Below, in pieces: positions 1 through 64,000 of a stretch of 64,000 bases of DNA. Source of the stretch: Voacanga thouarsii. Taxonomy: Eukaryota; Streptophyta; Magnoliopsida; Gentianales; Apocynaceae. The stretch spans positions 2,666,001-2,730,000 of the forward strand of contig JANUWF010001636.1 of NCBI GenBank assembly GCA_026120185.1, read 5' to 3'. Below the pieces are notes generated by a model. It was not told where the DNA came from. It searched no databases and saw only the letters and a list, made by a program, of their open reading frames with translations. A program made the position numbers and the translations under genes. The first letter of the stretch is position 1, and every line of letters begins with the position of its first letter.

Positions 1-298
1 TTGTCGTGATCTAATATAGCATTTGCACAAGATATGACTTCACTAGGTGTTCTTTACTCTCCTTTTAAGCCACCTAATTGAATAATGATGATTGTCTAGT
101 AGCATACAGCGTACAGCGAACCTGACGTGATTAAGACGGCTAATGGCCAGTTGACAAGCTAGCTCAAGGACTTTGCCATTCTTCTAATGCCCAAATGATA
201 TGCTTTCACTTCTATCTCAGACTATTTGATCAAAGGGGTGACTAATTAGTTTGCTTTTCTTCTGTTCCTCTCATATATATCCAATTCAAGCAAAACAG

Positions 299-580
299 GT
301 ATGCAGACCAGCCCTTTTCAAGAAATCCATGAGAAGGTTCAACGTTGCATGGTGGGCTTACTCATTTCCTGTAACTTCGTTGGCTTTAGCTTCAGCAGAA
401 TATGCTCAAGAGGTTAAAGGTGGCGTAGCACATCTCATAATGCTCAGTCTGTCTGCGCTATCCGTCCTGGTGATACTTGGCCTCCTGGTCTTCACTGCAT
501 TCAACACTAAGATGCTCTTATCAGACGATGATCCCTTTGTAATTACATGTCTTCCAAGTCATTCATCAAGAGCAGCGTGA
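299..580 (+). CDS. S-type anion channel (SLAC1/SLAH family), last exon only
   Basis: This is the terminal exon of a slow-type (SLAC1/SLAH) anion channel. The family is built from ten membrane helices related to the bacterial TehA fold and passes chloride, nitrate or malate across the plasma membrane. The exon opens right after an AG acceptor (297-298) with V-C-R-P and carries the family hallmarks FNVAWWAYSFP and EYAQEVKGG, followed by a hydrophobic last helix (about residues 43-66 of the exon) and the conserved NTKMLL before a short polar tail. It stops at TGA 578-580. Positions 1-298 look like the preceding intron, so earlier exons lie outside the window. I cannot tell SLAC1 from SLAH1-4 with only this exon. 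Family assignment is strong; that the gene is intact is assumed. Confidence 0.88.
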   Translation, partial: VCRPALFKKSMRRFNVAWWAYSFPVTSLALASAEYAQEVKGGVAHLIMLSLSALSVLVILGLLVFTAFNTKMLLSDDDPFVITCLPSHSSRAA

Positions 581-673
581 CACATATAGCTTAAGTTCAG
601 CTGCACAAAGACCGAAAGAAATTCCATCTCGGTCATCCTCTCCGTATTTGCATAATGGCATTACTATATATAT

Positions 674-689
674 AAAAACTTGTCCAAGA
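674..689. repeat. Target-site duplication, left copy (LINE-like insert)
   Basis: 16-bp direct repeat matching 1314-1329 with one mismatch (T versus A at its eighth base). It brackets the A-tailed insert. Confidence 0.55.
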
Positions 690-1313
690 GTCTCCTCTCG
701 TATTAGCAAGGGATAGCCTTCATCGTGCACTCCGCTTCTCTCTCTATCAACCTTCCCCCTCTGGTTTTCATCTTTGTGCTCTTTGCTTGGCTCTCTTTGG
801 CCAGATCTTGGTCTCTGCCGGAGCTCGGATCTTGACCAAAGATCCATTCTTTCTTTTTATTTATGTTGATTTTTCTTCTTTTTTGGCATTAAATCTCAAC
901 AAATTTTTTCTTTGGTTTTATTTCTTCAGCTCTACTTCTCTTCGGCCGTGTTCTTTGTATTTCTATTTATATTTGTCCTTCTCTTTGTGTTTGTTGTTCT
1001 TCATTTATCCAACAATTGGTTTGGGCCCTTCCCCCACTTCTCACCTATGTCTTAAGCAATTTTCAAGACCGATGATATGCCCAGAGTCTTCTACATTACT
1101 GTTCACAGATCTAGGTGGATTTGGTTTGCTCAGGTCGTTGATGTTCGTGGATGCTGAGAAAGTAGTCAAGAAAAGATTTTTTGTGTATTTATTTTTATTT
1201 TATGTATTGTACTGTTATCTTAAGGGTGATGTTGTTTTTCTGTTACGAGGATATTGTTATCCATATGTGTAACACGTCTTTCGTTATGAATAAAATCATA
1301 TTAACTATAAAAA
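690..1313 (+). mobile_element. 5'-truncated LINE-like retroposon with A tail
   Basis: The insert ends in a polyadenylation-like AATAAA (about 1289-1294) followed by an A tract, and it is flanked by a 16-bp direct repeat that matches at 15 of 16 positions (674-689 and 1314-1329, core GTCCAAGA). Long variable target duplications plus a 3' A tail are the hallmark of target-primed reverse transcription by non-LTR elements. The body is T-rich in the coding sense and holds no recognisable reverse transcriptase, as expected for a severely 5'-truncated copy. It sits in the 3' flank of the anion-channel gene. A processed retrocopy of some transcript mobilised by a LINE is the alternative. Confidence 0.55.
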
Positions 1314-1329
1314 AAAACTAGTCCAAGAT

Positions 1330-2345
1330 TTCAAATTTTCAACTTAAACCTATAGTGGAAAGTAAAGAAAGCTAATGGTCTTTCTTGGTTTTTCATAGGG
1401 ATCATTGTACCAAATAATTTAATTGGTATTAAGAGAAAATTGAACGCAGCCAACCTAGAATCTAACCAAAGCATGAAAACAAAATGAGAGATATGCAAAA
1501 TAATAGAAATGCCAATTGGAGTTAAGATTACAACTATATATTAATACTGAAATAACAACAATAGAGGTGACACGTTCTATATATTTAAGGTGTGAGAGGG
1601 TGACAGAGAAATCAATGCCCATCGTTGAATCAAATATTAGAAATTGCATTTGACTTGTAGTAAAGGCATAGGATAAGATTATAGGAGTGATATTGATATA
1701 ATTATTCACACACATATAGAGAGAGATATGATATTTTTGAATAAAAAATTTAGTGATGCCTTGGATGAGATGATGGTTTAGCTAGATTTTCTCCAATAAA
1801 AATAGGTACCACTAATAAATATGTTTGTTGAAGGCGTGTTAAATGGCCTGGCATAGGTGGCGTTATAAGATGTTACTCTCAAAATTTTGTTGAGAAGGTT
1901 AGTGGTGATTTAAGGTAAAATATAAATAAAAGGTGCCAAACAAAACTAATCATATTGCAAATCTCATGTTGAAGATTTAAAGAACTAAGTTGGGGGTTTA
2001 TTTAATTTAAATACCGCGTTGTAAGGACAAGTAAGCGAGAAAGGTAATGATTTGGCTTACAAACAGACTAAGAGATGCCTTTGTTTAGGAAGAACTGGAA
2101 GTATGTTATTAAGTCAATTTTTAATATTTTTTTCCATCTTGTATTATTTAGATGATTAAGATTTAATAAATATTTAATAGATTTACACATGTTTTTCGGA
2201 ATTTAACAACTATCATAAAAGTTGGATTAATAAAAAACTCCTTTTCCTCCTTCTCTCTATCTCATTGATCAAATATTTGATTACTAAATAAAAAATTACA
2301 AAATTTGTTAGGAAAAATTTAAACAAAAAACTTAAATTAAATGAG

Positions 2346-2398
<53 letters not shown>

Positions 2399-2825
2399 CT
2401 GTCTATTATATGCAACTTGTCACCACATCAAAGCATTTTCCCCCTGTTCTTTTCATAACTTAGGCCTAGTATTTAGTAAGCATCTTCATTTCATATAAAA
2501 ATGCATCTAGAATATTTATATTCCTACATTTTAATTGATTTATTTCTATTTTTTCATAATCAAATTAATGTAATTATTTATATTTTAAAATTTTTTCTCC
2601 ATATTAATAATTTCTTGTTACATCGAGTAGGATTTTCTTAGTACTATTTAGCAAATGCATGCCCTGATATGTGTTTGTCATTTTAAATTATTTGTGTTTA
2701 GACAAGCGTTTCATGGACATTTTATTGACTTAAGTTATATATACTCTCCCATTTATAATTTAATATTCACACTTCTTTTTTAAATTATTTCAATAAATAT
2801 TTATGTTCTAAAATAAAAATATTTT
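1330..2825. other. AT-rich intergenic stretch with (AT)23 microsatellite
   Basis: I see no coding signal or RNA gene. The stretch is very AT-rich and holds an uninterrupted (AT)n run at 2349-2394. Short reading frames here have no family resemblance. Confidence 0.6.
2349..2394. repeat. (AT)23 microsatellite
   Basis: 46 bp of perfect alternating AT. A second, shorter run lies at 2952-2982. Confidence 0.95.
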
Positions 2826-2925
2826 ATAGGGATTGACTAAATTTACACCCCTATTTATTAATGTTTATCAATAGACAAATGTGCCCTTTTCTATTCTTAT
2901 TTCTAATCAATTATGTCATTTTTTT
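2826..2925 (+). repeat. Left arm of a diverged long inverted repeat
   Basis: This arm resembles the reverse complement of 6070-6178. Shared blocks include CCTATTTATTAAT, a TAGACAAA/ATGT block and CTATTCT in the same order. The two arms enclose the phosphomannose isomerase fragment and a Helitron-like 3' end. They may be subterminal regions of one transposon, or the ends of two related elements in opposite orientation. Confidence 0.4.
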
Positions 2926-2946
2926 ATGTGGATTAATTAATTTAAT

Positions 2947-2985
<39 letters not shown>

Positions 2986-3230
2986 GGAACGGCAGAAGTC
3001 TACTATGAATTTAAAATTTTTTAAGAATTTTTTTATTAATGAAGAAATTTTAAAAAAATATTTTTTTAATATTAAATTATCTGAATTCAATGAATTTTAG
3101 GTAGCAGTTATCTGAATTCATTGAAAGATGCAGCTTGACAAAATTGATGCAAACATTGGATTTGTTGCGTTTCTGTGTAGTAAATTGTGGAACTTGATTT
3201 GCTTCAAGTTGCAATCTTTCTTTTTTCTAG

Positions 3231-4756
3231 GAGCTAAAGGCTGTTGTCCGTAATGTTCCGGAGATAGTAGAGGTGGTTGGCAGAACGAGTGTTGACCCAC
3301 TCTTGGATATCAGTAAGTATAGGGGCGGGAATATTGAACACGACACGCCAATACGATACGAACACGACACGGTTATAGCGGGTTAATGTTGGGATTTCGT
3401 GGGTTCGGGTTGAAACATGTCGACCAGTTTAACTTTAAACGTGTACAGATCATAAACGGGTTCAACCTGTTTTAACCCATTTCAACCCGCGAACCCGTTT
3501 AACTTTTTTTAATATTTATATTTAATATTTTTTGTAATACCCTACAAATTTTACTATAGAAAATTAGATAATTTAATTTTTTACATGAATTAATTGAATT
3601 AAATTTTATTATATGAATTAATTAAATTGTTTGTGTGTCTATTTTGTTTAATTATATGAGACATCTTAAAGAAAATAAATGATGTTAATGTGGTTATTTG
3701 CTTGATATATAGTAAATGAATAATTCTTAATTAATTATTATTTAGTGTCTATAATAATAATATTAGTACGAGTTGGTAAGCAACGACCTTACGCAAGTTT
3801 AAAGGGGAAGGTTAGACTTTTAGGAAATAACGTATGTAATATGCCTACAGGCCAAATCGAATATAGAATGAAAAGAAGCTCGTGTGGTGCATTTACCAGA
3901 GGATAAGGTTCACTCAGCATCGATTGACCAATTCGTATACTATGCTATTTCTGACATTGGGACAAAGACAATTTGAATTACACCCTACAAGGACAAGCCT
4001 TCCTTTCGTGCTCGTTTTTTGCTCTCCATTTGCTCTTTAAAATTCCTGGCATGATACGACAAAATTGTTGTTCTAAATATCTAGAGAAAATAATTTCTTG
4101 AATAATCCAATTTTATTACAAAATTACATTTGTTTAGATTTTTAAGATTAAATCTTATGAATTTATTATGATCTCTAAATATTTAGTAGGATGGTTTGTT
4201 ATTTTATTGGTTATTTATAACTTTACGGACTGTTTTATTAGTTTTTTAATTTTATATAATTTGATTTGATTTTTTCAAATTTTTTGTGTAATGGTGCACA
4301 GATTGGCGGGTTTAGTAGGTATTCGGTTTGACGAATTTAGTAATTATCTATTTAATTTTTGTATCTAATTGTGTCATGTCGTGTCAACCCGTTTTATAAC
4401 ACGAACACGATACGAAAATAAATGGGTTGACACGACACGACACGTTTATTAATCGGGTCGTGTTCGAATTGACCTGTCAAGTGTAATTATTTTAAGTTGA
4501 CACGACCCACCAACCCAAACACGACACGATTGCCACCCTGAGTAAGCAAGATGGGGAGGAGAAAGCAAAAGAAGTTCTGCGGCTAATATTTACTCAACTC
4601 ATGTCAGCAAGAAAGGATGCGATCGAGCAAGTGTTATTGAGATTGACAAGTCGTCTAATTGCACATGATGAACCTCCACGCAAACCACAGATCCCCATCT
4701 CGTGGCCTTCTAATCCAATTAAATTCAGTGAAGAATTTTTAATCACTGAATTTTGA
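3231..4756 (+). pseudogene. Mannose-6-phosphate isomerase fragment, split by a hAT-like insertion
   Basis: An AG acceptor at 3229-3230, after a pyrimidine tract, opens an exon reading ELKAVVRNVPEIVEVVG. This is the insert segment of plant type I phosphomannose isomerase, the enzyme interconverting mannose-6-P and fructose-6-P on the route to GDP-mannose and ascorbate. The exon is interrupted by a 1.2-kb element at 3320-4540. Skipping the element and one copy of its target duplication, the frame continues without a shift into EKAKEVLRLIFTQLMSARKD and a basic SRL segment, then loses resemblance before TGA at 4754-4756. No other exon of the enzyme is visible, so this is an isolated fragment. The family match rests on recognising this helical insert; it may have been carried here by a transposon. 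Confidence 0.7.
3320..4540. mobile_element. hAT-like non-autonomous DNA transposon with 8-bp TSD
   Basis: The 1221-bp insert is bordered by 8-bp direct repeats AGTAAGTA (3312-3319) and AGTAAGCA (4541-4548), the duplication size of hAT elements. The ends are imperfect inverted repeats: TAGGGGCGGGAAT on the left against CAGGGTGGCAAT read inward from the right. Subterminal regions on both sides are packed with ACACGACACG-type motifs (for example 3338-3372 and 4380-4530), typical transposase-binding clusters. No transposase is present. It lies inside the phosphomannose isomerase relic exon and post-dates it. Confidence 0.7.
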
Positions 4757-5639
4757 ATTTTAAAATGTTAAGTATCTATATAAAGTTTAAATTAATTATA
4801 ATTGATTTTTACATTATATTTTATTATAATATATATTAAATATAAAATAATATTAATAATTAAATGAGTATTTTATTTAAAAAATTAGTATATATTTAAA
4901 TAATTGATTAATAATAAAAATATTTTATTAATCATACTTTAATTAATTTATTATTATTTATCATCTAACGTATTTAATAAAATATATAATCAATTATTTA
5001 TTTATTTTAAATATTTAATTAAATTACCATGCACTGATGATGGATGGGGAAGAGAGATTTTCAATAAATCAATTTTTGACACCTTTATTTAATTTTTCTT
5101 TTTTGGAGTTGAACCACTTATGTTAGCTATTAATATTTTATCATTGGAACTATTTTTATGGGACAAAAAAACCACCTCATTTTATAGCCATCTCATTAAC
5201 ACTAAGAATCGTTTTTAAAATCAAAGAAAATTTAATTAAGAAGTTTTTGATTTTTTGTGGGGGTTTTTTTTTTTTTGTTTAACTATTATTTACTTTCTCT
5301 ATTTAAATTCCTAAAATGCTCTTGACAATTACATTCATTTGATTTATTTGAATTCATTGAACTAATTATTATGCTAGCCTTTTTGAACCTCCTAGAATTA
5401 TATTCTTTTTAATTTTTAATTTTTCATCTTTTTACGAACTCTAAAAGTATTATTTTATATTTGTACATTTCACCATTTTAAAATTTTGAAGGTTTTTTTA
5501 AAAAATATCATTGTTATTTGATTTGATTTTTTTTCTAAATCAGAGTTATCTAAACTTTTTATTGTTTTAAATATTAAAATTATCTTCTTATCTGAATTAT
5601 TTATGAATGCAAGAAAATTGAAAAAATTACTGAAACTAT
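4757..5639. other. AT-rich stretch, no gene seen
   Basis: Extremely AT-rich DNA following the isomerase relic, without coding signal. It may be the interior of the element that ends at 5667. Confidence 0.4.
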
Positions 5640-5667
5640 CCCGTGTAACGCACGGGCATCCACCTAA
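5640..5667 (+). other. Helitron-like 3' terminus (hairpin plus CTAA)
   Basis: A 6-bp GC-rich stem, CCCGTG paired with CACGGG around a 5-nt loop (5640-5656), is followed after 7 nt by CTAA and then T. Helitrons end in a short GC-rich hairpin just before CTRR and insert between A and T. The matching 5' TC end could not be located; one would be expected upstream of the isomerase fragment if that fragment was captured. Moderate to low certainty. Confidence 0.4.
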
Positions 5668-6069
5668 TAATTAATAAAAGTTGAATGGCTACTAATTTAA
5701 TTTTTTCTCCAAATGTCTCTCATTGATATGCTCTATTTTTTTTTAAATATTTGATAAGTCTTCTATTTTATCAATATTTTAATCTATTAATAAAATACAT
5801 AATTTTAAGAACAAATAAATCAGTAGTTTTTTAATCAAATAGAACCCTACATTATACTTACTATATATTTTCACAAGTTTCACAAAGTATTAAGAAGAAA
5901 TAAAGAGAAATAAAACTTTCAATACATGATAAATATATAAATTTCAATTCTTATATAAATTATTATATTTTTTAATAATTTCATTCGTACACAATTTTAT
6001 TAGTTTGACATTTATTCAAAAGATATAATTTTATTTAAAAATTAAAAGAAAAATAAAAATGAAATAAGA

Positions 6070-6178
6070 TTTTAAAGTTAGAATAGTAAAATGACATTTT
6101 TGTCTAAATAATATATATTAATAAATAGGGATATGAATTTTAGTTAGAATGGTGTGAATCTAACCCCTTCCTATTCTA
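6070..6178 (-). repeat. Right arm of a diverged long inverted repeat
   Basis: Reverse-complement partner of 2826-2925. The arms lie about 3.1 kb apart. Confidence 0.4.
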
Positions 6179-6613
6179 TATATAATCTAAACTTATACCC
6201 ATAAGCTTAACTATGAGTTCTAACAACATATGATTCTCATCGCTAATCTACATGTGAGCTATAACTAGGTTAACTGGCTCCAGTTTGATTAAGCTCTACT
6301 CTGGAATTTGATTGCCTAGTTTTCTTATTTTCATTAAATTATGTAAAATTTATTTTTTTGAAATTAGTATGAATGTTAACTTATTTTATACTAATTTTAT
6401 TTAACTTACCTATAAACTTTTGGATTAATTACATTTAACCCCCTTGTAGTTCCTCCAAAATACAAATTGATCCCTAACCTTTTTGACATTTACAAATAAC
6501 CCTTTTTATAGTTTTTTTTTTATAAATAATTCAGGTGTCTGAACTTCGGCCAACTATTTCTTAAGACTATGAGTCATAGCTATATAAATTTGGGTTTGTC
6601 CCTTACCGTTGTC

Positions 6614-7180
6614 TAGAGATGGAAATAAGCTAGGCTTTTAACAAGGGTCTACGATCTGGCCTGGTTTAGACCTGACTTGGTCTGAGCCTGTTTAGTAAAG
6701 GAGTCAAGTTTGAGCCTTAAATTAGACTTATTTAGTTAAAAAGGATGAAAATATTTGATAATTAACACTTGACCTAAAACCTATCAAGCTTGACCTATTT
6801 ATATATTATATATTGCATAATCATTATATATTTTATATTAATTGTAATATATTGTATTATATGTATTTTATATAATACTTATCTTGAACATATAAAATAA
6901 AAATTATATATATAATTTATTGACTTTAACATATAATATATTATTAGTTTATTTATATATATTACATATAAAAATTAATATCAACTTAAACTAAATTGTG
7001 ATTTAAAAAAGATTATACATTAACAGATTTTTAAATATGTTAGACTTTTATGCAGGTTAGGCCCGAGTCTAAAAAAACCATTATATAGGCTAACATGCTA
7101 GGCTTAATCCTTAAGCCTACAATGTAGGTTCAAGCCTATTTAGTCAAAGTCTGACCTAACCTGGCCTATTTCCATCCATA
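6614..7180. mobile_element. hAT-like MITE with 8-bp TSD
   Basis: The 567-bp insert is flanked by CCGTTGTC (6606-6613) and CCGTTGTT (7181-7188). Its ends form inverted repeats, TAGAGATGGAAATA on the left against TATGGATGGAAATA inward from the right (12 of 14 match). GGCCTG/AGGCTT-type motifs recur near both ends. There is no coding capacity. Confidence 0.65.
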
Positions 7181-7190
7181 CCGTTGTTGT

Positions 7191-7889
7191 TAGGCCTGTG
7201 CATTCAGTTTTGGATTTTAAAATTTGATTTTTACTTTTTTTTTTAATCAAAATTGAGTCGAACCGAAATTTAAAGAAAATCAATTTAACCGAACTAAAAT
7301 AATTTCAGTTCAGCTTGGTTCAATTTGGTTTTAGACCAAATTTGAATACCTCATTTAATAGATCTATTAACCCAATATAAATTTAAACTCAAATAAGTAA
7401 AGTCTAACATAAACTACAATTCAAATTTAATATAAAATGTAATATAAATTAAAGTCCAAACATTTTAAATATTTGAACCAAAATTTCAATAGAAAGTTAT
7501 CGTCATTGATGCAAATTACAAAGATGGAGATCTCAAACTCTTTATGAATGGTTTTATTTTGGATAAAATCGAAATGAACCGAGAATCGAATAAAATCGAA
7601 TTGAAATAACCGAAACCAAACAGATTGTTTTTAAACAAAAAACATAATTTAAAGAAATAAATAAATAACCATATTTTAATATTAATTATTTTTTAAATTT
7701 TAAAAATATAATTCGATTGTCGATTTTCTAATTTTTTATTTCAAAAAAATTAAAAATCGAATCGAATTTTTATATAAATTCTAAAACTGAGTCAAATCAA
7801 AATGAATTTTATTAAAATCAAATCAAAAATCAAAATTTAAATCTATTCAGTTCGATTTTTTAATTTAAATTAAATAATGAGCACCCCTA
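7191..7889. mobile_element. hAT-like non-autonomous element, family A copy 1
   Basis: It begins TAGGCCTGTGCATT and its right end reads inward as TAGGGGTGCTCATT. Along its length it is clearly similar to 14028-14669, sharing for example TATAAATTTAA, AAGTAAAGT and ATGCAAATT blocks in the same order. Its left edge is only 10 bp from the right edge of the neighbouring hAT-like MITE. The flanking 8-mers match at about 5 of 8 positions, consistent with an old insertion. Confidence 0.55.
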
Positions 7890-8433
7890 ATTATCGTGCA
7901 ACAAGTAACAAGTGGAACCTATAAAATAAAATAAAATATAGAAATCCCAGAATGCCACTAAGAAAGAAACGTGTGCAGATTTCTTGCTATCCAATAATTA
8001 TATCAAAATTGCTAAATTACAAAAAAGTTTTCCAAGTTTTTGCTATATTGATAATTGTTGCTCTTTATAAAAAAGAGAAATTCATTTTCCATTACCTACT
8101 AAAATCCAGAAACCAAACAGAGAAAATGAAATCATTTACATTTTCCATAGTTTATCAAATATCATGTGGTTTTTTAATTTCTTAAAGATTTCGTTTTCTT
8201 TTTCTGCCTTCTACCAAACACGGCCTTGGCCAGGTGATATATTTGACTCCGGTCGTGTAGTTGGATCGACGACATTGATCGCATCACTTTCCAATTGGAT
8301 GATACCATCTTGGGCCCGTTTGTTGCATTGGAGGCCCGTTGACGTTGATCATATCAACCATAATGGAGGTTTCAAAACTAGCGGGACTGGTTTTGCCAGC
8401 CCCATGGGTTTATAATTCGCTCATATAAATCTA
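7890..8433. other. Intergenic stretch between transposons
   Basis: I see no gene with a recognisable family. Frames spanning 7952-8415 lack any known motif. The segment 8220-8410 is less AT-rich than its surroundings but unassigned. Confidence 0.5.
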
Positions 8434-8797
8434 AGTTATGAATATATTAAATTAGTGGAAGAAATTAGTAGAAGTTTCAATAATTAATAAAGGCTCCATT
8501 AATTATTAATTTATATGAATTATTAAAGAATATTTTTATGGATGTCCACCATTTAGTGGAGACACCGCTAATTAAGATTAGTGGAAGATGATGTATGCCA
8601 TGATATATTCCACTAATTAGAGCTCTATAAATAGAGCTATTCTCTAAACTTGTAATACACCATCATTTTTGTGAAAGAAAGATTAGAGAAAATTGTGAGA
8701 GAAAAGAAAGAGAAAAATTCTTGTGCAAAGAATAGTTAGAGTTTTATTACTGTGTAGTGTGAAGATTTTATTTTAACACTACCCAAATTTTATAACA
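8434..8797 (+). repeat. 5' LTR of copia copy 1
   Basis: 364 bp. The first base of the expected TG is mutated to A, and it ends in CA. A TATAAATA box at 8626-8633 sits inside a short palindrome. Confidence 0.93.
8626..8633 (+). promoter_or_regulatory. LTR TATA box
   Basis: TATAAATA within AGCTCTATAAATAGAGCT, a near-palindrome conserved in all LTRs of this family in the window. Confidence 0.55.
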
Positions 8798-8898
8798 CGT
8801 TATCACCCCGAGTCTCTACCGCTACAAAAGCTAGAAGACTAAGCACGAGTCTCTACCGTTACACAAGCCAAAAGACAGGTACGCGTTTATTAATCTCT

Positions 8899-9942
8899 AT
8901 GGCTAACCTAACTAAACTCGAATTTGTAGCCCTTGATATTTTTGAAAAAAATTATATGTCACGGGTTCTCGATACAGAAATGTATCTAAATGTTGAAGGC
9001 TTTAGTGAAACTATTCAAGCAAATAATAATGCATCTGCACAACACAAGGCTAAAGGTTTGATTTTTATTCGTTGTCATTTCGATGAAAATTTGAAAATAG
9101 AATATCTTACCGAAAAAGATCCATATGTCCTGTGGGTAAATTTAAAAGAAAGATTTGACCACCTGAATATAGTCGTACTACCAACTGCACGGTATGAATG
9201 GTTACACCTGAGGTTGCAAGATTTTAAAACCGTGAATGAATGTAACTCCGCGCTGTATAAAATTACTTCTCAGTTAAAATTATGTGGAGAAAAAGTGATT
9301 GATGAAGATATGTTGGAGAATACATTCTCCACCTTTCATGCCTCGAATATTGTCCTGCAGCAACAATATTGAGAAAAATGGTATACCAAATTTACAGATT
9401 TAATTACTGCCCTCCTTATTGCAAAGAAAAATAATGAGTTATTATTGAGAAATCATGAAGCCAAACCAACTGGCTCAGCAGCACTCCCAGAAGTAAATGC
9501 TATTGACTCCAACAGAAACCGTCGCTATAGTCGTGGTTGTGGTTATGGTCGTGGACACGCTCGATATTTCCCTTATCACAATCATAATCAAACTGTGAGA
9601 AATACTGGCCACCTGAAGTGGAACAGAAAAGATCACAATGAAAAAGAAAAAGAAATGAAAGAAAATTATGAGGATACATGTTATAGATGTGGCATGAAAG
9701 GTCATTGGTCACGTACCTGTCGTACGGCTAAGCATTTAGTTGAATTGTATCAAGCTTCATTGAAAAATAAAAATGTGGAAGCAAATTTTTCTCAACATCC
9801 AGTAAATGATGCTACAGATGATGATATTGATCCTGAAGATCTTAATATCAATATTACACATATGGATGTATCAGATTTTTTTGAACACCCAGACGGTAGG
9901 ATAGACCATTTAATTGGTGATGGTAGTGTCCAAAAGAACTAA
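8899..9942 (+). pseudogene. copia copy 1 gag (nucleocapsid) with internal stop
   Basis: The frame starts at ATG 8899 and encodes a copia-type Gag, the structural protein of the virus-like particle. It is interrupted by TGA at 9370-9372 and then continues in the same frame to 9942. The C-terminal part has a basic, Arg/Gly/Tyr-rich stretch and a CCHC zinc knuckle, CYRCGMKGHWSRTC (about 9679-9720). The stop fits a CGA to TGA change in a conserved basic segment. The frame ends at 9940-9942, before the protease, which lies in another frame. Confidence 0.85.
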
Positions 9943-10026
9943 AAGCCTCACCATGATATTTTTGTATTTTCATTATATTCTAATAAGATTTACGTTTACA
10001 TATATATATATATATATTTGTATCCA

Positions 10027-13000
10027 GATGGTTGTTGTTAATGATGATGTATGCATTATTGATAGTGGAACTACACACACCATACTAAAAAATGAGAAAT
10101 ATTTTTCTGATATCAAAATGGAAGAAATAAATATTTATACGATAAACAGTAGTACAAATGTGATTGAAGGCTCCGGAAGAGCTAGTATATTGTTGCCTGA
10201 AGGAACAATACTCATTATTGATAAAGCACTATTTTCCTCAAAATTCAGAAGAAATTCATTGAGTTTTAAAGATATCCGCAGAAATGGGTATCGTGTTGAA
10301 ACAAATGAGGAAAATGGGATTGAGTATCTTTATATTACTCAAATTCATTTGGGTAATAAATCTGTATTAGAAAAACTACCATCTTTTTCTATTGGCCTAT
10401 ATTTTGCAAAAATACGTACAATTGAAATTTATCATCTCGTAAACCAGAAGTTTACTGATCCTATTACTTTTAGCATTTGGCATGACCGGTTGGGTCATCC
10501 GGGATCTACCATGATAAGAAGAATTATTGAGAATACACATGGTCATCTATTAAAAAATAAAAGGATATTGATATCAGAAAAATTCGCATGTACTTTGTGT
10601 TCTCTAGGAAAATTAATTGTTAAACCATCACCAGTAAAAGTAGGAGCTGAAAGTCCTACATTTCTCAAATGGATTCACGGAGATATTTGTGGACCTATTG
10701 ATCCACTATGTGGACCGTTCAAATATTTTATGGTCTTGATTGATGCATCATCCCGATGGTCATATATATGTTTATTATTTACTCGCAACCTGGCATTTGC
10801 GAGATTACTTACTCAAATAATTAAATTACGAGCACAATTTTCTGACCATCACATTAAAAATATCCGTTTGGATAATGCTGGTGAATTTTCATCACATGCT
10901 TTTGATGCATATTGCATGTCAATTGGAATTAATGTTGAACATCCTGTAGCTCATGTTCATACACAAAATCGTCTCGCTGAATCTTTTATTAAACGATTAC
11001 AATTAATTGCTAGACCATTATTAATGAAAACAAATCTCCCAACATCTATCTGGCGACATGCTATTTTACATGCTGCAGCACTTGTACGTATAAGGCCAGC
11101 TAGTTATCATAAATTCTCTCCTTTGCAATTGGTTTTTGAGTCAGAACCAAATATTGCTCATTTAAGAATTTTTGGGTGTGCTGTGTATGTTCCAATTGCA
11201 CCAAACCAACGTACAAAGATGGGTCCTCGAAGAAGAAAGGGGATATTCATTGGATATGATTCTCCCTCTATTATCAGGTATGTTGAACCCCTGGCAGGAG
11301 ATGTATTCACAGCAAGATTTGCTTGTTGTCATTTTGATGAATCATTATTCTCTAAATTAGGGGGAGAACAAAAACAGCATAAAAAGGATCTTGCTTGGAT
11401 AACATCATTAAATTATCTTGATCCGCGCACAAGTGCATGTGAACTTAAAGTTCAAAAGATAATTCATTTGCAAAGCATTGCAAATCAAATGCCAGACGCT
11501 TTTGTTGACTCCAGAAGAGTTGAAAAATCGCATATTCTAGCTATAAATGCTTCTATTCGAATTGAAGTTCCAGCAGAACAAAATATTATACATATAGCTG
11601 CTAAGTCAAAAGCACGCCAGAAGCATAGCCGACCTCTTGGGTCCAAAGATAAAAATTCTCAAAAGAAAAGAGGATTAACTGATCCAGAAGATCATATTGA
11701 AGAAGAGAATGATAAAGACCAAGAGAAAATTGATGACAAAGAACCAGAAGTTGATGAAAGTAACACTGAAATTTCTATCAATTATACCACTTCTGATATA
11801 AGTTAGAATCGGATATAAACTGTTATTGATAATATATTTACATACAATATATCTCTTGATGTTACACAGGATAATGATGATTCTAAACCAATATCAGTTG
11901 ATGAATATCGGCATAGAAAATATTGGCTACAATGGAAAGATGCAATTCAATCGGAGTTAAATGCACTGACAAAACGTAAAGTCTTCGGACCTGCAGTTCG
12001 AACACCAGAAGGTGTAAAACCTATTGGTTACAAATGGATATTTGTGCAAAAGCGCAATGAAAAGAGTGAAATCATATGATATAAAGCGCGATTAATAGCT
12101 CAAGGTTTTTCACAAAAACTAGGTATTGATTATGATGAAACTTATTCTCCTATTGTTGATACTATTACACTCCGATATCTTATCAGTTTGGCAGTACATA
12201 AAAAGATAGATATGCGCTTATTAGATATTGTCACTGCTTACTTGTATGGAAATTTAGAAAATGATGTTTATATGAAAATCCCCGAAAGATTTCATATGCC
12301 TGAAGCATATAAACATTTTTCTCTTGAAAATTACTCCATCAAGTTGTAGAAATCATTATATGGCCTGAAGCAATCTGGGCGCATGTGATTCACTCGTTTT
12401 AGTGAATATTTATTAAAAGCGGGATTTAAAAATGACCAGGTATGTCCATGTGTTTTTATTAAGAAATTTGGTTCTAAATTTGTGATATTAGCTATATATG
12501 TTGATGATATTAATCTCATTGGAACTCCTGGAGAACTCCAATAAACAATTGATTATTTAAAAAGAGAATTTGAAATTAAGGATTTTGGTAAAACCAAATT
12601 TTGCCTTGGTTTACAAATTGAACATCTGGAAAGTGGAATATTTATTCATCAATCAACATATACAACAAAAGTATTAGAAAGATTTTACATGGATAAAGTA
12701 CATCAATTGAGTATTCCAATGATCGTCCGGTCATTAAATGTGAATAAAGATCCTTTCCGACCTTAAGAAGATGATGAAGAACTCCTTGGTCCTGAAGTAC
12801 CATATCTCAGTGCAATTGGTGCATTGATGTATCTTGCTAATAATACACGACCTAATATTGCTTTTGCTGTCAATTTATTAGCAAGATTTAGTTCTTTACC
12901 AACACGACGACATTAGAATAGAATTAAACAAGTCATTCGATATCTCCAAGGTATAATTGATATCGGATTATTTTATTCAAATAAAACCAACCCAACATTG

Positions 13001-13519
13001 ATAGGTTATGCAGATGCTGGTAATTTATCTTATCCACATAAAGCACGTTTTCAAATGGGTTATCTATTTACATGTGGAAATACTATTATATCATGGCATT
13101 CTACAAAACAATTTATAACAACTACTTATTCAAACTATGCTGAAATTATAGCCATTCATCAAGTAAGTCGAGAATGTGTATGGCTAAGATTCATGATTCA
13201 TTATATCTGAGAAAATTGTGGATTATCATCGATAAAAGATATTCCAACTCCTCTTTATGAAGACAATGCAGCTTGCATAGCTCAATTATGAGGAGGATAT
13301 ATTAAAAGAGATCGGACATAACATATTTTACCAAAATTCTTCTTTACTCATGAACTCCAGAAGAAAAGTGAAATTGATGTGTTACAAATTCGGTCATATG
13401 ACAACCTCGCAGATTTTTTCACAAAGACTTTACCGACTGCAACATTTGAGAAATTGAAATATAAAATCGGTATGCGTCGGTTTAAAGATTTAAAGGAATC
13501 ATATCATCAGGGGAAGTAA
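10027..13519 (+). pseudogene. copia copy 1 pol (protease, integrase, RT, RNase H), degenerate
   Basis: The protease motif D-S-G-T-T lies near 10060. The integrase zinc-binding region has WHDRLGHPG, and the catalytic core keeps all three acidic positions (Asp in IHGDICGP, Asp in RLDNAGEF, Glu in NRLAESF). This first part is open to a stop at 11804-11806. Reverse transcriptase follows with KARLIAQGFSQ and the YVDD catalytic box (about 12499), then RNase H to the double stop at 13517. The RT/RNase H half has stops near 12079, 12347, 12386, 12542, 12764, 12914, 13208, 13289 and 13319. The polyprotein is non-functional. An AT-rich spacer (9943-10026) separates gag from pol. Confidence 0.9.
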
Positions 13520-13642
13520 TAAACAGACATATAGAATAGTGTACTCTTTTTCCTTCACTAAATTTTTTCCCACTGGGTTTTTATCTAATAAGGTTTTAAC
13601 GAGGCATATTCTTTATGTAATGGATGGACATCCAATGGGGAG

Positions 13643-14006
13643 TGTTATGAATATATTAAATTAGTGGAAGAAATTAGTAGAAGCTCCACTAATTAATGGA
13701 GGCTTCACTAATTATGGATTTATGTGAATTATTAGAGAATATTTTTATGAATGTTCACCATTTAGTAGAGACACCACTAATTAAGATTAGTGGAAGATGA
13801 TGTATGCCATGATGTATTCCACTAATTAAAGTTTTATAAATAGAGCTATTCTCTAAACTTTTAATACACCATCATTTTTGTGAAAGAAAGATTAGAGAAA
13901 ATTGTGAGAGAAAAGAAAGAGAGAAATTCTTGTGCAAAGAATAGTTAGAGTTTTATTAGTGTGTAGTGTGAAGATTTTATTCTAACACTACCCAAATTTT
14001 ATAACA
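13643..14006 (+). repeat. 3' LTR of copia copy 1
   Basis: 364 bp, TGTTATGAAT to TTTATAACA, aligned with 8434-8797. Confidence 0.93.
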
Positions 14007-14027
14007 AAACTGTCTTACTTTAGAATT

Positions 14028-14669
14028 TAGGGGTGTTGATCCCGTTTTTGATTCGATTTTTTATTTTTAAATTTATTTTTTAAAAAAAGAATTGAACTGA
14101 ATTAAAATTAAAAAAAATCGATGGTTCGGTTCGATTTTAAACTGAATTTGAATATCTCCTTTAGTAGATTCATTAATCTAATATAAATTTAAGTCTAAAC
14201 AAGTAAAGTTTAATATAAATTACAATTCAAATGTAATATAAAAAATATAATATAAATTTCAGTCCAAATATTTTAAAATTTTGAGCCAAATATTTTAGTA
14301 GAAAATTATGATCACCTATGCAAATTGCAAAGATGAAGATCTTAAACTAAATTACTAATGGCTTTATTTTAGACAAAACCAAACAAAATTGAACCGAATT
14401 GAAATAATCGAAATTGAACATAAATTATTTAAAACATCATAATTTATAAAATTAATTAATTAATGAATAACATTTTAATATTAATTATATATTTTAAAAT
14501 TTAAAAATATACTTCAATTTTTCGATTTTTTATTTTAGAAAATAAAAAATCGAATTGAATTTTTATATAAACGTTAAACCGAACCGAATTTCATTAAAAC
14601 CAAATTAAAAATCAAAATTAGAATCGATTCGATTCGATTTTTAAGTTCAAACCGAATAATGAATACCTA
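14028..14669. mobile_element. hAT-like non-autonomous element, family A copy 2
   Basis: It starts TAGGGGTGTTGAT and ends AATACCTA. The interior matches 7191-7889 block for block. Flanks share TTTAGA on both sides (near 14019 and 14672), a possible decayed duplication. No coding capacity. Confidence 0.55.
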
Positions 14670-14677
14670 TATTTTAG

Positions 14678-16071
14678 ATATTGCTACATTACATTGTTCG
14701 TCATTAGAGCAGTATTGGGTCAAGCTGGGTCCATTATTTGAATAATTAGATAAAATTTAAATTTAAAAGTGAATATAATTTTAAACTTACTTGCAAAGTT
14801 TGAGTTCAATTTAATAAAATATGGCAAAACTTGAAATTGTTCAAATTTTTATTAATTAACAAGTTTAAAATCTTGAAAGTACCCTTGAATTCAAATTGTT
14901 TCAAAAATATTAAGAATATTTGAAAGATAAGTATTTTTATATAACATGTTATTATATATGTATAAAATAATTTTAGTTAATTAATTAGTGTAAAATATAT
15001 ACAGCATGTTCCTGAGTTTTCAAGCATGGTACTTGGGTATTTGGGTTCAGTTTGATTAAATATTTGAGTATAATACCAATATTCAGATTCAAATTTGAGC
15101 TCAAAGTATGGGTTGAACTCAAATAGCTTGATAAATGCTTGACTTGCTTACATCTCTATATGCCATATAAACAATCTAACGTTACATTTAAAAAATTTTA
15201 ATAAAAATTTCCTTTTAAAAAATAAGTATTTTTAGAATTATCTTTTTCTCCTCAAAATATACTTCCTTTTATATACAATTCAATATAGGTTAATGATATT
15301 CTTGTAATAGTACTCATGTTTCATTTAATCTTTCTCTTCCTAAATATAACTCTCTATTTTTTAAATAATTTAACTGAGGACATTTTAATTAATTTAACTT
15401 ATAAAATATATTGTTTTAAAATTTTAAATTCTTGGTCATATGGTTTTAAAAGATTTATATTTTGAATAAAATGTAATATAACAATCTAATGCGATTGCCT
15501 AAAAATTATTCCCTCTATTTAGAATTGATCAAAGATTTATTCGTTATTTTTATTTCCAATTTTTTCTAAAAGGAATTTTCTTATTATTCAGAATGAGAAT
15601 CAAAATTCAAAAAGCGCCCCCCACCTAAAGAAAGAGCAAAAGAGGGCAATGAAATATTTAGCACAAAAAAAAAGGGGGCGGCAATGAAATGAAGGAGAAA
15701 TTGAAGTTAAGAAGGGAGAAATGAAGAGAAGACAAGACATGAGTTGTGGTTGACGGTAAAAGGACAGCGGGGAAGGCTATAGAGTGGGTCCCACTTACCC
15801 CCAAAGGCCTACCAAGACTAAGGACAGTGGTGGTGACTGATAACTAAGAAGTGATTGATTCTTAAAAACTTTATCAACTTCTGCCAACACCTTTCACGCA
15901 ATAGGCAATTCTTTCCATTTTTAGCAAGTCATGGTCCTAATCCTAACCTCAATGCTTCTCCTCCTCATTTTACCCTTCAAAAACTTCCTCTGAAAGTAGG
16001 TGTGGCTCATTTTTAAGTCCCTAGAAAGGCTTGACAGAAAAGAAGTGTGAGAGAGAGAAAGAGAGAAGAAA
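14678..16071. other. Intergenic and AP3 promoter region
   Basis: No gene seen. AT-rich distal part (14678-15600), then a less AT-rich proximal promoter and purine-rich 5' leader (GAGAGAGAAAGAGAGAAG) directly before the AP3 start codon. Confidence 0.6.
15915..15924 (+). promoter_or_regulatory. CArG-like MADS-box binding site upstream of AP3
   Basis: CCATTTTTAG fits CC(A/T)6GG with one mismatch, 148 bp upstream of the AP3 start. AP3/DEF promoters are known to carry CArG boxes used for autoregulation by the AP3/PI dimer. The assignment here is inference from motif and position. Confidence 0.4.
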
Positions 16072-18001
16072 ATGGCTCGAGGGAAGATCCAGATCAAGAG
16101 GATAGAGAACCAGACCAACAGGCAAGTCACCTACTCCAAGAGAAGAAATGGGCTCTTCAAGAAAGCTCATGAGCTTACTGTTCTCTGTGATGCTAAAGTT
16201 TCCATTATTATGGTTTCCAGCACCCACAAACTTCATGAATACATCAGTCCCACAACTACGTATGCATCTCTTTCTTCTCTCTTTGTCTCTCTCTAGTTTT
16301 GTTTTTCTCAAGGTTTGAAGTTGGATCTTTGTTTGGTTGAAGCTCTGCAATAAAGTTTTCCCCTTTTTGGTCTTTGTGCATATGCACATGAACAAGTTCT
16401 TTTTGTTTACAGTACGAAGCAGTTGGTTGATCAGTATCAGAAGGCTTTAGGGGTTGATCTTTGGAACTCCCACTATGAGGTTATTCCTATATATATATCT
16501 CTATGGCTTCTACATCTTCTTTAAGTTTCTCCCCAAAACTGTACCGATTATTTATGTGGCTTGTATGATGCGGTCAGAAAATGCAAGAACAATTGAAGAA
16601 GCTAAAGGAGGTGAACAGAAATCTTCGTAGAGAGATCAGGTAATTTCATTTGTTCCCTTGTAGGGTAATTCTTATTTTTTCCTCTGGCTTTTGTTTGAAA
16701 AAAAAGAAACATTTTTTTTTACAGGCAGAGGATGGGGGAGAGTCTGACTGATCTGAACTATGATCAGCTGGGAAATCTTATTGAAGATGTGGATAATTCT
16801 CTCAGGGCTATTCGGGAGAGGAAGGTTGGTTTTATTCTATAAATCTAGGGTTTAAACCTTTCCTGCTGAAATAAATTCACGATCCAAAAACCAAGGAAAA
16901 CAAGAAAAGCATTTCTTTTCTGGTTTTCGATGCTTGTGACAATATCAGAACTATTTACATCAGGATTCAGACAGATTTTACATGTCATGTAGGACAATTG
17001 ATTAAGTCTGCAATTTGAATTCTGAATCTCTTACCTAGACTTTTTGGTCTATCCAACAACTATTGCTTCAGCAACTCTGAACTAAATTTCCCCTCCTTAT
17101 ATTAGATTAGAGAAACCCTGAGATAGGCTTCACTCTACTTATCAAATAGGTTGCTAGAGTATACATATCCGCGGTATATTATGGTTTGGTAGCTACGAGG
17201 TAAAGGAACATGGAATTAAAGGTTATATATATTTATAATTTTGTTGTTTTTAAATTCTATATTAGTCTAAGTCAATCCCCTCCCATGGGAGAACCCGCGA
17301 ATAATTAATGCACAGAGAGTTTTCATTTCATCTTAGAACTTCAAAGCTACTCTATATGTATTCATGCAACCCTATCTCATTGCACTCTGCTGGCCTACAT
17401 GATGTGACTGCTTTTTCATATCTTCTTGAAACTAGCTGTGCATTTTGCCATCTCCTCCAGTGGATGCTTTTAAATCTTATATCTCTTGCTGTAACCACAT
17501 TTTTGTTCTCACTTTGTTCATTACAGTTTAAGGTGATAGGCAATCAGATTGAGACTCACAAGAAAAAGGTATTATTGCTTGAATGTCTAATCTTGGGTCT
17601 ACAATACCCCATATTTTCATTTTTGTTTTCTAAAGGTTGGGTATCCCAATTTGTTGCAGTTAAGGAATGTTGAAGAAATACACAGAAATCTCCTGCTTGA
17701 ATTGGTAAGCTGTCCATTTCAAACATTGAAACTTAAATTTTCCTCCTTTCTCCAAGCCCGTCATATCAAAATCTGGGGGCTAACTATAACATTTGTGATA
17801 AAAAAAAAAAAAAAATGTTGATAGGATGCAAGACAAGAAGATCCACACTATGGCTTAGTGGACAATGGAGGAGACTACAATTCTATACTTGGGTTTTCAA
17901 ATGGAGGTCCTCGCATCTTGGCCTTACGCCTTCAACCCAACCAGCCTAATCTTCACAGTGGAGGAGGGTCTGATCTTACAACATTCCATTTGCTCGAGTA
18001 G
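16072..18001 (+). CDS. AP3: B-class MADS-box transcription factor, euAP3 type (APETALA3/DEFICIENS)
   Basis: Seven exons: 16072-16259, 16413-16479, 16578-16639, 16725-16824, 17527-17568, 17660-17704 and 17825-18001, joined at GT-AG sites with continuous phase. They give 226 residues. Residues 1-60 are the MADS domain ([20 protein letters not shown]), followed by the I region, the keratin-like K domain (about 88-170) and a C terminus with [14 protein letters not shown], the PI-derived motif ([12 protein letters not shown]) and the euAP3 motif DLTTFHLLE. The euAP3 motif separates it from paleoAP3/TM6 genes. In the family it dimerises with PISTILLATA in the nucleus to specify petals and stamens. 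Intron 4 is the longest, 702 bp. No lesion is seen and expression is unproven. Confidence 0.95.
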
Positions 18002-19455
18002 CACACCAATGATATGCTTGATTTCTATGTTTTAGGTCATTTATCTGTTTATTTGAATAATAAACTGATGCCTCAGAAGTTTAAGGTTTGTGTTGTCTAT
18101 CTTTTGCCAATGTACTATATATAGCCATGAAATTCTTAATTAATAGTTTCACTGTGGAATTTGGATTGCTCGCTTTTTCTTGCTGCCTAATAGTAAATGA
18201 AATAGTCAAATGTGGAAGGAAGTTGTTATAGTCTAATGTTGTTTGATGGGATTGTGCATCTAAGATTCTTTTCATTCTGGAAATGCAGCACGAGTAAACA
18301 TTCTACCGCAACTTCTGTGCCTCTCATCTGTTCTTTTATTACAAGAACATACTTCATCTTACACTGGGATATTTTGTTTTCTCTGGATTGCTGTTTAGTG
18401 TTGGAAAGCACTGGTGAGCACTAGTGCTAAATGTTGATTCCTTACTGTTCTTTTTATGGGAAAAGGAACTGTATAGAAATGGGGGAAGAAAACAGTTTCT
18501 AGCAAGTACGTTACTGTTGAGGGAAAAGAAAAAAAAAACTCAAGATTCTTGGAATTTTATCAAGAAAGAAGATTTGATGACACAGACTTGTTGACAGATA
18601 AATTTCTGATAATATTACTATTATATTCTCTCTTTCTTTCTTGAAAGAAATCACTTTTCATATTAGGCTTTTGAAACTTTTTGAAGATGACTGCAACTAC
18701 CCATCTTGTTCCTTGGATTCCCTCCTAGCTTGCTCGGAAGGGATGACCACAAAATTCTACTTTAGGTATATGCAATCAGGGGTGAATAATAAGAACACAC
18801 ACAAAAACAATGCTTCTTACACTAGCCACATTGCTCTCAATATTAGGACAGGAACATGAGTTGGAATTCTTGTACATTGTTTTGTCACTGACAACAGGAA
18901 TTAAAATTTGAAAGGATTTTGAATTAGAGACAGTAGATTTTTTTGATTATATTCTGCACCTCCTTTTGAATGCGTGAAGCATTTACATTGAGTATTTTCT
19001 AAAATGAATTGAATCAATAATGGGACATAATCATTTGTTTTTGTGAAAAAAATAGTATTTTTTAGACAAAAAATTTATAGTTATATAAGTGACATTTAAT
19101 CGTATATTTTTTCAATTATAGTATAGAAATAATAGAGTTAATATTTTTTTAATTTTTTAATGTGACAAATATCTTAGGATGAAAAATTTAAATACAATAA
19201 TTATTTTGAAAAGGAGATATGAAAAGAGAATTAACAATACTTTGAAAAAAAAGAAATAATTGAGAAATAACAAAAAATCAATCTCCGGTCAGCCACCGTG
19301 GATGATAGATTGGAAACAGGAAAAAGATCCGTGAACGCGTCAAATCCTAACACACATTTCACGGAGCATCGGTGTGGTGGTTACTAGTATTGTTTAGATA
19401 ATATAAACAAATATTTTATATTAAAAAGATATTATAAATAACTATTACTAACTCA
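18002..19455. other. AP3 3' region and intergenic
   Basis: A likely polyadenylation signal region lies just after the stop (AATAATAAA near 18056). No other gene is recognised; short frames at 18212-18860 lack family motifs. Confidence 0.55.
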
Positions 19456-19457
19456 TA

Positions 19458-19722
19458 CTCTATCCATCCTAATAAAATTGACATAGTTACTATTTTAAAT
19501 TACTAACTCATACTCAAATAATTTAATACTTTCATTAAAAAAAAATTTTACTATACAATTTATTATAAAATAATTAATATACTCTACATATATTATTTTT
19601 ATATATTTAAATTTAATATAAAATATTAAAAGACTTACATATTTTTTATTTTTATTATATTATATTATATTTTAATTTTTACTTTTATAATAAATAAAAT
19701 ATTATGTCAAGTCAAAATGGAG
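19458..19722. mobile_element. Degenerate Stowaway-like MITE
   Basis: It starts CTCTATCCATCCTAATAAAA after TA (19456-19457). The right end reads inward as TACTCCATTTTGACTTGACA and is followed by TA. The Tc1/mariner Stowaway consensus start is CTCCCTCCGTCCC; both ends are decayed forms. Confidence 0.45.
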
Positions 19723-20194
19723 TAATTGTTTTACGACACCACCGACCCTTTCTTAATGCTTATGTCACAACGTCTCTCCAAACTTTACGAAGGGGTAAAG
19801 CGAAATTTCCATAACTTATGGATTCATTTGGGTGAATTTATTTTAAAAAACCCCTCATTATTCATATTAAGTATAATCTTTTTATAAATTTATTATTATT
19901 ATTTTGAATGAATTTTAAATTATTATAAAAGAAAAGAAAGATGAAATTGTGCTTTAAGTTTTAACATTATTATCTTTTTTTTTCTCAAAATTATACATAG
20001 ATATATTAATTCATAAAAAAATGCCTTATTCATCTACCTACTAGACAAAAAAGGGGAAAAGGTGATCCTATGGATTAATTATGCCAATTACCCTATTTCC
20101 TTCTAAAAATGGACTGTTATTCCTTTGATTATTTTCTATTTTCATTTTACAAAAATATATATTTTAGGTATTTTTCCTAAATTCTTGTCTTGAG

Positions 20195-20654
20195 TGAGTT
20201 TGGTTAGAGTGAAAGTGGGAAGGAAAAGAGGAGAGGAAGTAAAATAGGAAGTAAATGTGTAATTTAATTAGTTTGGTTAGAGTGATTGGAAGGGGGAAAT
20301 ATACGTGAAAGGCAATTGGATCCTTTCCGCCTCAAATTTTTCTTCCTCTCCATTTTGAAGGGTTTGGAAGTAAATGGGGGTTAAACCCTCTTGTCTTAGG
20401 ATATTTATTTTATTATAATTTTACCATATTTTGTAATTTATTATGAATTAACTTTAGGGGTATAATAGTAATTCAATAATTATTTTCTCCATATATATCT
20501 TACCATCAAACAATAAAAAGTAAATTATATTTACCTCATTTTCACTCCAACCAAATAGAATGAAAATAATTATATTTACTTTCTCTGATAAAAATAAAAT
20601 ATTCCATCCCACACTCCCTTTTCCATTCCCCTTTCCTTTTGCGAACTAAACTCA
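20195..20654. mobile_element. MITE-like element with ~50-bp purine-rich terminal inverted repeats
   Basis: The left end GTGAGTTTGGTTAGAGTGAA and the right end read inward (GTGAGTTTAGTTCGCAAAAG) remain similar through GGGAAGGAAAAG / GGGAATGGAAAAG blocks. The inner part repeats AGTTTGGTTAGAGTGA at about 20266. The superfamily is not settled because no clean target duplication is visible. It ends about 300 bp upstream of the FHA-domain gene. Confidence 0.4.
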
Positions 20655-20958
20655 CCATTAGGTTTTTACTTTTTTACAGGTGGGTCCAAGTACTTGAGAG
20701 GAAAAAGAGCGCCTTTTAAAATATAAAATATACATCAAATATTCTTTTTAAGGTTTTCTTCCATTGGCTGTCTCCCTCTCTCACAATCTGGAGAGACAAA
20801 TACATTTAAAAAAAAAAAGAAAAGAAAAAGACTGTAGAAACTAGAAAGAGAAAAGAGTAAGAGAGAGAGAGAGAGAGAGGAGAAAGAGAAAGCGGCGCCT
20901 AGAGAGATACAGAGAGTCGAGAGAATCAAAAGAGTTGTTCTGTTTTCCAGTTGCAAAC
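20655..20958 (+). other. Promoter/5' UTR of the FHA-domain gene with (GA)n tract
   Basis: A purine-rich leader includes an uninterrupted (GA)n run at about 20861-20879, a common core-promoter/5' UTR feature of plant housekeeping genes. No coding signal. Confidence 0.5.
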
Positions 20959-23900
20959 ATGGGAGCTCTGGCTCCGGTGTCTCATTGGCTTCCGCAGGAT
21001 GATCTTTTGCTAAAAAACGCCGTTGAGGTAAACACTGAGAAACCTTACATACACCATGGTTCAATTTGTTTTTCTTTGGTGAGGAGAGTGGGGAGATTAT
21101 GTGGAGACAATTTTGGTGACCTTATTGGGAGTCGTTTGCTTTATTTCTGGGCTTTGCTTGTTCTTGAATATTGATTCTGTGTTCTGTTCTTCCTGGGAGT
21201 TTTAAATAAAGGTTTTGCTGCCTTTCAAGTATTTGATGGTTGGTATATCATTCTAAAACCAAATTTGGTTCTTGCAGTCTGTTTTAAGTTGATTAATGCT
21301 TGAAAGAGGCCTCTTTTACTTTTTATCATTCTGTAATTTTTATGCATTTTTCGGGGTGGTTTATGATTGGGACTTCAAGAATGCAGTTTCTTGTGTTGCA
21401 TGCAGCGTTTATGCCCACGTTGGTTCTCTCCTCTTGTGGGTTTATTTTGTTGTAACTTTTCTTTGCTGAATGGTGAATAGAAACTTATTCGAAATATAAA
21501 GTCTTTTAAGTTAAAGGAAAACGAAATTGGAGTAACTCTAGCAAGATAACTTCAAAGCTCGACGAATACTGGCATTGTGAAAGCCAAAAGTTACCTAATT
21601 GAGATTTTTCCTTAACTTGTATAGACTTGCCTATGAAATTAAGGATGTTGGACTGTCGTCTTATATCAACAGGCCATTTGGGCTGTTGGTGGAGGTGGTT
21701 TTTTTTGGCTCGTCATTGGTTTAACTGTGTTGTATAGTTTAGTCTTTGACATTGCTAAATGGCACCTTAACATTTGACATTGGTCGAGTGTTGCATGAAG
21801 CAAATACTATGCTCTAATTCATTACTGAGATTTTGTCAATTAATGGCGTGGAGGAAAGGTTTGAAGAGATGAAACATGATTTTGAGAGCGGCAAACATTT
21901 GATGCTTATTTGTACAATTGACAATTTTCTAAATTTTGAAAATTGCATTAGGGGAAGATCTCTGCAACGATCCTAATCTTAGTGTTGCCTTTGGTTATAT
22001 TAGTTTTAAAACAGTTAAATTGAGCAGTACGAAAGCAATCGAGCATTTTTATTAGTAATGGTACTATGTTAGTTGTTTGGGTATTAAAAGAAGTCAAAGT
22101 TATTGAATCTTACATTTCTTCTTTTGTCATCTGAAAATGTATAAATTAACCTCACCTAAGTCACATTTGTTTGTTGATGTGGGGAATGGAAGGATGTAAA
22201 GTGTAAAGTTGAAATGAACCAGACAGTGATTTTCTCCTTGCTTTTTGTTTCTAGTCAAAGAATTTGTTATTCTTGAAATGCCTATAATTTTAACATGATA
22301 GAAGTACTTGTCCCCTTCCTTATCCGTAAATATCATGCACCAAAATGTTTTGCTACTTTAGCACCCTTTTTATCATTAACTCAAGATTATCATAGGCAAA
22401 ATGCTTCCTTCTAAGTGAGATGTTCAAAGTTGTACCAACCCATGCATCATTTTCCATTTTTGTTACCACCAATATCCCAGACCATATCTTAAAATTATAG
22501 TTGTAAAGAGATTGGTCACAAACAGAAACATAAGTCCACCATTGCAATGGTGCCCAAAAGTGGGAGAGAGAATTTAAGCTAGTGCTTTCCACTTGCTCGA
22601 CCACTCTTACAATAGTGACAATTGTTGCATGTGGCTCCATGATAAACTTGTCTTTTGGATCCTTACTTCCGTTTTCTCCTCTTCTGCTGTAGGCTGGTGC
22701 TTCTTTGGAATCCCTAGCTAAAGGTGCCATTCGATTTTCACAAAGGTTTACAGTTCAAGAACTGCAAGATCGCTGGTATTCTCTTCTTTATGATCCAGTT
22801 GTTTCTGCAGAGGCATCAGTGCACATGATTGAGATTGAGCATTCTGCGTCAACTGCAAAATTTAATAAAGCGGCAAAATGTATTCCAGGGAAGAGAAAAT
22901 CAGAAAGTGTTCGTAGATGTTATTCTGCTATGCGTAAAAGAATTTGCAGTGAACCTTTTGACTCGATGAATATTAGTTTTCTTGGTGGACCAGGTTCTTT
23001 TAATGCTGGAAACAATGATGAACCTTTATCTTCAGGTTGCATTTTTGGAGATCAAGTTTCAGATTATTTTGGAATTCAAGAATCCAATTTTGGTGTCATG
23101 CATCATCCCTTCCCAGAACTTCAGGCTACTGGGGCTGGTTCCTCTAGTGATGATGTTTCCACAAGTGCATTTTGCACTGGATTACATGATAATGATGAGT
23201 GTAAATCTCTTGGTCAGAATTGCCTGCCTCTAAATATTTGTCCATCTTTTGTTGATAATATTCCTCTGATAGGTGATCGAAGTATAGTTAAGGAGTTTGA
23301 CCAATCTAATGGATCGGAAACCTGTGACTTATTTGAATCCATGCATCTAGATATAAAATCCTCACCTATTTTTAACGAAATTAATGATAAAGAGGGTAAT
23401 GTGTGTTCTGGATTTGAAAGAATGGTCTTTGACTCATCACCTTCAGATTGTGGCACCTCAATACCCAATTTTGGTTATTCTCCTCCTATTTCACAGATGC
23501 CAACATGGAGGGCAGTTGAGGATTTATCTCATTCCACACTGGCTGATGTTCTTGGAGAGACAAAGGACCATGGAGGAAATGACCTTGTAATTTCAGATGA
23601 TTTTGACGCAAATGAATCAAGTATACCAGGATATGATTCTGTGAACGCAAAATCTGTTCTGAAAGATCAAATGCCAGGTGATGGCATGGAAGGTTCAGTG
23701 ACAAATGCTGAGGAGTACTTTGCAGAATTATCAAATTCTTTGCTTAACTTTACCACTGAGGATGATTTGCTTTTTGTGGATGCTGATGGGAGGGACATGA
23801 TTGAGCAGTCTTACATTGAAAACTTAAGCTCACTTCTGTTGGATCCTCCTGACAAAAGTGACACCCCAGATCTAGGTATAGCTGAGGTTGCAGTTGCTCC

Positions 23901-26900
23901 AAACGAATGCCTTAGTAATTCTCTTAGTGCTGCACTTCCCGCTGGGTCAGGTGACCAGGAGCAGTATTATTGTAATGATCGGCTCATTGTTTGGGGTTCA
24001 GAGGCTCAAAAGCTGTCATCTGCACTAACTGTGAATCCTAACTTTCCTGAGTTACGCAATGGAGTTATTTGCTGCACATTGAACACTGAGGATCCTGAGA
24101 TTCCTAACAATGATGATGTTTTTCTTCCCATCCGATTGCCCTCATTATCTATTCCTTCTATGACCCATACTAAATGTGATGAATCTTATTGTCCAATGCT
24201 CTCCTCTGTCAAGGAGTTCTCTGATAGTCAAAAAGCTACTGACAGAGCCCTCATGAGGAGTGAACAAAGTAATTATTCACAGTTACATGTTCCTCGACAG
24301 ATGATAGGGTCATCATTTCAATTTGAAATGGGTTCATCCTGTCAAATTGATGAGCATCGGGTAAAATTTGAACCACTTAGCAATGGTGCCCGGCATGTAA
24401 AGGTGACTACTTGTGAAGGTCCTGCTGTAGTTAACTCAGCATGTTCCAATAACAAGTGTACGGTCCCTGGGTCTGGGAAGGAGCTACTGAAAAAAATTGA
24501 ACAGCCAAAGAACCTCAATCATAACTCTGGTGATTCTCAAATACAGAAGCATGCTCAAGCTTCAGATCCCCATTTGAGATTTCAGAATAATGCTGCTGAT
24601 AGTAAGCAGGATGTAAATGGTACATCCAATATTCAAAACCATGAAACCTTACATGCAGAATGCTGCTTAGCTGCTGAGTCACTTGCAGTTCCAACTGTGT
24701 CAGATCAGGAGGAGCTTTCTTGTGAGAGTGATGAAGATGTACCTTATTTTTCTGATGTTGAAGCAATGGTAAATTGTCCTTGTCTTCTTGTCATCCTGAT
24801 TAGTTGCAGTTATAGTAATTGGCCCAATATCAAGTCCCTGCTTAATTACTTTTTGCAGATCCTTGATATGGATTTGAGTCCTGATGACCAGGATATGTAT
24901 TACGGTCCAGGAGGTAGCTCTCCAATTCCTTATACTGTGTGTTGAATGCCTGATGCGCCATTTTCCTGCTTTTTATTGAAAGATATGAATATTTGTCTCA
25001 ATTTGCATACTCTAATCTCTGAGTTTTGTAAAGGTAAATAACTTTGCTGTAACTGGTATTAGTATCCAGAAACAGTTGAATTTGGTAAATGCTTAATCAT
25101 GATGCTGCTGAAATGGCAAAAATCTTTTGGTTTTTTCTTCATATCCATTAAATTTTCAGCTTCTTGGTGTTTTATCTTAGCCTGTGTTGTCCATTTTTCA
25201 AGGCAAACATTCATTTTTATTTTTTTCCATGTTGCAACTAATTTCTTTATGTCTGGTTAGCTATAATTTACAATTGGTTGCATTGGCTTAATTTGCAGTC
25301 TTAAGGTACCAGCATGAAGATGCCAGGAGAACACTAATCCGGCTGGAGCAGGCTGCTGATGCTTGTTTGCAGAGAGAGCTTTTGGCTCATGGTGCATTTG
25401 CAGTTCTATTTGGCCGGCGCTCAAAGCATTTTATAAAGAAGACTGAGGTATAGAGAATCTGTCACTCACTTCCACAGCTTTCCTCTGCCTCCTCTCTCCC
25501 ATCCTCTCCAAGGAACAAGGAAACAAAAATAAAGGGGAAAATACACACACACACAAATGTTGAAAATTGCTTGCCACTTTGTATTTTAAGCTTGTAGCAA
25601 CAATGATTATCTGAGATTTAAGACATGATAGAAGTGCTATGGAAAAAATGTACTTACCAAATTTCAGGCAACCAATACTTTTGGCTGGAAGATGTAAACT
25701 AGAAATGACAAAGCCAAAAAAAAAAAAGAGTGAGAATGCAGTTTTCTTTTTCAATACTAACAATCCTGAAAGGTGCTCCTATTTTGAAAATATTTGACAG
25801 ACTCAATCTGAGGAATCCTGACCATTAGATGTTAAACTATTGTTTAATGGCTTAAAAAAGATCTAAGAAGTTGTCTTAAATAATTGTTTGAAAGAACAAT
25901 TATGTAAGGTTTATTTCAAATTAGAGAATTACTTAGTTTTTTGCTCAAAGATAGACTGCATCTTAAGATACCCATTCTTTTCCTTTCAGGTTGGGAATCT
26001 TTACCATAAATTGTCGTTTCCAATGTTATTGGGAAAAAGTTAAACAATTTGGAATTTTGAAAACAATAATGGTTTAGTTTGTGTATTGATATATATACAT
26101 ATATTTAAGAAATTACTAGGATATTCTGAATAGAACATGCTGTTTGCAGGTCTCCATGTTATTTAGAGATGGTGTTTTCTGGCATGTTATTTGGGGATGT
26201 TGTTTTGTACTGCCAGATTTAGTTTGATTGAGTTCACAATTGTTTCTTTATGCTTCTTCTTTCTAGTTTTCAATTTTTATTTGGTATTTAGGTATTACTA
26301 GGGAGAGCAACTGAAGATGTCAAAGTTGATATCGATTTGGGAATGGAAGGCCATGCTAATAAGATTTCTCGACGGCAGGTATATTTTCACTTATGATTTT
26401 CACTAGCACATTTGTTTGCTGATCCTCTCATTTATCCTACTTAAAGCCTGGGATAATAACCTTGACAGAGATCTTATTGTTTTACAAAGCCCATTTATAG
26501 TCCTAATCTTATTCACTTGGAGTGCTGCTGAGTTCTTAGCTATCAATGCTCGATTTTGTTTTTAATTGGGATATCAACAAAATTTCAAGTTCTCATGAAA
26601 TAGTTCCTTTGTCATGTTACCCATCTTCATTGAGATAATTGTCGCATGTTAATCTGTGTTCTTGTGTCCTGTTAAGTTGTTTGATTGCTTCTAACTGCTG
26701 ATCAGGCAACTATAAAGATGGACATCAATGGCTCATTCCATTTGACAAACCATGGGAAATTTTCAATTTATGTAAATGGCAAAGAAGTCGTCCCTGGGGA
26801 AAACGTTGGCCTTGTTTCAGGGTGTTTAATTGAGGTATGCTACCTCTTTTGCAAACAGAATCAGTTTATTCGTCATCTTGAAGACTTTCTATCCAACATT

Positions 26901-27779
26901 TTTGTTGGGTTCTAATCTTGTTCAGTGCACATATACCTTCATGCTGTGTAGAGTATAGACAGTACTTTATCATGATACACCATTCCTGATAATTTTTTAT
27001 TGAAGTTTGAACACTGATGGTTGTGATGGAGCATATGTTACATCCAATATTCTTGTTCTTAATTTTTTAGACATCTAAAAAGCATTGAGCTTTAACATAT
27101 ATGCTATCACACTTCCCCCCTATTCCACCTTTCATGTAAAGGGGAGTACGTGGTTTCTCCATGGTAGTTGCACTGTATACAGTGCTGTCGACATACTCTA
27201 CTGATTTTCTCATTTTCTCATTTTAGGTGAGGTGGCATATTTGGTAGGAAATGACATTTTGATGGAGTTGGATATAATCAATATCTAATCCACACCCATC
27301 TCCAACCTCCCTCCCTGCCCGCTCCCCCACAACAACAAGGAAAAGAGAAAAAAAGAAACAATTCAAGCTAAACATGTATGAGAAAAAATGTGTGCCATCG
27401 TGATGGTGATTTTACAATTGCCAGCTCTTCCTTTGACCTTTTCCTTTGCCTTAGTCAATCACTTTTATGGCATTATTAAGTCGAACAGGTTTTGTTTCTA
27501 TTTTCTTTCAATAATTTGGTGATAATAGTGATTTAGACCTCTTTGATCACAAGATATATGTTCATCTGAGTCATTATATCCATGTTAAATTGATGAGACT
27601 GTGACAGCTAATGAAAACATTGTTAGGACAGGTCTTCTTTCTCAAAAAGCTCCTCTAATATTCTTAACTTTCCTGCGTTACATGAACACTTGAGACTTGT
27701 AACCTAGTTGAGGGACTTGCAGGTACGTGGACTTCCATTCTTATTCGAGACGAACAGAACATGCAAACTACGGGAATGA
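20959..27779 (+). CDS. Microspherule protein-like FHA-domain nuclear protein (MCRS1/EMB1967 family)
   Basis: Seven exons: 20959-21027, 22693-24768, 24859-24913, 25299-25447, 26292-26378, 26706-26834 and 27723-27779. All have GT-AG junctions and consistent phase, giving 873 residues. The N terminus (SHWLPQDDLLLKNAVE, then FTVQELQDRWYSLLYDP) is the SANT-like MCRS N-terminal domain. A long, acidic, Ser-rich, poorly conserved middle comes almost entirely from the 2.08-kb second exon. The C terminus is an FHA phosphothreonine-binding domain (about 783-870) with LLGRATEDV, NKISRRQA, SFHLTNHGKFSI and CLIEVRG. Animal MCRS1 belongs to INO80 and NSL chromatin complexes, and an Arabidopsis relative is embryo-essential. 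A chromatin role here is inferred from the family. The gene looks intact; a 1.67-kb first intron separates the start exon. Confidence 0.9.
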
Positions 27780-28518
27780 AAGCCAAAGTTGGGATCAAAA
27801 GGTGTTTGCTAGCTGTTGAAACTAGTTGGTATCTGAGAGGTGCCAAATCCATTGTCTTTCTGCGGCTCCTTTCAGACACGTTTTTCTTCTCCTCTGGTTA
27901 GCAACTTTCTTTTCACCCTGTAATCCTCTTTTGGTTCTATACAAGAATCAGGTTAAAAAAAATCCAATCGTTTTGATGAATATTTTGGTTCTTGTATTCC
28001 TTTTTCTAAGTAGCATAACCAAACCAAGCAAGAAACAAAAATATACTGGTTGCCGAACAGTCTGGGTGTCATCAGGATGTTTCAGAAACCTCTGCATTAT
28101 TATATACAAGCCCAAAAGTTGTAAAAGTATCAAATAAATGGCTGATGGTAGTTGTTGGTGAGCATCGGCTGCAATAGGCCTAATTGCAAACCTCGTAAAA
28201 TGCAACCCAATAAAAAATTATGCATTTCTTTTAACAATCTGAGGACCACACCCCTAGTGTAAAGTGCTTGTTCCCCAGTCCTTCCTCATCGCTCCACTCC
28301 TACATTACCTAACATATTTTAACAGTTTAAATTACACCGTCCTCCCTTGAAGTTTAGCATAAGTATATATTTCCTCTTATGGTTTCAAACTTACATTAGC
28401 TTCCCTCGAGTTGAAGTCACAGTTTAGCACTTTCAATAGGTACATAATGTAATGATTTGAGGGCAAAACTCGTTAAGGACGAACCAAATTTTTAAGAAAT
28501 TTGAGAGAAATACCTAGT
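27780..28518. other. 3' flank of FHA-domain gene, up to the chimeric retroelement
   Basis: The 3' UTR presumably lies within the first few hundred bases. The rest is intergenic with no gene recognised. Confidence 0.55.
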
Positions 28519-28885
28519 TGTTATAAAATTAGGGTAGTGTTAGAATAAAATCTACACACTACACACTAAGAAAATTCTAACTATTCTTTGCACAAGAATT
28601 TCTCTTCAAACTTCTCTCTTTCTTTCTCTCACAATTCTTTCTCTAATCTTTCTTTCACTAATCTTTCTTTCACAAAATGATGGTGTATTACAAGCTTAGA
28701 AAATAGCTCTATTTATAGAGCTCTAATTAGTGGAATATATCATTGCATACATCATATTCAACTAATCTCAATTAATGGTGTCTCCACTAAATAGTGGACA
28801 TCCATAAAAATCTTCTAATAATTCATATAAATCCATAATTAGTGGAGCCTCCACTAATTAATGGAGATTCCAATAATTCATAACA
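28519..28885 (-). repeat. 3' LTR of chimeric copia element
   Basis: 367 bp, nearly identical to 33569-33935. The next bases on the plus strand are the complement of the polypurine tract (CTCCCCCTT). Confidence 0.95.
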
Positions 28886-29042
28886 CTCCCCCTTGGATGT
28901 CCATCCATACATAAAGAATATGCCTCGTTAAAATCTTACTAGATAAAAACCCGAGTGGGAAAAAAATCTAGTGAAGGAAAAAGAGTACACTATTCTATAT
29001 GTCCATTTATTACTCCCCCGATAAGATGATTCTTTTAAATCT

Positions 29043-31178
29043 TTAAACCGACGCATACTCGATTTTATATCTCAACTTCTCAAATGTTGCGATCGGTAAA
29101 GTCTTCGTGAAAATATCTGCGAGGTTGTCACATGACCGAATTTGTAGCACATCAATTTCACCTTTCTTCTGGAGTTCATGAGTAAAGAAGAATTTTGGTG
29201 AAATATGTTTTGTCCGATCTCCTTTAATATATCCGCCTCGTAATTGAGCTATGCAAGCTGCATTGTCTTCATAAAGAAGAGTTGGAATACCTTTGATTGA
29301 TGATAATCCACAACTTTCTCGGATATAATGAATCATGGATCTTAGCCATACACATTCTCGACTTGCTTCATGAATGGCTATAATTTCAGCATGATTTGAA
29401 GAAGTAGCTGCTATAGATTGTTTCGTAGAACGCCATGATATAGCAGTATTTCCACATGTAAATATATAGTCCGTTTGAGAACGTGATTTATGTGGATCAG
29501 ATAAATAACCAGCATCTGCATAACCTATCAATGTTGGACTGGTTTTATTTGAATAAAATAATTCGAGATCAATTGTACCTTGGAGATATCGAATGACTTG
29601 TTTAATTCCATTCCAATGTCGTCGTGTTGGTGAAGAACTAAATCTTGCTAATAAATTGACAGCGAAAGCAATATCAGGGCCGTGTGTTATTAGCAAGATA
29701 CATCAATGCACCAATTGCACTGAGATATGGTACTTCGGGACCAAGGAGTTCTTCATCATTTTCTTGAGGTCGGAAAGGATCTTTATCCACATTTAATGAT
29801 CGGACGATCATTGGAATACTCAATGGATGTGCTTTGTCCATGTAAAATCTTTTTAGCACTTTTGCTGTATATGTTGATTGATGAATAAATGTTCCACTCT
29901 CCAGGTGTTCAATTTGTAAACCAAGGCAAAATTTGGTTTTAGATTTCGAATTCTCTTTTTAAATAATCAATTGTTTCTTGGAGCTCTTCAGGAGTTCCAA
30001 TAAGATTAATATCATCAACATATATAGCTAATATCACAAATTTAGAACCAGATTTCTTAATAAAAACACATGGACATACCTGGTCATTTTTAAATCCCGC
30101 TTTCAATAAATATTCACTAAGACGTGTGAACCACATGCGCCCAGATTGCTTCAGGTCATATAATGATTTCTGCAACTTGATGGAGTAATTTTCACGAGGA
30201 TAATGTTTATATGCTTCAAGCATATGAAATCCTTCGGGGATTTTCATGTAAACATCATTTTCTAAATTTCCATACAAGTAGCGAGTGACAACATCTAATA
30301 GGCGCATATCTATCTTTTCATGTCTTGCTAAACTGATAAGATATCGGAGTGTAATAGCATCAACAACAGGAGAATAAGTTTCATCATAGTCAATACCTGG
30401 TCTTTGTGAAAAACCTTGGGCTACTAATCGCGCTTTATATCGAACGATTTCACTCTTTTCATTGCGCTTTCGCACAAATATCCATTTGTAGCCAACGGGT
30501 TTTACACCTTACGGTATTCGGATCTGCAGTCCGAAGACTTCACGTTTTGTCGGTGCATTTAACTCCGATTGAATCGCATCTTTCCATTGCGACCAATCTT
30601 TTCTATGTCGACATTCATCAAGCGATATTGGTTCGGGATCATCATTATCCTGTGTAACATCAAGAGATATATTGTATGCAAATATATCATCAATAACGAT
30701 TTCTATCCGATTCCAACTTCTACCGAAGTGGTATAATTGATAGAAATTTCGAGTGTTACTTTCATCAACTTCGGTTCTTTGTCATCGATTCTTTCTTGGT
30801 CTTTATCATTCTTTTCTTCAATATGATCTTCTGGATCATTTAATCCTCTTTTCTTTCGAGGATTTTTATCTTTAGAACCAAGAGGTCGGCCATGCTTACG
30901 GCATGCTTTTGGCTCAATGACTATAGGTATAATATTTTGTTCTACTTGGAACTTCAATTCGAATAGGAGCATTTATAGTCGGCATATGCAATTTTGTTAC
31001 TCTTCTAGAGTCAACAAAAGCGTACGGCATTTGATTTGCAATGCTTTACAAATGAATTATCTTTTGAACTTCAAGTTCACATGCGCTTGTATGCGGATCA
31101 AGATAATTTAATGATGTTGTCCAATCACGATCTTTCTTGTCTTGTTTCTGTTCTCCCCTTAATTTAGGGAATAATGAT
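29043..31178 (-). pseudogene. Truncated pol of chimeric copia element (integrase tail, RT, RNase H)
   Basis: Read on the minus strand, homology to copy 1 starts near 31178, at the linker after the integrase core, and runs through reverse transcriptase (KARLVAQGFSQRPG; YVDD box at about 30018-30029) and RNase H (ADAGYLSDPHKSRSQTD; final ADIFTKTLP). RT is open at 30475-29939, but a short deletion just after EFEI shifts the frame, and further breaks lie at about 29680 and 30510. Even apart from the missing integrase it cannot encode a working polyprotein. The RNase H segment 29696-29043 is uninterrupted, much better kept than in copy 1. Confidence 0.88.
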
Positions 31179-31179
31179 T

Positions 31180-31348
31180 TCATAAGAGAATAAGAAAATA
31201 AATATAAGAAAATGATGACAAGCAGGAAATGCCAAGAAAAATATCTATTTTTTTTCACTCTTCCCGTACCGACTTTTCATCTTCCTCTCTTGTCTTTTCT
31301 TCTCCTCCGACCCTCTACCTACCATCTACCTCTTCTTCTTCTTCATAC

Positions 31349-31393
<45 letters not shown>

Positions 31394-31451
31394 ATATATC
31401 TCGGTTATCGATCATTAGTAAACATCAAAAACAAAAATCACAAAGCGAGAT
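31180..31451 (+). promoter_or_regulatory. Captured RKD upstream region with (TA)n
   Basis: This sequence has no counterpart in copy 1. It starts where integrase homology ends and contains a CT-rich tract (31255-31345), a (TA)n run (31352-31389) and the leader up to the RKD ATG. It probably represents the promoter-proximal/5' UTR part of the donor gene. Promoter activity is inference. Confidence 0.45.
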
Positions 31452-32686
31452 ATGGAGACTCGTAATTCATTTGAGACATGGTCAAATTTTGACTTAGTTT
31501 CACGGCGAGATGTTGATGTATTTTCATTTCCAAACCAACCGCTTTTGCCTAATTCGAACACAGAAGATTTTGATATGTTTTCCTTTCCAAACCAACCGCT
31601 TCTGCCTAGTTCGAACGCAGAAGATTTTGATATGTTTTCCTTTTCAAACCAACCGCTTCTGTCTAATTCGAACGCAAAAGATTTTGATATGTTTTCCTTT
31701 CCAAACCAACCACTTCCTCCTAATTTCAGGTGAGATACCTTTGATGGCTTCCATTTGTTTTTAGTGTGTTTGATAATGAAATTAAACTCTCTTTTGGTTT
31801 GTTTTTTATGTAAATCGATGGAAGTTTTGAACATACCGCTTTGGACCAAGTTGATCTCGCTCCTACAAGAGACTGTTTTTGATCATCGTTCCTCTTGATG
31901 CTATTCCTTTGAATGAGGATATGCTTGTGCATGATCCATTCTACTCTCTAATGGATTTTGAACAAAGCCGTAATATGATTCCGAGGTTATTATCCATTTA
32001 ACTATGGATTTTGAATAGTATTACCTTTATCGATATTATTTTATTTTTCTAGGAGAAATAATGAGTGGTCTTGACAACGAAGTCGGAGTAAGTACTCATG
32101 AAATGCATAATATCGAAGTTCAAGATATTATTGCGGACAAAATTCTTGGGGAGAAGAAGATGATTAAGAGGCGAGAGAGAGAAGAAGGGCAATAACTCCC
32201 GAGACACTATCAAGAGAAACAATTTCGCAGATACTTTTACCTACCAATCAAGAGCGCAGCCAAAGAACTGAATATTGGCATAACCCGTCTCAAGAAAAGA
32301 TGTAGGGAGTTAGGAATTCGTCGATGGCCTCATAGGAAATTGGTGAGCTTGGAGACCATAATCAAGAATGTCCAGGTTCTCTCTCATACATACTTATTAT
32401 TTGCAAGTATGAAACTATGAAAGATTTATAAGTAAATAACCGATGATATCACTTCGATTTACAGGATATGCAAAATAAAGAAGAAGGAGGACATATGGCT
32501 GAGAAGAAATTAAAAGAAGCCATTGCGATACTGGAATGTGAAAAACAGTTGGTGGAAGAAAGTCCTAATACGCAGTTAGAGGACCAAACACAGAAATTGA
32601 GACAAGCATGCTTCAAGGCCAAATATAATAAGAAATATAATAAACTTAAGGAGATCATAAAATCTCAAGACTCATTTCGCGAGTAA
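31452..32686 (+). pseudogene. RKD-type RWP-RK transcription factor gene captured inside a copia element
   Basis: Best model has four exons: 31452-31729, 31872-31969, 32053-32375 and 32465-32686. Exon 1 starts METRNSFETW and holds a 19-residue tandem repeat. Exon 3 carries the RWP-RK DNA-binding core: SAAKELNIGITRLKKRCREL then GIRRWPHRKL. Exon 4 has an acidic/basic coiled segment ending in the RKD hallmark KLRQACFKAKYNKK. RKD proteins are nuclear regulators of egg-cell and embryo identity in plants, and RWP-RK genes are tied to nucellar polyembryony in citrus. All introns are present, and the gene runs antisense to the host retroelement. Exon 3 has a one-base loss near 32187-32190 and a one-base gain at about 32231. 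The stretch between (TLSRETISQ) reads in another frame and the main frame meets TAA at 32193. It is thus a probable pseudogene, unless these are sequence errors. Confidence 0.85.
31521..31729 (+). repeat. 57-bp in-frame tandem repeat in RKD exon 1
   Basis: About 3.7 units (31521-31577, 31578-31634, 31635-31691, then partial). Each encodes a version of FSFPNQPLLPNSNTEDFDM. Units differ by a few bases, and the last is cut by the splice donor. Confidence 0.9.
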
Positions 32687-32690
32687 TTTT

Positions 32691-32945
32691 ATGGCTACTC
32701 TGCTGCTAGTCTCGATCGCTGGCTCAAAAGGGAAAGAAAAGGAGGAGGATGTCGAAAAAGAGGAGTTGAAGTCCATAATTACTAATTGTTTGTCGTCCTC
32801 TAATGTAAATATTGAAAAAGAACAATTACAAACCTTCATCTTACATTTGTCAGCTCAATTACAAAAGAGCAACTATAAGCATGTATCATTAAGTTCATAT
32901 GAACACTAGTGCTATGAATAAAAGATGTGATGCTTATTATTAATG
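32691..32945 (+). other. RKD 3' region with small frame and polyadenylation signal
   Basis: An ATG at 32691 opens a 72-codon frame (to 32909) rich in Lys/Glu, starting 5 bp after the RKD stop. It could be chance, or a former C-terminal extension of the gene. AATAAA at about 32917 marks a likely polyadenylation site. Retroelement gag homology resumes by about 32950, so the donor gene's 3' end was included in the capture. Confidence 0.5.
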
Positions 32946-33535
32946 GAAATATCTTTTTCCCTTATTATCTTTTCTGTTCCACTTGGTGTGCAGTATTTCT
33001 CCGTGATAAGGGAAATATCGAGTGTGTCCATGACCATAACCACGGCCACTCGCCACAACTACGACTATAACGATGGCTTCTGCTGGAGCCAACGACATTC
33101 ACTTCAGGAGTCTTTGTTGAGCGGTTCATCTGGCTTCATGATTTCTCAATAATAACTCATGTTAAAGTTGTCAATTTTGGATACCCTTTTTCTTGATATT
33201 ATTACTGTAGAACATGAAAAGTGGAGAATGTCTTCTCCAATATAACTTCATCAGTAACTTTTTCTCCGTAAAATTTTTAACTAAGATATAGTTTTATACA
33301 TTACGGAGTTCACGGTTTTACAATCTTGCAACTTCAGGTGCAACCATTCATACCGTGCGAGTGGGTAGTACGACCATCTTCGAGTGGTCAAATCTTTCTT
33401 TTTATCCACATGACATATGGATCTCCTTTTTTTAGCATTTAGATGCATTTCGTATGACATATAATTTTTTTCGTAAATATCAAGGGCTACAAATTCGAAT
33501 TTAGCGAGATCAATAAATGCGTACTTGTCTTCTGG
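32946..33535 (-). pseudogene. gag 5' remnant of chimeric copia element
   Basis: On the minus strand it aligns with copy 1 gag from just after the start codon to about 9655, including the Arg/Tyr/Gly-rich segment (near 33000-33090). It lacks the start ATG and the zinc knuckle and has several internal deletions and stops. It breaks off at the RKD junction. Confidence 0.8.
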
Positions 33536-33568
33536 CTTTAATAACGGCAGAGACTCGTGCTGATAACG

Positions 33569-33935
33569 TGTTATAAAATTAGGGTAGTGTTAGAATAAAA
33601 TCTACACACTACACACTAAGAAAATTCTAACTATTCTTTGCACAAGAATTTCTCTTCAAACTTCTCTCTTTCTTTCTCTCACAATTCTTTCTCTAATCTT
33701 TCTTTCACTAATCTTTCTTTCACAAAATGATGGTGTATTACAAGCTTAGAGAATAGCTCTATTTATAGAGCTCTAATTAGTGGAATATATCATTGCATAC
33801 ATCATATTCAACTAATCTCAATTAATGGTGTCTCCACTAAATGGTGGACATCCATAAAAATCTTCTAATAATTCATATAAATCCATAATTAGTGGAGCCT
33901 CCACTAATTAATGGAGATTCCAATAATTCATAACA
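33569..33935 (-). repeat. 5' LTR of chimeric copia element
   Basis: 367 bp, two differences from 28519-28885. Followed by the CTAGT target duplication at 33936-33940. Confidence 0.95.
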
Positions 33936-33940
33936 CTAGT

Positions 33941-36900
33941 GTTTTTCTCACCACTTTGCATGCTTTGTTAGTATAAAGGAAAATTTCACAGAAAGTTGGG
34001 GGGGGGGGGGTATTGGTGTTGATGTGACAATATGAGTGAGATTGAGGACCACTGGGATGAAATCTTCGACCAATGCGTTTATTTTCATGTGGGCTACTAA
34101 CATTATTGGCAACTAGGATATATTATATGTTGATGGACCACTCACTATAGCACACGACTTTGGTATCTTGTGATTAAGTAAAAACGCGTATTTGTCTCTT
34201 AAGCACGTTTTTTAAAAACTCTCTTAAGGAAAGAGGCTATAGGGTATATGAAATGAGTTCGTATATTTTCCGCGAGCTTTCTTATGATATGATGGAAACA
34301 GTTGAAGTTTTTTATAATGAAATATGGATGTACCCAACCAATCTTGAATATTAAAGGGTAAGATTCTCCACGAGGCTTATGACATCATTCAAATCTTTGG
34401 TTACGAAAAAGTGTTATTTGTCTTCTAGTATTAGCTGTCTTAAACCGACATTAACAACCTGATTGAATTGAAAGAAATTGAAGGAGGGGAAAGGAGAGAA
34501 AACAAAGGTTTTAAATTTTAAGTGTTTGGATTAATTTTTTATAAAGAAAAGGAAAAGAATAAGGTGATCATAGAGAGATTAAGGATTTATTTGGATAAAG
34601 TTTACTTAGTTTGATAAGTTTTGTAAAAAATTATTAAATATATATGGTTAGGTAGAATCTAAAAGGAAAATATGATGTGTTGTAAATATGTGATAGTTAT
34701 CGAGAAACAAAAATTATATAAAATAATAATATATTTAAATTAAAGTGAAATTTTTATTTAAGATGAAAAGGAAAAATTACTTTCCACTTATAAATTTAAT
34801 ATAGAAGTTTCAAACCTTTTCCCAATTCAAAAATAGATGAAAATAGAAGGAAAAGAATTTTTATTTAATAAATTTTTAATAAATAGATTAAAATATTTTA
34901 ATATTATTAAATCAAATTAGTAAATAAATAATTATCTTTTCATTTTTATTTTTTTCCTCTCTCTCTTTAAAAGTACTATATTTAATATTTCTTTTTTTTT
35001 TTAACTACATCTAACTAAATATCATAAATAATTATTAATTTCTTCTCTTTTCTGTCCTACTCATCTCGTTCTCTTTTCCTTCCCTTAATATAAATAGGCC
35101 GTAAACCCAAGTCATTCTTTTCGTTATCTTTTTCCTAATATAATATCACCAACCCTCCAAGAGTTGTAGGTTTCTAGTAATTAAATTATTGATAGCTTTT
35201 ATTTCTTACACTTGAAGGAAATCTTACGTTGGTCAAATTGCAGGTGTTTTTTTTTTGTCAAACATTGGCCGAGATTTATATAGTGCAATAACCCTTTGTT
35301 CAGACACGTCATTTCCTATCTGACTTTCCATTGAATTTTTGTGCATTTGACGTTGGAAAGCCATTGAATTTTGCAAGAGCACTCGAAAGGATAGAATATA
35401 GAAACACGTGTTCAGGGTAATAGTGATAAGGGTCGTAAAGAATTTGACTCGATATTCACTAATAAATTATGCACCTAATAGAGAAAAATAAAAAGAATAG
35501 CTAAGAATTTGACTCGATATTTAAAAATAAATTGAGGCAAATTCTTATATGTAAGCAAAAACAAAATAAAAAAAAATCATGAAAATTAAAGGGGAAGAGA
35601 TTTTTTATATTATCTTTTTCGGGTAAAATATGTATGTATAGAGATGGCAGCATCAGCAAATTGAAGCTTGGCCGACATGGGAAAAGATTTGAAAGAAAGG
35701 TATATTTAAGATGGGTATGGCCATATTCAATTGAATTACTGTATTCTAAACTCAGTGCCGATATTGAATTGCCTTTTTAAAGCTGCCATCCCCTCCTTAT
35801 TCCATTTTACCCCCGATTTTAAATTTATTTTTTAAAAAAAGATAAGTTTTTGGTCAAAGCAATAAAATGGGGTTTTAATAGATAATCAAAATTTCACATT
35901 ACTATCTAAATTTCATCTTAAATACAATAATTTTTTTTACATGGCCATCCAAGCATATCTAATTCTTAAATTAAATTAGCTAACGTAGTATACTAAATAC
36001 TATAAAGTAGTATAAATTCCTTCTCTAACCAATTCAAAAAATAAAAAGACTAAATTATTTATAAATTTAAATTTATAAAAAGTAAAAAATATAATACGAT
36101 TGAACTAATTTAACTTAATTTAATCTAGTTAATTTAGTCTTTTTGTTCTTTGAATTAGTTAGATGAGAAATTATATTACTTTATGTTTAATTTACCATAT
36201 TAACTAACTTACTTTAAGGATTAGAGGTGCTTGAATGGCAATATAAGAAAAATTGTAGTTCAGATTATAATTAGATTTAAATTGAAATTTAGATGACAAT
36301 ATAAGATTTTGACTATACTTAAGATCACAAAGTAAATTTTTCTCCTTTTAATATTTTGTGAAAGTTTCTCAACCAACTATTCAGTTAGGAAGTCTTCTAT
36401 TACACTATTACCCTTATGCTTTTCTCTATAAAACAGAGGGTTTCAAGTGAGATACATAAAAACTAAACTAGAAAAAGACTTGTTATTTACGACAACTTAT
36501 TCTATAGTTTTCTAAATGAGTTTCTAAAGAAGTATCAAAAAATTTATTTACCTTCGAGATATATAATGTAGTGATAAATGACGAGCCTGTAAATTATAAT
36601 ATCCTTATGAGATTATAAATTTGATACTTAATTTTAAGCTATATATTTCGCAATTTATATGGCCTTGGGCAAGGGCCAAAAAAAAGTAACTCATTCATTC
36701 AATTCAGCCATGTTCTATAAGAAGGCATCTTCCTTCTCCTTTAGGTAACCATTACAACAGTCCAAGGAAAGAGAAATTGAAAAAGAGGGGAAACTAAGAG
36801 CATGTTGTCAAATTGAGGGAAGCATTTGATTGCCACTACTCTATACTTTATTGAGCTCCATACATTGGCACACACGTACACATCCAAATTTTATTTTTTT

Positions 36901-37615
36901 AATAAAAAAATTTATAAAGTGTATCAGCAATTTATTATTGCATATAAATGTTTGATACTTTTTTCGCATTGTTTTTTATTTAATTATCTCTTATTTTTTT
37001 TATAAAATTAAAAATATATTTATTATTTTTTCAATCATATCTTATCATTTATTAATATATTAGATCAAAATTTTAATTTTAAAACAAGATGTACAACTTT
37101 CAATAAGTATACTTCAGTTTTTTTAAAACTTTTTAAATGAAAAAAAAAATCTTAATTTATATAAATTATATAAAAATGACACTTATTTAAGAATTAAGAA
37201 AATAATTAATCAAAAAAGATATTTAATGCGGTAATCTGGAAAAGCAGGCACTCCAATAAAAGTACTATTAGCCAAAAGCAAGTGGAAGAATAGAAAATAA
37301 CAAAACATGCAATAAGCTGTGATTCACATGGTATGAGTACTGAAATACATTTGGAGATGCCACACTTTGGGTAAATTTAATTTCTTTTTTTTTCCCCAAA
37401 AAAAAGGGGCTAAACGGACTGCTGAAGCAAAGGGGGAAAGACAGCAGTTATTGGTTGCCCGTAACTTTGAAAAAGCAGCCCTCTCGAGATTTTTGGTATT
37501 TTTCGTCCACTCCACAAGGCCACTACCTCCTTGCCTTATCATTAAAAATTGAGACTCCACATCCCCGGGGCACATTTAGACTACTGAATCTATCTATCTG
37601 TAATAGTGTGAAAGT
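33941..37615. other. Intergenic stretch
   Basis: No gene recognised. It contains a 13-base G run (33998-34010) and AT-rich DNA. Frames at 37324-37575 have no family motif. Confidence 0.55.
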
Positions 37616-37619
37616 TTAA

Positions 37620-37945
37620 ATCTATATTTTCGGTTCGTTTCAAATTATTTATTTTATTTAATTAATTATGTAAATATTAAGATAGATAAGTCTTTTAATT
37701 AATTAAATTTTTATTTTTAAAATTTAATTTATTCTCTTTATTTATTAAAAAGTACTTAAATTTTAAAACTTTGATATATTCCAAATTACTTCTCTCTTTT
37801 ATTATTTAAATGGGATCAACGTGTTAGGAAAGAAATTATTTAATATGTTTAGAAAATAAAGTATTATTAAAGGGGACAGATTTAATATATTAAATCTTAA
37901 TTTCTTAACAAAAGAAATAATTTGAGACAAAATTAAACTAAAAGC
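37620..37945. mobile_element. Possible Stowaway-like MITE (low certainty)
   Basis: A left segment containing TTTCAAATTATTTATTTTA and a right segment whose complement contains TCTCAAATTATTTCTTTTG form an inverted repeat about 300 bp apart. Exact ends and duplication are not clear. Confidence 0.3.
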
Positions 37946-39308
37946 AAGATGGATAATTTGGAACGAGATGAGTAGGTAGGAACTTAAAAAGACCAATCAG
38001 TGTTCTCTTGGGCACAATTATACACAAAATATTATAAGGAATTCGAAGCCAACCGAGACATATTTTACTATTTATATCTTCTAAAGGACGAATATTAAAA
38101 ATTAAAAATTAATAATCGGAACAAATCCAGACATCGAACTTATAATAAAAAAAATGGAGACTCCGCTTTTTTATATTTATTACGTACTATAATTTCACTG
38201 CTTTTTAAAAACGTCCCATGCCTTCTCCAGTCGCCGAGAGAGACGTGTCAACCTTTTTACTTATTTTTTCCCCTTTGCACAGTTTACCGTGGGGTCCACT
38301 ATAGATTTTCACCGGGCCAACCGTTGTTCAAAACGTAATAATTTGGCTATCGAATAAATAACTTTTTGTTTGAGAGTATCTTAAATAATTTGGACTATTA
38401 TTGTAAAGAAAAATAGATACGTATTTAATTATATTTATCTTTTAAATTATCAAAAAAAATTCTCTAAATCGAGTAACAGTATTAATGCGATCACGTCACT
38501 TATACTAGGAGACATTGATGAGCATGGAATCCAAGTAAGACCCATAAAGCATCAAACTTGAGATATTTTGATTTAACAAATAATATTTTATTAAAAGAAT
38601 GATTTATCTTATCTCGAACACATTGTTTATAATAGGAATCAAATACTATTATAAAGTAAATGAATATGTACCTAATAAGTACCAGATTCAAATGAATGTG
38701 ATGGATACCAAGCTTGAAATGTTCTATCCTTAATATATATATATATATATATTAAATAATTATCTTAACTTGACTAAATAACTTATAATTCAAAAATAAC
38801 GATATGATGCCTAAAGTACTAAAAGGAGTTTATACAAACTCTTCAAAGCTCATCGATCTTGAAGGAATTAAATATTAAATGGATGTCTTTCCCATTTTCT
38901 TGGAAATGTCAAAGATAAACCATGCACACTTTGCATTTTTACACCACTCCGGATAAATATGTGGTCTTTAATAGTGTAAAAAAAAAAAGAAAAATTGCAA
39001 AATATGAAACTTCTAAGTTTAATGTACAAAATTTCCTCCACGACTGAAAATCATTAATCAATTTACTCATTCTGCATTCAATAATTTTCCATCCATCTAT
39101 TATCTCCTTTAACAAAATTATATAAAACAATTGGCTCAGTTAAAACTTTTTTCATCTTTAACTATGTTTACTATTTTAGAAAAGGAGTGGCTAAAATCTA
39201 AACTTATATCTCTAAACTATAATTATCTTACGTAATTATTATTACCCTTTGATTATAAAAATGTTAAATTCACAACTCTCTAATTTAAATCCTTGTCCCT
39301 ATCTATTA
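37946..39308. other. Intergenic stretch
   Basis: AT-rich, with a short (AT)n near 38737-38751. No coding signal seen. Confidence 0.5.
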
Positions 39309-39597
39309 CTTATCCCGTTTCAAAATATTTGTTCACGAAGCCTTCTGTACACAAAGTAAGGATGTTGAAAATAATATAATAATTTAGATAAAGTTCATAT
39401 TTTACCCATATTAAAAACACTATAGTTATTGATTAGTGAAAATTCTCAAGAAGAAAGAAGAGTTTTGAAAGATTGTGTAATTGACTTGAAATAAATAAGG
39501 ATATAATAAGAAAAAACTAATCATTAGATCTATAAATATATACATGAATAAATATTTAAAAAAAAATTCGTGAACAAATATTTTAAAATAGAGGAAG
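39309..39597. mobile_element. Stowaway-like MITE
   Basis: TA duplications at 39307-39308 and 39598-39599. Terminal inverted repeats of about 33 bp: left CTTATCCCGTTTCAAAATAT, right read inward CTTCCTCTATTTTAAAATAT, then both TTTGTTCACGAA. Length 289 bp, no coding capacity. Confidence 0.7.
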
Positions 39598-39751
39598 TAA
39601 TATTTATTAATTAGACAAAATTTCTGAAAAATTTACGCTCTGTGCTTCCTTTCTATGGTAATCGTGAACTAAGACGTCTAGGTGAATTTCCAATAGACTT
39701 GGATTTTGTAAGTAAAACAGATTCACATAATGCTTAAGCTCCCAAGAAGGC

Positions 39752-39995
39752 TCACCATATATAGTCTTTTAGCACCGAGACATGAAGTTCTCTAGAGAAA
39801 ACACAAATATAGTGAAGGTATCCTTTTGATTCCCCAAAACGAGTTCCCCAGTTCTGCCTCGGGTAAGGCAACATGCTCAATTTTGACAATTCTTTTGCAA
39901 CATCAAATGTCAATACATAATTGTCAGAAATAGACAATGCAACCTACCATTGGCAAACATCACTACTGCGTTAGACTTTTTCCATTTTCGAGTAT
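39752..39995 (-). pseudogene. F-box-associated domain fragment
   Basis: On the minus strand, FANGRLHC, then after a one-base frame slip near 39937, SDNYVLTFDVAKEL, then WGTRFGESKGYLHYI and SRELHV, ending at a stop at 39752-39754. These are characteristic pieces of the F-box-associated interaction domain of plant F-box proteins, substrate receptors of SCF ubiquitin ligases. No F-box or upstream coding sequence is nearby, so it is a relic. Confidence 0.55.
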
Positions 39996-39999
39996 CTGA

Positions 40000-42434
40000 C
40001 GAGTATACGAAGTATGAATGCATGTTTGGATCGTTTCTCAAACACTGAACGATTATCAACATGAAGCTTGGAGCTTGATACTGATAAACATGAATACATA
40101 GGAGACTTGGATTTAAATTGAAGAGGTGTAGATTTAGTCCTTTATATAATAAAAGGATAATAATGATTATACAAAATAATTATAGTTTGGAAGTGTAAAT
40201 TTATATTATAATAGTATGGATTTAATCATTCTCTTTTAGAAAAACATACCCTATATAACCAAAATTTAATCATTTTACAGAGACATTTGATTGAGCTAAC
40301 AAACATGAAATAATTGTTTCACTGTCAGGGCAAAGATCCAGCCAAAGAAACAGATCATTGGAAAAAGATTTTGCCTGCTTTTGGGGACTAGGTATGTCCA
40401 TAGGGCTTTCTTTATTTATTTTATCAATTTGTTGAAGATTGTTGGCAGGAAATGCTGCGAACTTCTAATAGTGGCCATAAATATAAGAAAATAAAAGTTC
40501 GATTGAACATATATTGTATATTTATAAATTTTTTAATTTTTTTTAGAAAACGAGTTAGGAGTTCAAATTTTATTCTAGACATCAAATTCTTTAATTTTTT
40601 TTAGCTTTATATGATTAAATGAACGCGAAGATCTAATCAAGAAAATGAAAGGATGAAAATTAAGCAGAATATTGAATTAGCAGTGCTCAAGGTGTCAAAT
40701 TATGTTAACAGCTTTTGATTTTTTATTTTTTAATGGAGGATGTATTTCGTGTTTTTTGTTGAATCCTTGTGGAGGAGGATTTATTGAAGAGAGAAAAAGA
40801 AAAAGAAAAACATTTTTTATTTATGTTTTAAGCATGAAAAGAATGGCATCTTGGTGGAAATTAAACGGCAAGTATGTTGGATCTGAGAGCCCTGTTGAGA
40901 GTTTGACTTGAAGCCGTTCCCTTGGCAAGTCAAAAGACCTATGAGGCAGAAGCATAGGTTTTTGCAGTTTCGACTAGAATTGTTTGATAATCTTGCACAC
41001 GACAGCTCCAATCCTTTTCAAGGTTTCCAATCAATCCTTTTCAATATATATATATATATATATATAATCTTTTCACACTAAAGAAAGTTCGTCTTCAATA
41101 TAAATAAAATTGAATATCTTTCGATATTTACATAACAACATGCTATATTAGTAATAATTGTAATTACTAGTTAAAATTAAAAAAGAACTTCAATTGGGTA
41201 AGGTAGTTATTAAAAATAATTGTTTTATACAAAAAAAATAAATAAAAAGTTACGACTGAATTATAGTCATTTAGATTAATTATAAATGATATGTCTTGAT
41301 ACAATTTAAACACTAAAAGAGGTCCAATTTTTTTCATATTGGAGAAGAGTCGATCTTTTCCCGGATTTCCCAGGAAACATATCATGTGGAGCTCAAGCAT
41401 CATGCGGCGATGAAAAACAAATCTTACCTAGGATCCAAAATGGCATAGTCAGCAAACCATTATCCCCTTAATCTCTAACACTGTTCAATTTTAACCACTT
41501 CACAGTAAATTATCCTCATTTTGCCACAATGGAAAGCTCTGTTTTGATGTTAATTATTTGTCCTATCTCAATCGTTAGTGCATATATTTACTATTTATCG
41601 TGATAATGAATAAATAAATAATTAGATATTATTGATTTTTTATACATTAGTATGCAAACTTAATACATATTTGTTATATATCTTGTTTAAGTATTTGAAA
41701 AAATTTTGTGTGTAATTAAATACTAGTAACTAACGAGACTTCAAATTTTTTTCAGCAAAATCTCTGGTTGATATTCACTTTAACCTAGGCAGGGCAACAG
41801 CCATGTAGCCATGTCTCACTTCCCAAGGTAGTCTTCTAGTATTATAAGTATTGAAAACGAACCTTATCTCATATTATAACAACAGTAGATATCTTTTAAC
41901 ATTTTAATAGTATTAATACACATAATTTTTTAATAATTTAAAGGTTAATACCACGTCATCCTATTTTTCTTCTCTACGAGGTGTCTACTTCCACAATTAC
42001 TTGTTAATATCCTGATTTAATAAAAGTTATTTTTTAATCTCAACTATTAAATACAAATTCTAGTGAAGTGATGGGTTTTTTCAAAGGAGATACTCCAGTA
42101 TTATAAGTTATGTTGACATGCCTTACATCAACCTATGTATCCAGCCCCAATCAACCCTCTCCCTAGTTTCTACTGTTTACTGTTCCCATGTTAAATTTGT
42201 TATTGATAATATATTATGGATACACTATTTGAATTTTTTATTCACTATGTCAAATTATGGTAGTGATATAAAAATACTATCCTACTCCTTAGTTCCAAAC
42301 TTCAACGCCCCTCCCCCCACAATTTCTTCTCTTTTCCTCTGGAAAATTTTCCCTTCATTTCTGGAATTTTCTCTTTATCATATAGGTTGGAAATCAAATT
42401 ATCTGATTGATATAACACTCAAAAGATCAAGCCG
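40000..42434. other. Intergenic and BBX promoter region
   Basis: No confident gene. An isolated exon-like segment at 40329-40391 is discussed under findings. Short (AT)n at about 41045-41067. The last few hundred bases would be the BBX gene promoter and leader. Confidence 0.5.
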
Positions 42435-43729
42435 ATGAAGATCCAGTGCGACGTCTGTGACAAAGACGAAGCATCAGTCTTTTGTGTTGCAGATGAGGCT
42501 GCACTCTGCAACGCCTGCGACCACCGTGTTCACCATGCTAACAAGCTTGCGGGAAAGCATCAACGTTTCTCTCTACTCCAACCTTCGGCTAAACAAGTCC
42601 CTCTCTGCGATATCTGTCAGGTATCTAAGTTGTCTTGAAGGTAAATCACAGGAAAGCCATCTTAATTTGAGTCTTGAATCTTGATCATGGTTTTTTTTAT
42701 TGGTTGTGGTGCATACAGGAGAGAAGGGCCTTCTTATTTTGTCAACAGGATAGGGCAATCTTGTGCAGAGAGTGTGATATTCCGATACATAAAGCAAATG
42801 AGCTTACTCAGAAGCATAACAGATTTCTTCTCACAGGTGTCAAGCTCTCAGCAAACTCTTCCCTTTATTCACCACCATCATCATCATCGCCGGCAGAAGC
42901 TGCCTCCTCTGCATCTCTGAGCAATGTTTCCGATTGCGTCCCCAGTCTTCAGTCTCAAAACCCAACAAATAGGCCCGAACCATCTAACCACACAATTTCC
43001 AAGAATCCTAACCCACGTACTATATCGAACGCTACAACAGCAATTGCAAACACGATCACTGAAGCACCACCTGCAGCAACAAATGACAAAGGTACACCTA
43101 TTCATGGCCAAATGATGAATGGTGGAGGGGCTAATGTTCCGACAAGCAGCATATCCGAGTACTTGATAGAAATGCTACCCGGGTGGCACGTTGAAGACTT
43201 CCTCGATCCGTCTTCTCCTTTTGGTTTCTGTAAGGTTTGCATTGATCCTATGATGTTCTCGTACTAATGATTTCGTATTTGAGATCAGACCACTTAATGA
43301 TTCAGCACTAACTGTGGATCACTAAGTGGTCTATCCGAATCAAGGAATTTCCGTCACCAGTACTGATAAGAAGGTTTGCCAATAGTTTTGAGCGGAATAT
43401 CTTTGTTTTCTTGATTGTAGAGCACTGGAGACCATGATATGATACCATTGTGGGATGCCGATCTAGAGAGCAACAGCAACCTGAGCTCATTCTCAGCAGA
43501 AAGTACAGGTCTCTGGGTCCCCCAAGCTGCAGCTCCTTCACATCCTACTCAAATTCAATCGTTTTCCACTTCGAGCATGGGTTTTGGTGGGCAAATCAGC
43601 TTTAAAGAGTCTAAAGACATCTCAAACATCAAGTCCAGCAGAAAATGGACCGATGACAATTCTTTTGCGGTTCCACAGATCAACCCATCTTCCACTGTCG
43701 GCTCCAAGAGATATAGAACTTTATGGTAG
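42435..43729 (+). CDS. Double B-box zinc-finger protein, BBX20/BBX21 type
   Basis: Three exons: 42435-42620, 42719-43234 and 43421-43729, GT-AG, all phase 0, giving 336 residues. B-box 1 occupies about residues 5-47 (C5, C8, C17, C25, C28, H33, H42). B-box 2, about 58-100, has CDICQERRAFLFC across the first junction. No CCT domain follows, which puts it in the double-B-box, CCT-less structural group IV. The Ser/Pro/Asn-rich middle is followed by SEYLIEMLPGWHVEDFLD and a C-terminal KRYRTLW, as in BBX20/21/STH2 proteins. Those act in the nucleus with HY5 and COP1 to promote seedling photomorphogenesis and HY5 target genes; the role here is by family. All zinc ligands are kept and the gene appears intact. 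Confidence 0.9.
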
Positions 43730-46582
43730 ATCAGTTAGATATCAAGAACCAAAATCCTATCTCTTAGAAAACTGTTTGCCACTTGGCAAATATTCTTGAC
43801 AAACTTAGCTCAAGGAAGAAACTTCTTTTTCGTTTTCCCTCTTTTTGTATTTCTTTGATCCTTAAAATTTGTGTCAAGGTTGGAACGAGGTTGTTTTCTT
43901 GAATTATGCTTGTTTTTTTTCCCATATGTACTTGCCAAACTGCAAGGTTCTTTGTTTGTTATTGTAAATATCTTTTGCGGATCACATGAATGATGGCATA
44001 ACCCATCGAGCTAGTTAGCATCCGAGATTTGAGTTGGCTAAGACAGACAATCAAGGGTCACGTCTCATGTGTTTGCCCATCTTAGATTCAAGAAATTTTC
44101 ATGTTTTCATGGGAAATAATATAGGGGTTTGGTTTAAAGAGAGGAAGTGACAGTTAGAAAAGCACAAATCCTTGCTCCTTTTGCTTTCTTGTCTGGGGAA
44201 TAATTAGACCTGTGACATTGCAGAAAGTAGAAATTTTATGATTATGATTATTATGATCATTGAGCAGATAAGGAGGACAGACTGGCAATTTGGATGGGGC
44301 TACTATAGCTTTGTCCAATTCACAAAATTCCTTTCATGAATGGGGACGAGAAATTGAATGCCTCCTTTCCAAATTATTCTCTTATTTCATTTTTTTTTAA
44401 AAGAAACAAACTGTTGTATGAGATATTGAGTTCCCCATCACCGCCCCCATCCATAAAATGTCACTTCATCTACTTTAGAAAATGCTTTTGATGGCCCTCC
44501 AAGAATTATTGGCTTCGGTCTCTGCCCCATTTGCAATCTTTGTCTCCACTTTTGCTTATTGTAGCCTAGGTAATTAAAGAGGCGCAACTTAGTATTAAAA
44601 TTACATTTAAATAGAATTTTAAAAAATTGAAATTGTATATATGCTACAATTCTCATTTTTCGTGTTAAGAATAAGAATCATGAACTCGACGAAGAAATAA
44701 ATTTGAATGCATAATTACATGTTTAAAATTTTAAAAATAAAACAAAAAATTATATATTTAATAAATTTTATTATATTCAAATAAATTTATCCTAATTCCA
44801 TTCCTATTTATGTACATCTTAAATGCCGCAAAAATTTTATATACTAGAATGTGTGCTGAAATTGACAATTTCATTATGAGGCCAGGACCAATAGGGGTAG
44901 AGGACCGCGGTGGCCCTCGCCGGGGGAGGTCCCGTCCCGTCCCTGGACTCCACTTGGTTTAAGGCCATTAGTAGCTTACCAATCAAAATTTATACAAGAC
45001 CTTGACCAGCAACTCGCAGGTAGCCTCTGGATCCATTTTACTGTTAAGGGAAAAAGTCTAACTTCTTATGGCCATTAGAATCTGACTGGAAACTTCTTAT
45101 GGAGAACCCCTCAAGCACAGTTGGCTGCCAGCAAAGCTAAAGACCTGCAAAAGTGCATGTTTTGGCCCATTGCTGACACGGAACCCTCTTGACAGAAAAG
45201 TATAGCTTTGGATGATAAAAACAGTTTTGAAAAAACATCCCAATATAATTTTAAAATTTTATTATAATAAATTAGTTCTATTATTTTGAAATTTTTTAAG
45301 TGGATGTTCATCAAAATGCATCTAGTGACGGTCCCAAAATTATCAGAGGGGCTACAAAATGACGATGAGAAATGGAAAAGGGAAATGGAGAAGCCGGCGG
45401 TCAAAGGGATATATAGGACAGCCGAAATTCTGTAAAAAAGTTTGTTTTTGTCATTATCTTTAGCTCAATGAAATGAATTAGAGTCCAGATGTTGTTGAAT
45501 CAAGAAACTATGGAAATCCCCCTCTTTCTTGCACATAAACACGTGAGGAAACCTCTTTTGTACACAAAAGTCCAATGTAGATGTGCTGTCTTTTCATGGT
45601 TTGAATATGAAAAATATGTATTTTATATAGTCATTCAAAAGACGAGCCAAATTTTGGGGCTACTTCCAAACCGACCTCTGCTGATGACGCCTTTGTAGAA
45701 TTGTTTGATCGCTTTCCTCTCTCACTCTCTCTCTTCGCGTTTGGTCGGTGTTTGAAGAGGGTGGGGGGAGGGGGGAAAAATGAAAAGAATGAGAAACATT
45801 GTAGCAGGGCTTACCAAGTTGACAATATGTGCAAGCTATAAGGGAGTAAGTAGTTAAAGTATACGTACGGTTTTGAGTTTGAAATACTTTCACTTACTAA
45901 CTCAATAATAGTTAAAACCTCAAATCACATGGACAATAGACCTCGTTGCCACGCCTAAAGTAATGTTGCAATAGAAACAATAGTTGTCTCCTTAATTACA
46001 ACATGTCATTTGATTTGCTTACTAGTCTTTTTCTTTCTCACCTAATCCGCCGACGGACAGGGTAGATTACGACTGGACCCTGGTAAGAGTCGAATGCAAG
46101 CAAACCTTCAGAAATGATTAATGGCTCCAACTTAATTCCAATTTGCGTACAAGTAATATTATATTGCTAAAGATCCTTCATTTTCTTTATGGGTAGGTTT
46201 TTAATAGGGCGCTTCTGATTCTCTCAAGTGGGCAATCATCAAGGATCTTGATGAGATCACAACGAGCCTCATTATGTGTAAGCATGAAAACAGGCTTCCA
46301 GAGGAAGATGATTTTGATAGACCAAACCAAACCCATCTTGGCTTTGCTAGAGCAGCAAACAATAATGTTAACAGTGAGTTTGGAACTATAGGGTCCCTGG
46401 AAATCTAACCTAATGAGAGTTCTTTGTCTGTCCAAGTAGGCGATGATATTACCACTCCATCCAGGATATGATTACAACTGTGCAGAAAACTTGCTGGCAC
46501 AACATAACGAAGAAGGGAGATTTGTGAGCACCAATGTGAATGCTAATTTCAGACTAAGCAGGAAATACAGATCATCAGAGGC
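43730..46582. other. Intergenic stretch between convergent BBX and SH3P genes
   Basis: BBX 3' UTR on the left and SH3P 3' UTR on the right (convergent genes). A short GC-rich patch lies at 44885-44950. No further gene recognised; the scattered frames lack family motifs. Confidence 0.55.
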
Positions 46583-49500
46583 TCAAAAGACTTCGGCCAC
46601 CTTGCTTGCAAGAACGCGCTCCCTTCTTTCTACATAACCGAAGGGAAACCAACCTGCCTTTCCTTTGCATTCGCCTTCAGCCCATCCATTGTTAGATACC
46701 TGCCAAAACGCCCAAAAGAAACTATCTTGAAATGCACACAAGAACCTCACAAATTAGACCCTTCCATTGTGCAAAATTAAACAGCTAGAGGCATCAAGCA
46801 CGTAGCCGAAGATGAATGTTTTATGATTATATTGATAGTGTTCTACTGGGAATGAATATTAGGAAGAAGAATCTAACTCATTTTACATTAGGTAACAGCA
46901 ACTTATAACATTGTTTTATCGTGGAGTATCAGATAAGCCTACTAAATGCAAGCAGATTGTAATGGTATCTGATTAAAGACCTTTCGAACAACCACATAGT
47001 CACCGACTGACAATGTCAACTCCACATCAGACTCAGCCTGATAAGGATGAATTACCTACAACAAGAATACACATAACCAACGGTAAAAGTAAAGAAACAA
47101 ACAGAACAGGTAAAATATTGAAAAAAAATATTATTGAGGCATGAAAGACATGCAAAAGGTGAGACCTCTCCCAGGAAGTAACCCATGGCATCTGTTGGTT
47201 CATCATACATCTGAGATGCAAAAAGATTCTTAACTTCTTCATATGATGGAGGCACGGTACTATCAGCAGCTGGACTTGGAGAAGCTTCAACACGTTGACG
47301 CTCTGACAACATCTGCCCATAAGAAATGATATTTGTCAGCTGCTCTCATGCTGTAATCATCAATGCCAGAATACAAATCCAACTGGGTACAAACATCTGG
47401 ATTCTGAAGTGCCTTGAAAGTTAAAAATACAGCCAAGAGGACAAAATCAGAAAGTTCATACCTCTGCTTCAAGTTGATCAAGTATCTGTAGAACTCGCTG
47501 ATGATAATTGCGCTCTGCTTCAACCTTCATTTGAGAAACATATACAAAATTACAAGTTTTTAAGTCCCATTATTCCAATGAACAAATACTGAAACTAAAA
47601 ATAGGCTTGGCTTAAAGAAAATAGGGTGTGTCACCATTGCTATAAGTCGCTGCAGAGTCAATCTTTGTTGTTGACCTTCTACAGCAGCCATGGCAGCAGC
47701 AGCTTCTTTACCCAGCTTAGCCATGTTTGACTTTAGATCTTCAAGCTTTGTTTCAGAAGCTTCCAGCTTAGCTATAGTATCAGGATTGCCATTTGTTTCC
47801 CTCACTTTAGCTTGGCGCCTGGAAACCTCAATAACCTGTCTGGGTCAAAAGAAATGGAAGTAATCCCATGATGAAATGGTAATTAGACACAAAATGCTCC
47901 AAAAATGTTGTGGGAGTAGCATGCTGACTATAGCGCACAAGGCTTGCTAGTCATCAAGTGTAAAACCCAGAGATCTCTATCACACAAATCAAGCTGATTG
48001 ATAAGGCAATCAATGTCCAACAAGCTAGATGTTGGAATATCTATGCATGTCTGATTCTAATCTAGTCTCACCTGAGCTTCAACTTCCTGTCTCACTCTAT
48101 CATAACGTTGAGCAAGATGTCGAGCATCCTCCAAAGGAGCTCCCACTACCATTGCTCTCAATGGCTCGGTAACCTAGTTGTAGTTTAACCAGCAAAAATA
48201 TTGTACAAATAAAAGTTAAGCCTTGTATAAAAGAAGAAAAACCAAAAAAAGTGGATAAAGACCACATATATATATATATTGCTGAATGCACAACGTATAG
48301 CACACTAGATGGAGTAAGCATTAGGTTTCCAATATTTATTTTGCACAACCCAGAAAACTCAATAGGAAGAAAATCCAGTAAAATAGGCTGGGCATATTCA
48401 TTTAAAAGAAAGGAAGAAGGACAGAATAAAACAGAAAGGTTTTAGGGCAGCAAATTCATCTCTAGATGAAACAGTTCAATAGTCACTCAAGCTTGCACTT
48501 AGTATACCAAGAAATTGTTGAACAAGAGGACAAATCTTGAGTACTCGCATAACATGCAAGGTGATCAAATGGGTAACTTAACTAATCAATAGTCAAAATC
48601 CTTGAATTTAGCTAAACTTTCACAATAAATTTACTCAAAGAGTTTGAAAATCATAAATACATAAGCATCTTCAGGCTCTGGATTTGAAATTCAGCTGGAC
48701 CAAACTTCACAAAAGGAGATAAAAAATCACAAGATTTATAATCCTTACATTACATGTAGAGAGAAGTTATAAAAAAGGCATATGCTGCGACAAACATAGC
48801 AAGGGCAAAAATCTGGCGCAAACCTGTGTGCCTAGGGCTTTCAACAAATTTCCGCGTTCCTTTTCCATATGAGCACGTGCTGTACTATAGCTCAATGCAG
48901 CTTTAGATAATGCAGTTCCACTCGTACATGTGTTCTCAGCACCATATTTTCTACTATCTTCTGACAACTTGGTACCTGTGAAAATAGGGTGATTAGAAAA
49001 TGACAATAACAAGGGATAACAACAAGATCACCGAATAACATGGACAGCAAATAAGATCTAGCAACTTACCAATTTCAACTTGTTTGGATCCGGTAATGCT
49101 ATAACCTTCCACACCTCGGATAATATCCCTTTGAAAGTGCTGGTAAACAGATAAATATGTTAACAAAGAAAGAAAAAATTAGAAGCATGAACAAACAATG
49201 ACAGTGACTAACCTTTCCAGCACGAGTAGAGATGTAAAGCTTCTCAAGTTTTTGATGCTGTTGCACTTCAACATCATCAGTAGCAGCATTTTCTGTACCC
49301 CCAAGCCCACCAGCAAATTGTTTTAGGACAGCCTAGTGAAAACTCATGGAAGGAAAACAAAAGTTTACATCAAACAAGCTTCTCTGTGCCTTCATAATTA
49401 CAATACTAAAAAACAAATGCACAATCCCTTAAACTGCTGCAGTTATGTGCTAAAGGGATAAACCAAAAAAAAAACAAAAGAAGGAAGCAGAATGTTTCAA

Positions 49501-50440
49501 ATTCTGCATCCCGAAGCACCTAAATTCATCACTACACAGGAACTCGAAAACATACTGCAAAACAGAGTTAAGGTTCATGCGCACAGAGGAGCTGAGATTC
49601 AATAATCTTCATTAATTCGTAGAGAGTTTATATAAATTTATTTCCTCACAAATAGTCATTTAAACAAATTATTCATCCTAAATTCCAAAATTTCCTCTTC
49701 TGTCAATAAAATTCTACTCAAACAGGGAAATGGAGTATATGCTGATCCACAGATGGCCAACGTGCAGGGCATGAACAATGCCTTTATTTAGAATGCCCCT
49801 CAGAGCTTATTTCTAGAATGAAGCAGTAAGTCCTACCTAAAATCTAAAGGCTTCAATAATTTTTTTTCCCTCTCAATATAAAGACGTCACTCCATTTAAC
49901 ACTTCAGTTTTAACTCCCAATTTCAGTTTCAGGTCAGAGAGCAACCTGATCAAACACAAATGCCCATAAAACACAAGCTAGTAAAATAACACATATTAAT
50001 TTCCTTCGTGATATAAATTCCATTCACCATTATTCAATCTCACTATACAACTCAGCAAAATGCAAACAGTAACCCAAGAAAAAAAACAACAGCAAGAATG
50101 ACATCTAAAGACGCAAGTTCAAATCACAAAAAGGAAAAGGAGGCGGAAAAATAAAAAGATTTACTACGTATCCTTCCCGTAATGCGCCGTATGGGATTAT
50201 CATCGGCTCTTAATAAAATGGGAAGAAAAGAGTTCAAGCTTCCGCTATTGCGACAAATGCCCAGTGGAAATTCCATTTAAAAAGCCACAAAAAAACAGAA
50301 AAATCTATTCAAGACTTTGGCTTTCGTAAGTCAAAGATTAGGGCTTTTACAGCAGTGGGCGTTGAGGGCTTTTCAGCTACCTGTTGCTGTCTGGCCACTT
50401 GTTCTCTGAGCTTAGTAGCTTGTTTCCTGATTGCTTCCAT
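46583..50440 (-). CDS. SH3 domain-containing protein (BAR-SH3, SH3P2-like)
   Basis: Ten exons on the minus strand: 50381-50440, 49213-49332, 49070-49139, 48824-48975, 48072-48173, 47635-47835, 47462-47524, 47166-47312, 46981-47055 and 46583-46699, all with GT-AG borders and matching phase. They give 368 residues. It starts MEAIRKQATKLREQVARQQQ. Residues to about 255 are a helical BAR-like membrane-binding region (HQKLEKLYISTR, SKQVEIGTKLSED, LEDARHLAQRYDR). A Pro-containing linker follows, then a C-terminal SH3 domain (about 306-362) with DVELTLSVGDYVVV and GWAEGECKGKAGWFP. It ends ASKVAEVF. Plant SH3P2 proteins bind phosphoinositides, clathrin, ESCRT and ATG8 at cell plates, endosomes and autophagosomes. 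The choice of SH3P2 over SH3P1 rests mainly on length and is uncertain. Confidence 0.93.
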
Positions 50441-51025
50441 GTCTCTGCATAGAGAACCAGAGACGGAGAAATGAAGAGCAGCAGAGGAGACAGGCGACAA
50501 AAAACGGAGGCAGGACTTCCCCTTTCAAATGTGTCGGAACAGGACCAGGAACAGGAACAGTTTTGGGCTTTTGAATCTTTTCCGACTTGCAACTTTATTC
50601 ATTCATTCATTCAACAACTTCCATCACTTTTGAGTTTTCCTTTCTTTTCTTTAGCTTTTTCTTCTTTTTCAGTTTCGACATTTGACCAGAGAGAGACATG
50701 TAAGTGAAACTTGAAGCCTCATTACACTTTTCTGTCCATGTCTTACTTTAGTCTACATGTTTCCAATTGGGCACATTTTGAGAATTTTGAGAATTTTGGC
50801 CCAAACCTTTTTCATACTCAAATCGCTAAGGGCTAATTTGAGAATTTTCGAGAGAAAAGAAAAGAAGTGCAGCGGACTGAATTATATCTAATATTGTTTT
50901 GAAGTTTAAAAGATAAAAAAATCTTTATTTTTTTATTAGGAAGTTTGAAAAAAAAAGAATAAAAGTTAAATTTATCAAAAATTAAAGATATAGAAGAAAA
51001 TAAAATAGACAAAATTATTTAAATG
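50441..51025. other. SH3P promoter / 5' flank
   Basis: The 5' UTR and promoter of the minus-strand SH3P gene lie in this interval, up to the copia insertion at 51026. No other gene seen. Confidence 0.55.
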
Positions 51026-53209
51026 TGTTGGAATATATGTCCCTTAGATTAGATTATTTGATGTAATTATCGAATTTATTAATAAAAAAATTTATTCTCA
51101 AAATTTATTTGTGAATTTATATTTTATTTGTATATGATTTTTTGTTTGGAAATGATCCAATATGTTTAAGTAAGTGATCCATGTGAATGGTGATCTTTCA
51201 CAATAAGATATGGATTACAGATTACATAACATATAAATGTTTATTCTTAACTGATTGATAAAAATGAGAATTTCATCATGTATAGGTTATTGTGTTATGA
51301 ATTCCAAATGGGGAATGACTTACCTTTAGTCAGTGAGTAGTCCACCCGCTTCATAGCATGAGCGTATTTCGAATACGTAGAACAGGACCTGTAATAGTAG
51401 TTTCTGAAAGTACTATTTAAAATAAACCTAAACTGTTACTGCTACAGCGTAAACTAATATTCTACCACTTAAGTATAAGTTGGTGGTCTGACGAAGTTAG
51501 AAACATATACTTTGATATATTGTAGTTGAGGTTATTTTGTAGAACCAATATATTTTTATGTTGAATATATATGACTAGTTAGTTAAGATAGACTTGTACA
51601 AGATAACTTCTACGCTATATCACCCATTGTTACTGTTCAAATGATCTAATTATCCAGGGCCTTAGGGAACATGATTTGAATGTTTATTTTAGGGTAGCTC
51701 CCTTGAAAAGTAAAAACATTTCAGGAGTCATGGATCATTGAATTAGAGGTTTAAGAATGGTAGATGTCTATTAGAGATGTGTTAGTATACTATTCCTCTC
51801 TAATTGCACGGCGATGCATAGATGGGTATTTTAGTCATTACACTTGTAGGTCAAAAACTTTGCTAACGCAGCATTATCTTTGGGGTTAATATTTTCTTAT
51901 GGTGATATTAGAAAATATTAAAATTGCAAAATATATCTATTTATATAGTAGAAGTATTTTGGTCATTTTAGTAGCCAATACGATGTGTCTTTTGGTCCCC
52001 GAAATGACCCTTAAGTCATGAAAGATTTGGGTTAAGAAATTGGTCTTGATAATTATGGGTTTTTATTTTATTAGTCTAATTTATTATTATACTAGAATAA
52101 AATAAAAGGTCCGAGAGAGAGTATTAATTTCATCTAGTTTAATTGGTTAATTAATTATTCAGGGCCTAATGCCCAAATTGAATAATTAAAAAATTAATCT
52201 GGAACTAGATAAAAGGTACTCCCTCCGTCCCATAATATAAGTCGTTATGGACTACTTTTGCTATCCCAAATTATAAGTCGTTATGGACTTTTCATTTAGG
52301 TTTGAAAGCTATTTTTACATTTTTATCCTTATTTATTATTCTCTTTCTATTTCATCTCTTCTCTTATTTCCAAGACATTTAAATAGGGATGTTTTAGGAA
52401 GAAAAAATATAAAGTCACATTATTTTTAGGAATTTTAATATATGTGAAATTAAGTCAAACGACTTATATTATGGGACGGAGGAAGTATGGAATTTTATTT
52501 GGTCTATTTGGGTTTGTTATTATTTATTGAGCTGTTTAATAAAGTTCAGAAAATAAATAATTGAGATTTATTATTTATGGGAGTTCAAGCCCAAGAATAA
52601 ATAATTTATTTGGCCCAATGAATAAGACCAGAGTAAAATAAAATTTATATAAAAAATAAAAATATTAATTAATTGATTGATTATTAATTTAATTACTTAA
52701 TAAAAATTAAAAAAACAACAACAACACAGGATGGAACTCATGTTGTTTCGCGTGCAGGATAACAGAAAGCATGGATGCTTTCTGTTTGCACGCGATTGTA
52801 TTCTCTCTAGGGGATGGATTGAAATTGATGTGAAATGAATTGAAGGTGTAGTGTTTTTTGCGCTATTTTGTGTGTGGATAATTCACAGAAGCAAAAGAAA
52901 AGAAAACAGAAGCCTTTGGAGTTCAACATCAATTTACAGAAAACCAAACCCATTTCAAGGCTTATCAAAAGCCAAACTTTAAACCTTCACCGACTGTGCT
53001 ACGGGCACCATTTCAGAAGATCAAAAGTTTCGCGTGGATGAGACGTAGTAGACGTTTGCAAAGACGTGAGCCACTAGCCTCGAATATCCATATACAGACA
53101 TCTACACCAGTTTGAAGAGGGCCACTCCATCACAGAGGTAAAATTTTCGTTTTCCTAACATGCTTTCGTTTTGATTATTTTTGTCATTTTAAGCCTTCAT
53201 TTGGTATCA
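51026..53209 (+). repeat. 5' LTR, second copia family
   Basis: Starts TGTTGGAATATATG and ends CCTTCA, two bases before the primer-binding site. Interrupted by a Stowaway MITE at 52219-52485. Confidence 0.92.
52219..52485. mobile_element. Stowaway MITE nested in 5' LTR
   Basis: Starts CTCCCTCCGTCCCATAATAT and ends GGGACGGAGGAAG, perfect Tc1/mariner Stowaway termini with TA duplications (52217-52218 and 52486-52487). The 3' LTR has an empty site at about 60010. Confidence 0.9.
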
Positions 53210-54895
53210 GAGCTATGGTTTAGCAAATGTAGGAAGTATGTTAGGCTTAACTAAAATAAGAAAATATTTATTTTGGTTAAAATCTGTGATATTTTGTATT
53301 TATTGATATAGGTAGTTTCACTATAAGTTTCGCGAGTGGAAGTATAGGAACAATGTATTTTACTTGCTTTTATAGATATCGTGTAAACCTAGTGTTTTTA
53401 AGGGTATATGCGTTTGTTTAGATGATTTTTTATCAAAAATGGTAACAAATCACGTGCACAAAAGTTTTGAAATGCAGAGAAAATGTGGTGAAGAAGATGA
53501 TCTATGAAATTGAGCCGTGAACCGAGTCGACTAGGATTGAGAGAGGAGCCGCGAGGAAGGCTTCCTCGCTGAAGCCATCATCAAGGAAGCTACTGTTGCT
53601 TTCTTCAAATTGCATTTTTGCAATTTCGCAGCCGCGGTCAGCAATTTTGACCGCGGCAACCTGCCCAGATCCGGCCCATGGGTTTGCCCATGGTTCGTGA
53701 TCCAGTGTGGCGGGTACATGGACCCGACCGAATTTAATATATATATATTGGCTTTTGATCATATACCAGGCGAAATTATTTTTATTGCAATAATTAATAT
53801 TCTATGAATATTTTGCATGAAAAATAATAGTAAAGGAAATTTTAGGATTAAACAAGACCATTAATTAATTAATGTGTTTAATTCTATTATTTTGACACTT
53901 AGGTTAAAAGAATAAAAAAGTATGAAAATATTTACAGTTTTCTAGCATGCTTATTTCTTTTTGTACCCTATGTGCGCGTTTTCTCAAAGACCAAAGTTTT
54001 TGAAAATTTTTGACAAAGAAAAATATTTTTTTAAATCAAATGGTTAATTTTAATTCGGACAAAAATTAATTCTTAGATATTTTCTCAAATGATTTTATCA
54101 TTGACATAGAAAATATATTGAATTTAGATATTTTTGTGAATTAAAATAGAAAACCATTTTGATTAAATTTTATCAAGAGAATTTGTTTTTGTCAAAAACT
54201 TGAGATCAAAATCTCTCGAAAATTTTATTGAATTTTTTTTGAAATTATTAAATTTATTAACTTAAATAAAATTAATTCATGAAAAAATTTCTTAAAATGT
54301 ATAAACATTGATATAGAAATTTTTATGAGTTTAGAAATTTTATTTTGAGTTAAAAGAAAATTTAATTGAAATTTTCAAAATATATTTTTCAAGAAAAATC
54401 CTTATTTTAAATACTAAGTGGGAGAGGGGTTCCAACGGCCCTACGTTTTCCATCATGATCCTCATTAGAGATTTTGGGTCCCCTCGCATTACCCTGAGAG
54501 TGAACTCGTATAGGATGGGGATACCACAAGGATCTAGAACTAATAGATGGATATAATTAATAACTCGGGACATATGCTATGATCGGCCAGCCCACGTTGG
54601 AGGTTATAGTGTAAGGTATGTCCATATAAAATAAGAAGAAACAGTCATCCCACGATGGAGTTATCTTTTAGATCATTACCTAGAAGGAAAATTAATTTGT
54701 GATAGTTAATACACTTAGTTTAGAAAGTTGTTAATCTTCCTAAAAAATTGTGTCAGTTTTTCTAAGAACCAAATTAATTATATTAAAGATAATAGTGATA
54801 GGGTTAACTATTATAGGATTTAATATGAGGATAAAGTCATAAATTATTTTGTTTATTTATAAATTGAATTTTTTTTTATTTTCGATATTTCAAAA
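53210..54895 (+). other. Leader of second copia element
   Basis: Untranslated region between primer-binding site and gag, with no conserved domain. Opposing short frames at 53502-53807 are unassigned. Confidence 0.6.
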
Positions 54896-55675
54896 ATGGT
54901 TGGTGGAGGTTCTTTTAATCATTTGGTTGTTATTCTCCTTGAGAATAAGTTAACGGGACCAAATTATGTGGATTGGAAAAAGAACTTAGATATAATACTC
55001 ACTGTTGAGGAGTATAAGTATATCCTCTTCGAAACCTGCCATGTTATTGGGAAAGGTTCCACCACGGAGGAGTGTGAAGCTAAAAAAGCATAAAAGAAGG
55101 CCAACGAAATGGTTCGATGCTATATATTGGCCTCCATGTCGAATGTGTTTCAGTCAAAACATGAGTACATGGTCACTACATACGATATTAGCCAATTATT
55201 AGTCACGATATTCGCCGATAAGAGCCGGCCCGCAAGGCAGGAGGCTCTTAGGACTATCATAAACAATAAGATGGCTGATGGAGCATCAGTCAGGGAGTAT
55301 ATGCTCAAAATGATTACTGCTTTCGAGGAAGCGGAAGTCTTAAGGGTTGTTATTGACCCCAAGAGCTAAGTGGACATGGTTCTCGAATCTCTGTCGGGCT
55401 CTTTTACTCAATTCAAGTTGAACTACAACATGAACAAATTGAACATGACTTTAACTGAGTTGATGAAAGAGCTTCAGGTGGCGGAGAAAATCATGAATCC
55501 ACAATCCAAAGCTAAGGTTGCGAGTACTTTTTCTTCTAGAATTGGATCCAAGCTTAGGAAGTTCAAGAAGAAAAAAGGAAATGTACAGGTCCAGCCCAAG
55601 AATCAGCCCAACAAACCCAAAGACAAATGCTTCAAATGCGGGCAGAAAGGACACTGGAAAAAATAGTGTCCAGAA
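54896..55675 (+). pseudogene. gag of second copia element, broken
   Basis: Begins at ATG 54896 with the copia Gag start (NKLTGPNYVDWKKNL), runs through UBN2-like Gag sequence, and carries in-frame stops at 55091 and 55367. The zinc knuckle CFKCGQKGHWKK near 55628 has a stop (TAG) just before its last Cys, so the CCHC finger is truncated. Confidence 0.85.
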
Positions 55676-55689
55676 TTTCAGGCAAAAAA

Positions 55690-58600
55690 AAAAAACCCTA
55701 CAGGTATTGTTTTCTATCTAGAGTCTATTTCAATTGTTGGATCAACTTTCACTTAGATTGTTAATTCTGGTGCCATTGATCATATCTGTAACTCCTTACA
55801 GGGGTTTAGTAAGATAAGAAGACTCCAGAAGGGCGAGCATGAACTACAAGTACGAAATGGAATATGAGTATGGGCCCTTGTAGTGGGAGAGGTGGATCTT
55901 GTTTTTTATTGTAATAAAGTAGTTGTATTAAAGAATATTTTATATGTATTCGGTTTTAGATAGAATTTGATTTCAGTTTCAAAATTAATAAATCATGAAT
56001 ATTCTATTTCTTTCCATTCTGGTATTACTATCAGTAGAAATAGAGAAGTTTTATATACAGGGCACATGTATGAAATTTTATTCTTTTTAAATCCTACAAA
56101 CAATCAAATAAATAACGCTCAATCTGAACCTTTAAGTAAGAAAAGAAAGACCAATGTCAATGAATCATATCTTTGGCATCTAAGGTTGGGTCATATTAAC
56201 TCAACCAGGATTCAGAGGTTAATCCATGATGGGCCCTTCGATTCATTAAGATTGAAAAATTGACCTCAGTGTGAATCTTACTTTATATGAAAAATGAATA
56301 AAAGGTCGTTTACCCAAAAGGCTTATAGAGTCAAGGAGATATTGAGTCTTATTCATACTGGTGTACGTGGTCCTTTATCTACTTAAGTTAGAGGGGGCTT
56401 TGAGTACTTCATCACTTTCACGGATAATTGTACAAGGTTTGGTTATATCTACCTGATGAGGCGCAAGTCTGACTCTTTTGGCAAGTTTAAAGAGTTTAAA
56501 GTTAAAGTGGAGCATCAGATAGGTAAACTAATCAAAACCTTAAGATCGGATCGTGGTGGAGAATACCTCATCGGTAAGTTTAAGGACTACATGATATATC
56601 ATGGAATAGCATTCCAACTCTCTGCACTGGGTACACCCCAGCAGAATAGAGTAGCTGAGAGAAGGAACGTGATATTAATGGAAATGGTCTGAAGTATGAT
56701 GTCTCATGCTACTCTTCCAATCTCTTTTTGGGGATATGCATTGGAAACAGCGGCATACATTCTAAACTTAGTGCCTTCCAAGTCAGTACCTAGGACACCC
56801 TATGAGATGTGGATTGGGCGTAAGCCAAGTCTAAATCATCTCAAGATATAGGGTTATCCAACTTATGTACTGATCAAGGGAAACAAGTTAGAATCAATAT
56901 CAGAATTATGCTACTTTGTTGGGTATCCAAAAGGGACAAAATGAAGTTTCTTTTATCATCCCAAGGAGTAGAAAATACTGATAAATAACAATGCTAGATA
57001 TTTGGAGGATGATCAAAGTACTTCCACTAAAGGTTCAACAAGGTTGGAACTCAAGGAAAAGTTATCTTTGGAATTAACTTCTTCAGACTCGATTATGGAA
57101 CAAGAAGAGGTACAGTCTCAAGAATCTGTACAAACGGAGCTTCGTCGTAGTGGGGGAATATCTAGAGTTCTAGAAAGATGGACAGGAGAGGCTTTCAAGC
57201 TGGTCTCTGACAATCAGGAACAAGATCCCACTAGATACGAAGAAGCTATTGCTGATGCCGATGCAAATCTATGGCATGAAGCAATGAAAGTCGAGATTGA
57301 GTTTATGTACTTCCATCAGGTTTGGGATCTTGTAGCTTCACCTGAAAGGATAAAACCCATTGTGTGTGAGTGGTTATACAAGAGGAAAAGAGGAACGGAT
57401 GGGAAGGTGGAAACCTTCAAAGTTAGGTTTGTGGCGAAAGGGTATACTCGGAAAGAGAGAATCGATTATGATGAAACATTTTCCCCGGTAGCCGTTCTTA
57501 AGTCAATTCGTATCCTCCTTGCCATTGCATGTTATTACGACTATGAGATATAACAAATGGATGTCAAAACGGCATTTCTTAATGGCTATCTTAACGAAGA
57601 CATCTATATGTCCCAATTGGAAGGTTTTATTGCTAAATGCCAGGAACATATGGTTTGCAAGCTTAAGAAATCCATTTATGGACTTAAGCAAGTATTTAGA
57701 ACATAGAACATTCATTTTGACGAGACTGTAAAGTCTTACGGTTTCATTCAAAACGAGGATGAACCATGTGTGTACAAGAAATTGGAAGGCATCAATGTGA
57801 TTTTTCTTGTCCTATATGTGGATGACATTCTACTCATTGGGAATGATGTAGGGACATTGTCATCTACTAACGTTTGACTATCTAGTCAATTTAGTATGAA
57901 GGATTTGGGAGAAGCCAGTTACATTCTTGGGATTAAGCTTCTTAGAAATAGGAAGTAGAGAATGTTAGGATTATCCCAAATGACATATATTGATAAGATG
58001 CTGGCTAAGTTTAGCATGGACTCATGCAAGGGAGCTATAATCCCTTGCAGACATGGGTTATTTTTTTTGTTTTAAGGACTATTCTAAGTCCCAAGAGAAA
58101 AAAGACAGGATAAGTAGGATTCCCTACACTTCGACTGTGGGAAGTCTCATGTACGCCATATTGTGCACTGGGTCAAATATCTGCTTTGCTGTAGACTTAG
58201 TTAGTAAATATTAGTCAAACCCTGGGAGGTTTATTGGCAAGCTGTAAAGCATATTTTTAAGTACCTCAATGGTACGAAAGATTATATGCTGGTTTACAAG
58301 GCCGACGACTTGGTTCTTACTGGATACACAGACTCAGATTTCCAGACGGATAAGAATAAGAGAAAATCCACTAGTGGATATGTCTTCACCTTGTCTGGAA
58401 GAGCTGTTTCATGGAGGAGTATTAAACAATCTTTTATTACTGACTCAACCATGGAAGCTGAGTATGTGGCAGCTTCGGAAGCGTCCAAGGAAGCAGTTTG
58501 GCTTCGGAAGTTCCTTTCAGAACTTGGAGTTGTGTTACACATAGACAGACCGATTGTGGTGTATTGCAACAACTCTGGAGCAGTCTCGCAATCTAAAGAA

Positions 58601-58804
58601 CCCAGGAACCACAAGAAGGGGAAGTACATCCAGAGGAAGTACCACATAATCCGAGATTTCATTCAGAGACGGGAAATCATTGTGGAACAAATAGCCTCGG
58701 AGAACAACCTAGTAAATCCCTTCACCAAACCTTTGGTTGAGAGAGTCTTCAAGAAATACTTAGACGCCATAGGGGTGGGCACCTACGGACTTTCTTCGTC
58801 TTAG
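55690..58804 (+). pseudogene. pol of second copia element, degenerate
   Basis: The integrase zinc-binding part has YLWHLRLGHIN (about 56170). In the catalytic core the first Asp appears replaced by Gly (IHTGVRGP), while Asp in LRSDRGGEY and Glu in NRVAERRN remain. RT shows VRFVAKGYTRKERIDYDETF (about 57428) and the YVDD box (about 57818). RNase H is the best-preserved part, open from 58286 to the stop at 58802-58804. Numerous stops and frame breaks lie between. The protease region (55750-55790) reads NSGAIDH in place of the usual D-S-G start. Confidence 0.85.
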
Positions 58805-58820
58805 AGTGCAAGTAGGAGAT

Positions 58821-60708
58821 TGTTGGAATGTATGCTCTTTAGACTAGATTATCTGATATAATTATCAAATTTATTAAAAAAAGAATTTACTTTCAAAATT
58901 TGTTTGTGAATTTACATTTTATTTATGTACAATTTTTTATTTAAAAAGGACTCATTATATTTAAGTAAGTGATCTATGTAAATGGTGAACTTTTATAGTA
59001 AAGTATAGATTGCGGGTTACTTAACACATAAATGTTTGTTCTTAACCGATTGATGAGAATCGGAATCTCATCATGTATAGGCTATTATGTTATGAATTCC
59101 AAATGTGGAATGACTTACTTTTAATCAGTGAGTAGTCTACTTGCTTCATAGCATGCGCGTATTTCGAATACATAAAACAAGACCAGTAATAGTGATTTCT
59201 AAAAATACTATTTAAAAGAAACCCAAATTGTTACTGCTACAGCGTAGACTAATACTCTACCACTTGAGTATGAGTTGGTGGTCTGACGAAATTAGAAACA
59301 TATACTTTGATATACTGTAATTGAGGTTCTTTCGTAAAACCAATATACTTGTGTGTTGGGTATATGTGACTAGTTAGTTAAAACAGACTTGTACAAAATA
59401 ATTTCTACGCTATATCGCCCCTTGTGACTGTTCAAATGATCTAATTATCCAGGGCCTTGGGGAACATGACTTGGATGTTTACTTTAGGGTAGCTCCTTTG
59501 AAAAGTAGAAACATTCCAAGAGTCGTGGATCATTGGATTGGAGATCTAAGAATGTTAGATGTCTATTAGAGAGATATTAGTATACTATTCCTCTCTAATT
59601 GCACGGCGATGCGTAGAGAGGTATTTTAGTCATTACACTTGTAGGTCAAAGAATTTGCTAACGTGGTATTGTCCTTGTGATTATTATTTCCTTATAATGA
59701 TATTAGAAAATATTTAAAATGCAAAATATATCTATTTATATAACAGGGGAATTTTGATCATTTTAGTAGCCAAGACGATGTGTTTTTTGATCCCCGGAAT
59801 GACCCTTAAGTCATGAAAGATTTGGATTAAGAAATTGGTCTTAATAATTATGAAATTTTATTTTATTAGTCTAATTTATTATTGAACTATAATAAAATAA
59901 AAGGTTCGAAAGAGAGTATTAATTTTATCTAGTTTTATTGGTTAATTAATTATTCATAGCCCAATGCCCAAATTGAATAATTAGAAAGTTAATTTGGAAT
60001 TAGATAAGAGGTTTGAAATTTTATTTGGTCTATTTAGACTTGTTATTATTTATTAGGCTATTTAATAAAGTATAGAAAATAAATAATTGAGATTTATTAT
60101 TTATGAGTGTTTAAGTCCAAGAATAAATAATTTATCTCACCTAATGAATGAGACCAAGGTAAAATAAAATTTATTAAAATAAATAAATAAATAATAAATT
60201 AATTATTAATTAATTAAAATTTTTAAAAAATAACACGGGATGGAACTCGTGTTGTTTCGCGTGCAGAATAACAAAAAGCATGAATGCTTTTTGTTTGCAC
60301 GCTATTGTATTCTCTCTCGGGGATGGATTGAAATTGATGTGAAATGAATTGAAGGTGTGGTGTTTTTTGGGCTATTTTGTGTGTGGGTAATTCACAGAAG
60401 TAAAAGAAAAGAAAACAGAAGCCTTCGGAGTTCAACATCAATTTATAGAAAACCAAACCCATTTCAAGGCTTATCAAAAGCCAAACTTTAAGTCTTCACC
60501 GACTGTGCTATAGGCACCATTTCGAAAGATCGAAAGCTTCACGTGGATGAGACGCTGTAAACGTTTATAAGGACATGAGCCACTAGTCTCGAATATCCTT
60601 ATATAGATATCTACACCAATCCGAATAAGGCTATTTCATCACAGAGGTAAAATTTTCATTTTCCTAACATCCTTTCGTTTTAATTATTTTTGTCATTTTA
60701 AACCTTCA
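58821..60708 (+). repeat. 3' LTR, second copia family
   Basis: 1888 bp, TGTTGGAATG to AACCTTCA, aligned to the 5' LTR with many substitutions. Followed by the AAATG duplication. Confidence 0.92.
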
Positions 60709-60713
60709 AAATG

Positions 60714-61302
60714 ATCATCTCTTTTTTTCATTTCTCTCTACTCTTGGAGAGAGAAGTTTGGGAGGTTGGAGTGATCCTCCATCACCCCACTTCAATTTCT
60801 TTCTTTCAAAAAATCTGACGAACAAGAGATCTTCTACCATTTCTCTCCAAATTCATTCTATTCTCTCTATTTTTCAACTCCCAACCCAGTTGTTCATTCT
60901 CCTTTTCATGTTGTTACATTTGTAATTGTATTTTATATCCAAAACATTTTGAAAAATATGAGACTTTTTTTATTTAATTGTAAATTACTTATTTAAATTA
61001 AATTCCTTCAAAATTAAACTCCACAATTCATCTCAACAGATTTATCTATAAAAAACTAAAATAAGGATTAATTTTGTTAAATACTCTAAAAAGTATATAG
61101 TACAATTATTTTGCGCATGAAATTGCCAAATGGACAAAACATCACCATTATTTTGGATATTTTCCCACATCCCTTATTCCCCCAGTTATTTTATGTAATC
61201 ATGGGGGAACCACTTTGGTCTCCCAATCAAGTCCTGTACTGAGCGAGGAGGGGAACACTTCCTCTTCTATTTCTTCTGAAATATAGGGTTGAATCTTTAA
61301 TT

Positions 61303-61368
<66 letters not shown>

Positions 61369-62582
61369 AAGAAATAAGAAGCAGGAGTTGAATTTAAAAA
61401 ATAAAAAAACCTATGGTCGCTGGTAGTCTTACTTAATTAAGCCTTTTAACATAAAAAGACTTCACTCTTCACAAAATGAAAAGAAAGTTCATTGGCCCAA
61501 AATAATATTAATAAAAAATGAGTACATAAAAATATTGATTAAAGGAGTAGATCAAAGATATTGGCCTCATCTTAATGTCCTTGCTTGTTTGAGCGGCTAA
61601 CATTATGTTTCCCTAATTCAACAACACCTCGTGCATGAGAAGCTATGAAGGGATCATGTTCTTTTATATTTATAGTCCTCAATGTGTTTGGTTACATTCA
61701 TTACCTGTGATGATCACTGTCACCATATGTATTGATTATAAAATTATACAAATTTTTTATTTAATTTTGCATCCAATGTCATCATCACAATTATTACTAT
61801 AAATATATATAGAGTCTCTCATAACACAATAAAAATTGTTATTCTTCTAATTTAGAATTAAATGTTTATATCTAACTCGACATAAATATTTGTATTTGGG
61901 TTGGGATTCAATTTAATTCAAAATTTTAATTTAATTAAAAATAATTTCAATTCGTTTCGTGAGAGTTGTCATATACTCACAATATATCATATTTTTTCTC
62001 CCTCATTAATGATTAGGCCTACATTTATCTCACATTTAATACTCCCACTATCCTCTTTTATCTATCCATTTTAACTAAGATTTTTGTCCAAATTTATCTG
62101 TCTCAATAACAAATCAAGCCTATATTAATTACTATTTTTTCATAAATATATCTCTTTAATATAATGAATATAGTAGGAAATGGAAGAAATTTAAATATAC
62201 TTACAACACATAAAACTTTGAAATTTGATTAGTCCTTAATAAAGAGAGAGATTCTTTGAAAGTAAAATAGGAAATATTTATTAATTAATTTAAAAAACCT
62301 TATTTTTTAAAAAACTTGTGAATCGATTAAAATAGAGAGTAATATTTTATTAAAATTTAACAGACTCATCTCAATTCAATCTTTATTTAAGTATAATCTA
62401 AAGAGAATATTTGAGTATATATAAATTATTACATTATCCTCAATAACTAAAACAATTAGTTGTGAGATTCATATATAATTGAAAGTTATTTATTTTATTT
62501 ATATTTATTTTAAACAACGATTAGTTTTTATTTATTATTTAAAAAGATATTTATTTTAAACAATCTCAAATATAAAAAAATT
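60714..62582. other. AT-rich intergenic stretch with long (AT)n
   Basis: No gene recognised. Contains a 59-bp alternating AT tract. Confidence 0.55.
61306..61364. repeat. (AT)n microsatellite
   Basis: 59 bp of uninterrupted alternating A and T. Confidence 0.95.
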
Positions 62583-62587
62583 ACTAT

Positions 62588-62954
62588 TGTTATAAAATTA
62601 GGGTAGTGTTAGAATAAAATCTACACACTACACACTAAGAAAATTCTAACTATTCTTTGCACAAGAATTTCTCTTCAAACTTCTCTCTTTCTTTCTCTCA
62701 CAATTCTTTCTCTAATCTTTCTTTCACTAATCTTTCTTTCACAAAATGATGGTGTATTACAAGCTTAGAGAATAGCTCTATTTATAGAGCTCTAATTAGT
62801 GAAATACATCATGGCATACATCATCTTCAACTAATCTCAATTAATGGTGTCTCCACTAAATGGTGGACATCCATAAAAATCTTCTAATAATTCACATAAA
62901 TCCATAATTAGTGGAGCCTCCACTAATTAATGGAGATTCCAATAATTCATAACA
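62588..62954 (-). mobile_element. Solo LTR of the RKD-carrying copia family
   Basis: 367 bp matching 28519-28885 with only a handful of differences (mainly near 62801-62835 and at 62894). Perfect ACTAT target duplications (62583-62587 and 62955-62959) show a complete insertion reduced to one LTR by LTR-LTR recombination. Confidence 0.93.
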
Positions 62955-62959
62955 ACTAT

Positions 62960-64000
62960 TAGTTTATTGCGATAATTTAACTGTGACCGGTGATATTGCT
63001 AAAACAATTATTCTCTTACCAGAGTAAAATCTAGTGAAATGTCAATTGTGTCCTTTTTGGTCAAAATCATTAGTCCTCGTTTTTCTCCTCTTCTCATCTT
63101 AGTCCTAAACAAAATTCCATCTCATCTGCTTCTTCTTCCCGGCCACCAAGGCCGAACAATTCTATTTCTCCTCTTCTTGTCTCATCTTCAGGCGAAATCC
63201 AATCCTACCCTCCCCCCGGCGCCCCTCTGCATTGCATCTTTTCATCTCTGTCTTTTTCTTCCATTTCGTTTTTTGTTTTTTCCCCATATCTGCCTAGCAA
63301 ACTTTGCCACCTTCAACCACCGAATGGTGGTGGCCGTTCATGGCCCTATCAATTGGAGGCTTCAAGATTTCAACCTGGGCCAAACATCCAATCCCTTTTG
63401 ATGTGCAGATATTTGTTTTTTTCATTTTATAATTAAGTTAAAATTCTAAAATATTATTTAAGGTCGTCTCTTTAATTTGTTGAGACTACAACCACACCCT
63501 CTATAATGGAAGACTTTCAACACCATTCAATTGTCTTGAATTCATAAAATTTTTCTTAACTTTTTTAAATTTAAACAATTATAATCATAGTTAACAATTA
63601 AAGTTACAATCTTTGCTGTCATACAAATGATTGACTATTAGTATATTGCTATGTAAATTAGAGAGTCATAAGAATTCAAGAAAGCGATAGCTGTAGAAGG
63701 ATGAGCGATAAAACAGGGTAGAAGAAAGTTGGACAACATGGGAGGAGGTGAAGGAGGAAGGAGAGATAAGAAAAGCACCGGTGACAGTATGTTGGTTGGG
63801 CTAGTATCCTTGGGACGGGCGGGGAAGCAATGTATAAGAGAGGGATTTCGTCCAAGAAAGAGATGGAAAAAGGAAGGAGAAACAGAAGCAATAATCTTAG
63901 GGAGCAGATTTGACATTTTATTAAATTTTGCTCTACGTGGAGGTTTATTGCTCTGACAATGCCGTTAGCCTGTAATTATTATCACGTAGAAAATAATTCT
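62960..64000. other. Intergenic stretch at window edge
   Basis: A CT-rich stretch at 63040-63300 and purine-rich 63700-63900 give long frames on one strand each, but no known family motif. They could belong to a gene reaching beyond the window; I cannot support one. Confidence 0.45.

Follow-up and report, generated by a model that had tools for sequence, protein, structure and literature searches.

A copia-type LTR retrotransposon of Voacanga thouarsii bearing an antisense, apparently frame-broken RKD-like gene copy in place of its integrase region

A locus of Voacanga thouarsii raises the question of how an RWP-RK gene came to lie between the LTRs of a retrotransposon, whether it has moved with that element, and what it could still do. 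The DNA analyzed, referred to here as the window, is a 64,000-base stretch (32.5% GC) of contig JANUWF010001636.1 in assembly GCA_026120185.1 (2,666,001-2,730,000, forward strand), and positions are given within it. The minus strand of the window carries, at 28519-33935, an LTR retrotransposon of the Ty1/copia type. The 3′ LTR (28519-28885) and the 5′ LTR (33569-33935) are each 367 bp long with TG...CA ends, and self-comparison of the window places their two differences at 28701/33751 and 28793/33843. The BLAST alignment of the pair, over which 369 bases were compared, ends two bases beyond the LTRs, at 28887 and 33937, since each copy is followed by CT. Directly outside the LTRs lies a perfect 5-bp target-site duplication, CTAGT, at 28514-28518 on the left and 33936-33940 on the right; the frequency with which two random 5-mers from the window match by chance is 0.0020. 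The initial annotation is thus borne out in reporting LTRs that differ at 2 of 367 sites and a perfect CTAGT duplication at both ends, as it is in pointing to a sister copy at 8434-14006 in the opposite orientation and to an RWP-RK domain on the strand opposite to the element. Adjoining the 3′ LTR on the minus strand is a tract read from the sequence, CCAAGGGGGAG (28886-28896), which from its motif we take to be the purine tract. The neighborhood of the 5′ LTR was viewed by eye for a tRNA primer binding site, and no tRNA genes were found in the window.

Between these ends the coding region is only partly preserved. A reverse transcriptase domain of the copia type is present on the minus strand at 29942-30508 (RVT_2, PF07727; 156.7 bits in Pfam), and its frame stops where 11 bp are lacking relative to the sister copy. 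On the same strand, an open stretch of 219 codons at 29046-29702 gave no Pfam match at E 0.01; its position in a copia pol, together with a familiar motif, leads us to assume that it is the RNase H region. The whole of the 3′ part of pol and the non-coding stretch that follows it (28888-31199, minus strand) is shared with the sister copy and contains stops in all three frames. At the other end, a leader and gag remnant (32952-33568, minus strand) is assigned to gag by alignment to the sister, and a Pfam search of the piece 33284-33589 within this region returned no match. An integrase ahead of the reverse transcriptase is absent from the element, the integrase stretch of the sister having no counterpart there.

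The sister copy (8434-14006, plus strand) is a copia element without the RKD segment and provides the reference against which these losses are read. Upstream of its reverse transcriptase region, which is itself split over several frames, Pfam recognizes a zinc knuckle (CCHC; 21.1 bits against a cut-off of 20.8), a Pol beta-barrel domain (Pol_BBD, 34.5 bits) that we take as the protease region, a GAG-pre-integrase domain (30.1 bits, above cut-off), an integrase core just under its cut-off (31.6 against 32.6 bits) and an SH3-like domain above cut-off (53.7 bits); its gag match is weak (20.6 bits against a cut-off of 27). Between the two LTRs of the sister there are 340 identical positions, 23 mismatches and 1 gap. 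A perfect target-site duplication was not found around it; within 3 bases of its ends, two pairs agree at four of five positions. Direct repeats at 7316-7880 and 14122-14662 (75.9% identical) flank the sister and possibly represent an older repeat into which it landed. A solo LTR on the minus strand (62588-62954), flanked by the duplication ACTAT, belongs to the same young subfamily as the element, whose two LTRs it matches at 360 and 362 positions. It shows that the subfamily has integrated elsewhere, and looks like the remainder of a recent integration after recombination between its LTRs.

Other features of the window lie apart from this family. At 51026-60708 there is probably a second, longer copia-type element, with direct repeats at 51026-53199 and 58821-60708 that start with TGTTGG and align in two blocks at about 87%. 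The first repeat is adjoined by TGGTATCAGAGC, presumably a primer-site motif, and by eye the interval between the repeats contains open stretches resembling a zinc knuckle, an integrase and an RNase H. About 3.6 kb from the element under study, a 750-codon open frame at 22693-24942 with an MCRS_N match of 39.9 bits is likely to be a host gene, and a B-box zinc finger-like frame lies at 42671-43264 (21.8 bits, under the cut-off of 24.1).

Alignment of the element with the sister by BLAST gives two blocks of homology: one reaches from the 5′ LTR as far as sister position 9647, and the other begins at sister position 11317. From the reverse transcriptase to the purine tract, 91.7% of aligned bases are identical when gaps are left out; in the leader and gag, where 618 bases are compared with 850 of the sister, identity is 88% with 270 gap positions. 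The sister sequence at 9648-11316, about 1.67 kb, is without counterpart in the element, which instead has about 1.75 kb of other DNA at 31200-32951. With the sister stretch have gone the CCHC knuckle, the protease region, the GAG-pre-integrase domain, the integrase core and nearly all of the SH3-like domain. Both edges of the foreign segment, near 31200 and 32951, come from this alignment; a short stretch at the 31200 edge also resembles the sister by eye, and that edge could shift inward by up to about 25 bases. These edges are close to those given at the outset (31180 and 32945). The 1.77-kb insert described there is indeed absent from the sister, but it has replaced part of gag, protease and integrase rather than having been added to a complete element. 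Since the integrase-bearing stretch of the sister has no counterpart in it, the element at 28519-33935 is best classed as non-autonomous, derived from a copia family, and not as a complete copia element. Without protease and integrase it would therefore have depended on proteins made by other copies. The window shows no intact helper, the reverse transcriptase region of the sister being split over several frames as well.

The captured host segment reads on the plus strand, antisense to the element. A piece of it, 32196-32375, matches the RWP-RK domain (PF02042) on that strand with E 1.3e-21 and 76.7 bits against a cut-off of 29.3, and allowing the match to run across a frame change raises the score to 83.1 bits and moves the profile start from 5 to 2. 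Pieces 32168-32299 and 32064-32192 gave no Pfam match. As to the type of RWP-RK gene, we call the cargo RKD-like: the look of the domain (its RWPHRK wording) and a putative C-terminal hallmark are those we take to be typical of RKD proteins, and PB1 is absent from the Pfam matches up to E 1 for two pieces downstream of the domain, although the segment ends soon afterward and a PB1 domain may have been cut off. A PB1 domain at the C terminus marks the NLPs, according to the portion of PMC11202622 that was available. The RWPHRK string had no match in the literature text searched. Among viral contigs, 25 stretches matched the pattern of the RWP-RK piece and one that of the reverse transcriptase piece, of which none was confirmed in either case; solved structures yielded no convincing match (three up to E 10, the best at E 0.19).

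In the gene model, which was built without an RKD orthologue, four exons lie on the plus strand. Exon 1 (31452-31729) is open, lacks a Pfam match in the piece 31422-31730 and contains 3.8 copies of a 57-bp tandem unit (31508-31725). Exon 2 (31825-31985) has inferred limits and a weak 3′ splice site, and its frame appears to change near 31880. Exon 3 (32053-32375) holds the RWP-RK domain, of which 32217-32351 lies in one frame, and shows apparent frame changes near 32070, between 32165 and 32193, and near 32230. Exon 4 (32465-32686) ends in TAA. The three introns of the model, of 95, 67 and 89 nt, are kept with GT...AG borders. The segment thus extends from the start codon to beyond the last exon, with about 250 bp of upstream flank that includes an (AT)n microsatellite (31352-31399, from a repeat scan). 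The description of a whole RKD gene holds for this extent, introns included; the reading frame, by contrast, appears from the model to be broken in about four places, one of them inside the RWP-RK domain. The frame change within the domain is the firmest of these, while the number of four is an inference because the model was made without an orthologue; exon 2 with its 3′ splice site is weak. No donor RKD locus was found elsewhere in the 64-kb window, where the next best tblastn hit of the cargo peptides had E 1.0.

When the element arrived can be estimated from its LTRs. Substitution rates of 1.3e-8 and 7e-9 per site per year convert two differences in 369 bases to 0.21 and 0.39 My, respectively; the former rate was also used in PMC10011142. 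The element and the sister differ by 21 indels and 191 mismatches, and with this ratio two LTR differences correspond to 0.29 indels expected in 983 exon bases since integration, for which the probability of three or more is 0.0034 and that of four or more 0.0002. Even at 7.2 LTR differences, the upper limit for a count of two, 1.05 indels are expected, and the probabilities rise to 0.091 and 0.023. Because so few indels are expected since integration, the RKD copy was probably frame-broken before the present integration. The breaks may have arisen in the lineage of the element, or the donor may have had them beforehand, as the argument from age applies to both alike; a donor that was itself a pseudogene would explain them equally, and they would then say nothing on when the segment arrived. 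The stops in all three frames of the element’s pol fit movement in trans. What the target-site duplication and the similar LTRs date is the arrival of the element; by themselves they do not place the RKD segment aboard at that time. The proposed recent move as one piece is accordingly well founded as regards a recent integration; movement of the chimera as a unit is likely, and stays an inference because one copy with these junctions was seen, in a 64-kb window.

The history that we consider rather probable is that of a non-autonomous copia lineage in which a genomic and probably already broken antisense RKD copy replaced the knuckle-protease-integrase region, which integrated here recently in trans, and whose product would be RNA. 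In a copia-type element, the zinc knuckle of gag, the protease and the integrase would have been lost, with an intron-containing RKD-like copy coming to lie in their place in antisense orientation. Having retained its LTRs, leader and purine tract, the element could still have been copied and integrated at this site with proteins supplied by intact relatives. If the RKD copy was broken before that integration, no action as an RKD protein would be expected of it; a plausible output is RNA, and transcription starting in the 5′ LTR would read the RKD exons in antisense. Spliced RKD mRNA is unlikely as the source of the segment, because the introns are kept and the gene lies antisense to the element. 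Capture may instead have come about through a template switch to an unspliced transcript of the RKD antisense strand, or DNA repair may have brought the segment into an older genomic copy from which later copies were made. The available sections of PMC13317346 describe abnormal template switches between RNAs packaged together.

DNA repair also underlies the alternative that comes nearest to this history. Plant break repair can copy filler DNA, and an element that had integrated with its own coding region could later have suffered a double-strand break at which DNA of an RKD locus or pseudogene was filled in over gag, protease and integrase, so that the chimera itself never moved. The single copy agrees with such an event, as do the kept introns and the loss of element sequence, both of which resemble the outcome of DNA repair. 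Against this, the 0.21 or 0.39 My since integration leaves little time, and the pol region is broken, probably for the most part from earlier on. The short time and the broken pol make a non-autonomous lineage the simpler history, and we regard later filling of a break as unlikely. A source for the segment in a nested transposon has a different basis. Gene pieces in Pack-MULEs, Helitrons and CACTA elements keep their introns, and an element of one of these kinds might have carried the RKD segment into the copia element; that such elements carry pieces of host genes is noted in the text seen of PMC13317346. Within 31000-33200, however, no inverted repeat links the two edges and no duplication occurs at both (17 direct families; the longest 25 of 43 inverted pairs), the weak direct matches that exist being confined to the right edge (D6, 29 nt at 72%; D12, 13 nt; D15, 12 nt). 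Simple insertion would moreover leave the disappearance of about 1.67 kb of sister sequence unexplained, and carriage by a nested transposon is very improbable.

An artificial join in the assembly could also bring two unrelated sequences together, but on either side of the segment the element is again homologous to and collinear with the sister, within one LTR pair and its target-site duplication, so that we attach very little weight to a chimera of this origin. Whether the captured gene could yield a working protein and so raise RKD dosage bears on the state of the cargo rather than on its arrival. About 250 bp of upstream flank is present, exons 1 and 4 and the greater part of the RWP-RK domain are open, and the breaks outside the domain depend on a model made without an orthologue. 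There is nevertheless a frame change within the domain, and probably three elsewhere, on account of which a functional RKD protein was set aside; we hold it to be barely credible. The suggestion in the initial annotation that the element could alter RKD dosage is weakened by these apparent breaks in the frame, of which one falls within the RWP-RK domain.

Plant LTR elements are well known to capture host genes, and the element of V. thouarsii, read as a non-autonomous lineage with a captured RKD-like copy, is another case. The copia element Rider of tomato belongs to this group. Like the present element, maize Bs1 and tomato Rider/SUN are plant LTR elements with transduced host sequence; Rider moved a gene and thereby altered tomato fruit shape (PMC13317346, from the portion available). 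According to the same portion, Bs1 differs in carrying segments of three genes without full ORFs and in forming a new chimeric gene, and Rider/SUN in that its gene is expressed, whereas the cargo here is antisense and broken. On a genomic scale, 672 genes captured by LTR elements are reported in rice and 1,343 in sorghum, with unique small RNAs on 85 and 812 of the captured genes, respectively (PMC3726574, in the part at hand). Those captures are alike in that a pair of LTRs encloses a host gene, and in rice pseudogenes make up an increased proportion of them; they concern other elements and hosts, and the term RWP-RK does not occur in the main text of that paper. RWP-RK genes that overlap intact LTR elements are described for pearl millet, rice, sorghum, and maize in a pearl millet pan-genome study, which dates LTR elements ‘encompassing’ RWP-RK genes (PMC10011142, in the sections available). 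The likeness is that the genes are associated with, and in the legends ‘encompassed’ by, intact LTR elements; the difference is that the association is one of overlap, the sections available giving no element anatomy, orientation, junction, assignment to RKD or NLP, or status as captured cargo. This overlap makes it harder to maintain that an RWP-RK cargo is new, and the earlier wording of gene transduction as ‘rare’ and of an RKD cargo as ‘not described’ looks too strong beside these two partly available studies. In the accessible text of PMC11197308, RWP-RK occurs in the reference list only. Among the matches listed in literature that mostly excludes subscription papers, no title or abstract opening reports an RKD gene inside a copia element.

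A meeting of transposable element and RKD gene is familiar from citrus, where a MITE lies upstream of an intact CitRKD1, whereas here a retroelement bears the RKD copy (PMC6090715, in the part seen). Antisense over-expression of CitRKD1 abolished somatic embryogenesis, a result from one transgenic line, and this work indicates that antisense RKD can alter embryo formation (PMC6090715, in the same part). Antisense transcripts against RKD are a possible consequence of the V. thouarsii element. The further idea of a multi-copy, mobile antisense RKD cassette, in which transcripts from the LTRs would pair with RKD mRNAs as dsRNA and lower RKD activity in ovules, so that the number of insertions would set embryo or egg-cell behavior (for example, mono- versus polyembryony), is a distant prospect to which we give very little credence. 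If other copies exist, the element would provide a clean natural case of a transposon in which a master regulator of reproduction is carried in antisense. On present evidence it adds one decaying captured host gene to those already described, and serves chiefly as a warning that such copies could inflate the counts of RKD genes in annotations.
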